Shown here piece after piece: positions 1 to 64,000 of a stretch of DNA of 64,000 nucleotides. A program made the position numbers and the translations under genes. Origin of the DNA: Polytrichum commune. Its lineage: Eukaryota; Streptophyta; Polytrichopsida; Polytrichales; Polytrichaceae. Position 1 is the stretch's first letter. Each line of letters starts with the position of its first letter. The notes below the pieces were generated by a model that did not search any database, was not told the origin of the DNA, and was given only the letters and a program-made list of their open reading frames with translations. The stretch covers positions 66,690,033 to 66,754,032 of the forward strand of contig OX485804.1 in the NCBI GenBank assembly GCA_950295325.1. Direction: 5' to 3'.

Positions 1-779
1 GCTCAAGTATTCCCAAATTATGTTATCTTAAGATATTAATGTCAACGTTAAGTGTCTTTAATATAATAAGGACCTCTTGCATATCCGACATCCTTGTTAA
101 CTTGTATTATCAATTGCAAGAATGATTATTTCCTTTATCCTCTATGGGGTCTAAGTCATAAGTGTGTAGTTCAAGTAATACAATTATGAATTTTATATGT
201 GTATAAAGCTCCTAAGTGATTCACGGATCTAAGAGTCTTAGGGCCACTTTATACTTGGGGCCAGATTGAGGGCCGGCCAGAACTCTCAAAATTTGGGCCA
301 ATAGGATCGCTTGATTTCATCAAATTGGGCCCAAGGGCTTTATACTTGGGGCTGGCCGGAACACTCACTTATCCCATGTGGCGTCCTAGGTGGCACAATT
401 TTGGCGCCAAACCATCGGGCCCTAGATGAGAGTTCTTGGGTTTTTGACAATTGGATGATAACGCATGATTGAAATTATTCTAACATTGTGCATTTCAGGT
501 GAGATCTGTGAAGTGATGTTTCATTTGAACAAGTTGCCCAAAATGTATGAGAGCTTCATTGTAAACATATTACACATTGTAAACAAGACAAGTTTGTAGC
601 CGAATTTGTTCATTGATCGATTCACCAACAATCCCCATCGTTTTGCATTGTGGACAGACCCACATGGTATTCCTGCAATTGTGATAGGGACACATGTAAG
701 TGTTCAGAGTTCAAGTTTTGGGGGTTTCGATGATGATTCATAACTTAATACTGTAGTAGCCAGCCCCTTGTTTTTTTCA

Positions 780-1350
780 CTTAAACTTGGACAATTTGAA
801 AGTGAGAGACCATGGATTAGAATGGTTGATTTCTCTGAAGATTTGCTTGGCACTTCGTATTGGTTTAGGGTCAACATTTTGGGCATAAGTGGTTGAGATC
901 CTAATGTTTCCAAGTCCAATTGGTTACATGTCAACATTTTTTTATTGTCCTTTGTTGATTTAAGGTTTGTTGTCTAAATTCTTGTGAAGTGCTCGATAGT
1001 TTGTATGGAGTCTTGATATTGAACTAGTTTTTTCTAATATTCAACCGGTTCATCTGTAACTAGAGGTCGATTCTCCTTGTTCATCGTCTCCCACCCTGAA
1101 GATGCCTATATGACTTAAACCCTAGCTAGCCCTATGCTTTCAAACCTAAATTTGGACAATGTGAAAGTAGAAGACCATGTTATAAATGGTTGAATTCTCA
1201 GAAGATTTGCTTGGCACCTGGTATTGGTTTTGTTACAGAATTTTGGCACAACTGATTGAGATCCTAATGTTTCCAAGTCCAACCAGTTACATGTTTACAT
1301 ATTTCGATTTTCTTTTGTTGATTTGAGGTGTATTGTCTAAATTTTGTGTT
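780..1350. repeat. tandem duplication, period about 360 bp
   Basis: Two diverged copies (about 780-1000 and 1140-1350) share blocks such as GATTTGCTTGGCAC and GATCCTAATGTTTCCAAG. A third copy of the second half occurs at 14468-14680, so the unit also belongs to a dispersed repeat. Confidence 0.7.
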
Positions 1351-1539
1351 CTATGTGGAGATGCCATGTAGTGATGGTGCCACGGAGGAAAATTTCATGT
1401 CATATGTTTACCAATCAGCTTGGTTCAGCTACTTACACTTCAATATGCTTAGGGTTTGCTATGATATTAGGGTTTTGTAAATATTTTTGTTTTGTACTTG
1501 TTTGCAGGAAGACTTTGAGGTAAGAATTATGAGATAAAC

Positions 1540-2990
1540 ATGGAGAGTTTCTCTCCATCTGAGAACCCTAATATGATCACTGCCCCAAGGGAAAAGCTCA
1601 TGGGGGAGAGAAGAAGGGCCGAAGAGGATGTCCACATAATTTCTCCTGCCCCACCTAAAAAAACACAAAAAAATCCTAAATTGAAGGATTTGAAAGATGT
1701 GGTAGACGACAACAAATGCAATTGGTTGGACTATGAAGTCGAGACGTTGATCGCGTTGAAAGGCGAGATGCAGCCTGAATTTGTAAAGAACGCCAAGAAA
1801 CAAGGTATCAATTTAATGTCATTTATATGTTTGTACATCAATTTCATTATCAGTGAGGAAATACTAGAGTATATGCGTGTGTAAATGCTTGATATTGGGT
1901 GAATTTGAGAAAGGTTGTTTGTATATTTACATTCGTTGTGAATAATCTATTCGGAACATCTTCACAACAGATTCATAACCGTTACCCCTCTCTAATCCTT
2001 CTTATTCCCAAAATGATTGTTACTTTGAAACTTGTCGAGCACATTGCATCGGAGTCTATTGCTGCACTTGCTTATGGATTTCTTGATGTTTCAATCTACA
2101 TTGGTTGTCAATTGTCTACCCGGGATCTCTTTAAGTGGTGCACAAGGGTGTCATACTTGGGGCCTCAAGTTCTAGGAGGTCCTGTTCTATTTCATGTTGC
2201 CTCCATAGCGAATGTTGCAGATCCGTCTGTTTACAATTGGAGAGTATTAAACTGACTGACAAGAGGACTGGCATGATTGTAAGGGGAGATTTGACACTTA
2301 GTTACAAATGATGCACTTCAGTTTGAGAATCAAGTAGTTCAAGATTTCATCTTGATTATCATATACTTTGAACGATGTCAACATGTGTTTGGTTGGACTT
2401 TACAACATCAGCATCTGTCCAATATGTTTTTTTTACTATTTGTTATATATAATCTATAATTATATCAAAGTGATTATCATGCGAGTAGTTATCTAATTAT
2501 TCCTATTTGTCCATGGATTAGGTGTGGACATGTGGCTCAAGCTCCACTCACTGCTTATATGTTTGTGTCCCAATTTAAAATAAACACCCAAGGCTTGTAA
2601 AAGCAAGTTAACGAGATTTTCAAAGCTTACAAGGATGATAAGCAAGCGAACTCAATTTCTGGAGAGGCGTGTCATACCTGCAAAATCTACAACACCATGG
2701 ACACATGGTATCACCAGAATGGAGCTGTGATGAAACACACCTCGACATTCTCAAGTGACAATGTTGGTTGTGATTCTCAAGAGATTAAGATAGAGGAATC
2801 TGAAGAAACTAGTAAGCCGACTTCATCTGCTAGATCGGTGTCGGAAAAAATAATTTATCAAGGTAAAGTTGTTGAACTCATATCCCAACTTGTGTCAAAG
2901 ACATGGCGAAGAGTATGCAAGTGGCCTCCGCATTCATGAGCAACCTTGACAAGCATATAGAAAAACTAATAGAAAAGTTGTAGATTGTTT
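1540..2990 (+). pseudogene. MYB/SANT (trihelix)-like partner gene of the Harbinger element
   Basis: The first part (1540-1805) encodes a charged leader and then a trihelix-type start, NWLDYEVETLIALKGEMQPE, the W-x-D-x-EV-x-TLI pattern of MYB/SANT-like proteins carried by PIF/Harbinger elements. It ends at a possible donor (AAG|GTATCA). The matching C-terminal part is at about 2609-2939: KQVNEIFKAYKDDKQ, a Cys pair (ACHTCKIYN) and then an acidic Ser/Thr-rich tail. The frame between them is not continuous and I could not find clean splice sites for every join. In known elements the MYB-like protein binds the ends and helps bring the transposase to DNA. Its position opposite the transposase inside one element supports the call. 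It is probably inactive. Confidence 0.55.
1950..2255 (+). pseudogene. possible captured midasin (MDN1)-like fragment
   Basis: The frame reads HNRYPSLILLIPKMIVTLK, then an EHIAS block and LSTRDLFKWCTRV. The (S/T)RDL-x-(K/R)WC-x-R pattern recalls the conserved segment of the giant AAA ATPase midasin, which acts in 60S ribosome maturation. Only about 90 residues are present, sitting in the gap between the two MYB-like parts, so this would be a gene fragment picked up by the element and not a working gene. The family call rests on memory of one motif. Confidence 0.33.
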
Positions 2991-4798
2991 TTCTATTTTT
3001 ATTTTTTTAATCCTCAATTTGTTTCGGTGCTACACTACCTGTTGACATTTGAAGGTAGGTTTCAGGGTTGTTTTGTGCATCATATAACGTACTTACGTTG
3101 TAAATGATTCAAAATGAGGGTTATGTTTTAACCCATTCTGTCACAATTTGCTCAAGATTCGAGGTTGATTCTATATGGTTTGTCTTATTTTACATATCAC
3201 TTTTCTATATTGTTTTTTGCATACTGTTTTGGTCTGTAATTGTAAGGGATTTACAATCGGGGTTTTCATTTAACCCTTCTGTCACATCCTTTGCTTTCCT
3301 AAAGCTAGATTGATATGAAGTTTCTAACTCGAGTGTTGTAGAGTGTTTACAACGTGAAACATCAATTCTTAGAAGATAATGGGCGGATATCAAGTTTTAG
3401 GAGTTGGTCTATGATGTTTGAGTGGTAATTCTTACAAGAATTGGACCACCTATGCTGTGAATTTTTAAGATTTAATATTTGAGTATCAGTTGGCATGATT
3501 CCTAGTCTAGAAAGATTTTTTCGAGTCAGATATTTGAGTCGTTGCTTCAAACAGTTCAAGATTCAAGGCATTCTTGAAACTTTTGAGACCCTCTGCTTCA
3601 CTCAAGGCAGAGGGCGCATCAAAATATATATTTTTTCAAATATTTGAAAAAATATGCCACATGAGTTCAATTGACCCAAAGTTGTTGTATCTATTTCTGC
3701 AATCTGCTTGAAAAATGAAGCTCAAATTTTACAAGTAATTACTTAGGAGAATGAGTTCTACGAGCTGGTCTATGATTCTCGAGTGGTCTTTACGTGGTCG
3801 GAACATAAAACAACAACAATCAAAACCAATACGAAATCCGCCACCTCCATTGAAGCATGTCAAAGCCTCTCTAACTGGAAGTTCGAGAGCCCTTCATGCT
3901 TCAGAATCACGTTATCTAAGTATGCTACAAATTATGCAAGTTCTAGAGAATAGATGGTCACTACATTCTCGAAGAACCAAAGACTATGTTTTGAGTATCA
4001 GAGTATGGTTGCAATTAAATATGGTCTTTACGTGGTCTTTAAGTGGTTCAGTTTGAGAAATAACTAGTTGAAACTTGAGACTTCAGGAGAATTACCAATC
4101 ATTTAGAGGAATATATAGATTATGCCTCAAATGAATAAAGCTAAAACAAACGATGTCAACATGTGACTAAACCTTACAACTTTTGCGAAACCGCTCATAA
4201 TCAGGTAGCAACAATGACATGATGTATGGGTATCAAATCATTATGCCTAGTTCTGATTGTACTTTCACTTGCATTGCTGAAGAACATAAATTCAGTTCAC
4301 CAATTCTATTACATAGTTTGACTTAATCGCAAGGAGTTTTTTTTTTGTCTAATATTCATGATGTATTTTTTAGGAATTCCCCACAAAAAGATACCTACAT
4401 TGCATATCATAGAAAATATTGTGTGAAATTTTTTACATCTTATGTTGGTGCTTCCCTCACAAAAGCTTGTGCATTTTCAATTCCATTAGAATTATTAGCT
4501 TTTGGGACTTTAAAACTCAAATTAATTTTAGAATATATCTAAGTCAATCCACTTAATGTCAAATATATAGATGCATCTCATATATAAGAAAATTTTAAAT
4601 AACACTTAAATGTAAGAGTTAGTTGAAGAAGTATGGCCACACAAAGAACATTTATATTATCAAAAAAAAAAAAATTTAAATCACAGATATAACAAATATC
4701 ACAAATCGATGTAGCTCCTAGAAATTGAACAAAGCAAATATGGAGCCCTGAACCTAAACTATTTGGATAAACAAATATCTAATCAAATTATTTGTGAT

Positions 4799-6130
4799 CT
4801 AAGTGAAGAGCCTCATAAAAAAAGTGATTGTCTTCTCTCTAGCCAAATGTAGCCTCCAACTATTTTGAGCCATTAGTTCATGTTGAATAGTGGTTTGTTT
4901 TAGTATCTTCTTTATTTGGTCATCTTTAATCTTTTTGGACTTTGATGACTCTCCCTCTTCAGTGGTTTTCAAAGTCTCCGGATCCTCTTTATCATAATGC
5001 GTCGTCGAGGGAGGCAATAATATAATATCCATTTACTTTATTGATTTATTTGTAATGTAAAGTGTGATAGCATCATAACTTGCATGCAACAAGTTACCGA
5101 AGCCCTGATATTTTTTTTGGCTTTCATTGCCCAATTCATGTTGAACTCATCGCCATGAATTATGCACAAGTTATGTAGACAAATGCATGTTGTCACTAGA
5201 TCTGGAAGGTTTTGTAGGTGTACATCAATTCGTTTTAGAAGAATCCTTTATCTTCCTTTCAGACAACCAAAAGCTCGTTCAATGGTCATCCTAGTACTAG
5301 ACTGGATGTAGTTCCAGTGATTAATCTTAGGAGATAGACCATTTTTTACACATTTGAACGGAGTAAAAAACCAAGGCCTCATAAGATTAGCGGCATGCAT
5401 CACCTATCAATTTGTAAGGTAAATATTTATTTTTCATAATATCTATACCTAACTTACTTCTCTGGAAGATTGACCAATCATGACAACTTTCTAGCCATCC
5501 AAAGCCAAAATCCCAAAATCTGCATTTTGCATCTACCACGGGTTTAGGGTTTAGGTAGGTGTGGTAGATGCAAAATGAAGATTTTGGAATTTTGACTTTG
5601 GATGGCCAGGAAGTTGTCATGATTGGTCAGTCTTCCAGAGAAGTAAGTTAGGCATAGACATTATGAAAAATAAATATTTATCTTACAAATTGATAGGTAA
5701 AGGTCCGAATAAAGTTTTTTACGACAATAATATTCATGAGCATTCCTGTGTGGGCCACAATAGGTATGTGAGAGCCATCTATTGCCCCTATGACATAAGG
5801 TATGTCTTTTATTGCTTCAAACTTGACATATAATGTCTTCATTTTTTCAAGTGTCATTTTTTCAATTACTATAGGCAACAAATGATCTTTGATAGCCTTG
5901 CAACAATCTCGAACAATAACTAATGTAGTACTCTAAGCTATATCATATAAATCTCCTATCGTAGACAATGTATTATCCATAGCCAACCTAGCAAGGGTAA
6001 CAACAACTATTGTCTCAACGTCAACACTTGCAGTCATTGCAGTATCAATTTTTTTGATATTAGGCCCCAAAGTCTCACACAAGAAGAAAAATGTTTATTT
6101 ATTTATTCTCATTCGATCTTGAAATATTTT
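4799..6130 (-). pseudogene. PIF/Harbinger transposase remnant
   Basis: Read on the minus strand from about 6130, one frame gives FQDRMRINK, CETLGPNIKKID, LARLAMDNTLSTIGDLYDI, then YVIGAIDGSHIPI (first catalytic Asp, 5820-5760 region). After a gap the frame resumes with VVDAKCRFWDFGFGWLES and CHDWSIFQRS (second Asp) and LPYKLIGDA (about 5535-5395), then MRPWFFTPF, RMTIERAFGCLKGR (catalytic Glu) and CICLHNLCIIHGDEFN (to about 5150). These are the ordered landmarks of the Harbinger DDE nuclease. Damage: in-frame stops after RMRINK, after YDIA, and in the usual WRIL position after KGR, plus an inverted duplication splitting the DDE core. A charged frame at 4799-5032 may be the C-terminal tail. 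Confidence 0.85.
5402..5698. repeat. inverted duplication, about 138-bp arms, inside the transposase
   Basis: 5402-5539 is repeated in reverse complement at 5561-5698 with only scattered differences. The 21-bp spacer contains GGGTTTAGGGTTTAGG, a telomere-type word. The right arm breaks the transposase frame between the first and second catalytic Asp regions. Confidence 0.85.
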
Positions 6131-7799
6131 ATTTGAATAGCTTCCCAATTATTGATTGCGCAAAAATGCTTGTTGTCTTTTGGATCTCCAAACAGATCGT
6201 GTTCGAGGCGTGGAATTATCCGCTAAAAACAAAAAAAAAACTATTAAAAGAATAAACAAATCGTTAGAAAACATGGAGGACTGCATGAGAGTCAATATAG
6301 AATTAAAGACCATCTTGAGAAGAATGAATAACATTGGTGAAATCACAACATTCTCCTTACGAATGGTGGTCATGATGCAAATGAAAGAAAATAAGAAAAC
6401 TTCATACATTGATTGTATCCTCTATATATATCTACAAATCTTAGAAATGCCCACCATGTGGCTAAATTTTTTTAAAATTTTTTTAGGTATTAAGGGAAAT
6501 ACTACTTGTCTTAGGTGAACTCATTCTAAAAGTAGCCAAAGATTGCTTCCAAATGCAACTAACACAACTCAAAAGTTGACACGCACTTACGACCTAACAA
6601 TAATCTATACTTATGTAAAAGTAAAATATCTTTAAGTTTAAAAATAAGGTGTCTTATTTGTAAAGAGCAAGTTAATAGAGGCTTTAGATAGGTTGATCAA
6701 GATTATTTTAAGAATTATAAATATATATAAATAAGTCTGTATATTTATGTAGCTTGAAAAAAAAATGCCCATTAACATGGTAGCGCAATGCCTAATTTCT
6801 ATCGGTAACCCTCACCAAAACATATGTTCAATGTGGTCACTACCCTGAACGGGACGAAGCCAATGACTAACTACAAACATAGACTATTTTATAATGAATA
6901 CATAAAGCAATACAATCTTAATTATTTTCATAATCCACACCCATTGGTTAATTCATTGAAAATGGTACACGGGTAGATCACTTAGTCCATTTTAAAAACG
7001 ACGTGCGGCATAATATAGAGAGGATTAAAATCATTTGAAATAAAAATTATAAAGGAATTCCAAATAATGAAGGGGCCATTAAATGTAGACAATCCCATTA
7101 TAAATAAGTTAGATGGACATAAAACATGGGCCATTATTTTTTGTAAAATTAATATAGGCGCTGAAGATAAGGAGCCTAGAAGGTATGTTTAGTATGGTAT
7201 GTAAATGGCTTTAGGACTCATGGGGATGATGATAATTGGGATTTCTGTCTATCCAAAATTACTTAAAAGGAATATAGAGTACAAAAAATTGCAGTGACTT
7301 GGACAATATAAGTAATGGAAGGGTGCAAACAAATGGGCCATTTTTGAAATTTAAGTAATTATAGGGAGGCTTTAATTCAACCCTTGAAGGTAAATAGCCC
7401 CAAAACAAAAAAAGCCCAGCCGTACGTGGTGCACAAAAATGCCTTAGAGTGATCTACCCGTGAAATGGTAGATAAGTTTATGGGAGCATTTTGACACCGG
7501 AATTAGATTCAAAGGGCTCGATATAGTGTAATGGGATCCAAGGTTGAAGCCCTAACCACAAGCCTATAGAGGTCATCCCCCATAGTAAATGTCATGTAAC
7601 TAATGCTCAAGAGCACCGGGCATTGATCACAGTAAGTTCTATGAAACTTAACCCTCAAGACCATCAGGCCCTAGAATCGGGCCTCACCAATTTACATGTG
7701 ACAAGCTTGGGCCCCAAAAAAATTCATAAAGTGGGGCTGGATTGAGGGCTTAATCGGGCCGGTGCTCCGGCCGGCCCCAGGCCATGTATAAAGCCGACC
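6131..7799. other. right internal non-coding part of the Harbinger element
   Basis: AT-rich sequence with no convincing gene. The final 100 bp holds GGGCC/GGCC-rich subterminal motifs and the right inverted end. Confidence 0.5.
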
Positions 7800-7802
7800 T
7801 TA

Positions 7803-8867
7803 GTTTATCCAAATCTAATTTCTTCTGGGCCTTAAGTATCCAAGTATCCTAAAGTAGCCTTTTACGAGTTTCCAATCCTAAGTAATTTCCAAGTATCCAA
7901 GTAAATGTCTTCAAGCTTTAAATTGTCTAAGTAATTTCTACAAAGTATTCAAGTGCTTCAAGTAATTGAGGTAACAAGTTGACACTTCATGTAAAGTAAT
8001 CGGGGCAAAATGAAGTGCAATAGGGTCTCCTATTTGCCCTCTTTATATAGTATATGTAATCTAAAAATGACATAATCATTCATATTCCCATATATAGTAA
8101 ATATAGTGTTGAAATTGATACAATCTAAATTTAATAAATGTGATATACAATTTTAGATTAAGCTTTAACCTTCCTAATATCTATTTTCCAAGAGCATATA
8201 ACAGTTAATGTAGTTATTCAAAACTACTTCTAAAATCTACTTCTTTAAGTTTGGGGGTCTTGAGTGATTTCCAAGACCAAGGTCTTTGTTCATTCATGTT
8301 AGCAAAAGGACCGGAGTTTTTATCTATCATCTTATCTATCTATCTATTCATTCATGTCCATTTCGTTCAACACAACTCCAAATAATTCAATGCAATTAAA
8401 ACATACATTTTCTTACTTAACTTTGAGTTGACTTAATCTATCACAACTCTATCTATCTATCTACTAGATTTTAGTGATGTTTTATTCATGGATACGTTCA
8501 TATGTATTGTTAATATAAGATCATGACGTCATTGGTCTTTGCCTACACAATCTTCGTTGTTTTCGAAAGCTAACCTCTTATTTTTGTTTAGGTTGTAAAC
8601 TCTTAAGGTAACTCTTCATGTTTTAAGTATTTCTATGTTAATCGAAGAAAAAATTACTAATCTAATGTTGCACGAAAAAATATTTTGATATTATGTACAT
8701 GTGAAGTCATCCTGCCAAAATGTATACATTATATATAAAATACTCGATTAGTCCAGCTAAGATAAAAATTCATTGTAAATATCTTTCTAAGTCATTTGTA
8801 AAATCGATTTGTAAGCTTTATCACTTGTGTGCAATTTATTGTACAAGACTAATTCATACATGAAACA
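7803..8867. other. AT-rich intergenic DNA
   Basis: No gene recognised. Short TATC microsatellites lie near 8328-8345 and 8448-8461. Confidence 0.5.
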
Positions 8868-9735
8868 AGAAAACGGTAGAATCGTGAGGGTCTGTCCTTT
8901 CTTATGAAAATTTATAATTAGAGTTGTACACCTTGCTCATGCTAGTTCATAGCTATTTACTATACTTATAAACAACTATAATCAACTTGATTTTTTTTCA
9001 ATACATTTTAGGGAACAACTATAGTGAACTAGATATATATAGTTATTCACGGGGGGATCACACCCCCTTACATTTCATAGCCACGTGCGATAAAAGTTTG
9101 CTACCCTATATTACATGCCATAGATAATTTTTAAAATTATGATATTTTTTTCTACATACACATAACCATTGGTAATATCTTTTGTATATTTTTTTGAAAT
9201 TTTTAGTCATCTTCATTTTTTGTAGTAATTTTTTTAGTTCAATGTTGCGTCATTCTAGTTAGAAACGGTATGTTTTATTAAAAAAACAAATCATCAAATT
9301 TGGTTACAAATTCTTACTATGTAATAGATACCATGTATATCTACTCATGAAAAAAAAATCATAAAATTTTGAACCATTTTGGTGATGCTTTATGTAAAAA
9401 GTAGAATTTGTTTTATCGCACGTGGTGTTCAACTTGACAATGAAGTGCACCCCCCGTGTAGTTATTACTAACTAAAATTTAGAACAACTATAGTTAACTA
9501 CAATTTCAGGTAGGTCAAATCGCGAACAACTAAAGTTACAAAAGGCAACTAGTTAACTCATAGTTGAATTAGTTGGTTAGTTGTCCAAGGTGTGCAAGCT
9601 TTCACCATCCACGTTAAATAAATTGAACCATAAATAGCAAGAACAAGTAATGTCCAAGTGTGAATGCAAAGTGGCTAGGAAATTTGCTCTTGAAACATAA
9701 AAGTCGATGCATAGTTTTTGTCCTACAAACATAGC
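8868..9735. repeat. dispersed repeat, copy 1 (interrupted by a hAT-like MITE)
   Basis: Sequence from AAGAAAACGGTAGAA through TTTTAGGGAACAACTATAG, then again from ACCATCCACGTTAAATAAA to about 9735, matches 13216-13645 in the same order. The copy is split by the element at 9048-9458, so the repeat is older than that insertion. No coding capacity was seen and the element class is unknown. Confidence 0.7.
9048..9458. mobile_element. 411-bp hAT-like MITE
   Basis: The ends are CACGGGGGG (left) and CCCCCCGTG (right). A second inverted block, CCACGTGCGATAAAA, lies near the left end and in reverse complement near the right end. The element is flanked by identical 8-bp copies TAGTTATT (9040-9047 and 9459-9466). 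An 8-bp target duplication fits the hAT superfamily, although the CACGG start is not the common CAGGG. No coding capacity, so it depends on a transposase supplied elsewhere. Confidence 0.8.
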
Positions 9736-9739
9736 TTAT

Positions 9740-10878
9740 AAATGAGATAGATATTAATAACTTAACTTACATAATTTAGAATATATTTTATTTTTAAATA
9801 TAAATACAAAATCAATATATAAATATTATTGATTCATATTTATAATTTTAAAATAATTAAAATAGAATTATATTACATTTTAATTCAAAATATAAAATTT
9901 TCATACATGCTATGTCTAAAAATGTTTAAAAATAATAATATTGATAGAAGAGTTTAAAACTATGAGATGTATTTTGTAAAATATTCAAAGAAACTTTAGA
10001 GAGAGAGAGAGAGTTGATAACCAAAAATATCTATTATTGTCAAATGTGGTTGATCACAATTTTCTAATTAAAAATATTGTAGCAATTTATTTCATATACA
10101 AGGATAACAAAAATTGTTATGCCATAATTGGGAAGGATATTCCTTGTGAAAATAAATCACATCCTCATATTTCTAGGAATCCTTGTAGAGCTTGTCGTTG
10201 AACAACATCTCATATTTTTGGACATAAAAAATTTATACTCTTGTACATTTTGTTGTAATGAATGAAATTTGTGCAATGAATAAATTATTAAAATAAATTA
10301 TTTTAATATGCCTTTGATCATGTTAATGGCACATATTCATTTATGATACAGGTCTAGAAACAAGGATCCTCCAAATTTTTGAGAATGTATAAGAAAAAGA
10401 AGAAGAAGAAGAACTCTGGTCTCCGGAGGACAAACTCCGAAGAACTCCGGTCCTCGGAGAATGTATAATATATAAATAATGTTTGGCTATATAATAGAAT
10501 GTTATATAACTATGACATGCTTTTATGTATAGGATTTGTATATTCTATTTGAGACACAAAATAATTTATTTGAATAATTTATTATTATTTTAATGTAAGC
10601 AATATTATTCTAGTTTTCTCCAGGGATGTTCAAAGACACGTTTGAAATTATTCGTGAAAATATTGATTAATATTTTGTTTAAAAATCTACATGTACATGA
10701 AGTTTTTCATGCAAGTTCGAAAACTCTCTTTTCAAGATTTAAATATCGAGTCGCAAGGCCAACCTATACTTCTTCATAGCCATTATTGACAATGGATAAC
10801 CTAAAGAGGGTCTTTATTAAAAAAACATTATGGAATATTTTTCCATCAAAATCCATACATGTATTTTTGGTCATTATG
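9740..10878. other. AT-rich intergenic DNA with simple repeats
   Basis: No gene recognised. There is a GA microsatellite at 9999-10013 and a GAA run near 10399-10413, followed by two near-copies of GAACTCCGGTCCTCGGAG at about 10411-10460 that can pair with each other in part. Confidence 0.5.
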
Positions 10879-10880
10879 TA

Positions 10881-11002
10881 CTCTTTCCGTCCCAAATGAT
10901 TAAACTACCCCATAGAGTTTTATGTCCCAAAATGTTTGTCTGACAAGCCTTTTGGAATAGACAACTCCAGGGGGTAGGACAATCATTTTGGGACGGAGGG
11001 AG
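10881..11002. mobile_element. Stowaway-type MITE (Tc1/mariner), 122 bp
   Basis: The right end, read in reverse, is CTCCCTCCGTCCCAAAATGA, the classic Stowaway terminus. The left end is CTCTTTCCGTCCCAAATGAT. The element is flanked by TA on both sides (10879-10880 and 11003-11004). The internal part is short and non-coding. Confidence 0.92.
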
Positions 11003-11004
11003 TA

Positions 11005-13197
11005 CATATTATCATAGAATTATTAGGTTCATCACCCAAAATTAATTAGTCCCCCTATTTGTCATTTATGCCTTTGAACTCTATCATGCATGGTTGGTAT
11101 AATTTTGTGTATTGTGTATTTGATTTATTTTCCTTCATATGAATGTTTGAAAGGTGGTGAGAAAGAAAAATGATAAAATTGCAAGTGTATTTGAAATGAT
11201 GGAAGGTAAAGGAATTGGGACTAAATTTGATGTTTCTTATGTAAATTTGGCATTTGTAATAAAGTAAAAAAACCATGTGATTTTTGTTTGTTTGTTGTGG
11301 AAGTATAGCCCAACATGACATACGAGTGTCAAGAATGCTAGTTTGAAACAATTGTTGGTCATCCCTCAATTCACAAACATTTAAATTACACAAGCACTCA
11401 AATTACAATACTGCCAATACATGGGCTACCAAGGGAACACACCATTTGACCCAATAAATTCTCATCCCTGCTCATGCACCTAAACCTTCAGGCTCCAACG
11501 AGCCCCTGACACATACCTCAACCTCCTCTCCATGTGCACTAACCCCAACATTAATAACATATGAACTACCAAACATTACAAAATGGTTTGGCAAAATCAT
11601 GAACTCACAATTTGAAAATTCAAAAGTGGGATCAAGTGTCAAGGGCGAGTTTCTTTAGATTTGAAAATGATAAAATCAAAATCTTGAAATAATCAATTAG
11701 GCCCCCCAAAGTTATTATGCTTGTAATGATTTGAATCTCAATCGATTGTAGTCTACCTAGAGATTGAGCCCTAAAAGTAGAATTTTTGTAAATACAGGCA
11801 AACACTTTGTCCATAATTTCATGCGTGTATGGAATAACCATAATTTCAACTGTAACATGGTTTCGTAAGAGTAAGCATGCACATAGTAATAAATTCTTAT
11901 TTTTGATAATGATTTTGGGCCAAGCAATTATGTATGGAGGGTCATTGGTGAGATAAATTTTTATTTTATCTTATTTGTCTTCTTCCTTTCTACTTGACAT
12001 ATTGTATCGCAAGGTTTGCTGATATAATTTAATATTTCTTTCATGATAATTATTATGTGCACTCTTCCCCTAGACAATGTTGCCTACCATCTTGTAAGAG
12101 ACACATGTGAATGTTTAAAAAGAAAATTGGTACCCAAACTTTAACAACAAATTTATGTACTCGAATGTATTGCCAACACTTGTGATGCCATTAATTTTGT
12201 ATTTGCAAAGTTGTTGAATCAACAAGGTTCATTGATGACAATCATTATGGGAGTGCCACTACTTCCTCTATTACAATACAAAATGTACCTACAAAATTGG
12301 AAACCCATATGTCAAGAACATGTGCCATTTATTTTCCTATGTCTAAGACTATGACCATATATCACAAAGCCTCCAATATTGATGCCCTCAATTGTGATGG
12401 AAACTGAAATGTGTCGATTCACTAGAGGCGTGCAATATATATACAAGGAGATGTTTGCATGCTTTCAATACTTCCAAGAATGTGCATTAAAGACTGGAAT
12501 TTGGCATTTGTGATGGTCCAAAGTTCATGCATAAATCCAAATTTCCTCAGATTCTAGCTTTAACTTTCAATGAAATTGAACCATATAGTACATTTTATGT
12601 ATAAAACTATACCACAACTCTTTCACGACTTTTAATAAAAACAACTGAAAGTTTTGAAGGAGCTTGCCTTAAAATACATGTAATTCAACTTAAACCAAAA
12701 TATATACAAGTTTATAATATGGGGACTCAGTTACCACTCTGAGATTGGAAGCGAAGCTTTGTAAGTCTTTGTGGATGCCTTAAGTCTTACATTTGCAAGG
12801 TCCCTTGTATTGTATCCCATCTATTTCTAACTAGACGCATGAGATCGTACACTTGGCACATGCTATAATATGTAATGTCCCATCTCCTTGTCCGTTTGAA
12901 ACTTGGATTGCAGGGAGGACGCTCGAGGAGTCTTAAGTCCACACATTAAGCCTTAAGTCTAAGCCTTAAGTCCACACATTAAAATTGACACCAGTCTTAG
13001 ATGCAAAAAGCGAGATGGGGCACGCCATTCAACCACACACCCCAAATGATTCACCACTTATGAACCCTATAAATAAGACAAGCTAGTGTAATGTGGGATC
13101 TATGTTTCCAATTTTGAATTGAAAACTTCCAAACAGGAACTCCAACACACAGGTCTAAACTGTAAAATCAACAAATTGAAGAAAGTCACAAAAATAA
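11005..13197. other. AT-rich intergenic DNA, no gene recognised
   Basis: Short open frames are present on both strands but none has recognisable motifs. Around 12740-13010 the word CCTTAAGTC recurs several times (TTAAGTCTTACATT, GAGTCTTAAGTCCACACATTAAG, repeated), which could be the decayed edge of a repeat. Confidence 0.4.
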
Positions 13198-13211
13198 ATA
13201 AATAAATAAAT

Positions 13212-13468
13212 AAATAAGAAAACGGTAGAACCGTGAGGCTCTGTCCTTTGCTATGAAAGACTACAATTGTAGCTAATTACTTTGTTCATGCCAATCCATG
13301 GCTATTCACTATACCAAACCTTTCTTGGATTTGGTGCACCTTCTTTTTCAAATACGGGTCAAGGATTGAAGCTACTCACTTATCACCCGAAAATTTTAAA
13401 ATAAATAATTAAGAACTGCTGAAATAACTATAGTTAACTAGATTTCTTTCAATGCATTTTAGGGAGCA

Positions 13469-13506
<38 letters not shown>

Positions 13507-13668
13507 ACTATAGTTAACATCCACATTAAATAAAGTGGACCAAAAATAACAAGAACAAGTAACATCCAAGTGTGAACACAAAGTGGTTAGGAAATTTGCT
13601 CTTGAAACGAAGAAGTTGATGCATAGTCTCTGTCCTACAGACTAAATAAATAAATAAATAAATAAAGG
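13212..13668. repeat. dispersed repeat, copy 2, flanked by AAAT microsatellites
   Basis: Matches 8868-9047 and 9600-9735 with moderate divergence (AGAAAACGGTAGAAC, CATTTTAGGGAGCA, ATCCACATTAAATAAA, GGAAATTTGCTCTTGAAAC). It is flanked by (AAAT)n at about 13193-13215 and 13644-13668, and contains a long TA microsatellite at about 13470-13501. Confidence 0.7.
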
Positions 13669-13679
13669 CTGGCTAGGGT

Positions 13680-14485
13680 TCAATTTGCAATCAAGACGGG
13701 TGTCACATTTAATGTGTGGGAAAAACCACAAAACCCCCCCACCATACAAAACCCTGTCTCGGAAAGAATTGAGTGAGGTACCTGTTGTCTTCGTCTTCAT
13801 CATCACATTCCTCTTTTGGAAAGAGTTTTGTCGCCGCTCGAAGAAGCGAGCATTTTACATCCATATGAATAGGCGAGAGGAGAAAAATCCATGCAGTCCC
13901 CGGCTCCCCGCCCCGGTTCTTTCTAGCGAAGCTGAATGATGGGAGGGAGAAACAGGAAACATGTGCATCAAGGAACCCATAACCCCACCTCTAGGATGCC
14001 GCGGCACACGAACCTCAACCCAAATTCCAGGAGCATAACGACATTATTGGGCAGATTTCAGTGGGGAGTGAGGAAGCGGCTTGCAGGGCGCTTGCTGATT
14101 CGTCCACAAGGGTGTTTGATTGGATCGACCTCGAGGGGTGTGGTGATCAGTAGTCTCCCCCGGTCCGGATAGAACACACTTGACCCGATCGGGTTCTAAC
14201 TGCATTAAGTTACTCGTATATGTGATGATGCTCCTTCAAGTGCGTGACCTCGGACCGTCTCCTCGCAGGCAGGCTTTATGCGGCACCCAAATAATTGAAG
14301 ACGAGGGCTGTAGATCAGGACCTGGTCCAGCTGGTTCAGAGCCTCTAAGCTCTGGATATTCTAGCTGCCTGGATGTTTTGATGGTGTCGCAGGAGGGGAG
14401 GGAGGTCGGCCATCCTGAAGATAATCCGCCCAACTCTGATCCTGTGTCCGCGGAGATCCTTGGGCATAATTGGTCCAGATCCTAG
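13680..14485 (+). other. GC-richer segment with short unrecognised frames
   Basis: Three consecutive open frames of 78-101 codons (13685-13939, 13936-14172, 14180-14485) lie in DNA clearly richer in GC than its surroundings. None shows a domain I recognise, and the frames differ. It could be a decayed exon block, a transposon fragment or transcribed non-coding DNA. Confidence 0.2.
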
Positions 14486-14680
14486 TGTTTCCAAGTCCAA
14501 CCGGTTACATCTTGACATCTTTCGGTTCTTACCTGATGAATTTTGAGGTGTGATCTCTAAATTCCGCTACAATGATCGGTAGTTTTCCTGAACTTCAACC
14601 GGGTATTTCTCACACTCAACCGGTTCATCTTGTAACTAGCAGTCGGTTCTCCCCGTTCATTGCTCCGATCCTCCTTGACT
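14468..14680. repeat. dispersed repeat shared with the Harbinger left region
   Basis: Contains GTTTCCAAGTCCAACCGGTTACAT and CAACCGGTTCATCTTGTAACTAG blocks that also occur at 880-1100 and, in part, 1245-1350. Confidence 0.65.
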
Positions 14681-14762
14681 TCACCACTTCATTGGGTACC
14701 TAAATTTACTTCAAACACCGAGCCACTCTAGTCAACAAAGAATAGGCATGATTCAAGCATGC

Positions 14763-15400
14763 CATTACAATTATGTCTCAAGCCCGGGGTGGCAACTTGA
14801 CTCCCTTTGAGAACAGTTGCTTCTAAATCACTTCTCATACTCCTAATGGATTTATGATTTCTCCTTTCGCAAAGAGGAGAAACCCCCGGGGTGGCAACTC
14901 TCCCTTTTTAAAACAATCGCTTCTGAAGCACTTCTAATGGGTCGAAGATATATATTCTTTCACAAATCAGAGAAACATGCTTGAAAAGAGGGCAATGGGA
15001 GGAATCCATTGGTACGAACTGTGTCTGAATCAGAAAAGGTTCACATTCGTAGATGTTAATTTAAGAACCTAGATGCACATCTTTATTTTTTTAACAAGGG
15101 TCACCGTCCAAAACCCCTAGGTGTTGAGTTCCACTTCTAAGAGAATTAAAAAAAATTCTTAGATTTTTAAGTCCTAAAAAAGCTTATATTATTGCGAAAG
15201 TAGCTTCCAAATGAATGATGATTCTTAGAAATGGTTTAGCAACTCCAAGCCGGTTTCTAAAAATGGACATGGTGATCCTTGTGAGTGCTATAGATGGTTG
15301 CCCCATGGGGTAGAGACATGCTTTGGGAAAGTGGGCAATTGATATCATTTGTGTTTGAATTAGAAAAGCTTTGCATTGGTCTTTCAAATAGCAATTTTAG
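14763..15400. repeat. dispersed repeat, two diverged units
   Basis: The unit at 14880-15060 (GGTGGCAACTCTCCCTTTTTAAAAC, then GGGAGGAATCCATTGGTACG and GTGTCTGAATCAGAAAAGGT) matches 23770-23950 on the other side of the pectinesterase gene. A weaker second unit lies at about 15190-15400. The element type is unknown. Confidence 0.55.
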
Positions 15401-16890
15401 ATTCAAATAAAAATATTCATCTCCCCCTAAAACATAGGTCACCATCCAAACCCCCTAGGTGTTGAATTTCACTTTAAACCCCTATATCCTTGAGAGACCC
15501 AAAATGAGACCTTGACTTTTTTTAGGAGGAGGCAAAATTTCTATTAGAATTAATGAATTTCATTTTACATCCAACACCCCAAATTCCATTGGAGTTTGGA
15601 CTAAACCTCATGATATAGAAGGAGATTTGTCGGATAGAAAAAAAACAGTTATATGTACTTGGAAAGCTATGAAAATTTGCAAGAGTTTAGTTTATATTAT
15701 GTTTCAGATGTCTATAGTTGGGATTGGTAATTGGAGTTTTTGAAGTTACCTAAGAAATATTATGTAAGATTGGATGTAAAACGTAGTGCTACACGTTGCA
15801 AGGGCTCTCAAAAAATCAAATTTGGTGCAAACATAGAAAATTTCAAGCCTCAAAGGTTCACAATTTTGTTGGAAATCATATGCAAAAAAATTCATCGCAA
15901 TTGGGTCTCATCCCATCAATCATTTGATGATGTCAGTAGGATTTTTTATTTTTTTCAATCGTCTACCTTGCCCATTATACCTTCACATATGTAGTAGTTC
16001 CTCATTGACATTGCCACGTGGATAGTTGATATTTTTTTGAAATAGCTCATATAAAGGCCGATATCATATCCGTATGGTTGGATGCTCAAAAACGCATACA
16101 AATTGAGTCCTAAATTATCTCTCTTAGAAACAATGATTTGAGATCAATTTTAAGAAGAATGATGTTGAGAGATTTAGGGGTTAAGCAAACTTTTAAAATC
16201 GCTTAGGTCCATATATACAGTCTTTAAAATGCTTGTAAATAATGAAAAAGTGTGGCTCCACCAAAATACTTCTTAGCAATGATTTAGCAGCTCCAACCCA
16301 AATTCTGAAGACGGTGACCCTGCGAGTGCTATTGATAGATGCCACACCCGGATCTCAAGTCTGGTTCGATTATTCGAATCAGTACAAACATCTAAAAGAG
16401 TTCTGAAACATACAGTTCACATGTAACTTAGAGAATATGATTATGCGCCAGAACTTGGTTCAAGGATAACAATGTACAAGTTTGGGAAATTTATACTCTA
16501 TGGAATCTTGTGGTAAATCAGTGGACAAAGCCTGGTGATTGATGGAGGACCGGTCACCGTTGACTCCTCGACAACAATCAGTGGACAACCCCTGGTGTTT
16601 TGATACCCAAAATCTACCCAGGGGAGAACTTCCAACATCCAATCTAGTCAACAGAGACTAGCATCATTCAAGTTTGCCATATCTCAAGCCTCATTTGATT
16701 ACTCGAACCAGTTTTTGTCTCATTGGCAACAACAATAGAGATTAGTACCCGACAAATGAGTTCTAACATCTGAAATACACAGTTCAGCTGTCAGCGAACA
16801 TAATACTTATGTGTCCTCGAACTTAATTAGTTTGGAAAAGAGATCATCTTCGATCCAAGGACTCAAATGCACGAGGATCCTGGCGCAAGT
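15400..16890. other. intergenic DNA, no gene recognised
   Basis: Short open frames only. Near 16510-16610 the phrase ATCAGTGGACAA-CCTGG occurs twice, related to words in the hairpin that follows. Confidence 0.4.
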
Positions 16891-16896
16891 AAATTA

Positions 16897-17000
16897 TCAC
16901 CTAGGGGAACATGCGGTAAAGTGGACAAGTCACAAAACCTGGTACATGGGCCTCCATTCACCAGGTTTAAATTGTCCACGTTACCGCATTTTACCCTAAG
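16897..17000. repeat. foldback hairpin, 79-nt core
   Basis: 16911-16989 folds on itself: ATGCGGTAA pairs with TTACCGCAT, GTGGACAA with TTGTCCAC, and AAACCTGGT with ACCAGGTTT, around a short loop. Weaker pairing (CTAGGGGAA / TTACCCTAAG) extends the stem outward. The size and near-perfect stem resemble a small MITE or a precursor-like small-RNA hairpin. Confidence 0.75.
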
Positions 17001-17403
17001 AATAAATTGCCCAAAGACAACCTGTGACTGAATGGGATCATATTTTCTGAATGATTCCTCGTAATCGCTCGCTGATGGATTTCAAGGCGTAATAACTCCG
17101 AAAATTGGAGAGGAAAGCACCAAATCAGTTGTTTCGAAATTCAGATTCGTGAGTTGCTCCGAATAGCTTGCAATTGGGATTAGGGGCTTTATAATCTGAC
17201 ACTGATTTATGACGATCTATAATGACCTTCGGACATGCTTCAAATCAGTGCACTTCAAAGGCTCACGTATATTGCCATCGTCGATATTTCATATGACTGT
17301 CAATGGGTTGAGTTTCTGCTAAGATGCAATTAACCCGAGGACAAGGGGAGACAGTAGACTTCCTCTTGTTCTTTGCGGTGATGGACCTTATGAGTAGGAT
17401 GCC

Positions 17404-17721
17404 TTGCATGGGCCTGCATTTCGTGACAGAAATAGCTTCACCGTTACCGACAAGTTCTCCGTGAGCAGTATGGATGAATTTGAGGCTCAAAGAAGAAGAG
17501 AACCCAACGCGCAAGCTCATGTCAACTCAATGATCAGACGCAAGTATAAGTATCATGTAGGGAGATTTGAGAGGAGATGCATAACCAGTGGACCAGCTCA
17601 CAAAGGAGAAAAGGTCCATGTGGCGCCCCACAACATGCGGGGGGGGGGGGGGGGATCCTTCGAATTAGAAAGTAAATGTGGCCTCCCCCAGCTGCAGGAT
17701 TTCGAGAGGTTTGAAGGATGA
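17404..17721 (+). other. unrecognised open frame with poly-G tract
   Basis: 105 codons starting MHGPAFRDRNSF, rich in Arg. A run of 13 or 14 G at about 17640-17653 lies inside and produces a Gly run. No motif recognised; low confidence that it is coding. Confidence 0.15.
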
Positions 17722-17902
17722 AATGACGGAAGGTACTTACCCAGTACCCTGGGTCAACAGAAAAGAAACTTATCCACAAATAAGTCATGAAAGCTGGTTT
17801 AATCTGTACGGACATTTTCACCGAGTGATAATTGCGCTACAGTATTTAGATCACAAGAACTTCTTAGAGAGTGCCCTACCATTTGCTCTTGAGGCATTCT
17901 GA

Positions 17903-18785
17903 GGTACGTTCCATGGCTTTGTTTGTCCACAGTCTGCAACCAAGTAAAATTGTTCATTGCCTCTGGATTATGTTTAATGATATTCTCTTTGGAGATCTTG
18001 CAGGCCGAACAAGTATTCTAATTTTTGTGCAGACAAAGCCTCCTCTTACCATAATAGGTGGACAATGAAGAATGTTGCTTAACACATATATATGGTGAGA
18101 CAACCATGATGCCGCCTTACCATAACATTATTAAGCCTTGCGAGCCCGTTCGAATCCCTTTCTATTTAGCCTCAAAGAACAAATTTCAAGCACTGGGTCC
18201 ACATTCCCAGGAATGAATGTCAAGCATGGCAGTCAAGTGGCAAGCTCCTTTTATATATATATGCACTCATGAGCTATCGTAATTAAGACGCAAATTCTCG
18301 CCGCATTCTCAGAGTAAGGCTAAAATTTGCAGAATATTCGTGTACATGGAATCTCATGGTTGCATCAAAGTGCAATTGGTTCCTGGTCTAACGGAACTCC
18401 CTTCTGGTCGCCACGCTAGCTGCTTAACTCTCACGTAAACCTTGAGGTTTTTGTGAGTAGAATCGACCTAGTAAACTTGTTGTGAAATCCCTCTTCCCAA
18501 TGCATGCCCGGTTCCAGTCGAAATTTGACCTAGGCGTGTGATGCACATCTTATAAAGGTGTCGCTGCCGCAGTTTTGTACATGTAAATTTGCAGCTCCCT
18601 CCTTCACCAGAGGGCCTGGCAGCTGCAGGAAAGCGAGTCCTCACTATTTGTGCATCAGAGTTGATCATCATCAACATCTTATTAGGATGCACAACAGGAA
18701 CTACTCATATCATTCATCATAGTTGGCCAGCCTCAGTAGTAGTACTGTATTGCCTGCAGAAGTCTGTTGTATTGATCGAACAAAG
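17903..18785. promoter_or_regulatory. region upstream of the pectinesterase gene
   Basis: No gene recognised in this stretch. It must hold the promoter and 5' leader of the gene starting at 18786. TATATATATATG (about 18255) is too far upstream to call a TATA box with confidence. I see no clear core promoter. Confidence 0.3.
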
Positions 18786-21700
18786 ATGGCGACCTACAGA
18801 TCTGCAATGAGCCCCTGGGCGCTGTGTCTGATCGTCCTGGTGGCCGCAGGGCTGGTGGTGTCCGTCTGGGCGGTGGACTCGGACTCGGAAGCAGATTACA
18901 AGGCATGGCTGGCAGCTCACAAAGCTCTGTACGATGCCAAGCAGCTCCTTGCAACTCAGTCTACCACTGGGGCTCCAATCGGTGCTCCTGCGGCTGCTCC
19001 CGCAGCAGGTGGTCCTTCCGTCGTAGGGGGCGTGGGGCCGGGTCCCGTGGGGCCTCCGATTCCATGCTCCCGAACCGTGGGGCCGAAGGGGTCCGGCGCA
19101 ACTTACACCACCGCCACGGCCGCCATCAACTCCATCCCGGCCGGAAGCACGCAGCGATTCGTCATCTGCTTCGCAGCCGGCACTTACACGTAAAGTTACC
19201 AAGAAACTGTCTGTCTGTCTGTCTGTCTGTTCTATAGCTTTATTGTTGCAAAAACCTTCAAATCTCGATTCGTTGTTGGTAATTGGCGTTACAAAGGGGT
19301 ATAATTTGTTGTAACACTACACTTAGATCGCTAGCCCATGCCTTTTGTGAGGGGTTTGTAGCGCTGTGTCATCCGCTTTGCAGTTGGCACTTACAGAGAC
19401 TGACTTTCTATTGCATTTCAGTCGATTGTTGCAAAATCCTTCAAAAATCGTTGTTGGTGATTGGCGTTACAGAGGGGTGTAATTTGCTGCACCAACACTA
19501 CGTTTAGAACGCTAGCTATATGAGTGGTCTGCTTAGAGCCAGTGCCTTTTTGAGGGACTTGCAGCGCTATGTCGTTCAATTTGCAGCTGGCACGTTTCCA
19601 TTTTTAACGACATGGAATGGTCGATGGGGAACTAACGGTTGCATTCTAATTGTTGCAAAAACCTTCACAAAACCGTTGATTGTAATTGTTTACTCAAACG
19701 GCACTTCCTATAAGTGCCTGAACGTGCTTAAAAGACTCTAGAAGGTCGCTGAGAAACTGGTGTCGCAGCATAATTCTTGCAAACAGTTCGTCGTGCAAAT
19801 CTCACTGCGAAAACCAGCTTAAAAAACGGTTGTTGGTATTGCCGGTACAAAGGGGTGATGCCATTTATATGGACGCTACATTGTCAAGGGTTTGTTTAGC
19901 TGATGGGCTTTGTGATGACTTTGCAGCTGCATCGACTTAACGACTTAAGACCTAACAGCTGAGTAGGATCTGAAAATGTTGTTGGGTGTGGAATTGTGTA
20001 ATTTCAGTGAGAAAGTGACGCTACCACTCACTAAGCCATACATCACATTCAAAGGAGCCGGCGCCAGCGTCACCACCATCCAATGGGGAGACGACGCCGC
20101 CAAAGCTGGCAGCACAGCCAAGAGCGCTTCGGTCCTCATCTCATCAGATTTTTTCATTGCTGAGGACATCGCCTTTAAGGTAAGTAAATAATGATTTTCA
20201 CCACAACCAGCACCCACGTGCACCTTGTAATGCTCCGATCCTCACACTGTAAATATATCTGATGTAGTGTGGCAGTAAAAGTGATGTGCCATGTTAATCA
20301 GAGTGGCCTCCATGGCCTGTCGGTACCAGCAAGTGTTCATTGGACCATGCCACTTTCTATGGTTGTCACCAAGTCGTTACAAGCACATCACTGATTGCTC
20401 ATTCAAGAGGACTCAAAATGATTATCAGAAGTCATCATACGTTTTTAGCCATGGAGGCATGACATCATCTATGATTATTTTCACATTTTGTCCACGAGCT
20501 TAGAATTGGTTAGGGAAAAGATAACCAACAAGAGGAGAGTGGATAATGAGTTGCGTGAATGGCGAGTCATCTTCCTACTTGAGTTGGTTATTAGTGATAA
20601 CTTTTCAGCTCATGAACAAAATTTGTGAATCATGGATGATATTGTGCCTCAATGGATGAAAAATGTGACGGATTTTAGTAACCCTTATGCTCTTGGATGA
20701 GCTAGTATTGGTTATGGACTAGATAACCGGAAGAATGGATTACGAGCTACAAGAGTCGCAAGTCATAACCAGTTCGAGTCTGCTCATGCATGTAAATTGC
20801 AGGCCTTATAAATGAAATGTCATCTACATGGATAAAATGCACAAGAAAGTTGCTGGAAGTGCTCTCCATCTAGATGAGTGCGGTTATAACCAATAACCAG
20901 CTCCAGTAGGTGGAGAAACTTGCCTCTTTCGCTCGTCATCCACTGTCCTCTCGATAGGTATCTGGTCCATTCCTGTGGGTCAATGGTAAATAGTAGTGTG
21001 GGCCACACTGATTCAGATGTATAGTGTAGTTCCCATGATAATTTTCTGACAAAGATTATTCTGCTGACCTCCTGCAACATTTTGAATTTTATTATGCTGA
21101 TGATGAATTTTGTTGTTTCCAGAACACCGCCCCTGCCCCTGCAGGCGGAGCTGTTGGGAAGCAAGCAGTGGCCTTCAGCATTGAGGGAGACAAGGCCCAG
21201 TTCTACCGCGTCGCTTTCTATGGTGCTCAAGACACTCTATACGACAAGAAGGGAAGGCATTACTTCAAGGACTGTTACATCGAGGGATCCATTGATTTCA
21301 TCTTCGGAGACGGCCAGTCCTACTATGAGGTACCGGAAATCTTTCGGATACGTAACAGTAGCACTTACACCACAGATAGTTTTTTGGTGATATAAGACTA
21401 GTTTGTGATAGTTTTGTTGTCATTTTTTTTTGCCGGTACCAGTACTCCGGTGCATTCCACCATTTCAGATTGCACCTCTCCAAAATCTGCCGGTCCTGCA
21501 CTGAGAAATGGAAACTACTAAGGAACCAAGGCACTCAACGCTCTCCTCTATACATGTTGTTTGCTGCTATATGAAGGGGAGTGCACGGATTATTAGCCAT
21601 GGTTGTGAGCCAGAAACATTCTTTCTGCAATCTCGAGATCTCCCAAAGCCAGTGAAATTTAGACACATTGACAGATTCATGAATGTGATCGATTAGAATA

Positions 21701-23186
21701 TATTCATTGTGGTTAAATCCCTTGCAGCTAGGGGGTTACCTTTGAGGGTTACCTCCAGTGTGTATCTATCTTGCTGATGTAATTTCATGTATGGCTGATC
21801 CTGCGCAGACTTGCCATTTGAACTCAATTGCCATCCCTGGAAGTGGCTCACTGACGGCACAGAAGAGGGCAACAAAGAGTGAGCTTTCCGGGTTCTCCTT
21901 CGTCAACTGCCTTGTCACCGGCAGCGGACCCATTTACTTGGGTCGCGCTTGGGGCCCTTACTCTAGGGTGGTCTTCCTGCTTACTGAAATCGATGCACCC
22001 ATAATCCCCGCAGGGTGGTTTGACTGGGGCATTCCTGCCAGAGACAAGTAAGTTACTTAATGATCCCTCTGAACCCTCAAATGATCTTCTTGCTCTCTTC
22101 TTCTACAACAAAGTGGCAGCTGGATCAGAATTAGAAACAATTCTTTCTTCTGTTTTGACACACTAATTGTAGAGATCAAGTGAAGATTGACTTAAGTCTA
22201 CGAATTAGCATACACAACATTAATGTCTTGGATATCCGATAGGGACAAGTGCTAGTTGCAGAGGGAACCATCCCCAATTTCGGCCCGCAGCTGTTTCTCT
22301 GGGTTGCCGCCTCCTCCGACCCTCTAATCCCACTATCTCACTGCTGCTCACCGTTTACTTGCTCATTGTTTATTCTTAGAGAACCTTCATATGTCATCTA
22401 ACAGGTGGTATGAACCCTCAAAATTCCCCGTATGAACCTTGAAATAGGACAGACTGTCAGCCATTTGACCTTTGCAAATTCTACTCGCTCCGCTCCGTAA
22501 GGTTTGCCGCGTGGTACTCTCCCAACATGATATTCGGCAAATTGTTGGCTTACACCTAAGGCTTTAACCTGCATCCTAGGGGAACTCCAAGGCTTAGCCT
22601 CCTGACGCTGGAATAGTACTTGGATGGTGACCTTCTCAGCACTCGATTTCCAGTAGACCCTATCACGTGTGGTCCACCAAACCAATCATAGTGGGAGTAT
22701 TAGGGTGAACCGGATACATATGAGAGCCGAGGAGCTTGCCCATGGGGAGAGATAGGTGTCAACGGTCTTGTCCTTGCCTCCACCTTCGAAAGGAGGAAGT
22801 AAGCTTTTGGGACTCTTAATATCGTAATGACCGTTTAAAAATTACATATAGACTTAGACCAACACCATAATTCAGGCCTGTGCCAATATCAGAGTCATAT
22901 TTCTTTCTTTCACTCACCAGACTGGAAGTTGAAACTGAACACCAAGATTCTTGATGAATTCCAAACTAATGCGTGCAATTAATTAGCAGAGTCACATATG
23001 AGTACTGATGGTTCATTTTGATGTTTTGGGTGCAGGACGGTGTACTACGGCCAGTACAAGTGCACAGGAGTGGGCGCCAGCACCGTAGGACGAGCGATGT
23101 GGTCCAAAGACTTGACTGATGCGGAAGCGCAACCATTTTTGTCCTGGTCTTTCGTGGATGGCAGCACTTGGATCGGCAAGGTCTAA
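18786..23186 (+). CDS. pectinesterase (pectin methylesterase), five exons
   Basis: Exons 18786-19189, 20008-20179, 21123-21329, 21809-22047 and 23036-23186 join in frame into 390 residues; every intron is GT-AG. The protein removes methyl esters from cell-wall homogalacturonan (CE8 family). A signal-anchor-like hydrophobic stretch near residues 8-29 ([18 protein letters not shown]) is followed by an Ala/Pro/Gly-rich linker (about 60-95) and the right-handed beta-helix domain. All catalytic landmarks are visible: the Gln of [11 protein letters not shown], the Gln-Asp of YGAQDTLYD, the Asp of [11 protein letters not shown], and the Arg and Trp of [10 protein letters not shown]. There is no pectinesterase-inhibitor pro-domain, so it is the short type. 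I chose ATG 18786 because the signal sequence follows closely; an in-frame ATG at 18723 would add 21 residues. It appears intact. Confidence 0.95.
19150..19930 (+). repeat. decaying tandem duplications in pectinesterase intron 1
   Basis: About four diverged units of roughly 190-200 bp. Each carries a version of the exon-1 end (GTCATCTGCTTCGCAGCCGGCACTTACA becomes GTCATCCGCTTTGCAGTTGGCACTTACA near 19370, then weaker copies near 19575 and 19915) plus following intron words (ATTGTTGCAAAA-CCTTCA, GTTGGTAATTGGCGTTACA). The duplicated unit therefore includes coding sequence next to the donor site. Confidence 0.8.
22548..22655 (+). ncRNA. 5S rRNA-like degenerate fragment in intron 4
   Basis: GAACTCC is followed 26 nt later by AGTACTTGGATGG-TGACCT, the same words and spacing as in plant 5S rRNA (GAACTCC, 26 nt, AGTACTGGGATGGGTGACCT). 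Upstream, CACCTAAGGCTTTAACCTGCATCC resembles the 5' half with small gaps. It is too diverged to be functional 5S rRNA. It may be a 5S pseudogene or part of a 5S-headed SINE. The alignment is by eye. Confidence 0.55.
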
Positions 23187-24736
23187 GATAACGTAGGAGC
23201 ACATGACCTCCATTGAGTCAAATCAAATTATACCTAGTTTCGGTTACCCACCGGCCTGCACTGCACTGCAGCAGCACTTCGCAACAGAAGGTCATCACGA
23301 CAAGAGGCTCAGAAATAAATTATGTTCGAAAACATTCAACAACAACAACAGATCCTGGTGATTAATTGCAGCTGCGGCAAAATCTCCATGTGTGACATTA
23401 TAAGAATCGGAAGTGATCAGCTTATAAGTTAGCCCTCTCAAACTGTTCCTTTGTGACGATCCGATGAATTTTTGGATAGATTGAAATAAGCATTCTTCTA
23501 GATAAACCCTACCTGCATCCGCCGCAATCAATTAATCCGTGGCGGATAATGTACACGGCTCGGTAGTCCTCTGATCCATGTAGGTCTGAGCTACTAATTG
23601 ATGAATATTAGGTGGTGGCTCTAGTCTCGATCCAGCGGCGTCACCTCCAATGTGTCACAAAATTGCAAATTAATTTTAAATAAAAGAGGGCGAGCACTCC
23701 GCACTTCTTGTGCAGAAGGGGCACAACTCAGGACCCATGATTTTGGTTCAGATTCAGAAACTGTCAAGCCCAGAGTGGGCCGTGGCAAACTCTCCCCTTT
23801 AAAAACAGTTGTTTCTCAATGGATTCTAATGCTTCTAATGCATTAATTCTTTTGTGTTTTTCTTAAAGAGGGGCAACATTCTTGGAAAGAAGGAATTGAG
23901 AGGAATCTATGATTATCGTTCGTGTCTGAATGAGAAAAGGTTGTACACTTTCTGGTTATCAGAACCAATTGGCGTCGATTTGTAGAAAGCACTTCTGGAC
24001 CACAAATCATCACAAATGAACATCCCTCTCATTCATTCTAACGTAAAAACCATGAAACAATATGTAGTCCAGATATTGATATCTTGAGTTGATATAGTCT
24101 CAGAATTGACTCTAAAGACCTTGATTAGCCTAAGCAAAGTCATTTGAGATAAATCAGCCACAACCTTATAAGGGTCAAATATCAATGTTGGATGGATGAG
24201 ATGTGACAGTGCTCATAAGCAATAATTTCTTCTTTGTTGGTCACGTTCCAGTTGTCAACAATTTCTCTTGATTCCTCAAGAAATGCAACATTTTATGTAA
24301 TAATTTCACACCACGTGCAACAAATGGATATTTTTGGAGAGACCATAAGTAATGTGTATATTATGAGAATATTCAATATATGTTGAAATCCTCATGGTAT
24401 ATTCTTAAGCTATTTTGTAAATAAACTTATTGGACCCTATTTAATTTTACTATTATATGATTTTTGGGTCCAAAGATGAATTGAAACCCTATCAGTATAT
24501 CCTATGCCCGTCCTACATGTGACTCCCTCCTAAATGACCTTCCCACCCCAAAAAATTAGATTCCCTCTTGTCACATTCGTGGAATTTTGTACCAATTGTC
24601 TCCCCCTTGCCACCCCATCATCTCTAGTCTTCAGACTTACTACAATAAATATTGTATATAGTGTTACCAATTCTATTTGTATTACTCAATACTAATCGTA
24701 AACTGCCCGTGTAGTGTCACCAACACTGAATGTATT
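23187..24736. other. downstream of pectinesterase; intergenic
   Basis: No gene recognised. 23755-23955 carries a copy of the dispersed repeat also present at 14880-15060. Confidence 0.45.
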
Positions 24737-24744
24737 CCTAACAT

Positions 24745-25342
24745 CAGGGGCGGAGCCAGGGGGGGCTTGGAGGGGGGGCTGGTGGGCTCAGCTTCCCTTG
24801 ACATCAGTAGTAAAAAACTATGCTAAAATTGACTACAGATTTTTCTTTTTCCGTTTTGCGATTGCAATGTTAAAAATTTCAGGACGTGTAATGCACCATT
24901 GGAAAGGTAATGGTATATTACAAGCCCCCAAATTCCTAAAATTTCAGTTGGTAAAACCAAAAAACGTTTGTAGTCGTTTAGCGATTGCAGAGCAGCCTGG
25001 TCAAAAGAACTGCAATGGGAAAACAATGGCGGTTCTTTTTCTTGATGTTTTCTATGAGTGCATTGAAGGGAAATCGGGCATCTGCTTATTATTGGCAATG
25101 TTTATTGGTGATTATTGGATGGCCAATCTTATGATCATCTATATCGAAAAGATCATTGCCAAAGCTTTGGAGATTAACAACATTATCAAGAATTTTATGG
25201 GGATGTTAGCTCGATGAGTTCAAATCTCTCGATAAATATTCAAATTCGACCACCTACTGACATTTGAAAATAAAATATACATTGGATATTTCCATAGTTT
25301 GAGGTCAACCCCTCCTGGGTCAAAATCCTAGCTCCGCCCCTG
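24745..25342. mobile_element. non-autonomous hAT element, Tip100-like ends
   Basis: The left end is CAGGGGCGGAGCCAGG and the right end, in reverse complement, is CAGGGGCGGAGCTAGG, a terminus widely seen in Tip100-type hAT elements. Flanks CCTAACAT (24737-24744) and CCTAATAT (25343-25350) are an 8-bp target duplication with one change. The 598-bp inside has an open frame of 167 codons but no transposase motif (no RW or dimerisation signature), so I treat it as non-coding. Confidence 0.9.
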
Positions 25343-25350
25343 CCTAATAT

Positions 25351-26680
25351 TATTTATCATGTCTTGTGAATTTTTTTGGACATTATAGTTTTACAATGTT
25401 GCAAATATTGTCATTTAATAAGTGATTTTTCATCCAAATTTCAATTATCCATGACAATATTTCATTACAATATTGTTCGGATGCAGAATATACCAAACTT
25501 TATTTCAATACTTTGGTATGAATTTCATTTAATAAATTTTTGTCATCCATGATCTTACTAGAAAATTTACCCTAGTGATACCATATGGCAATAAATATAA
25601 TACTTAGTGTAGTTAGTGAAGAACCTAAAACATTCAAACCCCAGGGGGTGGACTCTTCATATCATGTACGAACTAACATGAGTGTAAGAAGGGATAATAT
25701 TATTTGAGGCATTGGTGTACATAATATACATAAGGCAGAGGCATTGTTATGTGCATTAAATTTAAGGTTATTAGGTTTTGAAGTAAAGGTAGTTGTAAAA
25801 AAGGGGCCCTAAGGTCTAAAGAAAATATTGACAGTAGAAGTACTAATTTTGAGTCACATCCTATGGATGAGAAGTGTACAATAACTTTCTCATTAGAAAG
25901 TGGATGTGGATTTTATATTAAATTATATTTCATTTAATTTCATGACAGATTTTGTGTATGTAGTGGAGGCATTTTCTTGCATCAAATTGAAAAGCTTAGG
26001 ATAAATACATGAGTCTATTTTTAGCCTACCCTTAGTATACATTCATTTGTTTTCCTCTACAAATTTCTTCATATATATGGGGTTATATGTCACAGTCACC
26101 CACGCACGTCATTTAGGTTCCCAATGAAGAGTCTACCCCATGGGATTCAAACATATTTTGTAATGAAATTTATCTTTAAAAGGTCGGTGCAACCATCAGG
26201 TGTTTGGAGATGCATCATGTCTAAAATAAGTAGGTTTGAAATGGACACTTTTAACTCTGCACCCGTTTCTTATAGAACTTGAAACACATAGTTAATGTGA
26301 GGTGATTCCAAATCCAATTGATGGTTGTGTGGCCATGCCCGCATTCCTTGTAATATTTGAAGCTCATACAAATTATCTTATGCATTGTCAAGTGAATAAT
26401 TCACTCGCCATCATATCGGTCACATGCCTTGCTATTATGTATTATCCTCCTTTGATTATATCCATGGACTTGCCATATTAGTGAACAAGTAATGGCATGA
26501 TAGTGTTCATCCCACATTCTCACAATGATCATGAGGTTTAGGCAAGGCAATGATAGACTATTCAAGAATCAATTTTATCTTTGCTCTTTGATCCTGCGCC
26601 TTCTTGAATATACACAAAAATTAAACACATTTTAGTTAAAGAGAAATGAGAAATTAAGAAAAGAAAGAGAAGTGAAGAGG
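25351..26680. other. AT-rich intergenic DNA, no gene recognised
   Basis: No convincing coding sequence or named repeat seen. Confidence 0.4.
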
Positions 26681-26684
26681 AGTC

Positions 26685-29050
26685 GTGCGCACGCCCAGAA
26701 TCGCACTTTCCAAGCTTCTTCCGCACAATTTCCGTTCCCACAATCCCAAAGTGCTTCAACTCTCGCCATGGCCGCATTCCTTTCGCATTCGTTTCTGCTG
26801 TAACTTAGGTGAACTCAGTCTCGGGCGCTTCCCAGATTTCGGGAAGAAGGCTTCAGACTCGACAATCCTCGGAGTGGCTGCCATTTATCGTCGGGTGACT
26901 CTATGTGTGAGCATTGTCCTCAGGTGCGTTCTCACGTTATTGCAGATACGTCAGGAGTAGAAAGGATTTTGTACTTTATCTCAATTTTGTACCCGTCTTT
27001 AGGTCTTGGTGTTTGGGTCGTATGGGGGTTTTCAATTTTAGTCAAAATCAAGCTGATATTGACGAGCGGAGTGTTCGCGCATTGTGGTCGTTCGTTGTGG
27101 AGGATGCGGAGATGATAGTTTCTTAGAAGTTTACTGCAATTGCAGTGTTGTTGAGTCACTCTCCTCTGTCTGTGTGTTTTCTGAGGTGAGCTTTTGCGTT
27201 TGGGTGCAGGTTTTGGGGGAGTAGATGAGGTTTTTGTAAGGAATGTAAGAGTTAAGTAAGAGTGTGTGGGTCGAATGTGTCCATTTTGTGTTCTTTGCTT
27301 CTTGAAAATTAGAGCATAAGACATAAAGTTCATGGATTCATAGTTTAGCAATGTCTTCAGGTTAATTCGGAGTCCAAGCTGATGGTGGTAAGTGGCGTGA
27401 CATTCATGTCTTTCCCATTGTTTTTTGCTTTTGTGGCTACCTTTGGCTTGGGGAGGTTGTTGGTCGGGTCCCCTACAAACGTGATTTATTAGCACTAACT
27501 CAGTACCCTGTCTATTTAGCGAAAGCAAAAACAAAGAAAACTAGGTATCCACGTCATGACAACAAGTGAAGGGTTCCCCAGCACATGGCTCAAGCGAAAA
27601 CTTCGCTTGTGATATTGCACTAGCGCGAAGGAGAAGTCCTCTTGAAAAAGGTTGCTCTGTTATATGTTATATGTTTGCACACAACCACCTTTCATTCTGA
27701 AGCAATCAAGTGTTGCGGTGACTAACCAACTTGGCAGGCATTTTCCCTACTCGCTATAGGCACCAATCCACATGTCAGTTCAAGGTCACCTGCAAGATCA
27801 TCACTTCCTCCCGTGGTTCACATGGTTAAATGGTTTCATGAACCGACGACCAAAAGGAGATTTTTTTTTCTCACCTTCAATGCCCCTATTTAGGAAAGCC
27901 CCATCTCACATTCACATTGGGAACCCCCCCCCCCCGGCCCTGGTGTTCTGGGGCATGTTCTTGTATGTAGCGCATTTGTTTCAAGAGTAGAAGATTGTTT
28001 GTACACTCTTGAAGAGCCTTGTGGTTACCTGTAGTTCAGAGTATTTCTCTCGTAGGTTTTGCTTCTTGGTGTTTGGAGTAATGATGGAGTTATGATTTAG
28101 CAATTCATCAGTTTTGTTTGAATTCTCTGGGCTGATCAGATCACTGGAATATCAAAATTGCATTGATGTTGTGGTGGATGCTTAAATGATAGCTGATTTC
28201 AAGGGTTGTTGCAATTGTAGTGTACTGTGCTATTCAACTCCACTTGGTGTGTTTCCTACAGTGTGCTCGAGTTTATGCAGACGTTTTGTGAGGAGAAGAG
28301 TTTAATATATAGTCTTAAGAGCTACAAGTGTGCTTGTGTGTAGTCTAGTTTTTCTCTCTTGCTTCTGCGTCTTTTGGAATCGAAGTTCTTAGGTTGATGA
28401 CAATGCTTTCTGATAGGTTTTAACCCTTGGTAGAAATTTAAGCTGACGAGGACGAGTGGCATGGTTGCGTTTGTGCCGTATGATCTGTCTGAATATTCTG
28501 AATCTGAATCTGAAGGCGACTAGAAACCTACTAGTCGCCTAGAATGTTGGTGCAATTATAGTTTGTCTCTCGAGTTTGCTTATTATAGGCATTTGGATTA
28601 GCACTAATATTTGGTGTTTGTTTGTGTGCAGTTCCTCTAGTTATTTGATCACAGGCATTCCCTTCACGTGCCTCTCTTGCCCCCAAACTCCAAGAAAGAG
28701 TTTGATGGGTTTTCAGAAGCTTTACAAGAAAGACACATTGCCTTGTTCGCCTCGACAATACAAACATGATCAAATCACAAAGAATATCCTAGGGCAGTTC
28801 CTAAAGGCATTGAAGTATGTCTTTTGTTGTCAAGTGTGCTTCGACACATACAAGGATACCGAGATCCACAAGGACGATGTCCAGCTGCTGAATATCGAGA
28901 AGCAATAGCATCTTACCTTTCTGGCGGCCCCACACCTTATCATTTGATCAGTGCCACAGGCCATGGCTGTCAACTGTACGTACAAGTTCTACACTTCCAA
29001 CCATGGCTCCGTGTGCCACATACTTAAAAGGGCACTGAGATGTTTGCAGC
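26685..29050 (+). other. possible transcribed locus, product unknown
   Basis: A GC-richer block at 26685-26960 looks like a 5' exon: open frame beginning MRTPRIALSKLLPHNF and a possible donor CTCAG|GTGCGT near 26921. A second candidate exon follows GTTTGTGTGCAG near 28632 and runs as an open frame to about 28905 (MGFQKLYKKDTLPCSPRQYK, then a stretch ending NIEKQ). I cannot join these in one frame and recognise no domain. A run of 11 C lies at about 27927-27937. It may be a non-coding transcript or a decayed gene. Confidence 0.2.
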
Positions 29051-29059
29051 CATGACAAT

Positions 29060-30570
29060 GTTGAAGAGAGAAGCTAAAAAAACAGGTTGCTGGGGAGTCT
29101 ACGTAGCCGTGGATATGACATTGACTTATTGCCTTTGAGCAAACCATCTTTACTTGTTTGAATGGATCTCTGCATACATCCATTGTTCTCGTCCTGTTTT
29201 GCCTGTTGTGAACAAGAGTAAGTTAGATAAAGTCACTCTTATTTTGAATTTTGAGTATTTTGTATTGTAGTTACTGGTTCCTGTCAACAAAAGTTGGTGG
29301 TAAAGTTGAGGTTTCAGGCTGGGGTAGCTACATAGTGGAACTTGTTTTTTTTCTAAATTTGGATGACAAACAGCTCTGGATAAAAATTATCAAAGTGCAT
29401 GCAATAATACATCTGAGATTTTGAATTTGGAGTTTGCATGCCTTTTGTAGATAGGACAAAGCTCATTATTAGGTGATGGGTGTCTCTCATACATGGGTAC
29501 CTAGTATGCCATTTTTGGGCATATAGGGTTTGAAATGTTGTCCAACATGGTGAAGGTAGTTAATACTTGCAACGGGCAAGAAAATGTGCCTCCCTAATTG
29601 AGCCTTATTGTCAAACCAGGCAGGTGCATAGACCCCTTCACCTTTTATTAAATGCCAAAGCTTTGAAGCGAAGTACTACAAGCCTTATTAACCTCCTACA
29701 AGTTTGAAGTTTGAACCACACTTGGGAACTTTTGTATGAATTTGACCATATCTATTGTTTATTCATGTAAGAATCTCTATGCCTGGATGATAACATGAGG
29801 TGGCGACAAAGAGTATTTTCCTAAGCCCCTGGCTTGCTTGGGATCCAAATTGGTAGTCACATTTGTTGGTTACAATTGCACGGGAAACATTAAGTTGTAT
29901 ATGGTTTGGATTTCACATTCGATCTACTTGTTCGCCCCTGAAGAGTGCAACCTCTAAAATGCCATAGCCTCCAACTTTAACTCCGTTCTTTGTAGTCATA
30001 GCAGTTGCAAAATACTTAACAATTTTGAGTAGATTGATTTGTTATCAAGGTTTGGTGTCCTTCCATTGGTGAACTCTCAATCGACGGATGACGATGTATG
30101 AGACATGTATGACTATGCCATAAATCCTTTTTCATAATTTGGTGTAGTTCAGCCTAATCATGTACTTGTCCTGACTCCTAAGTACCATGAAGACACCAAC
30201 ATGTTGTAATCTAATGGTTTTGAGGTAAAAATTAACTGACCATTTGAGACAACTCAAATTGGTTCCTAATGTAAATACATTAAGCAAAGAAATACTCAAG
30301 GCTCCAAAAGAACACTCGAACAGGAATCAGAAATTTATGTCTGGAGCCGAAGCCCCATAGAGAACTACTAAAGTGAACTGGGGCTATGAGAAGTCTAGCT
30401 AAAAGGTTACTCACCATCTCTCGAATTCATCTTGACCAATGTCTTCAAAATGTTCAATGAGTACTTCCGCAGGTGCGAAGGCAGCCGAACATTGCGGTGG
30501 CCCTCCCCAAAAGAGCTTGACATCCCTATCACAGAAACAAACCACATATAATCAGACCCTTGAGTACCAA
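29060..30570. other. intergenic DNA 3' of the minus-strand kinase
   Basis: No gene recognised. The last few hundred bases probably include the 3' untranslated region of the kinase ending at 30572. Confidence 0.4.
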
Positions 30571-30571
30571 A

Positions 30572-32242
30572 CTAGGACTGCGCAGTAAGCAAACCCCTGG
30601 AGTATGCGGATGAATCATGAAGTGCCGATCGGCATACCCGAGAAGTTTCGGAGGTACTTCGTTCATTCTGAGCTTGAGGAGGTGCATCCATGAGAGATTG
30701 AATTGTGCGGCATATTCCAGAAAATGTCAGTCGTTGTGCAGGCGTCTCCAACAAACAACCCTTTACAAGTTCCTGCAAAGACGGAGGATAATGGCGTAAT
30801 CTTGTCAGGTCCGGTCTTAAACCTTCCTCCCTAACTTCTCGTCTGAATTGTGATTCAGTTATATCTCCATAAATCTCCTCCATGTTAAGAAGCCTTGTCA
30901 GGACCTGATAAACCACAATTCCGAAGCTATAGACATCGATTTTCAGAGGTTTCTCGATTATCACTTGCTTATCCTTACGCCACCTCAGGACCTCCGGTGC
31001 TGCGAATAAGGTAGTCCCAGGCGGACATCTAAAACATTCGACTCGCTGCGCAAATCCAAGATCCGCAACCTTGACAAGACAGTACTTTTCATGTGGATTT
31101 ATCAACTCAAACCAACCCAGAAGAATGTTGCTAGGCTTTAGATCACCATGAACAACATTCTCCTTATGTAGATGTTCCATAGCCTGTGCTATTTGTAATA
31201 AAACTTCAAGCATGGCTTCGACAGTAGGAAATAGTGGGTTGTGAGTTTTGCTACTGTGGTCAATGAATTTGTAAAGATCGGTGTCCAGCAATTCCATGAA
31301 TAGGCGGTACCCACCATAACCAAACTCAGGATCAGAGACGCCAAAATAATGCACGACATGTGGATGGGAAACTAGAAATGCAATGGAGGCTTCGTTATTG
31401 CGAGCGGTCTCATTCTTGAACACTTTCATGGCGAACGTGCCCCTGTTCCATCTAACCTTCCAAACTTCTCCTTCGGCACCTGATCCCAGTGCTCGCCCCA
31501 CAGATTCAACCTCGGACACAGCTACAGACCAGGGTTTCCTATCCCTGGACGGCATGGATTCATTTGTGGCGTTTTGGCATCTTTCTAGCTCGCTGGCAAG
31601 ATGGCATTCATGTTGTTGTTGTTGTCGCTCTCCCCTCTCCTTCATCCACACCAGTAACTCCTTCCTAAGCGAGCCTAAGTCAAGAAGTTCCACGCTCCAC
31701 TTATCAACATCCATGATCCTCGATAACTCTCGAATTCGAAGACATCCCCCAAGTAGTGAAATTGGGAAAAATCCTCTGAAATTGTCGGCAGGGCAGACAG
31801 AACTGTTGACCGGCATTGCACAAGTAAGCTTCCATCTAGTCAAGTATGCTTTGCTCGGTAAAATGTTGCTATGAATATTAACGCGCGTGTCTGAGTCAAT
31901 TTTCTTGTCTACTCGAGCTGGAGAGACGATGGCTGTTCTCAGCCACTGGTCTTCAGAAAAGCATCTGTAAAAAATTTCGGATTGATTCGCCTTTCTGGAA
32001 AGGGACTTCATGGTGCTCACTTTTGGTCTCAGAGAGAAGGGATCTCCAAGATGCCGGAGAAATTTCATGGACTGAGACCTATCAAACTTGAAACTCTCAA
32101 GGCGAGACACACATTCTTCCGTAGGGATTGCACACACATCTCCCTGCGATTCAGGTGTTGACACTCGCGCAAGCACAAAATTCATCATTTCTGTATCGAA
32201 ATAACCCCAATGTCGAACTCCAGACTCCTTGCAACTGATCAA
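30572..32242 (-). CDS. protein kinase, single exon, HGDLKP type
   Basis: 556 residues in one open frame. Residues about 1-240 are a region I do not recognise (Cys and Trp rich, QWLRTAIV, with a Gln run and a charged stretch just before the kinase). The kinase domain spans about 250-520: glycine loop GSGAEGEVWK, catalytic Lys in FAMKVFK, catalytic loop VHGDLKPSNILL, DLG in place of DFG (VKVADLGFAQ), activation-segment end FAAPEVL and DVYSFGIVVYQVL. The HRD arginine is replaced by Gly, so it is a non-RD kinase, but Lys, catalytic Asp, Asn and metal-binding Asp are all present and it is probably active. Likely a soluble Ser/Thr or dual-specificity kinase; no signal peptide or membrane segment is evident. 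The substrate is unknown. Transposon debris begins about 180 bp upstream, so the promoter is short or rebuilt. Confidence 0.85.
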   Translation of the reverse strand: MISCKESGVRHWGYFDTEMMNFVLARVSTPESQGDVCAIPTEECVSRLESFKFDRSQSMKFLRHLGDPFSLRPKVSTMKSLSRKANQSEIFYRCFSEDQWLRTAIVSPARVDKKIDSDTRVNIHSNILPSKAYLTRWKLTCAMPVNSSVCPADNFRGFFPISLLGGCLRIRELSRIMDVDKWSVELLDLGSLRKELLVWMKERGERQQQQHECHLASELERCQNATNESMPSRDRKPWSVAVSEVESVGRALGSGAEGEVWKVRWNRGTFAMKVFKNETARNNEASIAFLVSHPHVVHYFGVSDPEFGYGGYRLFMELLDTDLYKFIDHSSKTHNPLFPTVEAMLEVLLQIAQAMEHLHKENVVHGDLKPSNILLGWFELINPHEKYCLVKVADLGFAQRVECFRCPPGTTLFAAPEVLRWRKDKQVIIEKPLKIDVYSFGIVVYQVLTRLLNMEEIYGDITESQFRREVREEGLRPDLTRLRHYPPSLQELVKGCLLETPAQRLTFSGICRTIQSLMDAPPQAQNERSTSETSRVCRSALHDSSAYSRGLLTAQS

Positions 32243-32483
32243 GACCTCTTAAATGACTGATAACTTAGGATAATGAATCTCCTCATTCCGCATCTACTTT
32301 GCAATTGAGAACAACACACGTACAGAAAGAAACGGCTGAAGACGAGAGGCATCTGAGCAAACGGGACTACAAACAACTGACCACAAAAGCGACTCGAAGC
32401 CCTCGCGCACGAACGCCGGTATGGAATGCCAAAAAGGCCATGTTTATGGAATGTCAAAGGGCCATACTTTGTAAAACAGGGTA

Positions 32484-33918
32484 CAGTCTAACCTCGTTAG
32501 TACGACACTCGTTAAGACGACACCCTCGATATTACGACACATTTTTGCGCGACCAAACTTCTTAGTTCAAAACTCTCTCTTTTAGACGACTATGACACTC
32601 GATAATACGACACTTAGAGCGTGCATTTTGTCATATTAAAGAGGGAATAAATGCTAAAATTCCTTTCATCCATGATATGTACATCTAGAACACATCCATT
32701 TTCACTTGGGAACTACTTGAGAACTTCACTTATCATTGGGAACTTAATGATAATTAGGGTTACAAGTGTAGAATGGACTTGGTTTAGGGTTAGAGGGGCC
32801 TCCTCCCTAGTATGTTGCCTCTTGTGCACTCTCTTGGATTCTTGCAATCTCCAATCTTTGTGCACTCTCTTGCATTCTTGCAGTTTCCAATTCAATCTTC
32901 TACAATCTCCAATTCAATCTTGCAGTACTCCAGACTAGTCTCGCAGAATCTTGCTTCTTGATATGTGTGGCAAATGTTCCATTTCCTAAGCATAGCCTGA
33001 TATTTTTTTTGTTTGGTGGCCGGCCTAATCTGTAAGCATTTCAATCTTCTACCAAGTTCAAGAAGAAACTTTTGCAGTGGATTTTGTCACAATATGATGA
33101 TGCTACATTGAAGGACTTAAGGAAGGTGGTGCCCAATATCAGACAAGCTATCATGTGGAGTTATGAAGTATGGAGTGAGTTGGATGCACAAATAGTCAGG
33201 AATTGTTGGAGGATGGCGCGTATATTACCTGCAACATGGAATGCCGATTTTGCCTTAGTTGATGAAAGGGAGAAGAATAGAATGCGAGAAGAATCAGATG
33301 AACTTGGTGCTCTGATTTCAAATTTGTGATTGGGTGATGATGAGATGTCTATCGAGACTTATATTCAGATGGAAGGGGAAGAGAATACTGAGCTAGAATT
33401 GACAACTGATGAGTTGGTGGATGTCGCTTTGGGAGTCAATCATGCACAAGGCTTTGATCTTAATGTTGATTTGCATTCAGTAGATGTGGATGATGTTGCT
33501 CCACCTACAGTAAAGCTTAGTGATGCTAAACATCATGCATCATTGTTGTCTAATTTCTTATTAGACAACTCTTTACATTTTGGTGTTAATGAAATTATTA
33601 GTTTTCAAAAGCTAGTAGGGAATTTAGAGAAGATGACAGTTGCTAACTTAGGTAGGCAACACCAGAGATCTTTGAACTCTTATTTCAAGAGTTCTTGAGA
33701 ATTTTTGTATTTGTTTGGAGTTATAAGGTATTATTTCATACACTTCCTAAACCCTAAACTCAATGTATATGGTTTGAATCTCATATTTCTTATGTTTTTG
33801 TATACCCTCGATAGTACGACAATTTTAGGCCATTTGTCATATTAACGAGAAGACGACACCTCGATAATACGACATTTTTTGCGTTTCCCAAAGGTGTCAT
33901 ACTAAAGAGGGAGAACAG
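32484..33918. mobile_element. pogo/Tigger-like (Tc1/mariner) element, deletion derivative
   Basis: The left end is CAGTCTAACCTCGTTAGTAC and the right end, in reverse complement, is CTGTTCTCCCTCTTTAGTAT; both continue GACAC with small differences. TA flanks both sides (32482-32483 and 33919-33920). The CAGT-x-x-AACCTCGTTA start is typical of Tigger/pogo-type elements. Repeated CTCGATA-TACGACA words lie inside both ends. It is 1435 bp long and keeps only the C-terminal part of a transposase. Confidence 0.85.
33040..33698 (+). pseudogene. C-terminal remnant of a pogo-like transposase
   Basis: The frame reads FKKKLLQWILSQYDD, LKDLRKVVPNIRQAIMWSYE and IVRNCWRMARILP, the segment that follows the DDE core in pogo-type proteins (helical region ending in RNCWR). 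An in-frame TGA at about 33327 splits it from the continuation, an acidic region and LGRQHQRSLNSYFKSS at the end. The DNA-binding domain and catalytic DDE are missing, so it cannot transpose itself. The final QRSLNSYF fits the PCNA-binding pattern Q-x-x-(L/I)-x-x-aromatic-aromatic, which is known from pogo-type transposases. Confidence 0.75.
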
Positions 33919-34000
33919 TACCCCGGGGAAGATGCCCGGTGCCCGACAAAGATTACCTGTACCCCGGGGTATAATAAGAAAAAATATTAGTAATCAACAA

Positions 34001-34020
34001 AAGGGTTTAGGGTTTAGGGT
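34001..34020 (+). repeat. telomere-type words at the truncated 5' LTR edge
   Basis: AAGGGTTTAGGGTTTAGGGT, about 2.5 units of the plant telomere repeat TTTAGGG, directly abuts the point where homology to the 3' LTR starts (34019). Confidence 0.75.
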
Positions 34021-36015
34021 TATTGTGTTTTTACCTTCGGAAGGATTTGAGTGAATGAGGATAGGTAAGGAGAACTTGGATTGAGTAGTTAGTGAGTAGG
34101 CTAGTACAAATGGATGGAGACAACCAAAGTGACTCAAGAGGCAAGTGCATTCGAATTGGGATGAATGGAGGATCACATGGAGCGCACAAGTGGACCACCT
34201 CATCATGGCCACTTAATGGGGAAGGCCCAAGGAAGAATGCAAGGTGGAGGATAAGCAAATTCTCAAAGCACCAATCAAATCACGAGTTAAGCATCGTGGT
34301 TTGAATTAAGTGGTGAGCGACGATTTGGGAAAGTAAGGGGAGAAAGTTATGGCGGCGGAAAGCGAAGGAGGCTAAGTTTGGGTTGAAGCATCCCAAGTTT
34401 GGTAAAGTGTGGTAGGTAGAAAGCCAAGGCTAGTTAAATGTTCGAATTAGGATCCTTGTTGATCATTTGAGGGAGGAAGGCTTAGAAGATAGGATTGGCG
34501 CCTACTAAGTAGGAGGAAATCTCAAGGGCTTATCGTGAGCCTTGAGGGTGCTCACCCCCTCAAGCTTACTATATAATCCCTCATTCTTCCCTCACTCATC
34601 CTCTCTTTCCTTTGTGCTCCAAGGCACCCCACGAGTTATAAGTGTGGGTGTGGGAAGCCATATTGGAGCACATGTGTGTGCTTAGTTTTTAGTTTGAGAG
34701 CCAAGGCTTGTTAGCCTTGAAGAGGGCTTGACCTCTTGGTAGAATTAGTGTTGACGTGAAGGATTTTAAAGTTAATTCATGATTCCAATTTGTGGTACTT
34801 AAAGTTTATGTTTTGAATACACGTGGTTGCAAGTTCCATGTTTAAGAGTTGAGCACTTGATGTTGTGATGAGTGCAAAAATATACTTGTGTGGATTAGTT
34901 AGTCTTAGTGAAGTTAGGAAATTCTCTCTCCCCCTCTCCTCTCTAGGATTTTAGGATTTTAGGATTAGAGAAGAATTGTGTGATTAGAAAGGGGTTGTTA
35001 GTAGAATTAGGGAAATTAGGTAGGAAGATTAGTTAAGGGCTTGAATAATTAGTGAGGTAGTTGGGGATTACAACTACAAAGTTGTGGGTTCATGAAGGAG
35101 CTGGGTTTGTTTAGTTAGAAAGTAAAGAGCTGGGTTTATGAAGAAGCTGGGTTTGTTTAGTTAGAAAGTAAAGAGCTGGGTTTATGAAGGACCTGGGTTT
35201 GTTTAGTTAGAAGCTAAGGAGCTGGGTTCATGAAGGAGCTGGGTTTATGAAGGAGCTGGGTTTATGAAGGAGCTAGGTTTATGTAATTAGAAAGTAAAGA
35301 GATGGGTTCATGAAGGAGCTTAGTAGATAGCCTACCTAATTAGCTCATAGACAAGTAGTTAGTTACATTATGCTAGTTAGTGTTATGTGTGGCTTTCACA
35401 AGTAAATGTATTTGAGATTGACTATAGAGAATAGTGTTTTTTTAACACTTGCATCCTCTCTTTAAAAATAAACCACGTGCACAAATTAATGGAGAATGTG
35501 GAGCACTCTCGCGATGGCAAGACAAAGGAAGCAAAGACCAAAGGTGCGAGGGAGAGATTGACATAAGTCACATAAGTATTTCTTAATACTTAAAGGCTTA
35601 TGTACGGTATGGAGACACCAAGTGAGACCTCTTATAGTAGCGATACGGAATACACAAGTGATAGTTCAAGTGGTAGTATAGAGTCAACGGCGCGGACTCC
35701 ATTTAGGAGAGGGATATCCTTAAGGGCTTGTGTAGCTAAAGCGGCCGGATGGACGTTAGAAGCAAACAAAGACAAAATAGCACCCGAGCATAAGGAGGTT
35801 AAAATAACATAGTTAACTTGTGCATTCTCCACATACGTATTGAAATCGTACATTGAGTTGTTAAACGTGAAATTCCAGTTAAATCCAAGACCACTTGAAG
35901 GGTGAACCTTGCACTATGGACTCATCCAAGTCCAAATCCAATACCGCGGAGGAATGTGAGCCCAAACCCACTACTCGGACTACGGACGCTTAAGGGTGGG
36001 GGGTTTGGCCTCACA
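34019..36015 (+). repeat. 5' LTR (5'-truncated) of the Ty3 element
   Basis: 1997 bp ending GGCCTCACA. It contains a promoter-like stretch (CTTACTATATAATCC near 34565, a probable TATA box) and a tandem array at about 35090-35320 of units built from GAGCTGGGTTTATGAAG and GTTTAGTTAGAAAGTAAA. The last 61 bp (35955-36015) begins TGTGAGCCCAAACCC and ends GGGTTTGGCCTCACA, so it can fold into a hairpin and repeats the LTR's own 5' end motif. Confidence 0.9.
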
Positions 36016-36019
36016 TAAT

Positions 36020-36039
36020 TGGTGCGTCCGCCGGGAGCG
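36020..36039 (+). promoter_or_regulatory. primer-binding site
   Basis: TGGTGCGTCCGCCGGGAG starts 4 nt after the LTR end. It begins with TGG, the complement of the tRNA CCA end, and most resembles the 3' end of a glycine tRNA (UCC type, as I recall its sequence). The tRNA identity is tentative. Confidence 0.65.
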
Positions 36040-36924
36040 AAGCGGAAGGTAGTTACAAGACTTGGAGGCGACTAGGAGACTTGGAGGCAACTAGGAAAAA
36101 TTGGAGACACAAACTTGAGAGAAGGGAAGGAGCACCCGAAACTCGGTAAGTATTCTCTCTTTGGGTTACATTTGAATTCATTGTATTTCAACTATTCCTT
36201 GGAATGAATTGCATTGTCAATTACGCAAATTCATTTTTGAGGAAGGAGCGCGGCGAAGGTACGTCCTCAACCTTTTTGGGAATTTGCTAAGAACTTAAAA
36301 GGAACCTATAACCGAGTAGCTCATTAAAACATTAGAGGGTAAATTCACCTTAGGACATTGAACTTTGACACTCACCTCGGGGTGAGTCTCAAAGTTTTGG
36401 GAGTTGTCATTTCATGCTCTAGATTAAATTAATATTTCACAAAGTTTATGGTGTTGTTACATTGAGTCACGATTGAGGGGAGTGCTAACTCACAGGGGGA
36501 TGCGATTGCTCAAGGTATGTTTATTTCTTCAAAGTGAACTCATTAACTAATTAAGGAATGCCTTTTGTACTCGTGATTGTTGTTATCCGTTGTAGAGGGT
36601 AATTCCCGAATTGTGGATGGTGTGAGAAGTTGAAGGGTGAAGCCTCGACTTTTAACATAATCTACTCGGAAGGTCACCCCCTCACAATCGGTATTGTGGT
36701 GAGTGTTAATTTGCGGGAAGGTGCGGAGGTGATGCTCCGACTTAACCAAAAAATTAACATGAACATGCCTATCCCCTATTGGGATTCTTTCACCTAAGTG
36801 GGCTTGCAGGTTCTTTTCCTCACCTCCTAAAAAAATTATAACCACACCAAGACAAGTGAAAATATTAAGAGGGGAATTGCTAGGATTATGTGTGGTCAAG
36901 TGAAGGTCGATCGATTCTTATGGA

Positions 36925-39900
36925 ATGCAAGGTAGGACTCGCTCACAAAAACCAAGTTTGATAGTAGGACTAGAGAAATCTACTCGAAAGAGGCGGTCCT
37001 CTAAAATCAGTGATAGATTAGAACAAGATAATGTTAGAATAGAGAGTTGTTTGAACGTCGAACCTAGGACTAGGTCAATTCTAGACACCTTAGAACTTGG
37101 AGTTCAACTTGAAAAGGAGATCACTCCCTCCAAATTGAGTGGTGAAACTTCTTCGGAAAATTACACACTTAGAGAAGAATTCCCGGTAGAAGTTGATAGG
37201 GGATTGTTGAATAGTTCACCGGTCACCATGGCCGAGGAACGGGGGATGGATCCACCACCCATACCCCCAATTCCGCCCATACCTCCTATACCTCCAATAG
37301 ACCCATTGGTTAGGCCAAGAGGCCTACCAATTGTGGTTCCACAAAATTTAGCGGCGATGGATATGCCATCTCATCTCCCTAAATTTTATGGGACCAAGGA
37401 TGAGGACCCCTCTCGGCACATGGAACGGTATATCGAACGGTTGGCTAGCTTCCTCATAACCGACCCGGGTTATTGGTTAGTGTGGTTTCCTACCACTCTA
37501 GAGGGGGAAGCCTATGAATGGTATCGGGATCATGCCGAGGGACATTTTAGGGGATGGGAACAATTACAAAGGGAGTTTCTTAACGAATTTAGGCCGGAAG
37601 TGGGTCAAAGTACCGCATTAAGGGCATTGTCGTCATTGAAGCAAGGAAGGGAGGAAGAAATTTCGGCTTACATTAGGAGGTTTGATTTAGTGTGCACTAG
37701 ATTTGTGGGTACCATGCTCAACGACGACACGCTAAAGCAATTTTTCATTCAAGGGTTTTTTAAGTCCGGAACTATTAGGGGTGTTCTAGAAAGGAATCCC
37801 TTGACCTTGGCGGATGCCAAGCGTGCGGCTAGAGATATTGAAAACTTGGATAAAGATCACGAAAGGCTATGGAGAAGGGAGGATGAATTGATCCCACAAT
37901 TCATCCCCATACGCCCTAGGGTGGTAGCGGTAGAACCCGCTAAGTATGAGAACCAAATTCCATATGCCATTGTGGACACCGGTCCCCGACCTTTAGCGGT
38001 TAGGGAACCGGCACCTCTTTTGGCACTACCGGCCCCTAGAACGGATCCACACTTGGAGGAGGTTGAGAGAAGACTAGGTGCTAGCCAACTAGGATTCCAA
38101 GAGGCTATGATAAAACAAATGCAAAGCCTCACGGATCAAATGTCATTAATGATCCGGAGTCAACAACCGGGGCCTCCACCCCCGGTTGAGTCGGGTAGGC
38201 ATTCTTCCGGATTATGGTGTGTCCAATGTGGCCAACCGGGCCACACGCGTCAATTTTGTAGAAGTGGACAAAACCGTGACCAAAGAGGAAACGGTAACCC
38301 ACCTCAACAAAATCAACGAGGTCAAGCGCCACCTCACTATGGAAATGGAAGCAATAGAGGACCACAACCTAGAGGGCAAGGTGGCCAAAATTTAGAGAAG
38401 AAGGAATTTCATCCCTTTTGTGGAAGGTGGCACGCTCAAGGACAATGTTGGTCCGAAGGTCAAGAGTTTAATTGTAGCAATTGTGGAGGAAGTCATCCCT
38501 CGGATACGTGTCGACAACCGGACAAAATAATTAATGTCCCTTACCCGGTGGCTAATCCACAACAACAAGCAAGGGATAATATGCGAGGTGCTAGGCCACA
38601 AGGAGTACCGGCCAATGAACTTAGGCCACCTAACTTATACTATGACCATAGTAATGCTAGGCAAACTTTTCATCCACCGGCGGGCTTGCAAACTACAACC
38701 GGTTACATTCCAATACAAAATAGACAAGGAGTTCCACCTAATGGTAGTAACGGGAGACAAGCGCCTCCAACGGATCCGGGACCATCTAACTCCCAAGATG
38801 TTAGGTTCATGGATGGAGTGTTGGAGGCCACATGTGATGACATGCTTCCTCTCCCAACGAGAATTGGAGAGGAGCAAAGTCAATGGCCTCCTCACACCAA
38901 TGCTATTACATATGAGTTAGTGAAGGGTAAGGGTGTGGTTGAAGAAGCACCTGCACTAGCGGTAACTACTAGGGCTAGGAGAGGGGATGCCCCGTTGGAG
39001 GTAGGAATGGGAGAGCAAGGAAATTACTCTTCGGATGAAGAGATTAATCTCTCCGAGTTGGATAGGGTAGCTAGAAGAGCTACTAAGGATGTGGAGAGGG
39101 AAAATATAATTTTACAAGATAGGGAGAGGACTAATGCGGTACATGACTTGGATAATAGCGATGTGGGTGAATGGGAAGGACCGGGGGTTCCCGTAGACGA
39201 ATTCGACGTAGTGGGTAATTCTAAGGTGGAAAGATCTACCGGGTACGACTTGTGGGCGGACCTTAGTACACTCAAGGCGGATATTACTTTCGGCCAACTA
39301 TTGGAAATTTCACCCACGGCAAGGAAAACATTAAAGGAGGGAATGCCGGTACACAAGAGGATGAGGAAGGTGAAAGCTAAAATAGCCGCTAGGATCCAAT
39401 CACAAGGTGGAAGAGACGTGAAAGCTATAGAAATAGAAGTTGTTATAGTAGATAAGGTGGTTCCTAATGTGCTAGTCGACGGAGGGAGTAGTCTAAATAT
39501 ACTACCGGAGGATACTATGAAAAAATTGGGACTTGGACTCACGGGGCCTTCACCTTTGGTCATAAATATGGCAAATCAAAGTTCGACTACGCCTTTGGGG
39601 ATGATCAAGGATTGTAGAATGACTACGGGAGGTGAGGAGTACTTGGTCACCTTCCATGTCATTAAAATGCACTCCAACAAGGACACCTTCCCCATTTTGC
39701 TAGGTAGGCCTTGGTTGCGGATGGCGAATGCTATGGTCAATTGGGGTGGACCTAAACCATCCATCACTTATGGTCCGGAGGGTAATAGGGTCATAGTGTC
39801 CATTGGTTCATTAGAAGGATGGATGAAGAAGGAGATGTATTTGCCATTGGAGAAGGAAATTGATGACTTAAACGAGAATGAGATTGGCAAGGCATTGGTG

Positions 39901-42900
39901 GGAGTCGTCCATCCCGAAGGTCAAAGGGTTGTTATAGATTCGGGCTCGGGAAGTCTAGGTCCTAATTTTTACAATTATGGGGATAATGGGGATTATGCCC
40001 AATGGCTAAGGGAGTACCCCGAGTCCGAGGTTGATGTAATGGTTACATTTCACCAAGTAGGCTTAGGGAGTGAATTTCCTAGTGTTAGTTTAGGAGAGGG
40101 CTCATTGTTGGAGCCATGTGAGGCGCTCACCGAGGAAGAGTGGGTTAGCGGTGGGTTAACACCTTGGGTAGATGACGTGGAAGAGGGTGAGGTTAGTTTA
40201 ATTCATGTAGATGGGACTCAAGAGGAGGATGTGATTATTGAGTCATCGAAATTGGAGGAGCCTTTACATTTCAAGACCACGTCTACGGGGATAGTTGTAG
40301 GTCAAGATGTGAAAGATTACCCCAATGTGCCTTCCGATTGGTATCGGAACAAAGAGGAACAAGCACATGTGTCGGAAGCGGATTGGCGGTACGTGGATGT
40401 GAAATTAAAGAATGGAAAAACCCGACAAATGAAGATGGGCTCCAAATTGGGGGAGAAAGAGGTTAGGGAGTATAGCAATTTGGTGGATGAGTTTAGTGAT
40501 ACTTTTGCATGGTCCTACGATGAGCTTAAGGGAATTCCTAGGGAAATGGTAGAGCACCGGATTCCTTTAATTCCGGGGGCGAGGCCAATTAGACAAAAGG
40601 AGAGGAGGATGAATCCTCAATTGCAATTGTTGGTGAAAGCGGAATTGGAAAGGTTATTGAAGGCCGGGTTTATCAAGCCGGTGGAAATCACGGATTGGGT
40701 TTCTCCTATGGTCTTAGTAAAGAAAAAAAATGGGAAATTAAGGGTTTGTGTCGACTATAGGAAATCGAATTCGTGCACACAAAAGGATCACTTCCCCTTA
40801 CCTTTTATTACCTTGTTGCTTGAGGAGGTTGGAGGTCATTCGCGATATACCTTTATGGATGGGTATGCGGGTTATAATCAAATTTCCATAGCCCTCCAAG
40901 ATATCCATAAAACGGCTTTTACTACACCTTGGGGTACTTTTGTGTGGGTAGTGATGCCATTTGGGTTATGTAATGCCCCGGCTACTTTCCAACGATTAGT
41001 AATGTATATCTTCACCGACTTGTTGTTCAAATCCATGACCGTCTTTGTGGACGATTTTAGCACACAAAGTAATGTGGATGATCACCTACATTGTGTTAGG
41101 GAGGCATTGGTTAGGTGTAGGAAGATGAGGTTAGCATTGAACCCGGATAAGACATTTTTGGGAGTGAATAAGGGAGTGTTGTTGGGTTATGTTGTTAGTG
41201 AGAAAGGTAGAGAACCCGATCCGGATAAGATTGCGGCCATAAGCGACTTGGCAACTCCAACCAATTCCAAGGGGATCTCTAAGTTGTTAGGACATGTGGG
41301 ATGGTACCGGGAACTTATTCCTAATTTTTCAAAGATAGCGGTGCCCATTACCCATTTGCTCAAAAAGGATGTCAAATTCGAGTGGACGGATGCTTGTCAA
41401 AAAGCCTTTGAGGAATTGCGGGATAGGTTGAGCACCTATCCGGTGTTGATACCACCCAATTGGGGTAAACCTTTTCACGTCTATTGTGATGCTAGTAATG
41501 TGGCAATAGGGAGTGCGCTTTGTCAAGCAACGGGAGAAAAAGAGAAGGATCAACCTATAGCTTATGCGAGTAAGCAATTGACCCCCGCCGAAAGAAACTA
41601 CTCTACAACGGAGAGGGAGTGCCTAGCCATGGTGTTTTCCGTTAAAAAGTTTAGGCATTACCTCATGTGCAACCCGGTTGTATTTTTTGTTGACCACATG
41701 GCTATCAAGTATCTAATTAACAAGGCGGAGTTAAGTGGTAGGTTAGCTAGGTGGGTTTTGTTATTAGAAGAATTCGACTACACGGTGGAATATAAACCGG
41801 GTCGTATGCATTTACAAGCGGACCACTTGTCTAGGTTGTCGGAGGAGATAGGAAAAAATCCGGTAAATGATATGTTAGTAGATGATAGCCTCTTTGTGGT
41901 CACTTCTACACCGGAGTGGTATGCGGGCATAGTGGAATTTCTAACAACCCACAAGTTGCCCAAAGAGTGGACAAAAGAAGAGAGAAGGAAGGTGAGGGTA
42001 AATAGTAGGCAATTTGTTGTAGTGGGCCATAGGTTGTTTAGAAGGGGGTCCGATGGTATTTTACGACGATGCGTGTCAAAAACGGAGGTTGAAGCGATTT
42101 TAATCGCTTGCCACGATAGCGCTTGCGGCGGTCACTTCTCGGGTCAACTCACCGGGCAAAAAATACTTAGAGCGGGCTACTTTTGGCCTACACTATTTAA
42201 GGACGCCCATGACTATGTAAGGAAATGCGACGCTTGCCAACGGTATGCCCGAGACGACCTTAGAATGGAGATGCCTTTACATGTATCATTACCCTTAATT
42301 CCTTTCGAAAAATGGGGCATCGACTATGTGGGTGAGGTCCATCCCCAATCTTCAAAAGGAATGAAATATATTGTGGTGGCAACCGAGTACCTCACCAAGT
42401 GGGCGGAAGCCAAAGCGGTGAAGACCGACACGGCGGAACACGCGGCAACATTTATGTACGAAAACATAATTTCGCGGTTCGGGGTGCCGAAGATCCTAGT
42501 AAGCGATAGGGGTACTCACTTTTTGAATGACTTGATTCGAGAGATGACAGAGAAATTTAAAATTGATCACCGGAAGACTACTCCCTACCACCCACAAACC
42601 AATGGACAAACGGAAAGGGTTAACGGAATTTTGGTGAGTATACTACGCAAGACGGTTATAGACTCGAAGCGGGATTGGGATACGAAACTAACGGCGGCAC
42701 TTTGGGCATACCGTACAACCTATAAGGTAACTACGCGTGCTACACCATTTTCCTTAGTCTATGGTCTTGAAGCGACACTACCAATCGAATATGAAGTCGA
42801 GTCACTTAGGGTGGCCGTGAGTACGAGACTTACCGAAAGTCAATCCTTACGAAATCGACTAACCGATTTGGAAGCACTTGACGAAGGGAGGAGAATGGCG

Positions 42901-43164
42901 GCTCAACATATTGAGGCAATCCAAAGAAGGAGAAAGATTACTTTCGACAAACGACATAAGAGAAGGGCCCTAACACCGGGAATGATGGTCATGATTCAAG
43001 ACGCACGAAAGCTTGAATTTCCGGCGAAATTCAATGCGGTATGGTTAGGACCTTACCTTGTCTATGAGGTCTTTCCTAATAATTCAATTCAATTGGAAAC
43101 GTTGAATGGTGAGCTCTTTCCTACCCGTACATCGGGAAGTAGATGTAAGGAGTACCGAGCTTGA
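36925..43164 (+). CDS. Gag-Pol polyprotein of the Ty3 element, intact
   Basis: 2079 residues in one frame without a stop or shift. In order: basic N terminus; a Pro-Ile repeat (about 109-124); a Gag core (about 150-300, W-rich, FYGTKDEDPSRHMERYI); two Cys/His knuckles at about 432 (CVQCGQPGHTRQFC) and 517 (CSNCGGSHPSDTC, spaced one residue short); protease with DGGSS at about 852; reverse transcriptase about 1211-1440 with FVDD at 1374-1377; RNase H (YCDASNVAIGSAL, about 1518); integrase with HHCC zinc region (about 1730-1775) and catalytic D, D, E near 1800, 1860 and 1897. It ends in a GPY-like segment (WLGPYLVYEVF) and RCKEYRA; no chromodomain. Gag and Pol share one frame, so balance must come from processing. 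Probably still capable of making protein, but the truncated 5' LTR may weaken its promoter. Confidence 0.93.
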   Translation: MQGRTRSQKPSLIVGLEKSTRKRRSSKISDRLEQDNVRIESCLNVEPRTRSILDTLELGVQLEKEITPSKLSGETSSENYTLREEFPVEVDRGLLNSSPVTMAEERGMDPPPIPPIPPIPPIPPIDPLVRPRGLPIVVPQNLAAMDMPSHLPKFYGTKDEDPSRHMERYIERLASFLITDPGYWLVWFPTTLEGEAYEWYRDHAEGHFRGWEQLQREFLNEFRPEVGQSTALRALSSLKQGREEEISAYIRRFDLVCTRFVGTMLNDDTLKQFFIQGFFKSGTIRGVLERNPLTLADAKRAARDIENLDKDHERLWRREDELIPQFIPIRPRVVAVEPAKYENQIPYAIVDTGPRPLAVREPAPLLALPAPRTDPHLEEVERRLGASQLGFQEAMIKQMQSLTDQMSLMIRSQQPGPPPPVESGRHSSGLWCVQCGQPGHTRQFCRSGQNRDQRGNGNPPQQNQRGQAPPHYGNGSNRGPQPRGQGGQNLEKKEFHPFCGRWHAQGQCWSEGQEFNCSNCGGSHPSDTCRQPDKIINVPYPVANPQQQARDNMRGARPQGVPANELRPPNLYYDHSNARQTFHPPAGLQTTTGYIPIQNRQGVPPNGSNGRQAPPTDPGPSNSQDVRFMDGVLEATCDDMLPLPTRIGEEQSQWPPHTNAITYELVKGKGVVEEAPALAVTTRARRGDAPLEVGMGEQGNYSSDEEINLSELDRVARRATKDVERENIILQDRERTNAVHDLDNSDVGEWEGPGVPVDEFDVVGNSKVERSTGYDLWADLSTLKADITFGQLLEISPTARKTLKEGMPVHKRMRKVKAKIAARIQSQGGRDVKAIEIEVVIVDKVVPNVLVDGGSSLNILPEDTMKKLGLGLTGPSPLVINMANQSSTTPLGMIKDCRMTTGGEEYLVTFHVIKMHSNKDTFPILLGRPWLRMANAMVNWGGPKPSITYGPEGNRVIVSIGSLEGWMKKEMYLPLEKEIDDLNENEIGKALVGVVHPEGQRVVIDSGSGSLGPNFYNYGDNGDYAQWLREYPESEVDVMVTFHQVGLGSEFPSVSLGEGSLLEPCEALTEEEWVSGGLTPWVDDVEEGEVSLIHVDGTQEEDVIIESSKLEEPLHFKTTSTGIVVGQDVKDYPNVPSDWYRNKEEQAHVSEADWRYVDVKLKNGKTRQMKMGSKLGEKEVREYSNLVDEFSDTFAWSYDELKGIPREMVEHRIPLIPGARPIRQKERRMNPQLQLLVKAELERLLKAGFIKPVEITDWVSPMVLVKKKNGKLRVCVDYRKSNSCTQKDHFPLPFITLLLEEVGGHSRYTFMDGYAGYNQISIALQDIHKTAFTTPWGTFVWVVMPFGLCNAPATFQRLVMYIFTDLLFKSMTVFVDDFSTQSNVDDHLHCVREALVRCRKMRLALNPDKTFLGVNKGVLLGYVVSEKGREPDPDKIAAISDLATPTNSKGISKLLGHVGWYRELIPNFSKIAVPITHLLKKDVKFEWTDACQKAFEELRDRLSTYPVLIPPNWGKPFHVYCDASNVAIGSALCQATGEKEKDQPIAYASKQLTPAERNYSTTERECLAMVFSVKKFRHYLMCNPVVFFVDHMAIKYLINKAELSGRLARWVLLLEEFDYTVEYKPGRMHLQADHLSRLSEEIGKNPVNDMLVDDSLFVVTSTPEWYAGIVEFLTTHKLPKEWTKEERRKVRVNSRQFVVVGHRLFRRGSDGILRRCVSKTEVEAILIACHDSACGGHFSGQLTGQKILRAGYFWPTLFKDAHDYVRKCDACQRYARDDLRMEMPLHVSLPLIPFEKWGIDYVGEVHPQSSKGMKYIVVATEYLTKWAEAKAVKTDTAEHAATFMYENIISRFGVPKILVSDRGTHFLNDLIREMTEKFKIDHRKTTPYHPQTNGQTERVNGILVSILRKTVIDSKRDWDTKLTAALWAYRTTYKVTTRATPFSLVYGLEATLPIEYEVESLRVAVSTRLTESQSLRNRLTDLEALDEGRRMAAQHIEAIQRRRKITFDKRHKRRALTPGMMVMIQDARKLEFPAKFNAVWLGPYLVYEVFPNNSIQLETLNGELFPTRTSGSRCKEYRA

Positions 43165-43225
43165 CTAGGCAACTTACCCTTGGAGCAAGAGATGTTTGGA
43201 TTCATCCCCCGATGGTCGCCAATTA

Positions 43226-43380
43226 TGTGAGCCCAAAAGGGTGCCCACATTTAGTCTTAGACCCTTGAAACGTTAGTTGATGCACTTTGAAGTAGCATGT
43301 TACTTCACAAAAATATAAAAAGAATGAAATGTTAGTCTTAGAAGTACCATGTTGTAAGAGGCTAGGATGTGAGTTGTTAT
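43226..43380 (+). repeat. 3' LTR, first part (before the solo-LTR insertion)
   Basis: Starts TGTGAGCCCAAAAGGG and runs to GTTAT (43376-43380), the left target copy of the nested solo LTR. It has no counterpart in the truncated 5' LTR, so its start is inferred from the terminal inverted repeat with 46340-46351. The 9 bp before it, CGCCAATTA, mirror the TAATTGGTG that follows the 5' LTR. Confidence 0.7.
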
Positions 43381-44354
43381 TGTCGCAACCCTTGCTAGGT
43401 CCCTTAAAAATCTTGCCAATTTTCCTTTCTAGCAAAGGTTACGAGCGCTAACCCTTCGCATACCGCCATGCTAATGGTTAGCTCCTCTTACCCCGGACCA
43501 CATAGTTCATAGAAGGAGAACCAACCCTCCTACTTTGCTTTCGGGACTCACCCCTTAATCGGTAACCCATTTCTTTGATGTGGACTTCCATCCATGGAAG
43601 TCCAATCCTATGTTGATCATCGTGTTGCCGGAGCAACACTACAACAACCCGAACCATACTAGGCAACTATGGCCTCACAATGGGCCAAAGCCCATGGAGG
43701 CCGTGCCGTTCGGCCTCGGGTGGGTGAGGCCACACCACCTCACCCATATAAGCCTCTAGGACTCTATGCGGGGCCCCTACCCCACCGTCAACCAACCTCT
43801 TGTCTCTCTACCAAGAGTTGGGGCCAAGTGGACATTTTCCCTTAGCCGCTGGAGCCTAGAAGCCCCCACAGCTTCAGACCATCATAACTTCCTTGTATGA
43901 TGTCTGATCATAACAACCAACCACTCCATCCTCATCTACGCTTCACGTAGATGCCGATGGACTCCTCACTTGCCCCATTCGGGCAAGTGGTGAGGAAGTT
44001 ATGCCTGTTTGAACCTTGGCAGTCCCGGGAATCACTCCCAGGCACTGCTGTACCAGGGCGCTGTCCCGGGACAGCGCCCCACTCAAATGGCCATAACTCC
44101 TAGCTCACACCTCCGATTGAGGTGTTCTTGAGCATTCTAGAATCACCACGCCATGAGCTACGCATAGCTCATGGCCTTACCCTTGTGCCTCCTAGTGTCC
44201 GTGGGTGGGAGGCGTTCCCAACGCCCGGGGCCCTCACCCACACTAGGATCACTTGGGCCCTCTCACCAATGGCGCCACAAGTCCCGGGTGTCACTCCGGG
44301 GTCCCCCTTGTGCCCATGGTGTTTTGGGCACTCCTCATGGAGAGGTGCGCGACA
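43381..44354. mobile_element. solo LTR (family S), nested in the 3' LTR
   Basis: 974 bp from TGTCGCAACCC to GTGCGCGACA, with the perfect terminal repeat TGTCGC / GCGACA. It is flanked by GTTAT on both sides (43376-43380 and 44355-44359). It contains ACCCATATAAGCCTCTAGG (about 43742), a likely TATA box of the LTR promoter. A second copy with its own target duplication is at 58316-59288. The internal coding part is gone, as expected after recombination between the two LTRs of a complete element. Confidence 0.93.
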
Positions 44355-46351
44355 GTTATTGTGTTTTTACCTTCGGAAGGATTTGAGTGAATGAGGATAG
44401 GTAAGGAGAACTTGGATTGAGTAGTTAGTGAGTAGGCTAGTACAAATGGATGGAGACAACCAAAGTGACTCAAGAGGCAAGTGCATTCGAATTGGGATGA
44501 ATGGAGGATCACATGGAGCGCACAAGTGGACCACCTCATCATGGCCACTTAATGGGGAAGGCCCAAGGAAGAATGCAAGGTGGAGGATAAGCAAATTCTC
44601 AAAGCACCAATCAAATCACGAGTTAAGCATCGTGGTTTGAATTAAGTGGTGAGCGACGATTTGGGAAAGTAAGGGGAGAAAGTTATGGCGGCGGAAAGCG
44701 AAGGAGGCTAAGTTTGGGTTGAAGCATCCCAAGTTTGGTAAAGTGTGGTAGGTAGAAAGCCAAGGCTAGTTAAATGTTCGAATTAGGATCCTTGTTGATC
44801 ATTTGAGGGAGGAAGGCTTAGAAGATAGGATTGGCGCCTACTAAGTAGGAGGAAATCTCAAGGGCTTATCGTGAGCCTTGAGGGTGCTCACCCCCTCAAG
44901 CTTACTATATAATCCCTCATTCTTCCCTCACTCATCCTCTCTTTCCTTTGTGCTCCAAGGCACCCCACGAGTTATAAGTGTGGGTGTGGGAAGCCATATT
45001 GGAGCACATGTGTGTGCTTAGTTTTTAGTTTGAGAGCCAAGGCTTGTTAGCCTTGAAGAGGGCTTGACCTCTTGGTAGAATTAGTGTTGACGTGAAGGAT
45101 TTTAAAGTTAATTCATGATTCCAATTTGTGGTACTTAAAGTTTATGTTTTGAATACACGTGGTTGCAAGTTCCATGTTTAAGAGTTGAGCACTTGATGTT
45201 GTGATGAGTGCAAAAATATACTTGTGTGGATTAGTTAGTCTTAGTGAAGTTAGGAAATTCTCTCTCCCCCTCTCCTCTCTAGGATTTTAGGATTTTAGGA
45301 TTAGAGAAGAATTGTGTGATTAGAAAGGGGTTGTTAGTAGAATTAGGGAAATTAGGTAGGAAGATTAGTTAAGGGCTTGAATAATTAGTGAGGTAGTTGG
45401 GGATTACAACTACAAAGTTGTGGGTTCATGAAGGAGCTGGGTTTGTTTAGTTAGAAAGTAAAGAGCTGGGTTTATGAAGAAGCTGGGTTTGTTTAGTTAG
45501 AAAGTAAAGAGCTGGGTTTATGAAGGACCTGGGTTTGTTTAGTTAGAAGCTAAGGAGCTGGGTTCATGAAGGAGCTGGGTTTATGAAGGAGCTGGGTTTA
45601 TGAAGGAGCTAGGTTTATGTAATTAGAAAGTAAAGAGATGGGTTCATGAAGGAGCTTAGTAGATAGCCTACCTAATTAGCTCATAGACAAGTAGTTAGTT
45701 ACATTATGCTAGTTAGTGTTATGTGTGGCTTTCACAAGTAAATGTATTTGAGATTGACTATAGAGAATAGTGTTTTTTTAACACTTGCATCCTCTCTTTA
45801 AAAATAAACCACGTGCACAAATTAATGGAGAATGTGGAGCACTCTCGCGATGGCAAGACAAAGGAAGCAAAGACCAAAGGTGCGAGGGAGAGATTGACAT
45901 AAGTCACATAAGTATTTCTTAATACTTAAAGGCTTATGTACGGTATGGAGACACCAAGTGAGACCTCTTATAGTAGCGATACGGAATACACAAGTGATAG
46001 TTCAAGTGGTAGTATAGAGTCAACGGCGCGGACTCCATTTAGGAGAGGGATATCCTTAAGGGCTTGTGTAGCTAAAGCGGCCGGATGGACGTTAGAAGCA
46101 AACAAAGACAAAATAGCACCCGAGCATAAGGAGGTTAAAATAACATAGTTAACTTGTGCATTCTCCACATACGTATTGAAATCGTACATTGAGTTGTTAA
46201 ACGTGAAATTCCAGTTAAATCCAAGACCACTTGAAGGGTGAACCTTGCACTATGGACTCATCCAAGTCCAAATCCAATACCGCGGAGGAATGTGAGCCCA
46301 AACCCACTACTCGGACTACGGACGCTTAAGGGTGGGGGGTTTGGCCTCACA
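44355..46351 (+). repeat. 3' LTR, main part of the Ty3 element
   Basis: Same sequence as 34019-36015 at a fixed offset of 10336. It ends CCTCACA at 46351 and is followed directly by ATTAAG, the start of a foldback. The expected 5-bp host duplication cannot be checked because the 5' end is truncated. Confidence 0.92.
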
Positions 46352-46480
46352 ATTAAGAATAAAAAAACAATGGAGAATAAGTTTTATTAACTTTTCTCAA
46401 TTTTTCTCATTATAATATCCTCTAACCAAAATTGAGAAAAGTTAATAAAACTTATTCTCCATTGCTTTTTTATTCTTAAT
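46352..46480. repeat. foldback/MITE-like hairpin abutting the 3' LTR
   Basis: Arms of 50 bp with one mismatch: ATTAAGAATAAAAAA-CAATGG at the left and its reverse complement ending TATTCTTAAT at the right, separated by about 29 bp. The left arm begins at the base after the LTR end. No clear target duplication. Confidence 0.85.
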
Positions 46481-46670
46481 ATAAAAGAAATTAAATTAAA
46501 GCAGTTAAGAACTCAAAATGTCTCTTTAAAAAGTGATAGTATCACTTAAAATGAAAAATGAAATGTATCTTTTATTTAAAATAAAATATATCTAAATAAA
46601 ATGTAAAATTATAAAAAAAATTAAGCCTTTTTTTAAATTGAATAATATAATTTCAATTTTTTTGTTAATT

Positions 46671-46940
46671 ACTAATATTTTTTCTTATTATACCTTGGGG
46701 TACATGGAATCTTCTCCGGGTATAGGGAATCTTTCCTGGACATCGGGCATCTTCCCCCGGGTACAGGGAATCTTTCCCGGGGTACCATGTTTTACAAAGT
46801 ATGGCCCTTTTGGCATTCCAAAGGACAGTAATTTTTGGTAATTACTAATATTTTTTCTTATTATACCTCGGGGCACATGGAATCTTCTCCGGGTACCCTG
46901 TTTTACAAAGTATGGCCCTTTTGGCATTCCCTATTGTCCG
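46671..46940 (+). repeat. dispersed repeat (plus orientation), two tandem units
   Basis: TTAATTACTAATATTTTTTC at about 46671 is repeated at about 46840. Each unit continues with CTTATTATACC, GGAATCTTCTCCGGGTA and ends CATGTTTTACAAAGTATGG or CCTGTTTTACAAAGTATGG followed by CCCTTTTGGCATTCC. The first unit has extra GGGAATCTTTCC-type repeats. It matches 32420-32483 plus 33919-34000 in opposite orientation. Confidence 0.8.
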
Positions 46941-47106
46941 GGTGCCGGATTGCGGGCCCGGCCCTGATACCCCTTCCCTATGATGGGTCATGGGTCGGCC
47001 GGCTGGGGCCCGCCCAAATGGCATGAGCTTTAGCCCTGGCAATCCAGACGGTACCCTTCCATTGCCAAAGATACTCTACTCCGTGGCTTGCATCTCCGAT
47101 GCAGCA

Positions 47107-47992
47107 ACCACAGGTGTAGCACTAACCCCAACCTCAGGAAGAAGCTTAGAGTATACTTAGCATGTCTCGAGTGACATCATGTTTCCCCATCATGGGGAAG
47201 GGGTAACAGGGTCGGGGCCTGCGATCCAACACCTCAAACAATCTTGCCATTTAAAAAAATAATTGGGATCTTGACCAACAACTATAGTTCACCCCACCCA
47301 ATTCCAAAAATATTGAAATAAAATAAAATAAAAAAATAAAATCGCCCTTGCATTCTTGAAGGCCGCTTGTTCGCAAATCCCATATTGAGTACATTGCCAC
47401 CTAATTACATTCAATCACACTTTATTAGTTTGAATGTGTACAAATACTTGGGGAAATAGAACATATTAACTCAAATATTATTAAATAAACATACTAAAAA
47501 TAAAACACTAATTTTAGCTTCATTTTAAAATAACAAAGACCCTTTCAATGGTAAGTCACAAAAACTATAACCTTAGTGCTAACGAGGGTTTTGATTCTAA
47601 GTTCATTACATGCTTTGTTACCGGTTTCACTTCAAAAATGAAAACGCAATCAATTCCTTTTTTACTTAATGGAAGTGAACATATATATTAGATTATGAAC
47701 CTTGAAAATAAAATGCACTCAAAATGAGTTATATGACAAGCATCCTTCAAGAATGCAAGGGCAATTTTCTATTTCGAAGTCAGGCGGGGAGGGGGCAACC
47801 ATTTTCGGTGTGGATCTGAAAATTTTAGATTCGTTTCTGGAGCTGCCCGGAGGTGCCGTATCGCGTGCCCGGCCCCTATCCACCTCCTCTGAAAGAAAGT
47901 TCGTTAGGGGAGGTTTAGTATCCGCCGTGTAGCACTACCCCGACCTCAGAAAGAAGCTTAGAGTATACTTAGCATGGCTCAAGTGATTCGAG
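47107..47992. repeat. short direct repeat flanking a foldback element
   Basis: GGAAGAAGCTTAGAGTATAC (47138 region) and GAAAGAAGCTTAGAGTATAC (47950 region) lie in blocks of about 65 bp (TGTAGCACTA-CCCC-ACCTCAG...TTAGCATG) that occur once on each side. Repeated words sit outside the inverted repeat below. Confidence 0.6.
47325..47778. mobile_element. MITE-like element with about 30-bp inverted ends
   Basis: GCCCTTGCATTCTTGAAGG-GCTTGT near 47343-47372 is repeated in reverse complement near 47737-47763 (ACAAGC-CCTTCAAGAATGCAAGGGC). The inside (about 400 bp) is AT-rich and non-coding. The target duplication is not clear, so the superfamily is unknown. Confidence 0.65.
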
Positions 47993-48303
47993 CGCCCTTC
48001 GAGTGCAGGTGCAGTCCGTGTTCTGTCTTATGTTTCATATTCTTTTGTAACGGGTACAACGTTCTGTGAAGTGATCTTTTGTTAGCCGCTACAGCGTGAA
48101 CATTCTTGCATCCTACAGAGTTACAGACTGTGTATTCTGTTGCTTCAACAGGAAGGTGAGTTAATGTACTGCGGCAAGGCACTATCCTAGTTGTAGCAAT
48201 GTATCACTTCGCAGTGGAAGACGGATTGATTCTATGATATTAGGACAGGACCACGATCTGGTCCGCTACGTGGACAATAGGTTTAGCGTGTTTGTAGATT
48301 ACC

Positions 48304-49605
48304 ATGGCCTCTACTTCTGCGCAGCCTGAAGAAAATTATAACCAGTACTTGATTCAGGAGAGAGATGAAAAGGCGAAGAATCTGATACGAGGGCGTTGTG
48401 TAGGAAGAGGCACATCCGGGATAGTATATGAGGTGACAGAACAATGGTTAGGCAAGAGATGCGTCATCAAAGACTTCTCTGCCGTGAAGAGCGTGGGTTT
48501 TAAAGATGAAGTATTTCCTTTGGTCTTTCTTGAGCACGAGAACATTGTGCAGTACTATTGGTTTACTTCTGACACGAGAAGATGTTCCATTGTGTTAGAG
48601 TATGTGGATGATGATCTTCGCAGCGTTGTACAAAAGAAGAGGGAGGCGCAATGGAAGAAGTCCCTGGTTGCTTCCGGTACAAGTTCTAACAAGTCACGCT
48701 TGGTTTACATGGAAGAGTTCTTAAAGCCACCGAATATTGTTACCATCCCAGATGGTGTGGAAGGTCCTTCTTCAGAACCATTGGTGATTGATTCTACTCC
48801 TTTTGCACTGCTTGACGCTATTGAGATTATGTTTCAAATTGCAACTGGCATGGAGTACTTGCATGGGAAAGGTGTTCCGCACGGGGATCTTACACCAAAC
48901 AACGTGTGTGGTAGTTTTACACCGGACCAGAGGATGCAGGTAAAGGTAACTGATTACGGCCTCCTTGGAATCAAGAAGCGCATGAAGATGGCTTCGAAGC
49001 ATACTCGACACTCTAAAGTGCTTTTATGGAAAGCACCCGAATTATTTGAGGAATTTCTTGGAACCTCAACTGAAGACTCCGGCGATCCCTGGACTGACTC
49101 GGATACCGAATCAGATGAAGAGAGGCGCCATCCGCCAAATGCTTCTGATATTGATAATTTCAAGGAAAAGAAGGCTGACGTCTACAGCTTCGCTGTTTTA
49201 TGTTCACTAATCTTGGCTGGGGAATTATCTCATCAAAATTTGAGCTTAAGTGACTTACGAAAGCAGATTTCATCTGATAATCTAAGACCGAAATTACCTC
49301 CAACATGTCCAGAGCTGCTCAGAACTCTGATTGAGGAATGTTGGGATAGGGACTTCACAGCTAGGCCTGACTTCTTCGATATATGTGAAAGATTACGTTC
49401 TATCCGAACCGCCCAGGAAAGGACCACGCCAGGTAAAGTCCGTGGACCGTCATCTCGCAAATTGCTCCTTGCTAAGTTACCTATAATGATGTGGTGCAGT
49501 TCCAATTTCATATTTGTTTCAGTGAAATTTTGGTGGAATGTGACTATGATTGGCCAGTGTATTGAGAAGCCACATGCTATTCTCCTCAAAGTGTTCCATG
49601 ATTAA
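48304..49605 (+). CDS. protein kinase, HGDLTP type
   Basis: 433 residues from ATG 48304 as one open frame. The kinase domain covers about 30-380: glycine loop VGRGTSGIVYE, catalytic Lys in RCVIKDF, catalytic loop VPHGDLTPNNV, DYG in place of DFG (VKVTDYGLLG), WKAPELF and KADVYSFAVLC. An acidic Ser/Asp-rich insert (EDSGDPWTDSDTESDEE) sits between the APE motif and the F helix, and an extra loop of about 45 residues lies in the N lobe. The HRD arginine is replaced by Gly, as in the kinase at 30572-32242; the two share general layout but little sequence outside motifs. A good donor (CCAG|GTAAAG) at about 49431 suggests that the residues from about 377 on, which look unlike kinase, may be intron and that the true C terminus is downstream. 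Confidence 0.8.
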   Translation: MASTSAQPEENYNQYLIQERDEKAKNLIRGRCVGRGTSGIVYEVTEQWLGKRCVIKDFSAVKSVGFKDEVFPLVFLEHENIVQYYWFTSDTRRCSIVLEYVDDDLRSVVQKKREAQWKKSLVASGTSSNKSRLVYMEEFLKPPNIVTIPDGVEGPSSEPLVIDSTPFALLDAIEIMFQIATGMEYLHGKGVPHGDLTPNNVCGSFTPDQRMQVKVTDYGLLGIKKRMKMASKHTRHSKVLLWKAPELFEEFLGTSTEDSGDPWTDSDTESDEERRHPPNASDIDNFKEKKADVYSFAVLCSLILAGELSHQNLSLSDLRKQISSDNLRPKLPPTCPELLRTLIEECWDRDFTARPDFFDICERLRSIRTAQERTTPGKVRGPSSRKLLLAKLPIMMWCSSNFIFVSVKFWWNVTMIGQCIEKPHAILLKVFHD

Positions 49606-50625
49606 ATGTGCCTATTCCTCAAGTAAAGGTTTTTTGGGGCTCATTCTATATATACCTATATATATGTCACAGTATTCATACCTAGTGTATGAATATGCCA
49701 ACATGTTGTTTTTCTCTCCAAACATTGGTGCCAATAACAAATTTTACTTGCCATGGACTTCAATTGGGCTTCCAATCACCAGTTCAAGATGTGGGCATCG
49801 ATCAACCTTATGGAGCAACATCAATTTTTTCGAGTTATCATGAGAGGTGAACCATATTATTTCCCTCTCATATCGTGTGTTTAGTGCTCTTGAGTTTAGA
49901 ATTTGTTATTAACCTTAAAAGGACTATATCCATAAGGCTATCAAGTTCACAAATTTTGTCTCAAATTCAAAGAGTGAATTATAAAATTTAGGGAGTTGGT
50001 CTTAGGGCATTAAATAGAAGCATGTGATGGAAATTTGTTATTTTTTACCTATCAACACCATGTCACCATTGACATGTGTCCAAAGCAAGTTTAAGTAATA
50101 AATTAACTTCACAATTGATTCCGAATGTGTAAACATATGGAGTTCCAGAAGGCAAATTTTCACCTTGAAATAATAATATGATAATCAAGAGGAAAACACA
50201 AGTCGAAAACTAAATTCGAGTTTCGGACACCCCTAGACTAATCCACCATGATTGTGTTTGCACGGCCTAATCTTGATTTTCAGAACGCTCTCAAATACTA
50301 TAATTATAAGAATAAAAACACTATATTCGGTAATTGGAGACTTTTTGTTGATTTTGAGACTATTTAAGGACGTGGCTTTCACATTTGTAGGAAGGAAAAC
50401 ACTAAAAATATGCTATGTTCCCAATTTTGGAAACAAATAAGAGACTCAAATGCATGGAACCACACATACAAATAAGAAAATGGGATATATGAAAACATTT
50501 GCATATGGAAAATCAATATCATATTTATTGAATAGGGGTTGAAGTACAAAATACAAGTGGAATATCCAATATTAGGCAAAAGTCCTAGAAACATAATTCC
50601 ACAACTACATGTATGTTAATATAGC
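49606..50625. other. AT-rich intergenic DNA, no gene recognised
   Basis: It may hold a 3' exon or untranslated region of the kinase upstream. Nothing else is supported. Confidence 0.4.
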
Positions 50626-50880
50626 CTATACGTTCGGATCATGATTACGACTCACTACTTTTGCTTTTGCAATACTATTATTAGCATTTATGGCCGTTTC
50701 ACGTTCTTTTGCTTTCATGGCCTCCATGGCTCTAAAGATCTCGGGTCCGCGGCTAAAACCTTGTGTATTTGTCGACCCCGAATATGTGCCATTTGCCCAT
50801 ATTTGCCGACCCCCTACCGAATAAGTGGAATACGAATGCGATTGGGAAAACGAACGTCTTACACTCTTCCGTAGGGCCAA
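50626..50880 (-). CDS. unrecognised small frame, possible 3' exon
   Basis: 84 codons, MALRKSVRRSFSQSHSYSTY then SVGGRQIW and EAMKAKERETAI. Basic and Ser/Tyr rich; no domain recognised. It follows the phosphatase-like gene on the same strand and may be a further exon of that locus or a separate small gene. Confidence 0.25.
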   Translation of the reverse strand: MALRKSVRRSFSQSHSYSTYSVGGRQIWANGTYSGSTNTQGFSRGPEIFRAMEAMKAKERETAINANNSIAKAKVVSRNHDPNV

Positions 50881-51075
50881 ACAACGATCAGACTCGCAAG
50901 AAGCAGTCTTCAGTGTTCACCTATCCAATGACGAAGTCGAGGATGAACGGCCCACATTCATGTGTATTGGGGTCTGAAACAATGACCATAAATACATATA
51001 ATGACGTGGGTTAGTATAAGTTACGGATGGAAGTCCGAAAAACCCAAGAATATGAAATGCACTAATCCACGGAAA

Positions 51076-51516
51076 TCATGAAGAAAAAACTTGAGAATAC
51101 CAATAAGTGGGCACCTTGGCCTGCGGGGCGGTGGTTTGAGCTTCTGCGACATCGAGGGGGGCCACAAGCACAACAGGGACGCTCGTAAACGCTGGGACAT
51201 CAATTTGGGGTTCATCCATACAAAGGCGTCTGGTCGACCGCGGGTTTCGAACGTGCTTCTCATTGCGGAGGGGAGATGGAGATGGAGATGGAGATGGAGC
51301 GTAATTGAGTTTTGCAACCTTTGGAGGAGGGCTATCGACAACTCCGTCTTCAAACCCCGAGTCTTTGGAGTAATCAACAGCAGAGGCGGCATCGACGGCT
51401 GAAAATTGAAATAGTGAAGGCATTGAAATGTCGGTCACACCGATGGAAGGGGAGCTGGGGCCCGGTTTAGATGCACACATGCCATGGACGAGACTTTGGG
51501 ATGCTTGGTGAGGCAA
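51076..51516 (-). CDS. unrecognised low-complexity frame, possible exon
   Basis: 146 codons. A plausible acceptor (CTTAG) at about 51520 precedes LPHQASQSLVHG. The sequence is Pro/Ser/Ala rich with PSPSPSPSPLRNEK encoded by a GGAGAT repeat (about 51282-51300). The end WYSQVF overlaps a possible donor (TTG|GTATTC). It could be the disordered tail of the phosphatase-like gene immediately upstream on the same strand. Confidence 0.3.
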   Translation of the reverse strand: MPHQASQSLVHGMCASKPGPSSPSIGVTDISMPSLFQFSAVDAASAVDYSKDSGFEDGVVDSPPPKVAKLNYAPSPSPSPSPLRNEKHVRNPRSTRRLCMDEPQIDVPAFTSVPVVLVAPLDVAEAQTTAPQAKVPTYWYSQVFSS

Positions 51517-52092
51517 CTAAGACACAAAAATACATTTACAAAATACAGGGAGAAATGTTAGATATAAACATGGAGAGTCCAAGTACAAACCCAAAAAGCA
51601 GTTCTCATATTAATTTATTGAGTTTGGCATAGCCGTACAACCTCCTAAATTCCTCATCTCTTGGGCCTAGAGGCCTATTGCCAATGGGGTTGGAGAGGAC
51701 AAAATCCGGGACACTTCCGGGGTCATAGGCAAGCCTCCTAATGTAGGGTCCTAGTTCATTCTCTAGAAAGTTGTCATTTCTATCACTCTCCCAAGGATCC
51801 GGGAATATGCAACTGCCCGGGGGATTGAGAATACTCTTTGCCGGGCTGTCGTCAATGAGGAGCGTGTTCTCCGGGGTGGGCCAACAACCGTGGGGCACCC
51901 CCTCCAACATAGGGACGCCCACCCAAAGGTTCTTCCTCAGTACCTTTAGGAATTGAGGCCCTCGGCCTCCTCCGACTTTGGGTACAATGTTGCCATTACG
52001 GTCATAAAGGTCATCGCAGTGTTCTTGACCGAGAAGCAAGCATGGCATTGCGAGTTCTCGGAAAAGGAAACCGACGATGGCCTTCGTGTTGT

Positions 52093-53195
52093 CAGGGTTG
52101 TCTATCGCGACGTCATGACGGTGTCGTGCCGTCATGTCGTGTCGTGTCGTGACGGAGGGCTCCGTCACGACACAATAGGGTCCACGTAGGGTCAACATAG
52201 GGGGAACGGACTAGGGTGGGTAAAATACTTACCTTCTTGCCAAGGTGGCGTCCTATGTGGCAGAAAACGCCGACGTGGTCGTGGATATGCCTAGCGCCAG
52301 GTAAATCATTTTGCCATTTTGTTTACCATTTTGTTAAAATCAAAGTAGTAAAAAACGACTAAGGAGGGTGTGGGGCGGACGGGGGACGAGGGTGGGGCGG
52401 ACGGGGGTGGGGGGGGAACGGAGCGGACGGAGTCGGGGTCGGGAACGGGGGCGGGAACGGAGCGGACGGGGTTGGGAACGGGGGCGGACGGGGGGGAACG
52501 GGAGCGGACGGGGTCGGGAACGGGGGCGGACCGGGGGGGGGGGGGGAACGGAGCGGACGGGGTCGGGAACAAAGCGGACGGGGTCGGGAACGGGGGCGGA
52601 CGGAGGGGGGGGGAATTTTTTTTTTTTAAAATGGGGCGGACGGGGAAGGGGGGGGGGGAAAAAAAAAAAAAAACTGGGGCGGACGGGGGAGCGGACGGGG
52701 GGGAACGGGGCGTACGGGGTTGGGAACGGGGGCGGACGGGGTTGGGAACGGGGGCGGACGGGGTTGGGAACGGGGGCGGACGGGGGGGAACGGGAGCGGA
52801 CGGAGGGGGGGGAAATTTTTTTTAAAAAAAATGGGGCGGACGGGGAAGGGGGGAAAAAAAATAAAAAATAAAAAATGGGGCGGACGGGGGGGAACGGGGC
52901 GTACGGGGTTGGGAACGGAGCGGACGGGGTCGGGAACAGGGGCGGACGGGGGGGCGGACGGGCTCTAGTAAATTTTTCCCCACTTTACCTTTACTTTGCT
53001 GACATGTCATCACACGTGGACATTGTAAATCCTACGTGTCCGAATTGGGTTAATGTAATTACACAAAAAAATCGGTAAAATTCAAGTCCGTCAGGATAAA
53101 GACAGCATCCGGCATAATGTCGTGACGGATACGTGTCGTGACGGCACGACATTATGCCGGGAGTACCCTCCGTCACGACACAATAGACAACCCTG
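52093..53195. mobile_element. 1103-bp non-autonomous hAT element inside the phosphatase-like exon
   Basis: The ends are perfect 13-bp inverted repeats, CAGGGTTGTCTAT and ATAGACAACCCTG. The flanks are identical 8-bp copies CGTGTTGT (52085-52092 and 53196-53203). Near both ends CGTGACGG / CCGTCACGAC words recur in both directions (about 52125-52175 and 53120-53180), as subterminal repeats do. The centre is a G-rich tandem array. No transposase coding was seen. Confidence 0.95.
52368..52970 (+). repeat. G-rich tandem array (units of GGGGCGGACGGGG-T-GGGAAC)
   Basis: About 600 bp made of variants of GGGGCGGACGGGGTTGGGAA, with runs of 8-12 G, interrupted by poly-T/poly-A patches near 52618 and 52818. 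Several runs of four or more G lie within short distance, so quadruplex folding is plausible. It sits wholly inside the hAT element. Confidence 0.9.
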
Positions 53196-53773
53196 CGTGT
53201 TGTCCATGAGCATAGAGCTCCAGATGATGACATGGGCCAAGCCAAGGACATCACGAAGGAAGCACCTCAACCCCGGCCGGGCCCGTACAACCTTCTTGTT
53301 AATGAGAGTATCGAACTGTCCGCCGTAATCCATGTCTTGTGGACTACGGAAGGGACCCTTCGACGCACTATTGGAGATATGCATGGAATGACAAAGCACC
53401 CCATTGAGGTCAAATATTATGAACGGTTTCCTCATGGGCCGGCTTGGTCTTTCAGCGGGGTTGCGACATATCTCCGACGGACCCTGTGATGGAAAATACT
53501 ATCTAGGTGAATGGTACTACCCATGAAAACCAATTGACAAGCATGCACAAACTCAACAAACTAATATAAGGCAAAAAGAATACGAATACGCAGTTCAAAA
53601 AATTTGTATTAATGTGATTGGTTTAATACATTTCGCGAATAATTTACATTGTCAAAAAAGGTCTCCCCTAAAACTAATTGAATCTATGCTGGCAAAATTG
53701 CATCCACCCGCCGGGCGAAGTCGAGCATCGAACTCGACAATATGCACACGCCACGAAGTTGGCAGACAAGGAA

Positions 53774-53795
53774 GTTTCGGACGCGCGTCCGTAAC
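53774..53795. repeat. palindrome copy 1 (intron of the large minus gene)
   Basis: Core CGGACGCGCGTCCG (53778-53791), flanked GTTT and TAAC. It lies in the 340-bp putative intron 53823-53484. Confidence 0.9.
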
Positions 53796-53823
53796 GTGGG
53801 AGGCAAGCTCAAAGGTGGATTAC

Positions 53824-55293
53824 CTCTTCAGCGGAGAGGCCCTCGCCAGCAGTGCCTCCCTCACCAGGCCCCATCGTGGGCACAGGTTCCGGACGCGCGT
53901 CCGCAAAATTGTGCAAGCTATCCTCCACCACCAAGGCGCCTCCAGCCGCTTGCGACCCCTGGGTATCGACATGAGGTTGATCTTCATCTGTGGTGTCTTG
54001 GCTGCCCCGCATATGTTCATCTTCTTGGCTGCCCCGCATATGTTCATCCTCCTGGCTGCCCCGCATATCTTCATCTTCTTGGCTGCCAATGGTTGTGATG
54101 TCTTCAATGGCGCCTTTCTCGTGAGCACCTGCCGTATAACGTGCAGGTCTCTCCTCCTCTCGTACGGTATGAGAGGAGGGCTCTGGGGTGGCGGCAACCT
54201 GGGGAGAGGGCGGGACATACAAGGCGGGGGCTGGATAGGTATGCTCTGGTATGTACACCGTATGGCTACTAGACGGAGGCCGCATGAGAGTGGGAGGCAT
54301 CGACATGCCGGCTTCGGGAACTGCATACATTACTGGGGGTCTTGCTTGCAAGCTCTGCATGAGGCTCATAAATTGTTGGCTCTGGGCCAAGAATTGTTGA
54401 TTTTGAGCCATGAGATCGGCGTGCCTTCGAGCAGACTCCAACCTAGCCTCCTCCATCTCAGCTTGGATGGCGGCCATCTTTTTGGCGTGCTCCTCGTTAG
54501 CTTCTCGAAGCCGTTGGTCAAGCTCTTCCTTCATTCTCTTCTCCAGTTTCTCGTCCAATTTGGCCACAGACATTGGCTCTTTCTTCACCTTGCCAGGTTC
54601 AGAAGGCAACGCAGAGAGGGCATTGTACATCCTAACCTCATCCTCGTCTTCATCAGAGAGTTCCAAGACGGCGCCTTCAGGGTACTCGTTGTAAGGAGTC
54701 TTCTTCCTCTGTCGACGACTCTCACGGTATGAGGCGATATCCGGCCTCAAAATCAACTCCAGCACATCTCTACCCTCCATAGGTGGTAGCTCTGCCTGTT
54801 CAGATCCCCCTCCAGATGAGGCTGTGCATCCGGCTTCTGTCGCAACGTCCACATCCTTCTCTGCCATAAGCCCAGCAGCACGCAATGGACCCGCAGTGGA
54901 AGGAAACCCAACTCGAGAAGTGGGAGTCCCAAAGGGAGAGGAAATAGGGGTAGGATGGACCCTTATTGGAGTGAAGTCTTCATGCGCCCCCTCTGTATCC
55001 ATGCGGTCTTCGCCCAAGACAAATTGATGAGGATGAACAGGATCACGAACAAGGCCGGGCACGTGATCTTGTCTGGTTGGCTGCTCTCTTGGGGAGACGG
55101 GCTCTTGGTCTCCGTCACTGTCCCACTCCGTCGCAGGAGTTCCCTCTTCTCTTGAGGCAAGAGGCACCACATGATGGGGGGTAAGGACATCGATGATGTC
55201 TTCGATATCCATTTTCGAGGCAAGAACCCTATGAGTATTCGCCTCATCCATGTCGCGAGCCTCCACAAACGAATTTACCTGCAACCCAAGCAT
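53824..55293 (-). CDS. coiled-coil and acidic-repeat exon of the large minus gene
   Basis: The exon opens after GGTGCAG (acceptor) with MLGLQVNSFVEARDMDE and runs open for about 490 codons to a donor (GAAGAG|GTAATC). A first part is Pro/Ser/Glu rich; a strongly charged stretch (about 54600-54380: KLEKRMKEELDQRLREANEE, then KKMAAIQAEMEEARLESARR and Gln-rich repeats) is a probable coiled coil; then Pro/Tyr-rich; then three to four 9-residue repeats of MRGSQEDEH type coded by a 27-bp tandem repeat (53997-54080). Palindrome copy 2 (53890-53903) is read through in frame as FADARPEP. Both edges are phase 0 and match neighbouring exons. No enzyme domain is visible. It may serve as an assembly or tether region. 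Confidence 0.65.
53890..53903. repeat. palindrome copy 2 (within coding sequence)
   Basis: CGGACGCGCGTCCG, flanked by AGGTTC and CAAAAT, in frame inside the coiled-coil exon near its 3' end. Confidence 0.9.
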
Positions 55294-55370
55294 CTGCACC
55301 AAAACAAGGAAACTATAGTCATTCCATTGTTGCGAGCAAGTATGAGGACAAATATAATCATGAAGCACTG

Positions 55371-55490
55371 CAATTTACGGACGCGCGGCCGTGAATTTGC
55401 ACTGCATATGTGGTGGACAATGTTACGGACGCGCGGCCGTAAATTTGCACTGCATATGTGGTGGACAATGATACGGACGCGCGGCCGAAA
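55371..55490. repeat. palindrome copies 3-5 in 48-bp tandem units (intron)
   Basis: Cores at 55378-55391, 55426-55439 and 55474-55487 read CGGACGCGCGGCCG, the same one-base variant in all three. They sit in 48-bp tandem units (2.3 copies), each also carrying TTTGCACTGCATATGTGG, inside the intron between 55538 and 55293. Confidence 0.9.
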
Positions 55491-55537
55491 ATTTCAATTC
55501 AGATGGAGCATGGAAAGAGGTGCATACAAGTACTTAC

Positions 55538-56443
55538 CAATGCCGCGTAAACAAATTTGGTGCCTCCGAAGACGTTGTAAACTGTTTCACTCATCACAGT
55601 CACAGCCTTCAAGACTCCAATATAAAAATCCATTCGGAGCTCGTACGCCAGGTAGATTGCATACATAGTCTCCGCGACAAGCTCCTTGGGGTGTGGTGGT
55701 GGCAACGAGTATACTTTCTTGAACACGTTCTGCGCTTTGATAGGCATCCGCCCACTTGGTGAAGACTTGTGTGTCAAGAAATAAAGTGCCAAAGCCCCGA
55801 CCTGCTTCGTCCCTCTTGCCTCTTCAATAACACTGATCCTTTCCGTCTTCGCGGGGATGTATGTGCTGTGGTAAAGATCGTATTGGAGGTTCATCGTCGA
55901 TGTGTAAAGCTGGACGACCGATGCGGACCTCTCTTGATCTAAGATCCAGAGCCACACATTTGGCTCGAAGAGGGCAGGCGACCGATAGCTCTTGAAGGCC
56001 TTGAAGAAGTTGTCATAGAAAGCGGTCCCGCTAGCGTTTTGTCTCCAAGATCCGGGAAATGCACGGAAATCAAATAGTGCGAACGGACAACCCCGGGGGT
56101 CATCTCTCACAGAGGCTCTTGAAGCATGTGTGTCCCATGTGCCAAACTTCAAGGCCGTTGTAACAGTGCAGAATCTTGCGACCCCTCCGAATTTTGTTTT
56201 CTTTTTTCTATCAAGGAAATGGACGTACAACGCCGTCTCTCTTTCGTCGATAGACCCTTTCTTCTCGTTCCTCCTAGATCTTTGGGCTAGGAAGGGAGAT
56301 GCGTCTCTTATCAATGATCGCATGGAGACCCCATTGATGTGATACTCCTCCTTGAGCGTCCTCCAGTTTTTCCACATTATCTCCCCATCTGTATTAGTGA
56401 GGTTGTGGGAGGGCAGCAGCTTGCTTATCTCCCTTATAGCCAT
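55538..56443 (-). CDS. middle exon of the large minus gene, unrecognised
   Basis: About 302 codons starting MAIREISKLLPSHNL and ending at a strong donor (GCATTG|GTAAGT, phase 0) after FVYAAL. A segment WKNWRTLKEEYHINGV is weakly SANT-like; later parts (FGTWDTHASRASVRDDPRG, WLWILDQERSASVVQLYTST, PHPKELVAETMYAIYLAYEL) suggest a globular alpha/beta or alpha-helical domain I do not recognise. Upstream in the same frame only a TAG (about 56446) and a few codons (KKT) separate it from the preceding segment, so the two were probably once one exon. It is probably part of a dead copy, but the sequence itself shows no other damage. Confidence 0.55.
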
Positions 56444-56445
56444 GG

Positions 56446-56980
56446 TCTTCTTCTACCTGTATTCGCACCATTCCTTAATGTGGTACGTAGAAGGCTTCAT
56501 GTGCTTCGGTCGCTTCAGGAAGATTTTGGGGTAGGGCAGTGTCCTCCTCGGAGTCTCCAATAGGATGTGTTGTGCCGCTCTGTACAGTTCGGAGTCGAGC
56601 AATCCTTGGAGGGGACGAAAGAACTCTCTCGGGATAGGTGGCACCTTAACCTTCGAGTCGTTCTTGTACGTGTTTTCTGTATCCGGATTGATAAGGTCTC
56701 CGTTGTTGTGGGCATCGAATAGGCGCAACCAAATTGCCCATGTCTCTTCTGTGGCGGTGATGAGCTTAAGTTCTCCCTTCAGCTCCTGCACGTCTTCATG
56801 CCGCTTGTCTTCAAGTCAATGCTGGAGAATTTTGTCAAGATGGCATTGCTGAATGTCTGCAATGCCATGTATTACAAGAAATCAGCAGAGTTTAAATCGA
56901 AGGAATTAAAGAATTCAATTTGGAAGGAGATGGGAAGAAGTTTACGGACGCGCGTCTGTAAAATTATACTGAAACATACC
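56446..56980 (-). pseudogene. segment of the large minus gene with intron, apparent 1-nt deletion and stop
   Basis: Donor CAG|GTATGT at 56979 ends the upstream exon; an acceptor GGCATTGCAG at about 56857 opens a short stretch (TFSNAILTKFSSIDLKTSG). The following long frame (QELKGELKLITATEETWAIW to HIKEWCEYR) is offset by one base, and a missing G near 56794 would explain it. The frame then meets TAG at 56446 before continuing as the next segment. It includes IFLKRPKHMKPSTYHIKEW. The family is unknown. One deletion and one stop in an otherwise open sequence look like recent decay. Confidence 0.55.
56941..56962. repeat. palindrome copy 6 (intron)
   Basis: TTTACGGACGCGCGTCTGTAAA, one change from perfect, lies 17 bp inside the intron that starts with GTATGT at 56979. 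Confidence 0.9.
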
Positions 56981-57714
56981 TGCCATTTGGGATTTTTGAT
57001 GACTGCATTCTCCCTCTCTTTTGGGGGACAATCGTGCTCCACCCACAAGGTCCTTCCAGCCACGATGTTGGCAACCCATGAAGCCTCGAACTGCCTCACT
57101 TTATTCCCTTGGTTCATGAAGGCAGATATTGCGATGAGCTGGTTCGAGTATTTGGAATGGACGACGAATGCCTTCCAGTATCGGATTGTCTCCTTCAAAG
57201 GGCTCTTCCACTCATCGTCCTCGAGGAGAGCTTTTGCAGCCATCACACTATGTTGGCCGTCGACTATGTAGAACTCTCCATCTTTGAGAATTGGCCAGTT
57301 TTGTGCTGTGACTTCAACCACAACATCCTTTGGTGTCACACATATTGTCTGCCTATCAAATTTGGGGTTGTTCATAATGTTATTCATTTGCCACCACACC
57401 CCAGTCTCTTCTTTGGCACGAGTATTCATATTCTCCGTGCCCTTGTGGCATTTGTAGACATCCACATCAAACGTGAAATATCTTCCAAGCGGCCAGCAGC
57501 CCTTTGTCTTCTCGTCGAACTCTTGGAAAATCTTTGTGGATAGTTCGGCGTCCGGGCGTTGTCCTTTCTTAAGAAGTGGGGCGACTGTAAGAGTGGAACT
57601 CACATCTGGACCCTCTGTTAGCCCAGACGACTCCATCTGTGAGTGGGAGCGTTTACTGGCCTGCTTGCTCCCTCTTGATGCTCCACTCTGTGAGGATCTG
57701 GAGGCTTCTGGCAC
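56981..57714 (-). CDS. ParB/DGQHR-like exon of the large minus gene
   Basis: About 244 codons. After a Ser/Lys-rich leader (SRSSQSGASRGSKQASKRSH, a possible nuclear signal) comes a globular part: CWPLGRYFTFDVDVYKC, TICVTPKDVVVEV, then ILKDGEFYIVDGQHSVMAA at about residues 145-165, followed by RYWKAFVVHSKYSNQLIAI and SAFMNQGNKVRQFEASWVAN. The strand-then-(D/E)GQH-then-helix pattern followed by a beta strand is that of the ParB/sulfiredoxin-like fold and of bacterial DGQHR proteins, which bind or cut nucleic acid or regulate DNA modification. The His-Ser in place of His-Arg is unusual. The frame is offset from the upstream exon near 57720. The call is a fold-level resemblance seen by eye, not a proven assignment. 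Confidence 0.45.
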
Positions 57715-57715
57715 G

Positions 57716-58267
57716 TGTTTAGGAACACGTTTAGGTCATTCAGGAATTGGTTTTTTCTTCTCCTTTCATTTCTTGGCTTCGAGTAATGCCCCATTACTCT
57801 TGTCACGTTGTTCAAAAGACGTCTAAGCCGTTTACCCGTCCAGGGCGCATTGCAGGCATAGTCTTGGAATTCATTCTGTAGATTGAAGCAAGACGCATCT
57901 GGGCTGGCATTCTCACATTTATTTTTGTTGAACGGATGGTACAACTCGTGCAAAATGAATGTGATCCTATCATTTTTCTTTTCAAGGTCAATGACAACAT
58001 AATCACCTTGGGCTACCGCACACTCTACTGTCCAATTTTTGACCTTGATCCACTTCTCGGTTTCATCTATATCTGCTTTTATTTGATAGGAAAATCTAAG
58101 GACAAATATCTCATTTTCATCTTTTTCTACGATAACTGTCCAGTTATCTACAATGTCTTCGCGTGGCTTGTAATGGTCGTTGTGGCTTATGTCTTTGATG
58201 GCTTTTGGAAGCGGAGGATGGACAAGCTCTGCGAATATATCAATAGCTGGTCTTTTTGTAGATTCCA
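57716..58267 (-). CDS. first coding exon of the large minus gene
   Basis: The ATG directly follows the acceptor CACATTTGCAG: MESTKRPAIDIFAELVHPPL, then DNWTVIVEKDENEIFVLRFS and WTVECAVAQGDYVVIDLEKK and FILHELYHPFNKN, a beta-rich N-terminal domain I do not recognise. It ends in a basic run (RRRKNQFLNDLNVF). Around 57712-57735 an imperfect duplication (CTAAACGTGTTC / CTAAACACGTGCC) shifts the frame by one into the next segment, so the join to the ParB-like part is probably a frameshift and not a splice. The exon has a 5' intron that contains the solo LTR and most palindromes. Confidence 0.6.
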
Positions 58268-58315
58268 TCTGCAAATGTGAAATATATAAATCAATATTAT
58301 GGTCAAGGGATGCAG

Positions 58316-59288
58316 TGTCGCAACCCTTGCTAACCCCCTTAGCAATCTTGCCAATTTTCAATTCTAGCAAAGGTTACGAGCGCTAACCATTCGCATTCCG
58401 CCATGCTAATGGTTAGCTCCTCCTACCCCGGACCTTATAGTTCATAGGAGGGAACCAACCCTCCTACTTTGCTTTAGGGACTCACCCCTTAATCGGTAAC
58501 CCATTCCTAGATGTGGACTTCCATCCATGGAAGTCCAATCCCATGTTGATCATCGCGTTGCCGGAGCAACACTACAACAACCCGAACCATACTAGGCAAC
58601 TATGGCCTCACATTGGGCCAATGCCCATGGAGGCCGTGCCGTTCGGCCTCGGGTGGGTGAGGCCACACCACCTCACCCATATAAGCCTCTAGGACTTCAC
58701 GCGGGGCCCCTACCCCACCGTCAACCAACCTCTTGTCTCTCTACCAAGAGTTGGGGCCAAGTGGACATTTTCCTTTAGCTGCTGGGCCTAGAACCCCCCC
58801 AGCAGCTTCAGACCATCATAACTTCCTTGTATGATGTCTGATCATAACAACCAACCACTCTATCCTCATCTACGCTTCACGTAGATGCCGATGGACTCCT
58901 CACTTGCTCCATTTGAGCAAGTCTTGAGGAAGTTATGCCTGTTTGAACCTTGGCAGTCCCGGGAATCACTCCCAGGCACTGCTGTACCAGGGCGCTGTCC
59001 TGGGACAGCGCCCCACTCAAATGGCCATAACTCCTAGCTCACACCTCCGATTGAGGTGTTCTTGAGCTTTCTAGAATCACCACGCCATGAGCTACGCATA
59101 ACTCATGGCCTTACCCTTGTGCCTCCTAATCTTCGTGGGTGGGAGGCGTTCCCAACGCCCGGGGCCCTCACCCACACTAGGATCACTTGGGCCCTCTCAC
59201 CAACGGCGCCACAAGTCCCGGGTGTCACTCCGGGGTCCCCCTTGTGCCCATGGTGTTTCGGGCACTCCTCATGGACAGGTGCGCGACA
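58316..59288. mobile_element. second solo LTR of family S
   Basis: 973 bp, TGTCGCAACCC to GTGCGCGACA, about 95% identical by eye to 43381-44354. The flanks are TGCAG on both sides (58311-58315 and 59289-59293). It lies in the intron just upstream of the first coding exon of the large minus gene, so it need not break coding but could affect splicing or promoter use. Confidence 0.94.
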
Positions 59289-59301
59289 TGCAGAGCCTAT
59301 C

Positions 59302-60100
59302 TTACGAACGCGCGGTCGTAAATTTATGCGTTCATTCTCATATAGAATGTTTCTACACATGTATTATGTTACAGTATATGTCCGTAAACTTGAGATATCT
59401 TATTAAAAGGAATCTCATACATGATATATGTGCAGAGTTTACGGACGCGCGTCCGTAAACTCATGCGGATATATCATCCAAAAGTTTTTAGTTCTATATT
59501 TTGGAATATAATAGGTTTTTATTCTTAGGTAGCCCTTATTTACGGACGTAGGTCCGTAAATTTTTGGAAAATATGTTTGTTTTTGTTGTGTAGACTTGTA
59601 TATTTTGTAGAATTTATTTTGAAAACCCATGGCATGTATTATGTTATAAGATTCTCATGTTTTCTATGCTTAGTTTACGGACGTGCGTCCGTAAACTCTG
59701 CAAATGTGTCATGTATTAGATTTCAAGTATATCTCAAGATTTTTGTATATCTCAAGTTTATTAATAGTTATTTTGAAATATCTCTAGAATTTGCGATGCT
59801 TATTCCCAGGGTTCCATGAAGTTTACGGACGCGCGTCCGTAAACTCGCGTCCGTAAACTTCAGGCATTACTGTGATTTTAATTACTTTGCACAATTATTG
59901 TTAATGTGTTCACACAATTTGTGATGCTTATTCCCAGGGATCCCTGAAGTTTACGGACGCGCGTCCGTAAACTTCAGACCATTTTTTAATTACTGTGAAT
60001 TTAATTACTTCGCACAATTATTGTTAATGTTTTCACACAATTTGCGATGCTTATTCCCAGGGTTCCCTGAAGTTTACGGACGCGCGTCCGTAAACTTCAG
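59302..60100. repeat. palindrome array, copies 7-13
   Basis: Copies at 59302-59322 (variant CGAACGCGCGGTCG), 59437-59460 (perfect 24-bp palindrome), 59538-59561 (centre changed), 59673-59696 (centre changed), 59821-59844 (perfect, followed by an extra half-site), 59944-59977 and 60067-60100 (both perfect over 34 bp, starting CTGAAG). The half-site is GTTTACGGACGC. The last copies sit in tandem units of about 123 bp that also share GATGCTTATTCCCAGGG and TTAATTACT. Spacing is irregular (about 100-150 bp). The array lies in the putative first intron of the large minus gene. Confidence 0.93.
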
Positions 60101-61400
60101 ACCATTTTTTAATTACTGTATATTTAAGTACTTTGTACAATTATTGTTAATGTGTTGTTGGATATTGTTCCGAAATTTTCGGAAGAGCTTTTTCTGTGCA
60201 TTACATTCATGTGCAATGTTCATCTTATCTTGGAATGCAACATGGATTTGCACTCCATATTAGAATGTATGAGGTGTTGCATTGCAATAGCAGATTCTAC
60301 ACTCCAAACTAAGAAGACTGTATCATTTCAGAATTGCAATGTTGTAGGAAACACTTACCTTTGTACAATGTTTGCTCCTAAACCACAACTGCAGCTAGGA
60401 GAGACTGCAAATTAACAATAAAATTGAAGTTAGAAACCTCTGCAAATGCAATGTGCACATTCAAGAATCAACTAACCTTCGTTTTGCTCCTAAAATGCAT
60501 CAAACCCACAAAAAAACCCTACTACAAAGATTGAACTGGATTCAACATTGACATCAGATTTAAGTGAACAAAGCAAAACTTCTTAGAACTTGGACAAAGT
60601 GAATTGAAGTGAAGTGAAGACAATTACAATATGAAGGGAAGAGCAATCTGAAACAAGTAAAACTACTCCAACCCTAAAACCCTTCCAACTGAAACTACTC
60701 CAATTATGTCCTAATGAGACTGCAAGCAAAAAACTACTCAATTTCTTCACATACATTATCTTAGAAACCCTAAACCAGCTACAATCTTACAATCTTACAA
60801 TCCCCCTTTTGTGCATCAAAACATACACTGAAATCACCTAATAAGCACCTGGAACAGCACATCTTGGAGTGAAGGAAAGAAAAAAGCACCTGTCTAGAGC
60901 TCCTGGCGCTCTTATGCAACTAAGACACAAAGCAACAAATCAAGAGCAAGAAGGAGAAAGAGGAGAAACAACAAGTAAGAGGAGAAGGATGAGAAACAAC
61001 AAGTAGAAGGAGGAGGAGAATGAGGAGAAACAGCAAGTAGAAGGAGATTGAGGAGGAGAATGAAGGAGAAGGAGATTGAGGATGAGAATGAAGGAGAAGG
61101 AGAATGAGGAGGTGGAGAAGGAGGAGAAGGAGGACCAGCAAGGGCGAGCAGCAAGGGCGAGGAGCAAAGGCGAGGAGCAAGGGCGAGCAACAAAGGAATG
61201 CAGGAGGAGGAAAGGAGCGAAAGGAGGAAAGGGTGAAAGGGTGAAAGCAAAAAGGGCAAGGGCGAATGCACGAAACCCTAAACCCAAAACGTTGCATCCA
61301 CTCCCTCCCAAACGCCCCTACCTAGACGTCCCATCACCCCGCGCCCAAAGGCCACGCGTTCCCCTTACGTGGCATATGTCTATTGGTCTATATTAGAGTG
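60101..61400 (-). promoter_or_regulatory. putative 5' leader and promoter of the large minus gene
   Basis: A strong donor (AAAG|GTAAGTG on the minus strand, 60358) marks the end of a non-coding first exon whose 3' part lies at about 60360-60900. A long CT-rich leader on the minus strand (purine-rich on plus, 60950-61260) and a telo-box AAACCCTAAACCC (about 61275, plus strand) are typical of plant 5' leaders. ACCAATAG (minus, about 61385) may be a CCAAT box. The transcription start would be near 61300. Confidence 0.4.
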
Positions 61401-62940
61401 GTAGAGTCCACCCTCGATAAATGTCACACTTCCACATGTTAACTCATAATTGTATTTGTTAACAAATTCGTACTCCTCTCATATTGCTAACTAGAATGTT
61501 AACTTTGTTAAATGTTAAGAATAATTTATTCCCCTCTTTGTTAATTTGCCACTTATAAATGTTAACCTACGAACTACATCCAATATTGTGAGATGACATC
61601 CATTACATTGAGTCACAACCTTCCAAAGTGGCAAAAGCCACCAAATTTGTGATCAAATTATTAATATGGGTTATATTGTGATTGATACACATATTTTATG
61701 TTTGATAATTTTGCAAAACTCTCCCTTCATAATTGTAATGAATGAAATTTGTTAAGCATTCAAAAAGCTCCCTTTATAATTGTTACAATGTCAACTCACA
61801 ATAAATGTTAGGAACATTGTATTCTAGAGCCTAACATTTATAGAGGATGGATTGTATGTTGTTTGAGTCCAAGAACGTATACCAAAAACAATTGCTGACC
61901 AAAAATAAAGGAATCTCAATGCTCAATGTATAATAACCATCTAGGCCCAATAGTAAACATAATTCTGAAGTATAGGTTGAGGTTGAGTAACTCAAGTGTA
62001 AGATTTTCTTTGTGGACTTGTTGTAATATGAAGGTAAGCGGGCTTTAAATTACTAGTACACTAACTATTATAAGTAGTATTGCTTAATATTTAGAATTAT
62101 GGATTGCTATATTAACTATTCATTGTATATTAATATGTCATTGGCATCAATTAAATAACATCAATAATAAAAAGATAAAGCCTTTTGTAACTCCAAACAA
62201 TGAGTGAAACTAAATTATACCATTTCTAGTGTAGCAAGTATGGAGGGGACTTTATATTTTAAGAATAGTAATAATATTGAATATAAAGGATGTCTTCTTG
62301 ATTAAGTTAAGTATAATTTTTTTTTCACAAAGGTGGGATTCAAATGCAATTGGGACAATTGCATTACCCATTGGCCACAAATTCTCATGAAACGTTGCCC
62401 CTACACCCAACACTATATTCGTTAAATTGAGACTTTCTCTAGTCTCAAATTAATATATGGATCAAAGAACTTGAAGAGGCCCGAAACTATATTGTCAACA
62501 ATCTCAATTATATTATATGTTCTAATATCCCAAATCTATGATGTGCGGACATAAGCACATATGGTAGAGCACTCGACACCAACTTCATCAACAAAAACAC
62601 ATTGGGTAGAGCACTTCAAACAAGTTTCACCCAAAAATATGTATAAAATGATTTCTATTATTAGCATGTTCAATAGAATATAGACATTGCAACATACAAA
62701 GTGCATGTAATAAATGCATGTTTCTTCATTCGAGAATATAGTCCCAAACATAATAATAAGATGAACTTCAATTGCAGCTTGAAATATAGTAAATGGATAT
62801 TCATCCAACTCCAAACAATATAGTATTCGTAAGTTCTACCCAAACTCTGCCCCAATTTTGAAGAGCACACATATGTGTAATTCATATTGCTATAATTACG
62901 TATTAAACTATAATCATGCTAACACAATCCTACCAACTTC
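61400..62940. other. AT-rich intergenic DNA
   Basis: No gene or named repeat recognised. Words such as AATGTTAAC and TGTTAACTC recur between 61430 and 61810. Confidence 0.4.
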
Positions 62941-63996
62941 TCATTCAACGTGGGTTGCTTCTTCTGCAATCCGAGCAAGGTTGTCTTTTGCAAAAGTTAT
63001 GTACTTTTGAGGGATGGACACTGATCCACTATGGTGTTTCCGTGGTTTCCATGCTATGAATATGGAATCTGTATCTACCCAAGATGGACCGTGCTCAGAA
63101 TCCACCTTCCACCGAAAGTTAGGGTTTGTATCCCAGCCTGTATAATGCCGAATCACATCTTCATTCCTTGCTGTCGGTCGATAGTACTCCACTTGTATTT
63201 GTCGAAAATGAGGGCTGGAAGTTACAAAATTGGGATTGGACAAAGCTCTTGCCACCCACACTGGCTTCGCATATGTCTCGTCTCCAGGACGCAAAATGAG
63301 CATATAACCTTCATGACAATCCACTGCAATGCGGAAAGATGGTGGGGGACGACTACTAGCAGGCCCCACGTAATGGTCGTCCACATCAAACTCCTCTCGA
63401 ACCTCTCCATTTCCCAAAAGACTAGGCTCTGAAGCTTGTACATCGACTCGTGTTTGTGGCCAAAATCCATGCCTCAAAGTATGAGGGCTATCTTGGTGGA
63501 GGTCTGCCAAGGCGGCACGAACACGTGTCCAATAATGTATCCAACTCCCATAACGATGCCAACATGATCCGCCAACATCCGCTATTTTCAAACTCTCCCA
63601 ATATTGTATGAAGCCTGATATACCTTTCAAAATATCCTCCAAATTCGTCATGGCTATTGGCTTACAAGGCCTAGGCTCCCCATCCGGTAACATGGTCTTT
63701 CCATCCGCATCCACGCGCCACACAAGAAGACCCTCCGGCGGGCTCCAGTCTTGTGACGTGCACAACAACTTGTATTGCATGGCCGGGACACCATCGTCAC
63801 GCATATAGAAGCGGAATTGTTGTGCCTTCGTATGCCCGATCAATCGGTGAGCTCCACTTCGAATATAAGGTTCTATAAATGCCTTGAAGTCTGGCACCTC
63901 CTCAATCATATGGGGGATGACGGGAACGTTCTCCAAATCCATGCACGACTTCATCAATAATGGAATTGTAGGAAAATCCTCCTCCCGCAACTTCAT
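62941..63996 (-). CDS. unrecognised gene, 5' part probably beyond the window
   Basis: 351 codons open to within 4 bases of the window edge, ending EEATHVE at a TGA. Motifs include HRLIGHTKAQQFRFYMRDD, DWSPPEGLLVW, SCWHRYGSWIHYWTRVR, then KPVWVARALSNPNF, QIQVEYYRPTA and SIFIAWKPRK. Trp- and Tyr-rich spacing in the C-terminal third resembles small beta-barrel reader-like or adaptor modules often found in element-encoded plant proteins, but I cannot name the family. It sits on the same strand as the large gene and shares the intact, GC-richer look. The first Met at 63996 may be internal. Confidence 0.6.
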   Translation of the reverse strand: MKLREEDFPTIPLLMKSCMDLENVPVIPHMIEEVPDFKAFIEPYIRSGAHRLIGHTKAQQFRFYMRDDGVPAMQYKLLCTSQDWSPPEGLLVWRVDADGKTMLPDGEPRPCKPIAMTNLEDILKGISGFIQYWESLKIADVGGSCWHRYGSWIHYWTRVRAALADLHQDSPHTLRHGFWPQTRVDVQASEPSLLGNGEVREEFDVDDHYVGPASSRPPPSFRIAVDCHEGYMLILRPGDETYAKPVWVARALSNPNFVTSSPHFRQIQVEYYRPTARNEDVIRHYTGWDTNPNFRWKVDSEHGPSWVDTDSIFIAWKPRKHHSGSVSIPQKYITFAKDNLARIAEEATHVE

Positions 63997-64000
63997 GCTC

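What the first reader, a model, noticed from the sequence alone, without database searches (positions are those of the whole stretch)
53774..60100. Swarm of at least 13 CpG-rich palindromes confined to one gene
A palindrome with half-site GTTTACGGACGC occurs at least 13 times between 53.77 and 60.10 kb and I found none elsewhere in the window. Perfect copies reach 24 bp and two reach 34 bp. Placement is not random: seven are in the first intron, four in inner introns (one plus a group of three), one in another intron near the 3' side, and one is read in frame as protein. Some sit in tandem units but others stand alone, so simple tandem spread is not enough. Candidate explanations are binding sites for the gene's own protein, a tiny mobile palindrome of the bacterial REP or RPE kind, or subterminal sites of a large transposon.
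Basis: seen in the sequence. Interest (0 to 1): 0.82.

Follow-up and report, generated by a model that had tools for sequence, protein, structure and literature searches.

The report
Family-specific palindrome arrays in giant transposons
The palindromes are built-in sites of a large, multi-copy jumping gene; related families carry their own version of the palindrome in the same places, which points to a self-encoded protein that recognises, and perhaps un-silences, its own kind.

Summary
The 13 palindromes are real but not confined to one gene. CGGACGCGCGTCCG occurs 1262 times in the genome, in clusters. The clusters examined are mainly copies of a ~17.3-kb DNA transposon: 28-bp TIR, 4-bp target duplication, DUF7869 transposase, a three-exon 'DGQH' protein and a phosphatase gene. 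The window copy is degraded and split by a related element.

Three families carry three 22-bp palindromes of one design: TTTACGGACG-NN-CGTCCGTAAA (1147 exact), TTTACGAACG-NN-CGTTCGTAAA (2909), GTTTGGGTCG-NN-CGACCCAAAC (9231). They lie in matching places: 5' of the transposase gene, 5' of the DGQH gene, in its introns and near its end. Motif class follows DGQH-protein clade (302 of 306 assigned sites, 28 sequences). In one intron, half-sites are 97% identical between copies; the rest is 48-52%. The DGQH protein diverges faster than the transposase.

Best reading (inferred): binding sites for an element-encoded protein, most likely DGQH, working like Arabidopsis VANC anti-silencing but in an unrelated transposon with an unrelated protein. 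A MULE-type element and a long-TIR element carry two of the motifs. REP-like mobility and RNA hairpins are disfavoured. Binding and anti-silencing are untested.

The parts
50317..64000 (-). Copy of the ~17-kb DNA transposon (family A); continues past the window to extended coordinate 86268 (C2:66776300), interrupted from 62409 by a nested family-D element
   Evidence: TIRs at both ends, 4-bp TSD TAAA; blastn pieces to the full copy E1 at 69-94%
50317..50344 (+). Terminal inverted repeat AACACTATATTCGGTAATTGGAGACTTT (partner at extended 86241-86268)
51608..53429 (-). NIF/FCP1-like phosphatase gene of the element, split by a stretch with G-rich repeats (about 52094-53183)
   Evidence: Pfam NIF 3.5e-05 on one fragment, 0.00066 (below cut-off) on the other; 7.3e-14 in the E1 copy; tblastn
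53774..53795 (.). Palindrome after the stop of the long exon and 5' of the phosphatase gene
53886..53907 (.). Palindrome inside coding sequence, read ..ADARPEP..
53812..55293 (-). DGQH gene, third coding exon
   Evidence: tblastn 72% to the E1 exon; ORF list
55374..55395 (.). Palindrome in inner intron (first of three, 48-bp units)
55422..55443 (.). Palindrome in inner intron (second of three)
55470..55491 (.). Palindrome in inner intron (third of three)
55538..56856 (-). DGQH gene, second coding exon (carries an in-frame stop in this copy)
   Evidence: tblastn 84% to the E1 exon; two adjacent ORFs in one frame
56941..56962 (.). Palindrome in intron 2
   Evidence: site in the same intron of E1 and E2
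56977..58268 (-). DGQH gene, first coding exon (..FYIVDGQHSVMAAK..), frameshifted in this copy
   Evidence: tblastn in two overlapping frames; genome-wide relatives
58316..59288 (.). Solitary LTR-like insertion in intron 1, 95% identical to 43381-44354 beside the Gypsy-type ORF
59301..59322 (.). Degenerate palindrome in intron 1 (closer to the C motif)
59438..59459 (.). Palindrome in intron 1
59539..59560 (.). Degenerate palindrome in intron 1
59674..59695 (.). Palindrome in intron 1 (central TG)
59822..59843 (.). Palindrome in intron 1; an extra half-site follows at 59848-59857
59950..59971 (.). Palindrome in intron 1, 34 bp perfect, ~123-bp tandem unit
60073..60094 (.). Palindrome in intron 1, 34 bp perfect, ~123-bp tandem unit
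62409..64000 (+). Nested family-D element (62409 to extended 79194, 16,786 bp, TSD ACCC); its 32 exact GTTTGGGTCG-NN-CGACCCAAAC sites all lie beyond the window end
62944..64000 (-). Transposase of the nested D element, continuing to extended 65843
   Evidence: tblastn 64-66% to the E1 transposase, which is the copy that matches DUF7869

Best explanation
SHOWN: the palindromes are cis-elements of a group of ~17-kb TIR DNA transposons. Related families carry their own 22-bp inverted repeat (10-bp half-site, 2-bp spacer) at matching internal places: upstream of the transposase gene, upstream of and in the introns of the DGQH gene, and near that gene's end before the phosphatase gene. In the one intron tested (intron 2 of family C) the half-sites are more conserved than the adjacent exon, while repeat units around the sites differ between families. 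INFERRED: a dimer of a protein encoded by the element binds them. The likeliest binder is the DGQH protein, with its fast-diverging N-terminal ~180 residues setting specificity. Binding across the element's own promoters and introns counteracts host silencing, so that copies with the matching site are reactivated. This is the logic of VANC in Arabidopsis VANDALs. Joint change of site and protein splits families; other transposons that acquire the site may ride along.
For: TIR and 4-bp TSD in 4 of 4 elements of this type with both ends read. Three motifs, three protein clades: best-assigned sites in AB clade 78 own, 4 C-like, 0 D-like; C clade 121 own, 0, 0; D clade 103 own, 0, 0; 6 ties dropped. 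1147, 2909 and 9231 exact sites genome-wide, reversed-pattern controls 0. Listed clusters with a DGQH exon within 12 kb have one of the same class in 6 of 6 (A), 4 of 5 (C; the fifth is a single site near a D exon) and 2 of 2 (D). Non-redundant sites: high information in half-sites, 0.3-0.4 bits at the centre in C and D, mostly under 0.3 bits outside. Intron 2, 8 copies: half-sites 97.1%, other intron 48.4% (52.4% without gaps), adjacent exon 80.5% (83.1%). A-C: transposase 71-86%, DGQH exons 30-54%. First-exon N-part versus DGQH part: A-C 35 vs 52%, A-D 23 vs 41%. VANC parallels: PMC5735166 Results and Discussion.
Against: No binding, methylation or expression data. The three motif classes stand for only about two motif changes, so the link to DGQH rather than to another element gene rests on relative divergence and association. 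The phosphatase gene also diverges (A-C 64%, A-D 41%). DGQH has no curated domain match, so no proven DNA-binding fold; two structure models were useless. Four C-like sites occur in A-family copies. In the listings, 26 of 86 C sites, 39 of 100 D sites and 3 of 50 A sites had no listed DGQH exon within 12 kb. A MULE-type element with D motifs has no alignable DGQH protein, so the binder could be something shared, such as a host protein.
Confidence: 0.5

Rival explanations
1. Sites for the element's own protein, but acting as ordinary operators or transposition enhancers (autoregulation, or a TnpA-like role in bringing the ends together), not anti-silencing.
For: In the A and D elements, arrays lie 5' of both divergent genes, as operators would; family specificity is expected here too.
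Against: In E1 the outermost sites are more than 2.2 kb inside the ends, unlike the subterminal TnpA sites that I recall. Many sites are in introns or past the DGQH stop codon. Nothing here tests transcription.
Confidence: 0.27
2. A host-encoded DNA-binding protein recognises the palindromes, either exploited by the transposons or part of host defence.
For: The D motif occurs in at least two transposon types: the DUF7869 type, and a MULE-type element with no alignable DGQH protein.
Against: Three motifs, each tied to one protein clade, would need three host proteins or one very tolerant one. Site conservation within elements is most easily explained if the element benefits.
Confidence: 0.15
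3. The palindromes act as RNA hairpins in transcripts, for example in splicing or processing.
For: Many are in introns; in the C clade one starts about 4 bp inside the 5' splice site of intron 2.
Against: Of 1060 base-pair positions in 106 non-redundant sites, 84 changed on one side only, 3 on both sides with pairing kept, 4 on both without pairing: sequence, not pairing, is kept. Sites also lie upstream of the transposase start codon.
Confidence: 0.03
4. A tiny REP/REPIN-like mobile palindrome that inserts by itself.
For: Same palindrome in unrelated flanks.
Against: Orthologous, not scattered, positions in 8 of 8 alignable C-clade copies; many sites sit in tandem units of 48-135 bp; listed sites are clustered.
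Confidence: 0.02

Closest known systems
VANC/VANDAL anti-silencing system of Arabidopsis (VANC21, VANC6; PMC5735166, Results and Discussion read)
   Same: Accessory protein diverging faster than the transposase; short family-specific motifs, often in tandem arrays, upstream of the transposase gene and in introns of the accessory gene; motif differs between related families; a motif also found in an unrelated transposon (AT9TSD1 there).
   Different: Here a DUF7869 transposase, 28-bp TIR and 4-bp TSD; a DGQH protein with no significant Pfam family (VANC has DUF1985 and DUF287); 22-bp CpG-rich inverted repeats instead of the 8-9-base motifs of VANC. No evidence yet of protein binding or methylation loss.
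TnpA of En/Spm (CACTA) and its subterminal sites (recalled; search gave one off-topic listing)
   Same: Several short sites for a self-encoded protein (recalled).
   Different: Sites here are internal and palindromic; ends and TSD length are not CACTA-like.
ParB-parS and DGQHR-domain proteins
   Same: Palindromic sites plus a protein whose DGQH stretch weakly resembles ParB-like (PHROG 1033, E 0.011, 2 of 9 members) and DGQHR (TIGR03187, E 0.09, 1 of 9) profiles.
   Different: None of these is significant; a PHROG of unknown function scored better (21482, E 0.0029, 1 of 9). parS similarity was not tested.
Fungal DNA transposons that encode a TET/JBP dioxygenase (PMC12730594; search listing and start of summary only)
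   Same: Transposons that appear to carry a gene acting on the host's DNA methylation.
   Different: A demethylating enzyme, not a site-specific protein with matching arrays, as far as the listing tells.
REP/REPIN elements of bacteria
   Same: Short repeated palindromes.
   Different: Positions are orthologous within an element; no sign of independent mobility.

Membership tests
VANC/VANDAL system | VANDAL (MULE) transposase VANA in the same element | tested here: not met
   The two E1 transposase pieces match DUF7869 (9.3e-38, second piece) and no other Pfam family
VANC/VANDAL system | VANC protein with DUF1985/DUF287 domains | tested here: not met
   Pfam scans of the DGQH exons give no significant family and neither domain
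VANC/VANDAL system | Motif arrays in non-coding parts that differ between related families | tested here: met
VANC/VANDAL system | Accessory protein evolves faster than transposase | tested here: met
   A-C: 30-54% vs 71-86%; A-D: exons 34, 37 and 25% vs transposase 64-66%
VANC/VANDAL system | Protein binds the motif and causes loss of DNA methylation | not testable with these tools
   No binding or bisulfite data at hand
DUF7869-bearing TIR DNA transposon | DUF7869 domain above Pfam cut-off | tested here: met
   130.2 bits vs cut-off 26 in E1
DUF7869-bearing TIR DNA transposon | TIRs and TSD of constant length | tested here: met
   28-bp TIR; 4-bp TSD CACT, ATGG, TAAA, ACCC in 4 of 4 elements with both ends read
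Sola-type transposons (4-bp TSD, recalled) | Sola transposase homology | not tested
   No Sola reference sequence at hand; one search gave only listings
CACTA/En-Spm | CACTA termini and 3-bp TSD (recalled) | tested here: not met
   Termini read AACACTAT.., TSD 4 bp
ParB/DGQHR | Significant profile match | tested here: not met
   PHROG ParB-like E 0.011, TIGR03187 E 0.09, DUF6551 E 0.16; no PDB sequence relative
REP/REPIN | Independent insertion of the palindrome | tested here: not met
   Orthologous positions in 8 of 8 alignable copies of one intron

The most novel reading that the evidence does not exclude
A transposon-encoded recognition system, unrelated to VANC, in which a eukaryotic ParB/DGQHR-like clamp protein loads at CpG-rich palindromes and spreads to keep its own element free of silencing. 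The palindromic 'password' changes between families and has been copied by other transposons (a MULE-type and a long-TIR element), which thereby hitch-hike.
Probability: 0.15. Interest if true: 0.92.

Novelty: new variant of a known kind. Interest (0 to 1): 0.75.

Why it matters
In my searches VANC was the only documented case of sequence-specific anti-silencing by a transposon that came up. A second, apparently independent case with defined 22-bp sites, thousands of natural copies and three versions of the protein-site pair would show that such passwords evolve repeatedly. It would let one ask directly how specificity switches, and could give new tools for local epigenome change. It may also explain how one genome can hold several large transposon families side by side.

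Tried and rejected
Rejected or disfavoured: chance; uniform scatter; REP-like mobile palindromes and RNA stems; subterminal sites. Structure prediction of two window fragments without an alignment gave mean pLDDT 31 and 36 and was not used; a first attempt had wrong coordinates (error). PDB, Pfam, NCBIfam and PHROG scans of the DGQH protein gave nothing significant. The first core pattern for the DGQH exon found 0 places because I had fixed the wrong serine codon; corrected, 622 places. Of 7 further loci of the MULE-type family's second gene (two at 60-73% identity, five near 44%), 0 had the three motifs with up to 4 mismatches. The script that looked for a target duplication within 6 bp of the MULE-type arms found none; AGTTGGCATG lies 7 bp outside both arms. 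The organism was not identified.

Weak or unseen: Sola membership (recalled only); TnpA literature (one off-topic listing). DUF7869 is in none of the held papers.
Full report
OBSERVATION. The window holds 11 copies of CGGACGCGCGTCCG with up to 2 mismatches, against 0.01 expected, plus two degenerate ones. That gives the 13 reported. The core is not special to this gene: the genome (408 Mb, 64 contigs) has 1262 exact copies.

THE ELEMENT. Two other clusters on contig C1 align with each other at 97.6% over about 17.3 kb with sharp ends. E1 is C1:27947644-27964956 and E2 is C1:36951047-36968396. Both have TIRs of about 28 bp (AACACTATATTCGTTAATTGGAGACTTT; one mismatch between the arms in E1) and 4-bp target duplications (CACT, ATGG). 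The window copy starts at 50317 and ends at extended coordinate 86268, TSD TAAA. A related element sits inside it from 62409 to 79194, TSD ACCC. The TIR with up to 3 mismatches occurs 1316 times forward and 1315 reverse, control 0.

GENES. In E1: a transposase on the minus strand (el 661-3829; DUF7869, 9.3e-38); a gene on the plus strand with three long coding exons (el 10522-14928), the first holding ..IVDGQHS.. ('DGQH protein'); and a NIF/FCP1-like phosphatase gene (el 15245-16024; 7.3e-14). Exons are my reading of open frames and splice-like borders; there are no transcripts. The window copy is broken: frameshift in exon 1, in-frame stop in exon 2, a split phosphatase gene, a solitary LTR-like insertion in intron 1.

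THREE FAMILIES, THREE MOTIFS. A DGQH-exon search scored 150 of 915 candidates; the matches fall mainly into identity classes of about 86-100%, 77-82% and 54%. A search with the nested element's protein scored 150 of 952, all at 90% or more. A palindrome finder that used no prior motif, run on one or two elements per class, showed that A and B elements carry TTTACGGACG-NN-CGTCCGTAAA, C elements TTTACGAACG-NN-CGTTCGTAAA, and the nested D element GTTTGGGTCG-NN-CGACCCAAAC. Exact genome counts are 1147, 2909 and 9231, controls 0. I then fetched 20 further loci, all on C1, picked by eye for differing core letters among the 100 listed of 622 places. Over 28 sequences (5 AB, 12 C, 11 D; two had no site), sites best assigned to the own class were 78 of 82 in AB (4 C-like), 121 of 121 in C and 103 of 103 in D, with 6 ties dropped. 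The copies are related, so these are not independent events; they amount to about two motif changes. What is notable is that the many sites of one element, in unrelated flanks, share the same family version.

PLACEMENT. In E1 the sites lie 5' of the transposase (el about 4100-4930), 5' of the first long DGQH exon (9727-10450), in introns 2 and 3, once in coding sequence and once after the DGQH stop (14949), before the phosphatase gene. A weaker palindrome (el 2276) lies within the transposase gene region and was not counted as a site. The complete D element repeats this plan with its own motif: 12 exact sites 5' of the transposase, 11 5' of DGQH exon 1, 3 after exon 1, 3 after exon 2, 3 near the 3' end of the DGQH gene. 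Repeat units differ: 123-128 and 48 bp in the window, 95 and 135 bp in E1, 78 bp in D. Between window and E1, blastn aligned the array region only around the palindromes while the exons align at 81%.

ASSOCIATION ON C1. The motif listings show only the first places on C1. Of 50 A-type sites, 47 have an A-type DGQH exon nearest within 12 kb and 3 have none. Of 86 C-type sites, 59 have a C-type exon, 1 a D-type exon, 26 none. Of 100 D-type sites, 61 have a D-type exon, 39 none. Five of the clusters without a listed exon were fetched. The three A sites adjoin an A-type transposase piece, and the 1180-kb D cluster has a D-type exon at 83% that the pattern had missed. The other three are described below. 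Two small D clusters (438 and 463 kb, 1 and 3 sites) and a C singleton were not fetched.

SELECTION. In C-clade intron 2, 8 copies could be aligned. Both palindromes are at the same places in 8 of 8. Half-site columns are 97.1% identical between copies, other intron columns 48.4% counting gaps as differences (52.4% without gaps), the adjacent exon stretch 80.5% (83.1%). I dropped L023 (no matching intron in the alignment), L030 and L032 (decayed); L010+L011 is the same family as L013. Motif columns were chosen by the motif, which favours them. In D-clade copies the same intron holds a varying number of sites and the first site is missing from the nested D copy. Non-redundant sites (24 AB, 58 C, 24 D) have little information in the flanks, apart from 1-3 bases next to the site, and 0.3-0.4 bits in the central two bases in C and D; in AB the centre is mostly CG. 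Sites were selected with up to 3 mismatches, so high values inside are partly built in. Of 1060 base-pair positions, 84 changed on one side only, 3 on both sides with pairing kept, 4 on both without. This fits protein-bound double-stranded DNA with a 2-bp spacer, not RNA stems.

WHICH PROTEIN. Between A and C the two transposase parts are 71% and 86% identical, the DGQH exons 42, 54 and 30%, the phosphatase 64%. Between A and D: transposase 64-66%, DGQH exons 34, 37 and 25%, phosphatase 41%. Within DGQH exon 1 the first 180 alignment columns diverge most (A-C 35% against 52% in the DGQH part; A-D 23 against 41). So DGQH, and its N-terminal part, is the best candidate for the specificity factor. 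This is inference. Its resemblance to ParB/DGQHR proteins is a lead only.

OTHER CARRIERS. C1:2149501-2164500 holds a different transposon. It has ~61-bp inverted ends (87%), and AGTTGGCATG lies 7 bp outside both arms, occurring nowhere else on that strand of the 15 kb, a likely 10-bp duplication. One open frame has a SWIM-like Cys/His pattern (Pfam SWIM E 0.076, below cut-off). Calling it MULE-type rests on these and on recall. A second gene on the other strand has a DGNHR stretch; its protein has no significant similarity to DGQH. It carries 11 exact D-motif sites: two between open frames of the transposase-like gene and nine 5' of the DGNHR frame. C1:474501-479500 shares its array and part of this gene. 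That family has its own palindrome, CCCTGTGCGTTAACGCACAGGG (444 sites, control 0); by my reading, 10 of the 11 listed clusters lie within 6 kb of a DGNHR match. Seven more distant members had none of the three motifs. C1:640501-647000 is an element with 396-bp inverted ends (96%) and C-motif arrays just inside them; pieces of its middle are 66-82% like the C element's central spacer. So at least two other transposon types carry two of these motifs, as AT9TSD1 carries the VANC6 motif (PMC5735166). The direction of sharing is unknown.

MECHANISM AND STANDING. The arrangement resembles VANC in placement, tandem turnover, family specificity and relative divergence, and differs in transposase, protein and motif form. 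I read the Results and Discussion of PMC5735166, and the abstract and outline of PMC10398659. I propose convergent, self-specific anti-silencing; regulation without anti-silencing is the main rival. I saw no record of this system in the listings of searches (open-access library only).

Noticed in passing
C1:2149501-2164500 (L039, L037, L040): MULE-type element with 11 exact D-motif sites (two between frames of its transposase-like gene, nine 5' of its DGNHR gene); its family also has its own palindrome CCCTGTGCGTTAACGCACAGGG (444 sites). Possible motif sharing between transposon types.
   Followed up: partly
C1:640501-647000 (L035): Element with 396-bp, 96% identical inverted ends, C-motif arrays just inside them and a middle similar to the C element's central spacer; no element protein found with tblastn.
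   Followed up: partly
L045 and L046 (C6:18791862-18794362, C1:27969777-27972277): Diverged (~44%) DGNHR-protein members have other high-copy words 5' of the gene (12 copies of CCTCATTTCA; 10 of TCACACTTAA; three GTGTCTCGG palindromes in L046), perhaps further recognition motifs.
   Followed up: no
window 36904-43164: Uninterrupted 2086-aa Gypsy-type polyprotein frame (named by eye) followed by an LTR-like stretch (43381-44354), 95% identical to the solitary copy inside the transposon's intron 1.
   Followed up: partly
window 48298-49605: Open reading frame with a protein kinase domain (Pfam 1.2e-30) just outside the transposon end.
   Followed up: no
family C, e.g. C1:53253331, C4:1650147 and others at the end of the list: Many DGQH exons with the same score, 54% identity to the query and mostly a 511-aa open frame: looks like a recent burst of family C.
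   Followed up: no
L013 (C4:1645001-1655000), reverse strand 7416 and 7795: C-family palindromes fall in the third coding exon and appear to be read in frame (..DLRTRVRE.., ..VTNARSLIVEE..), as in family A.
   Followed up: no
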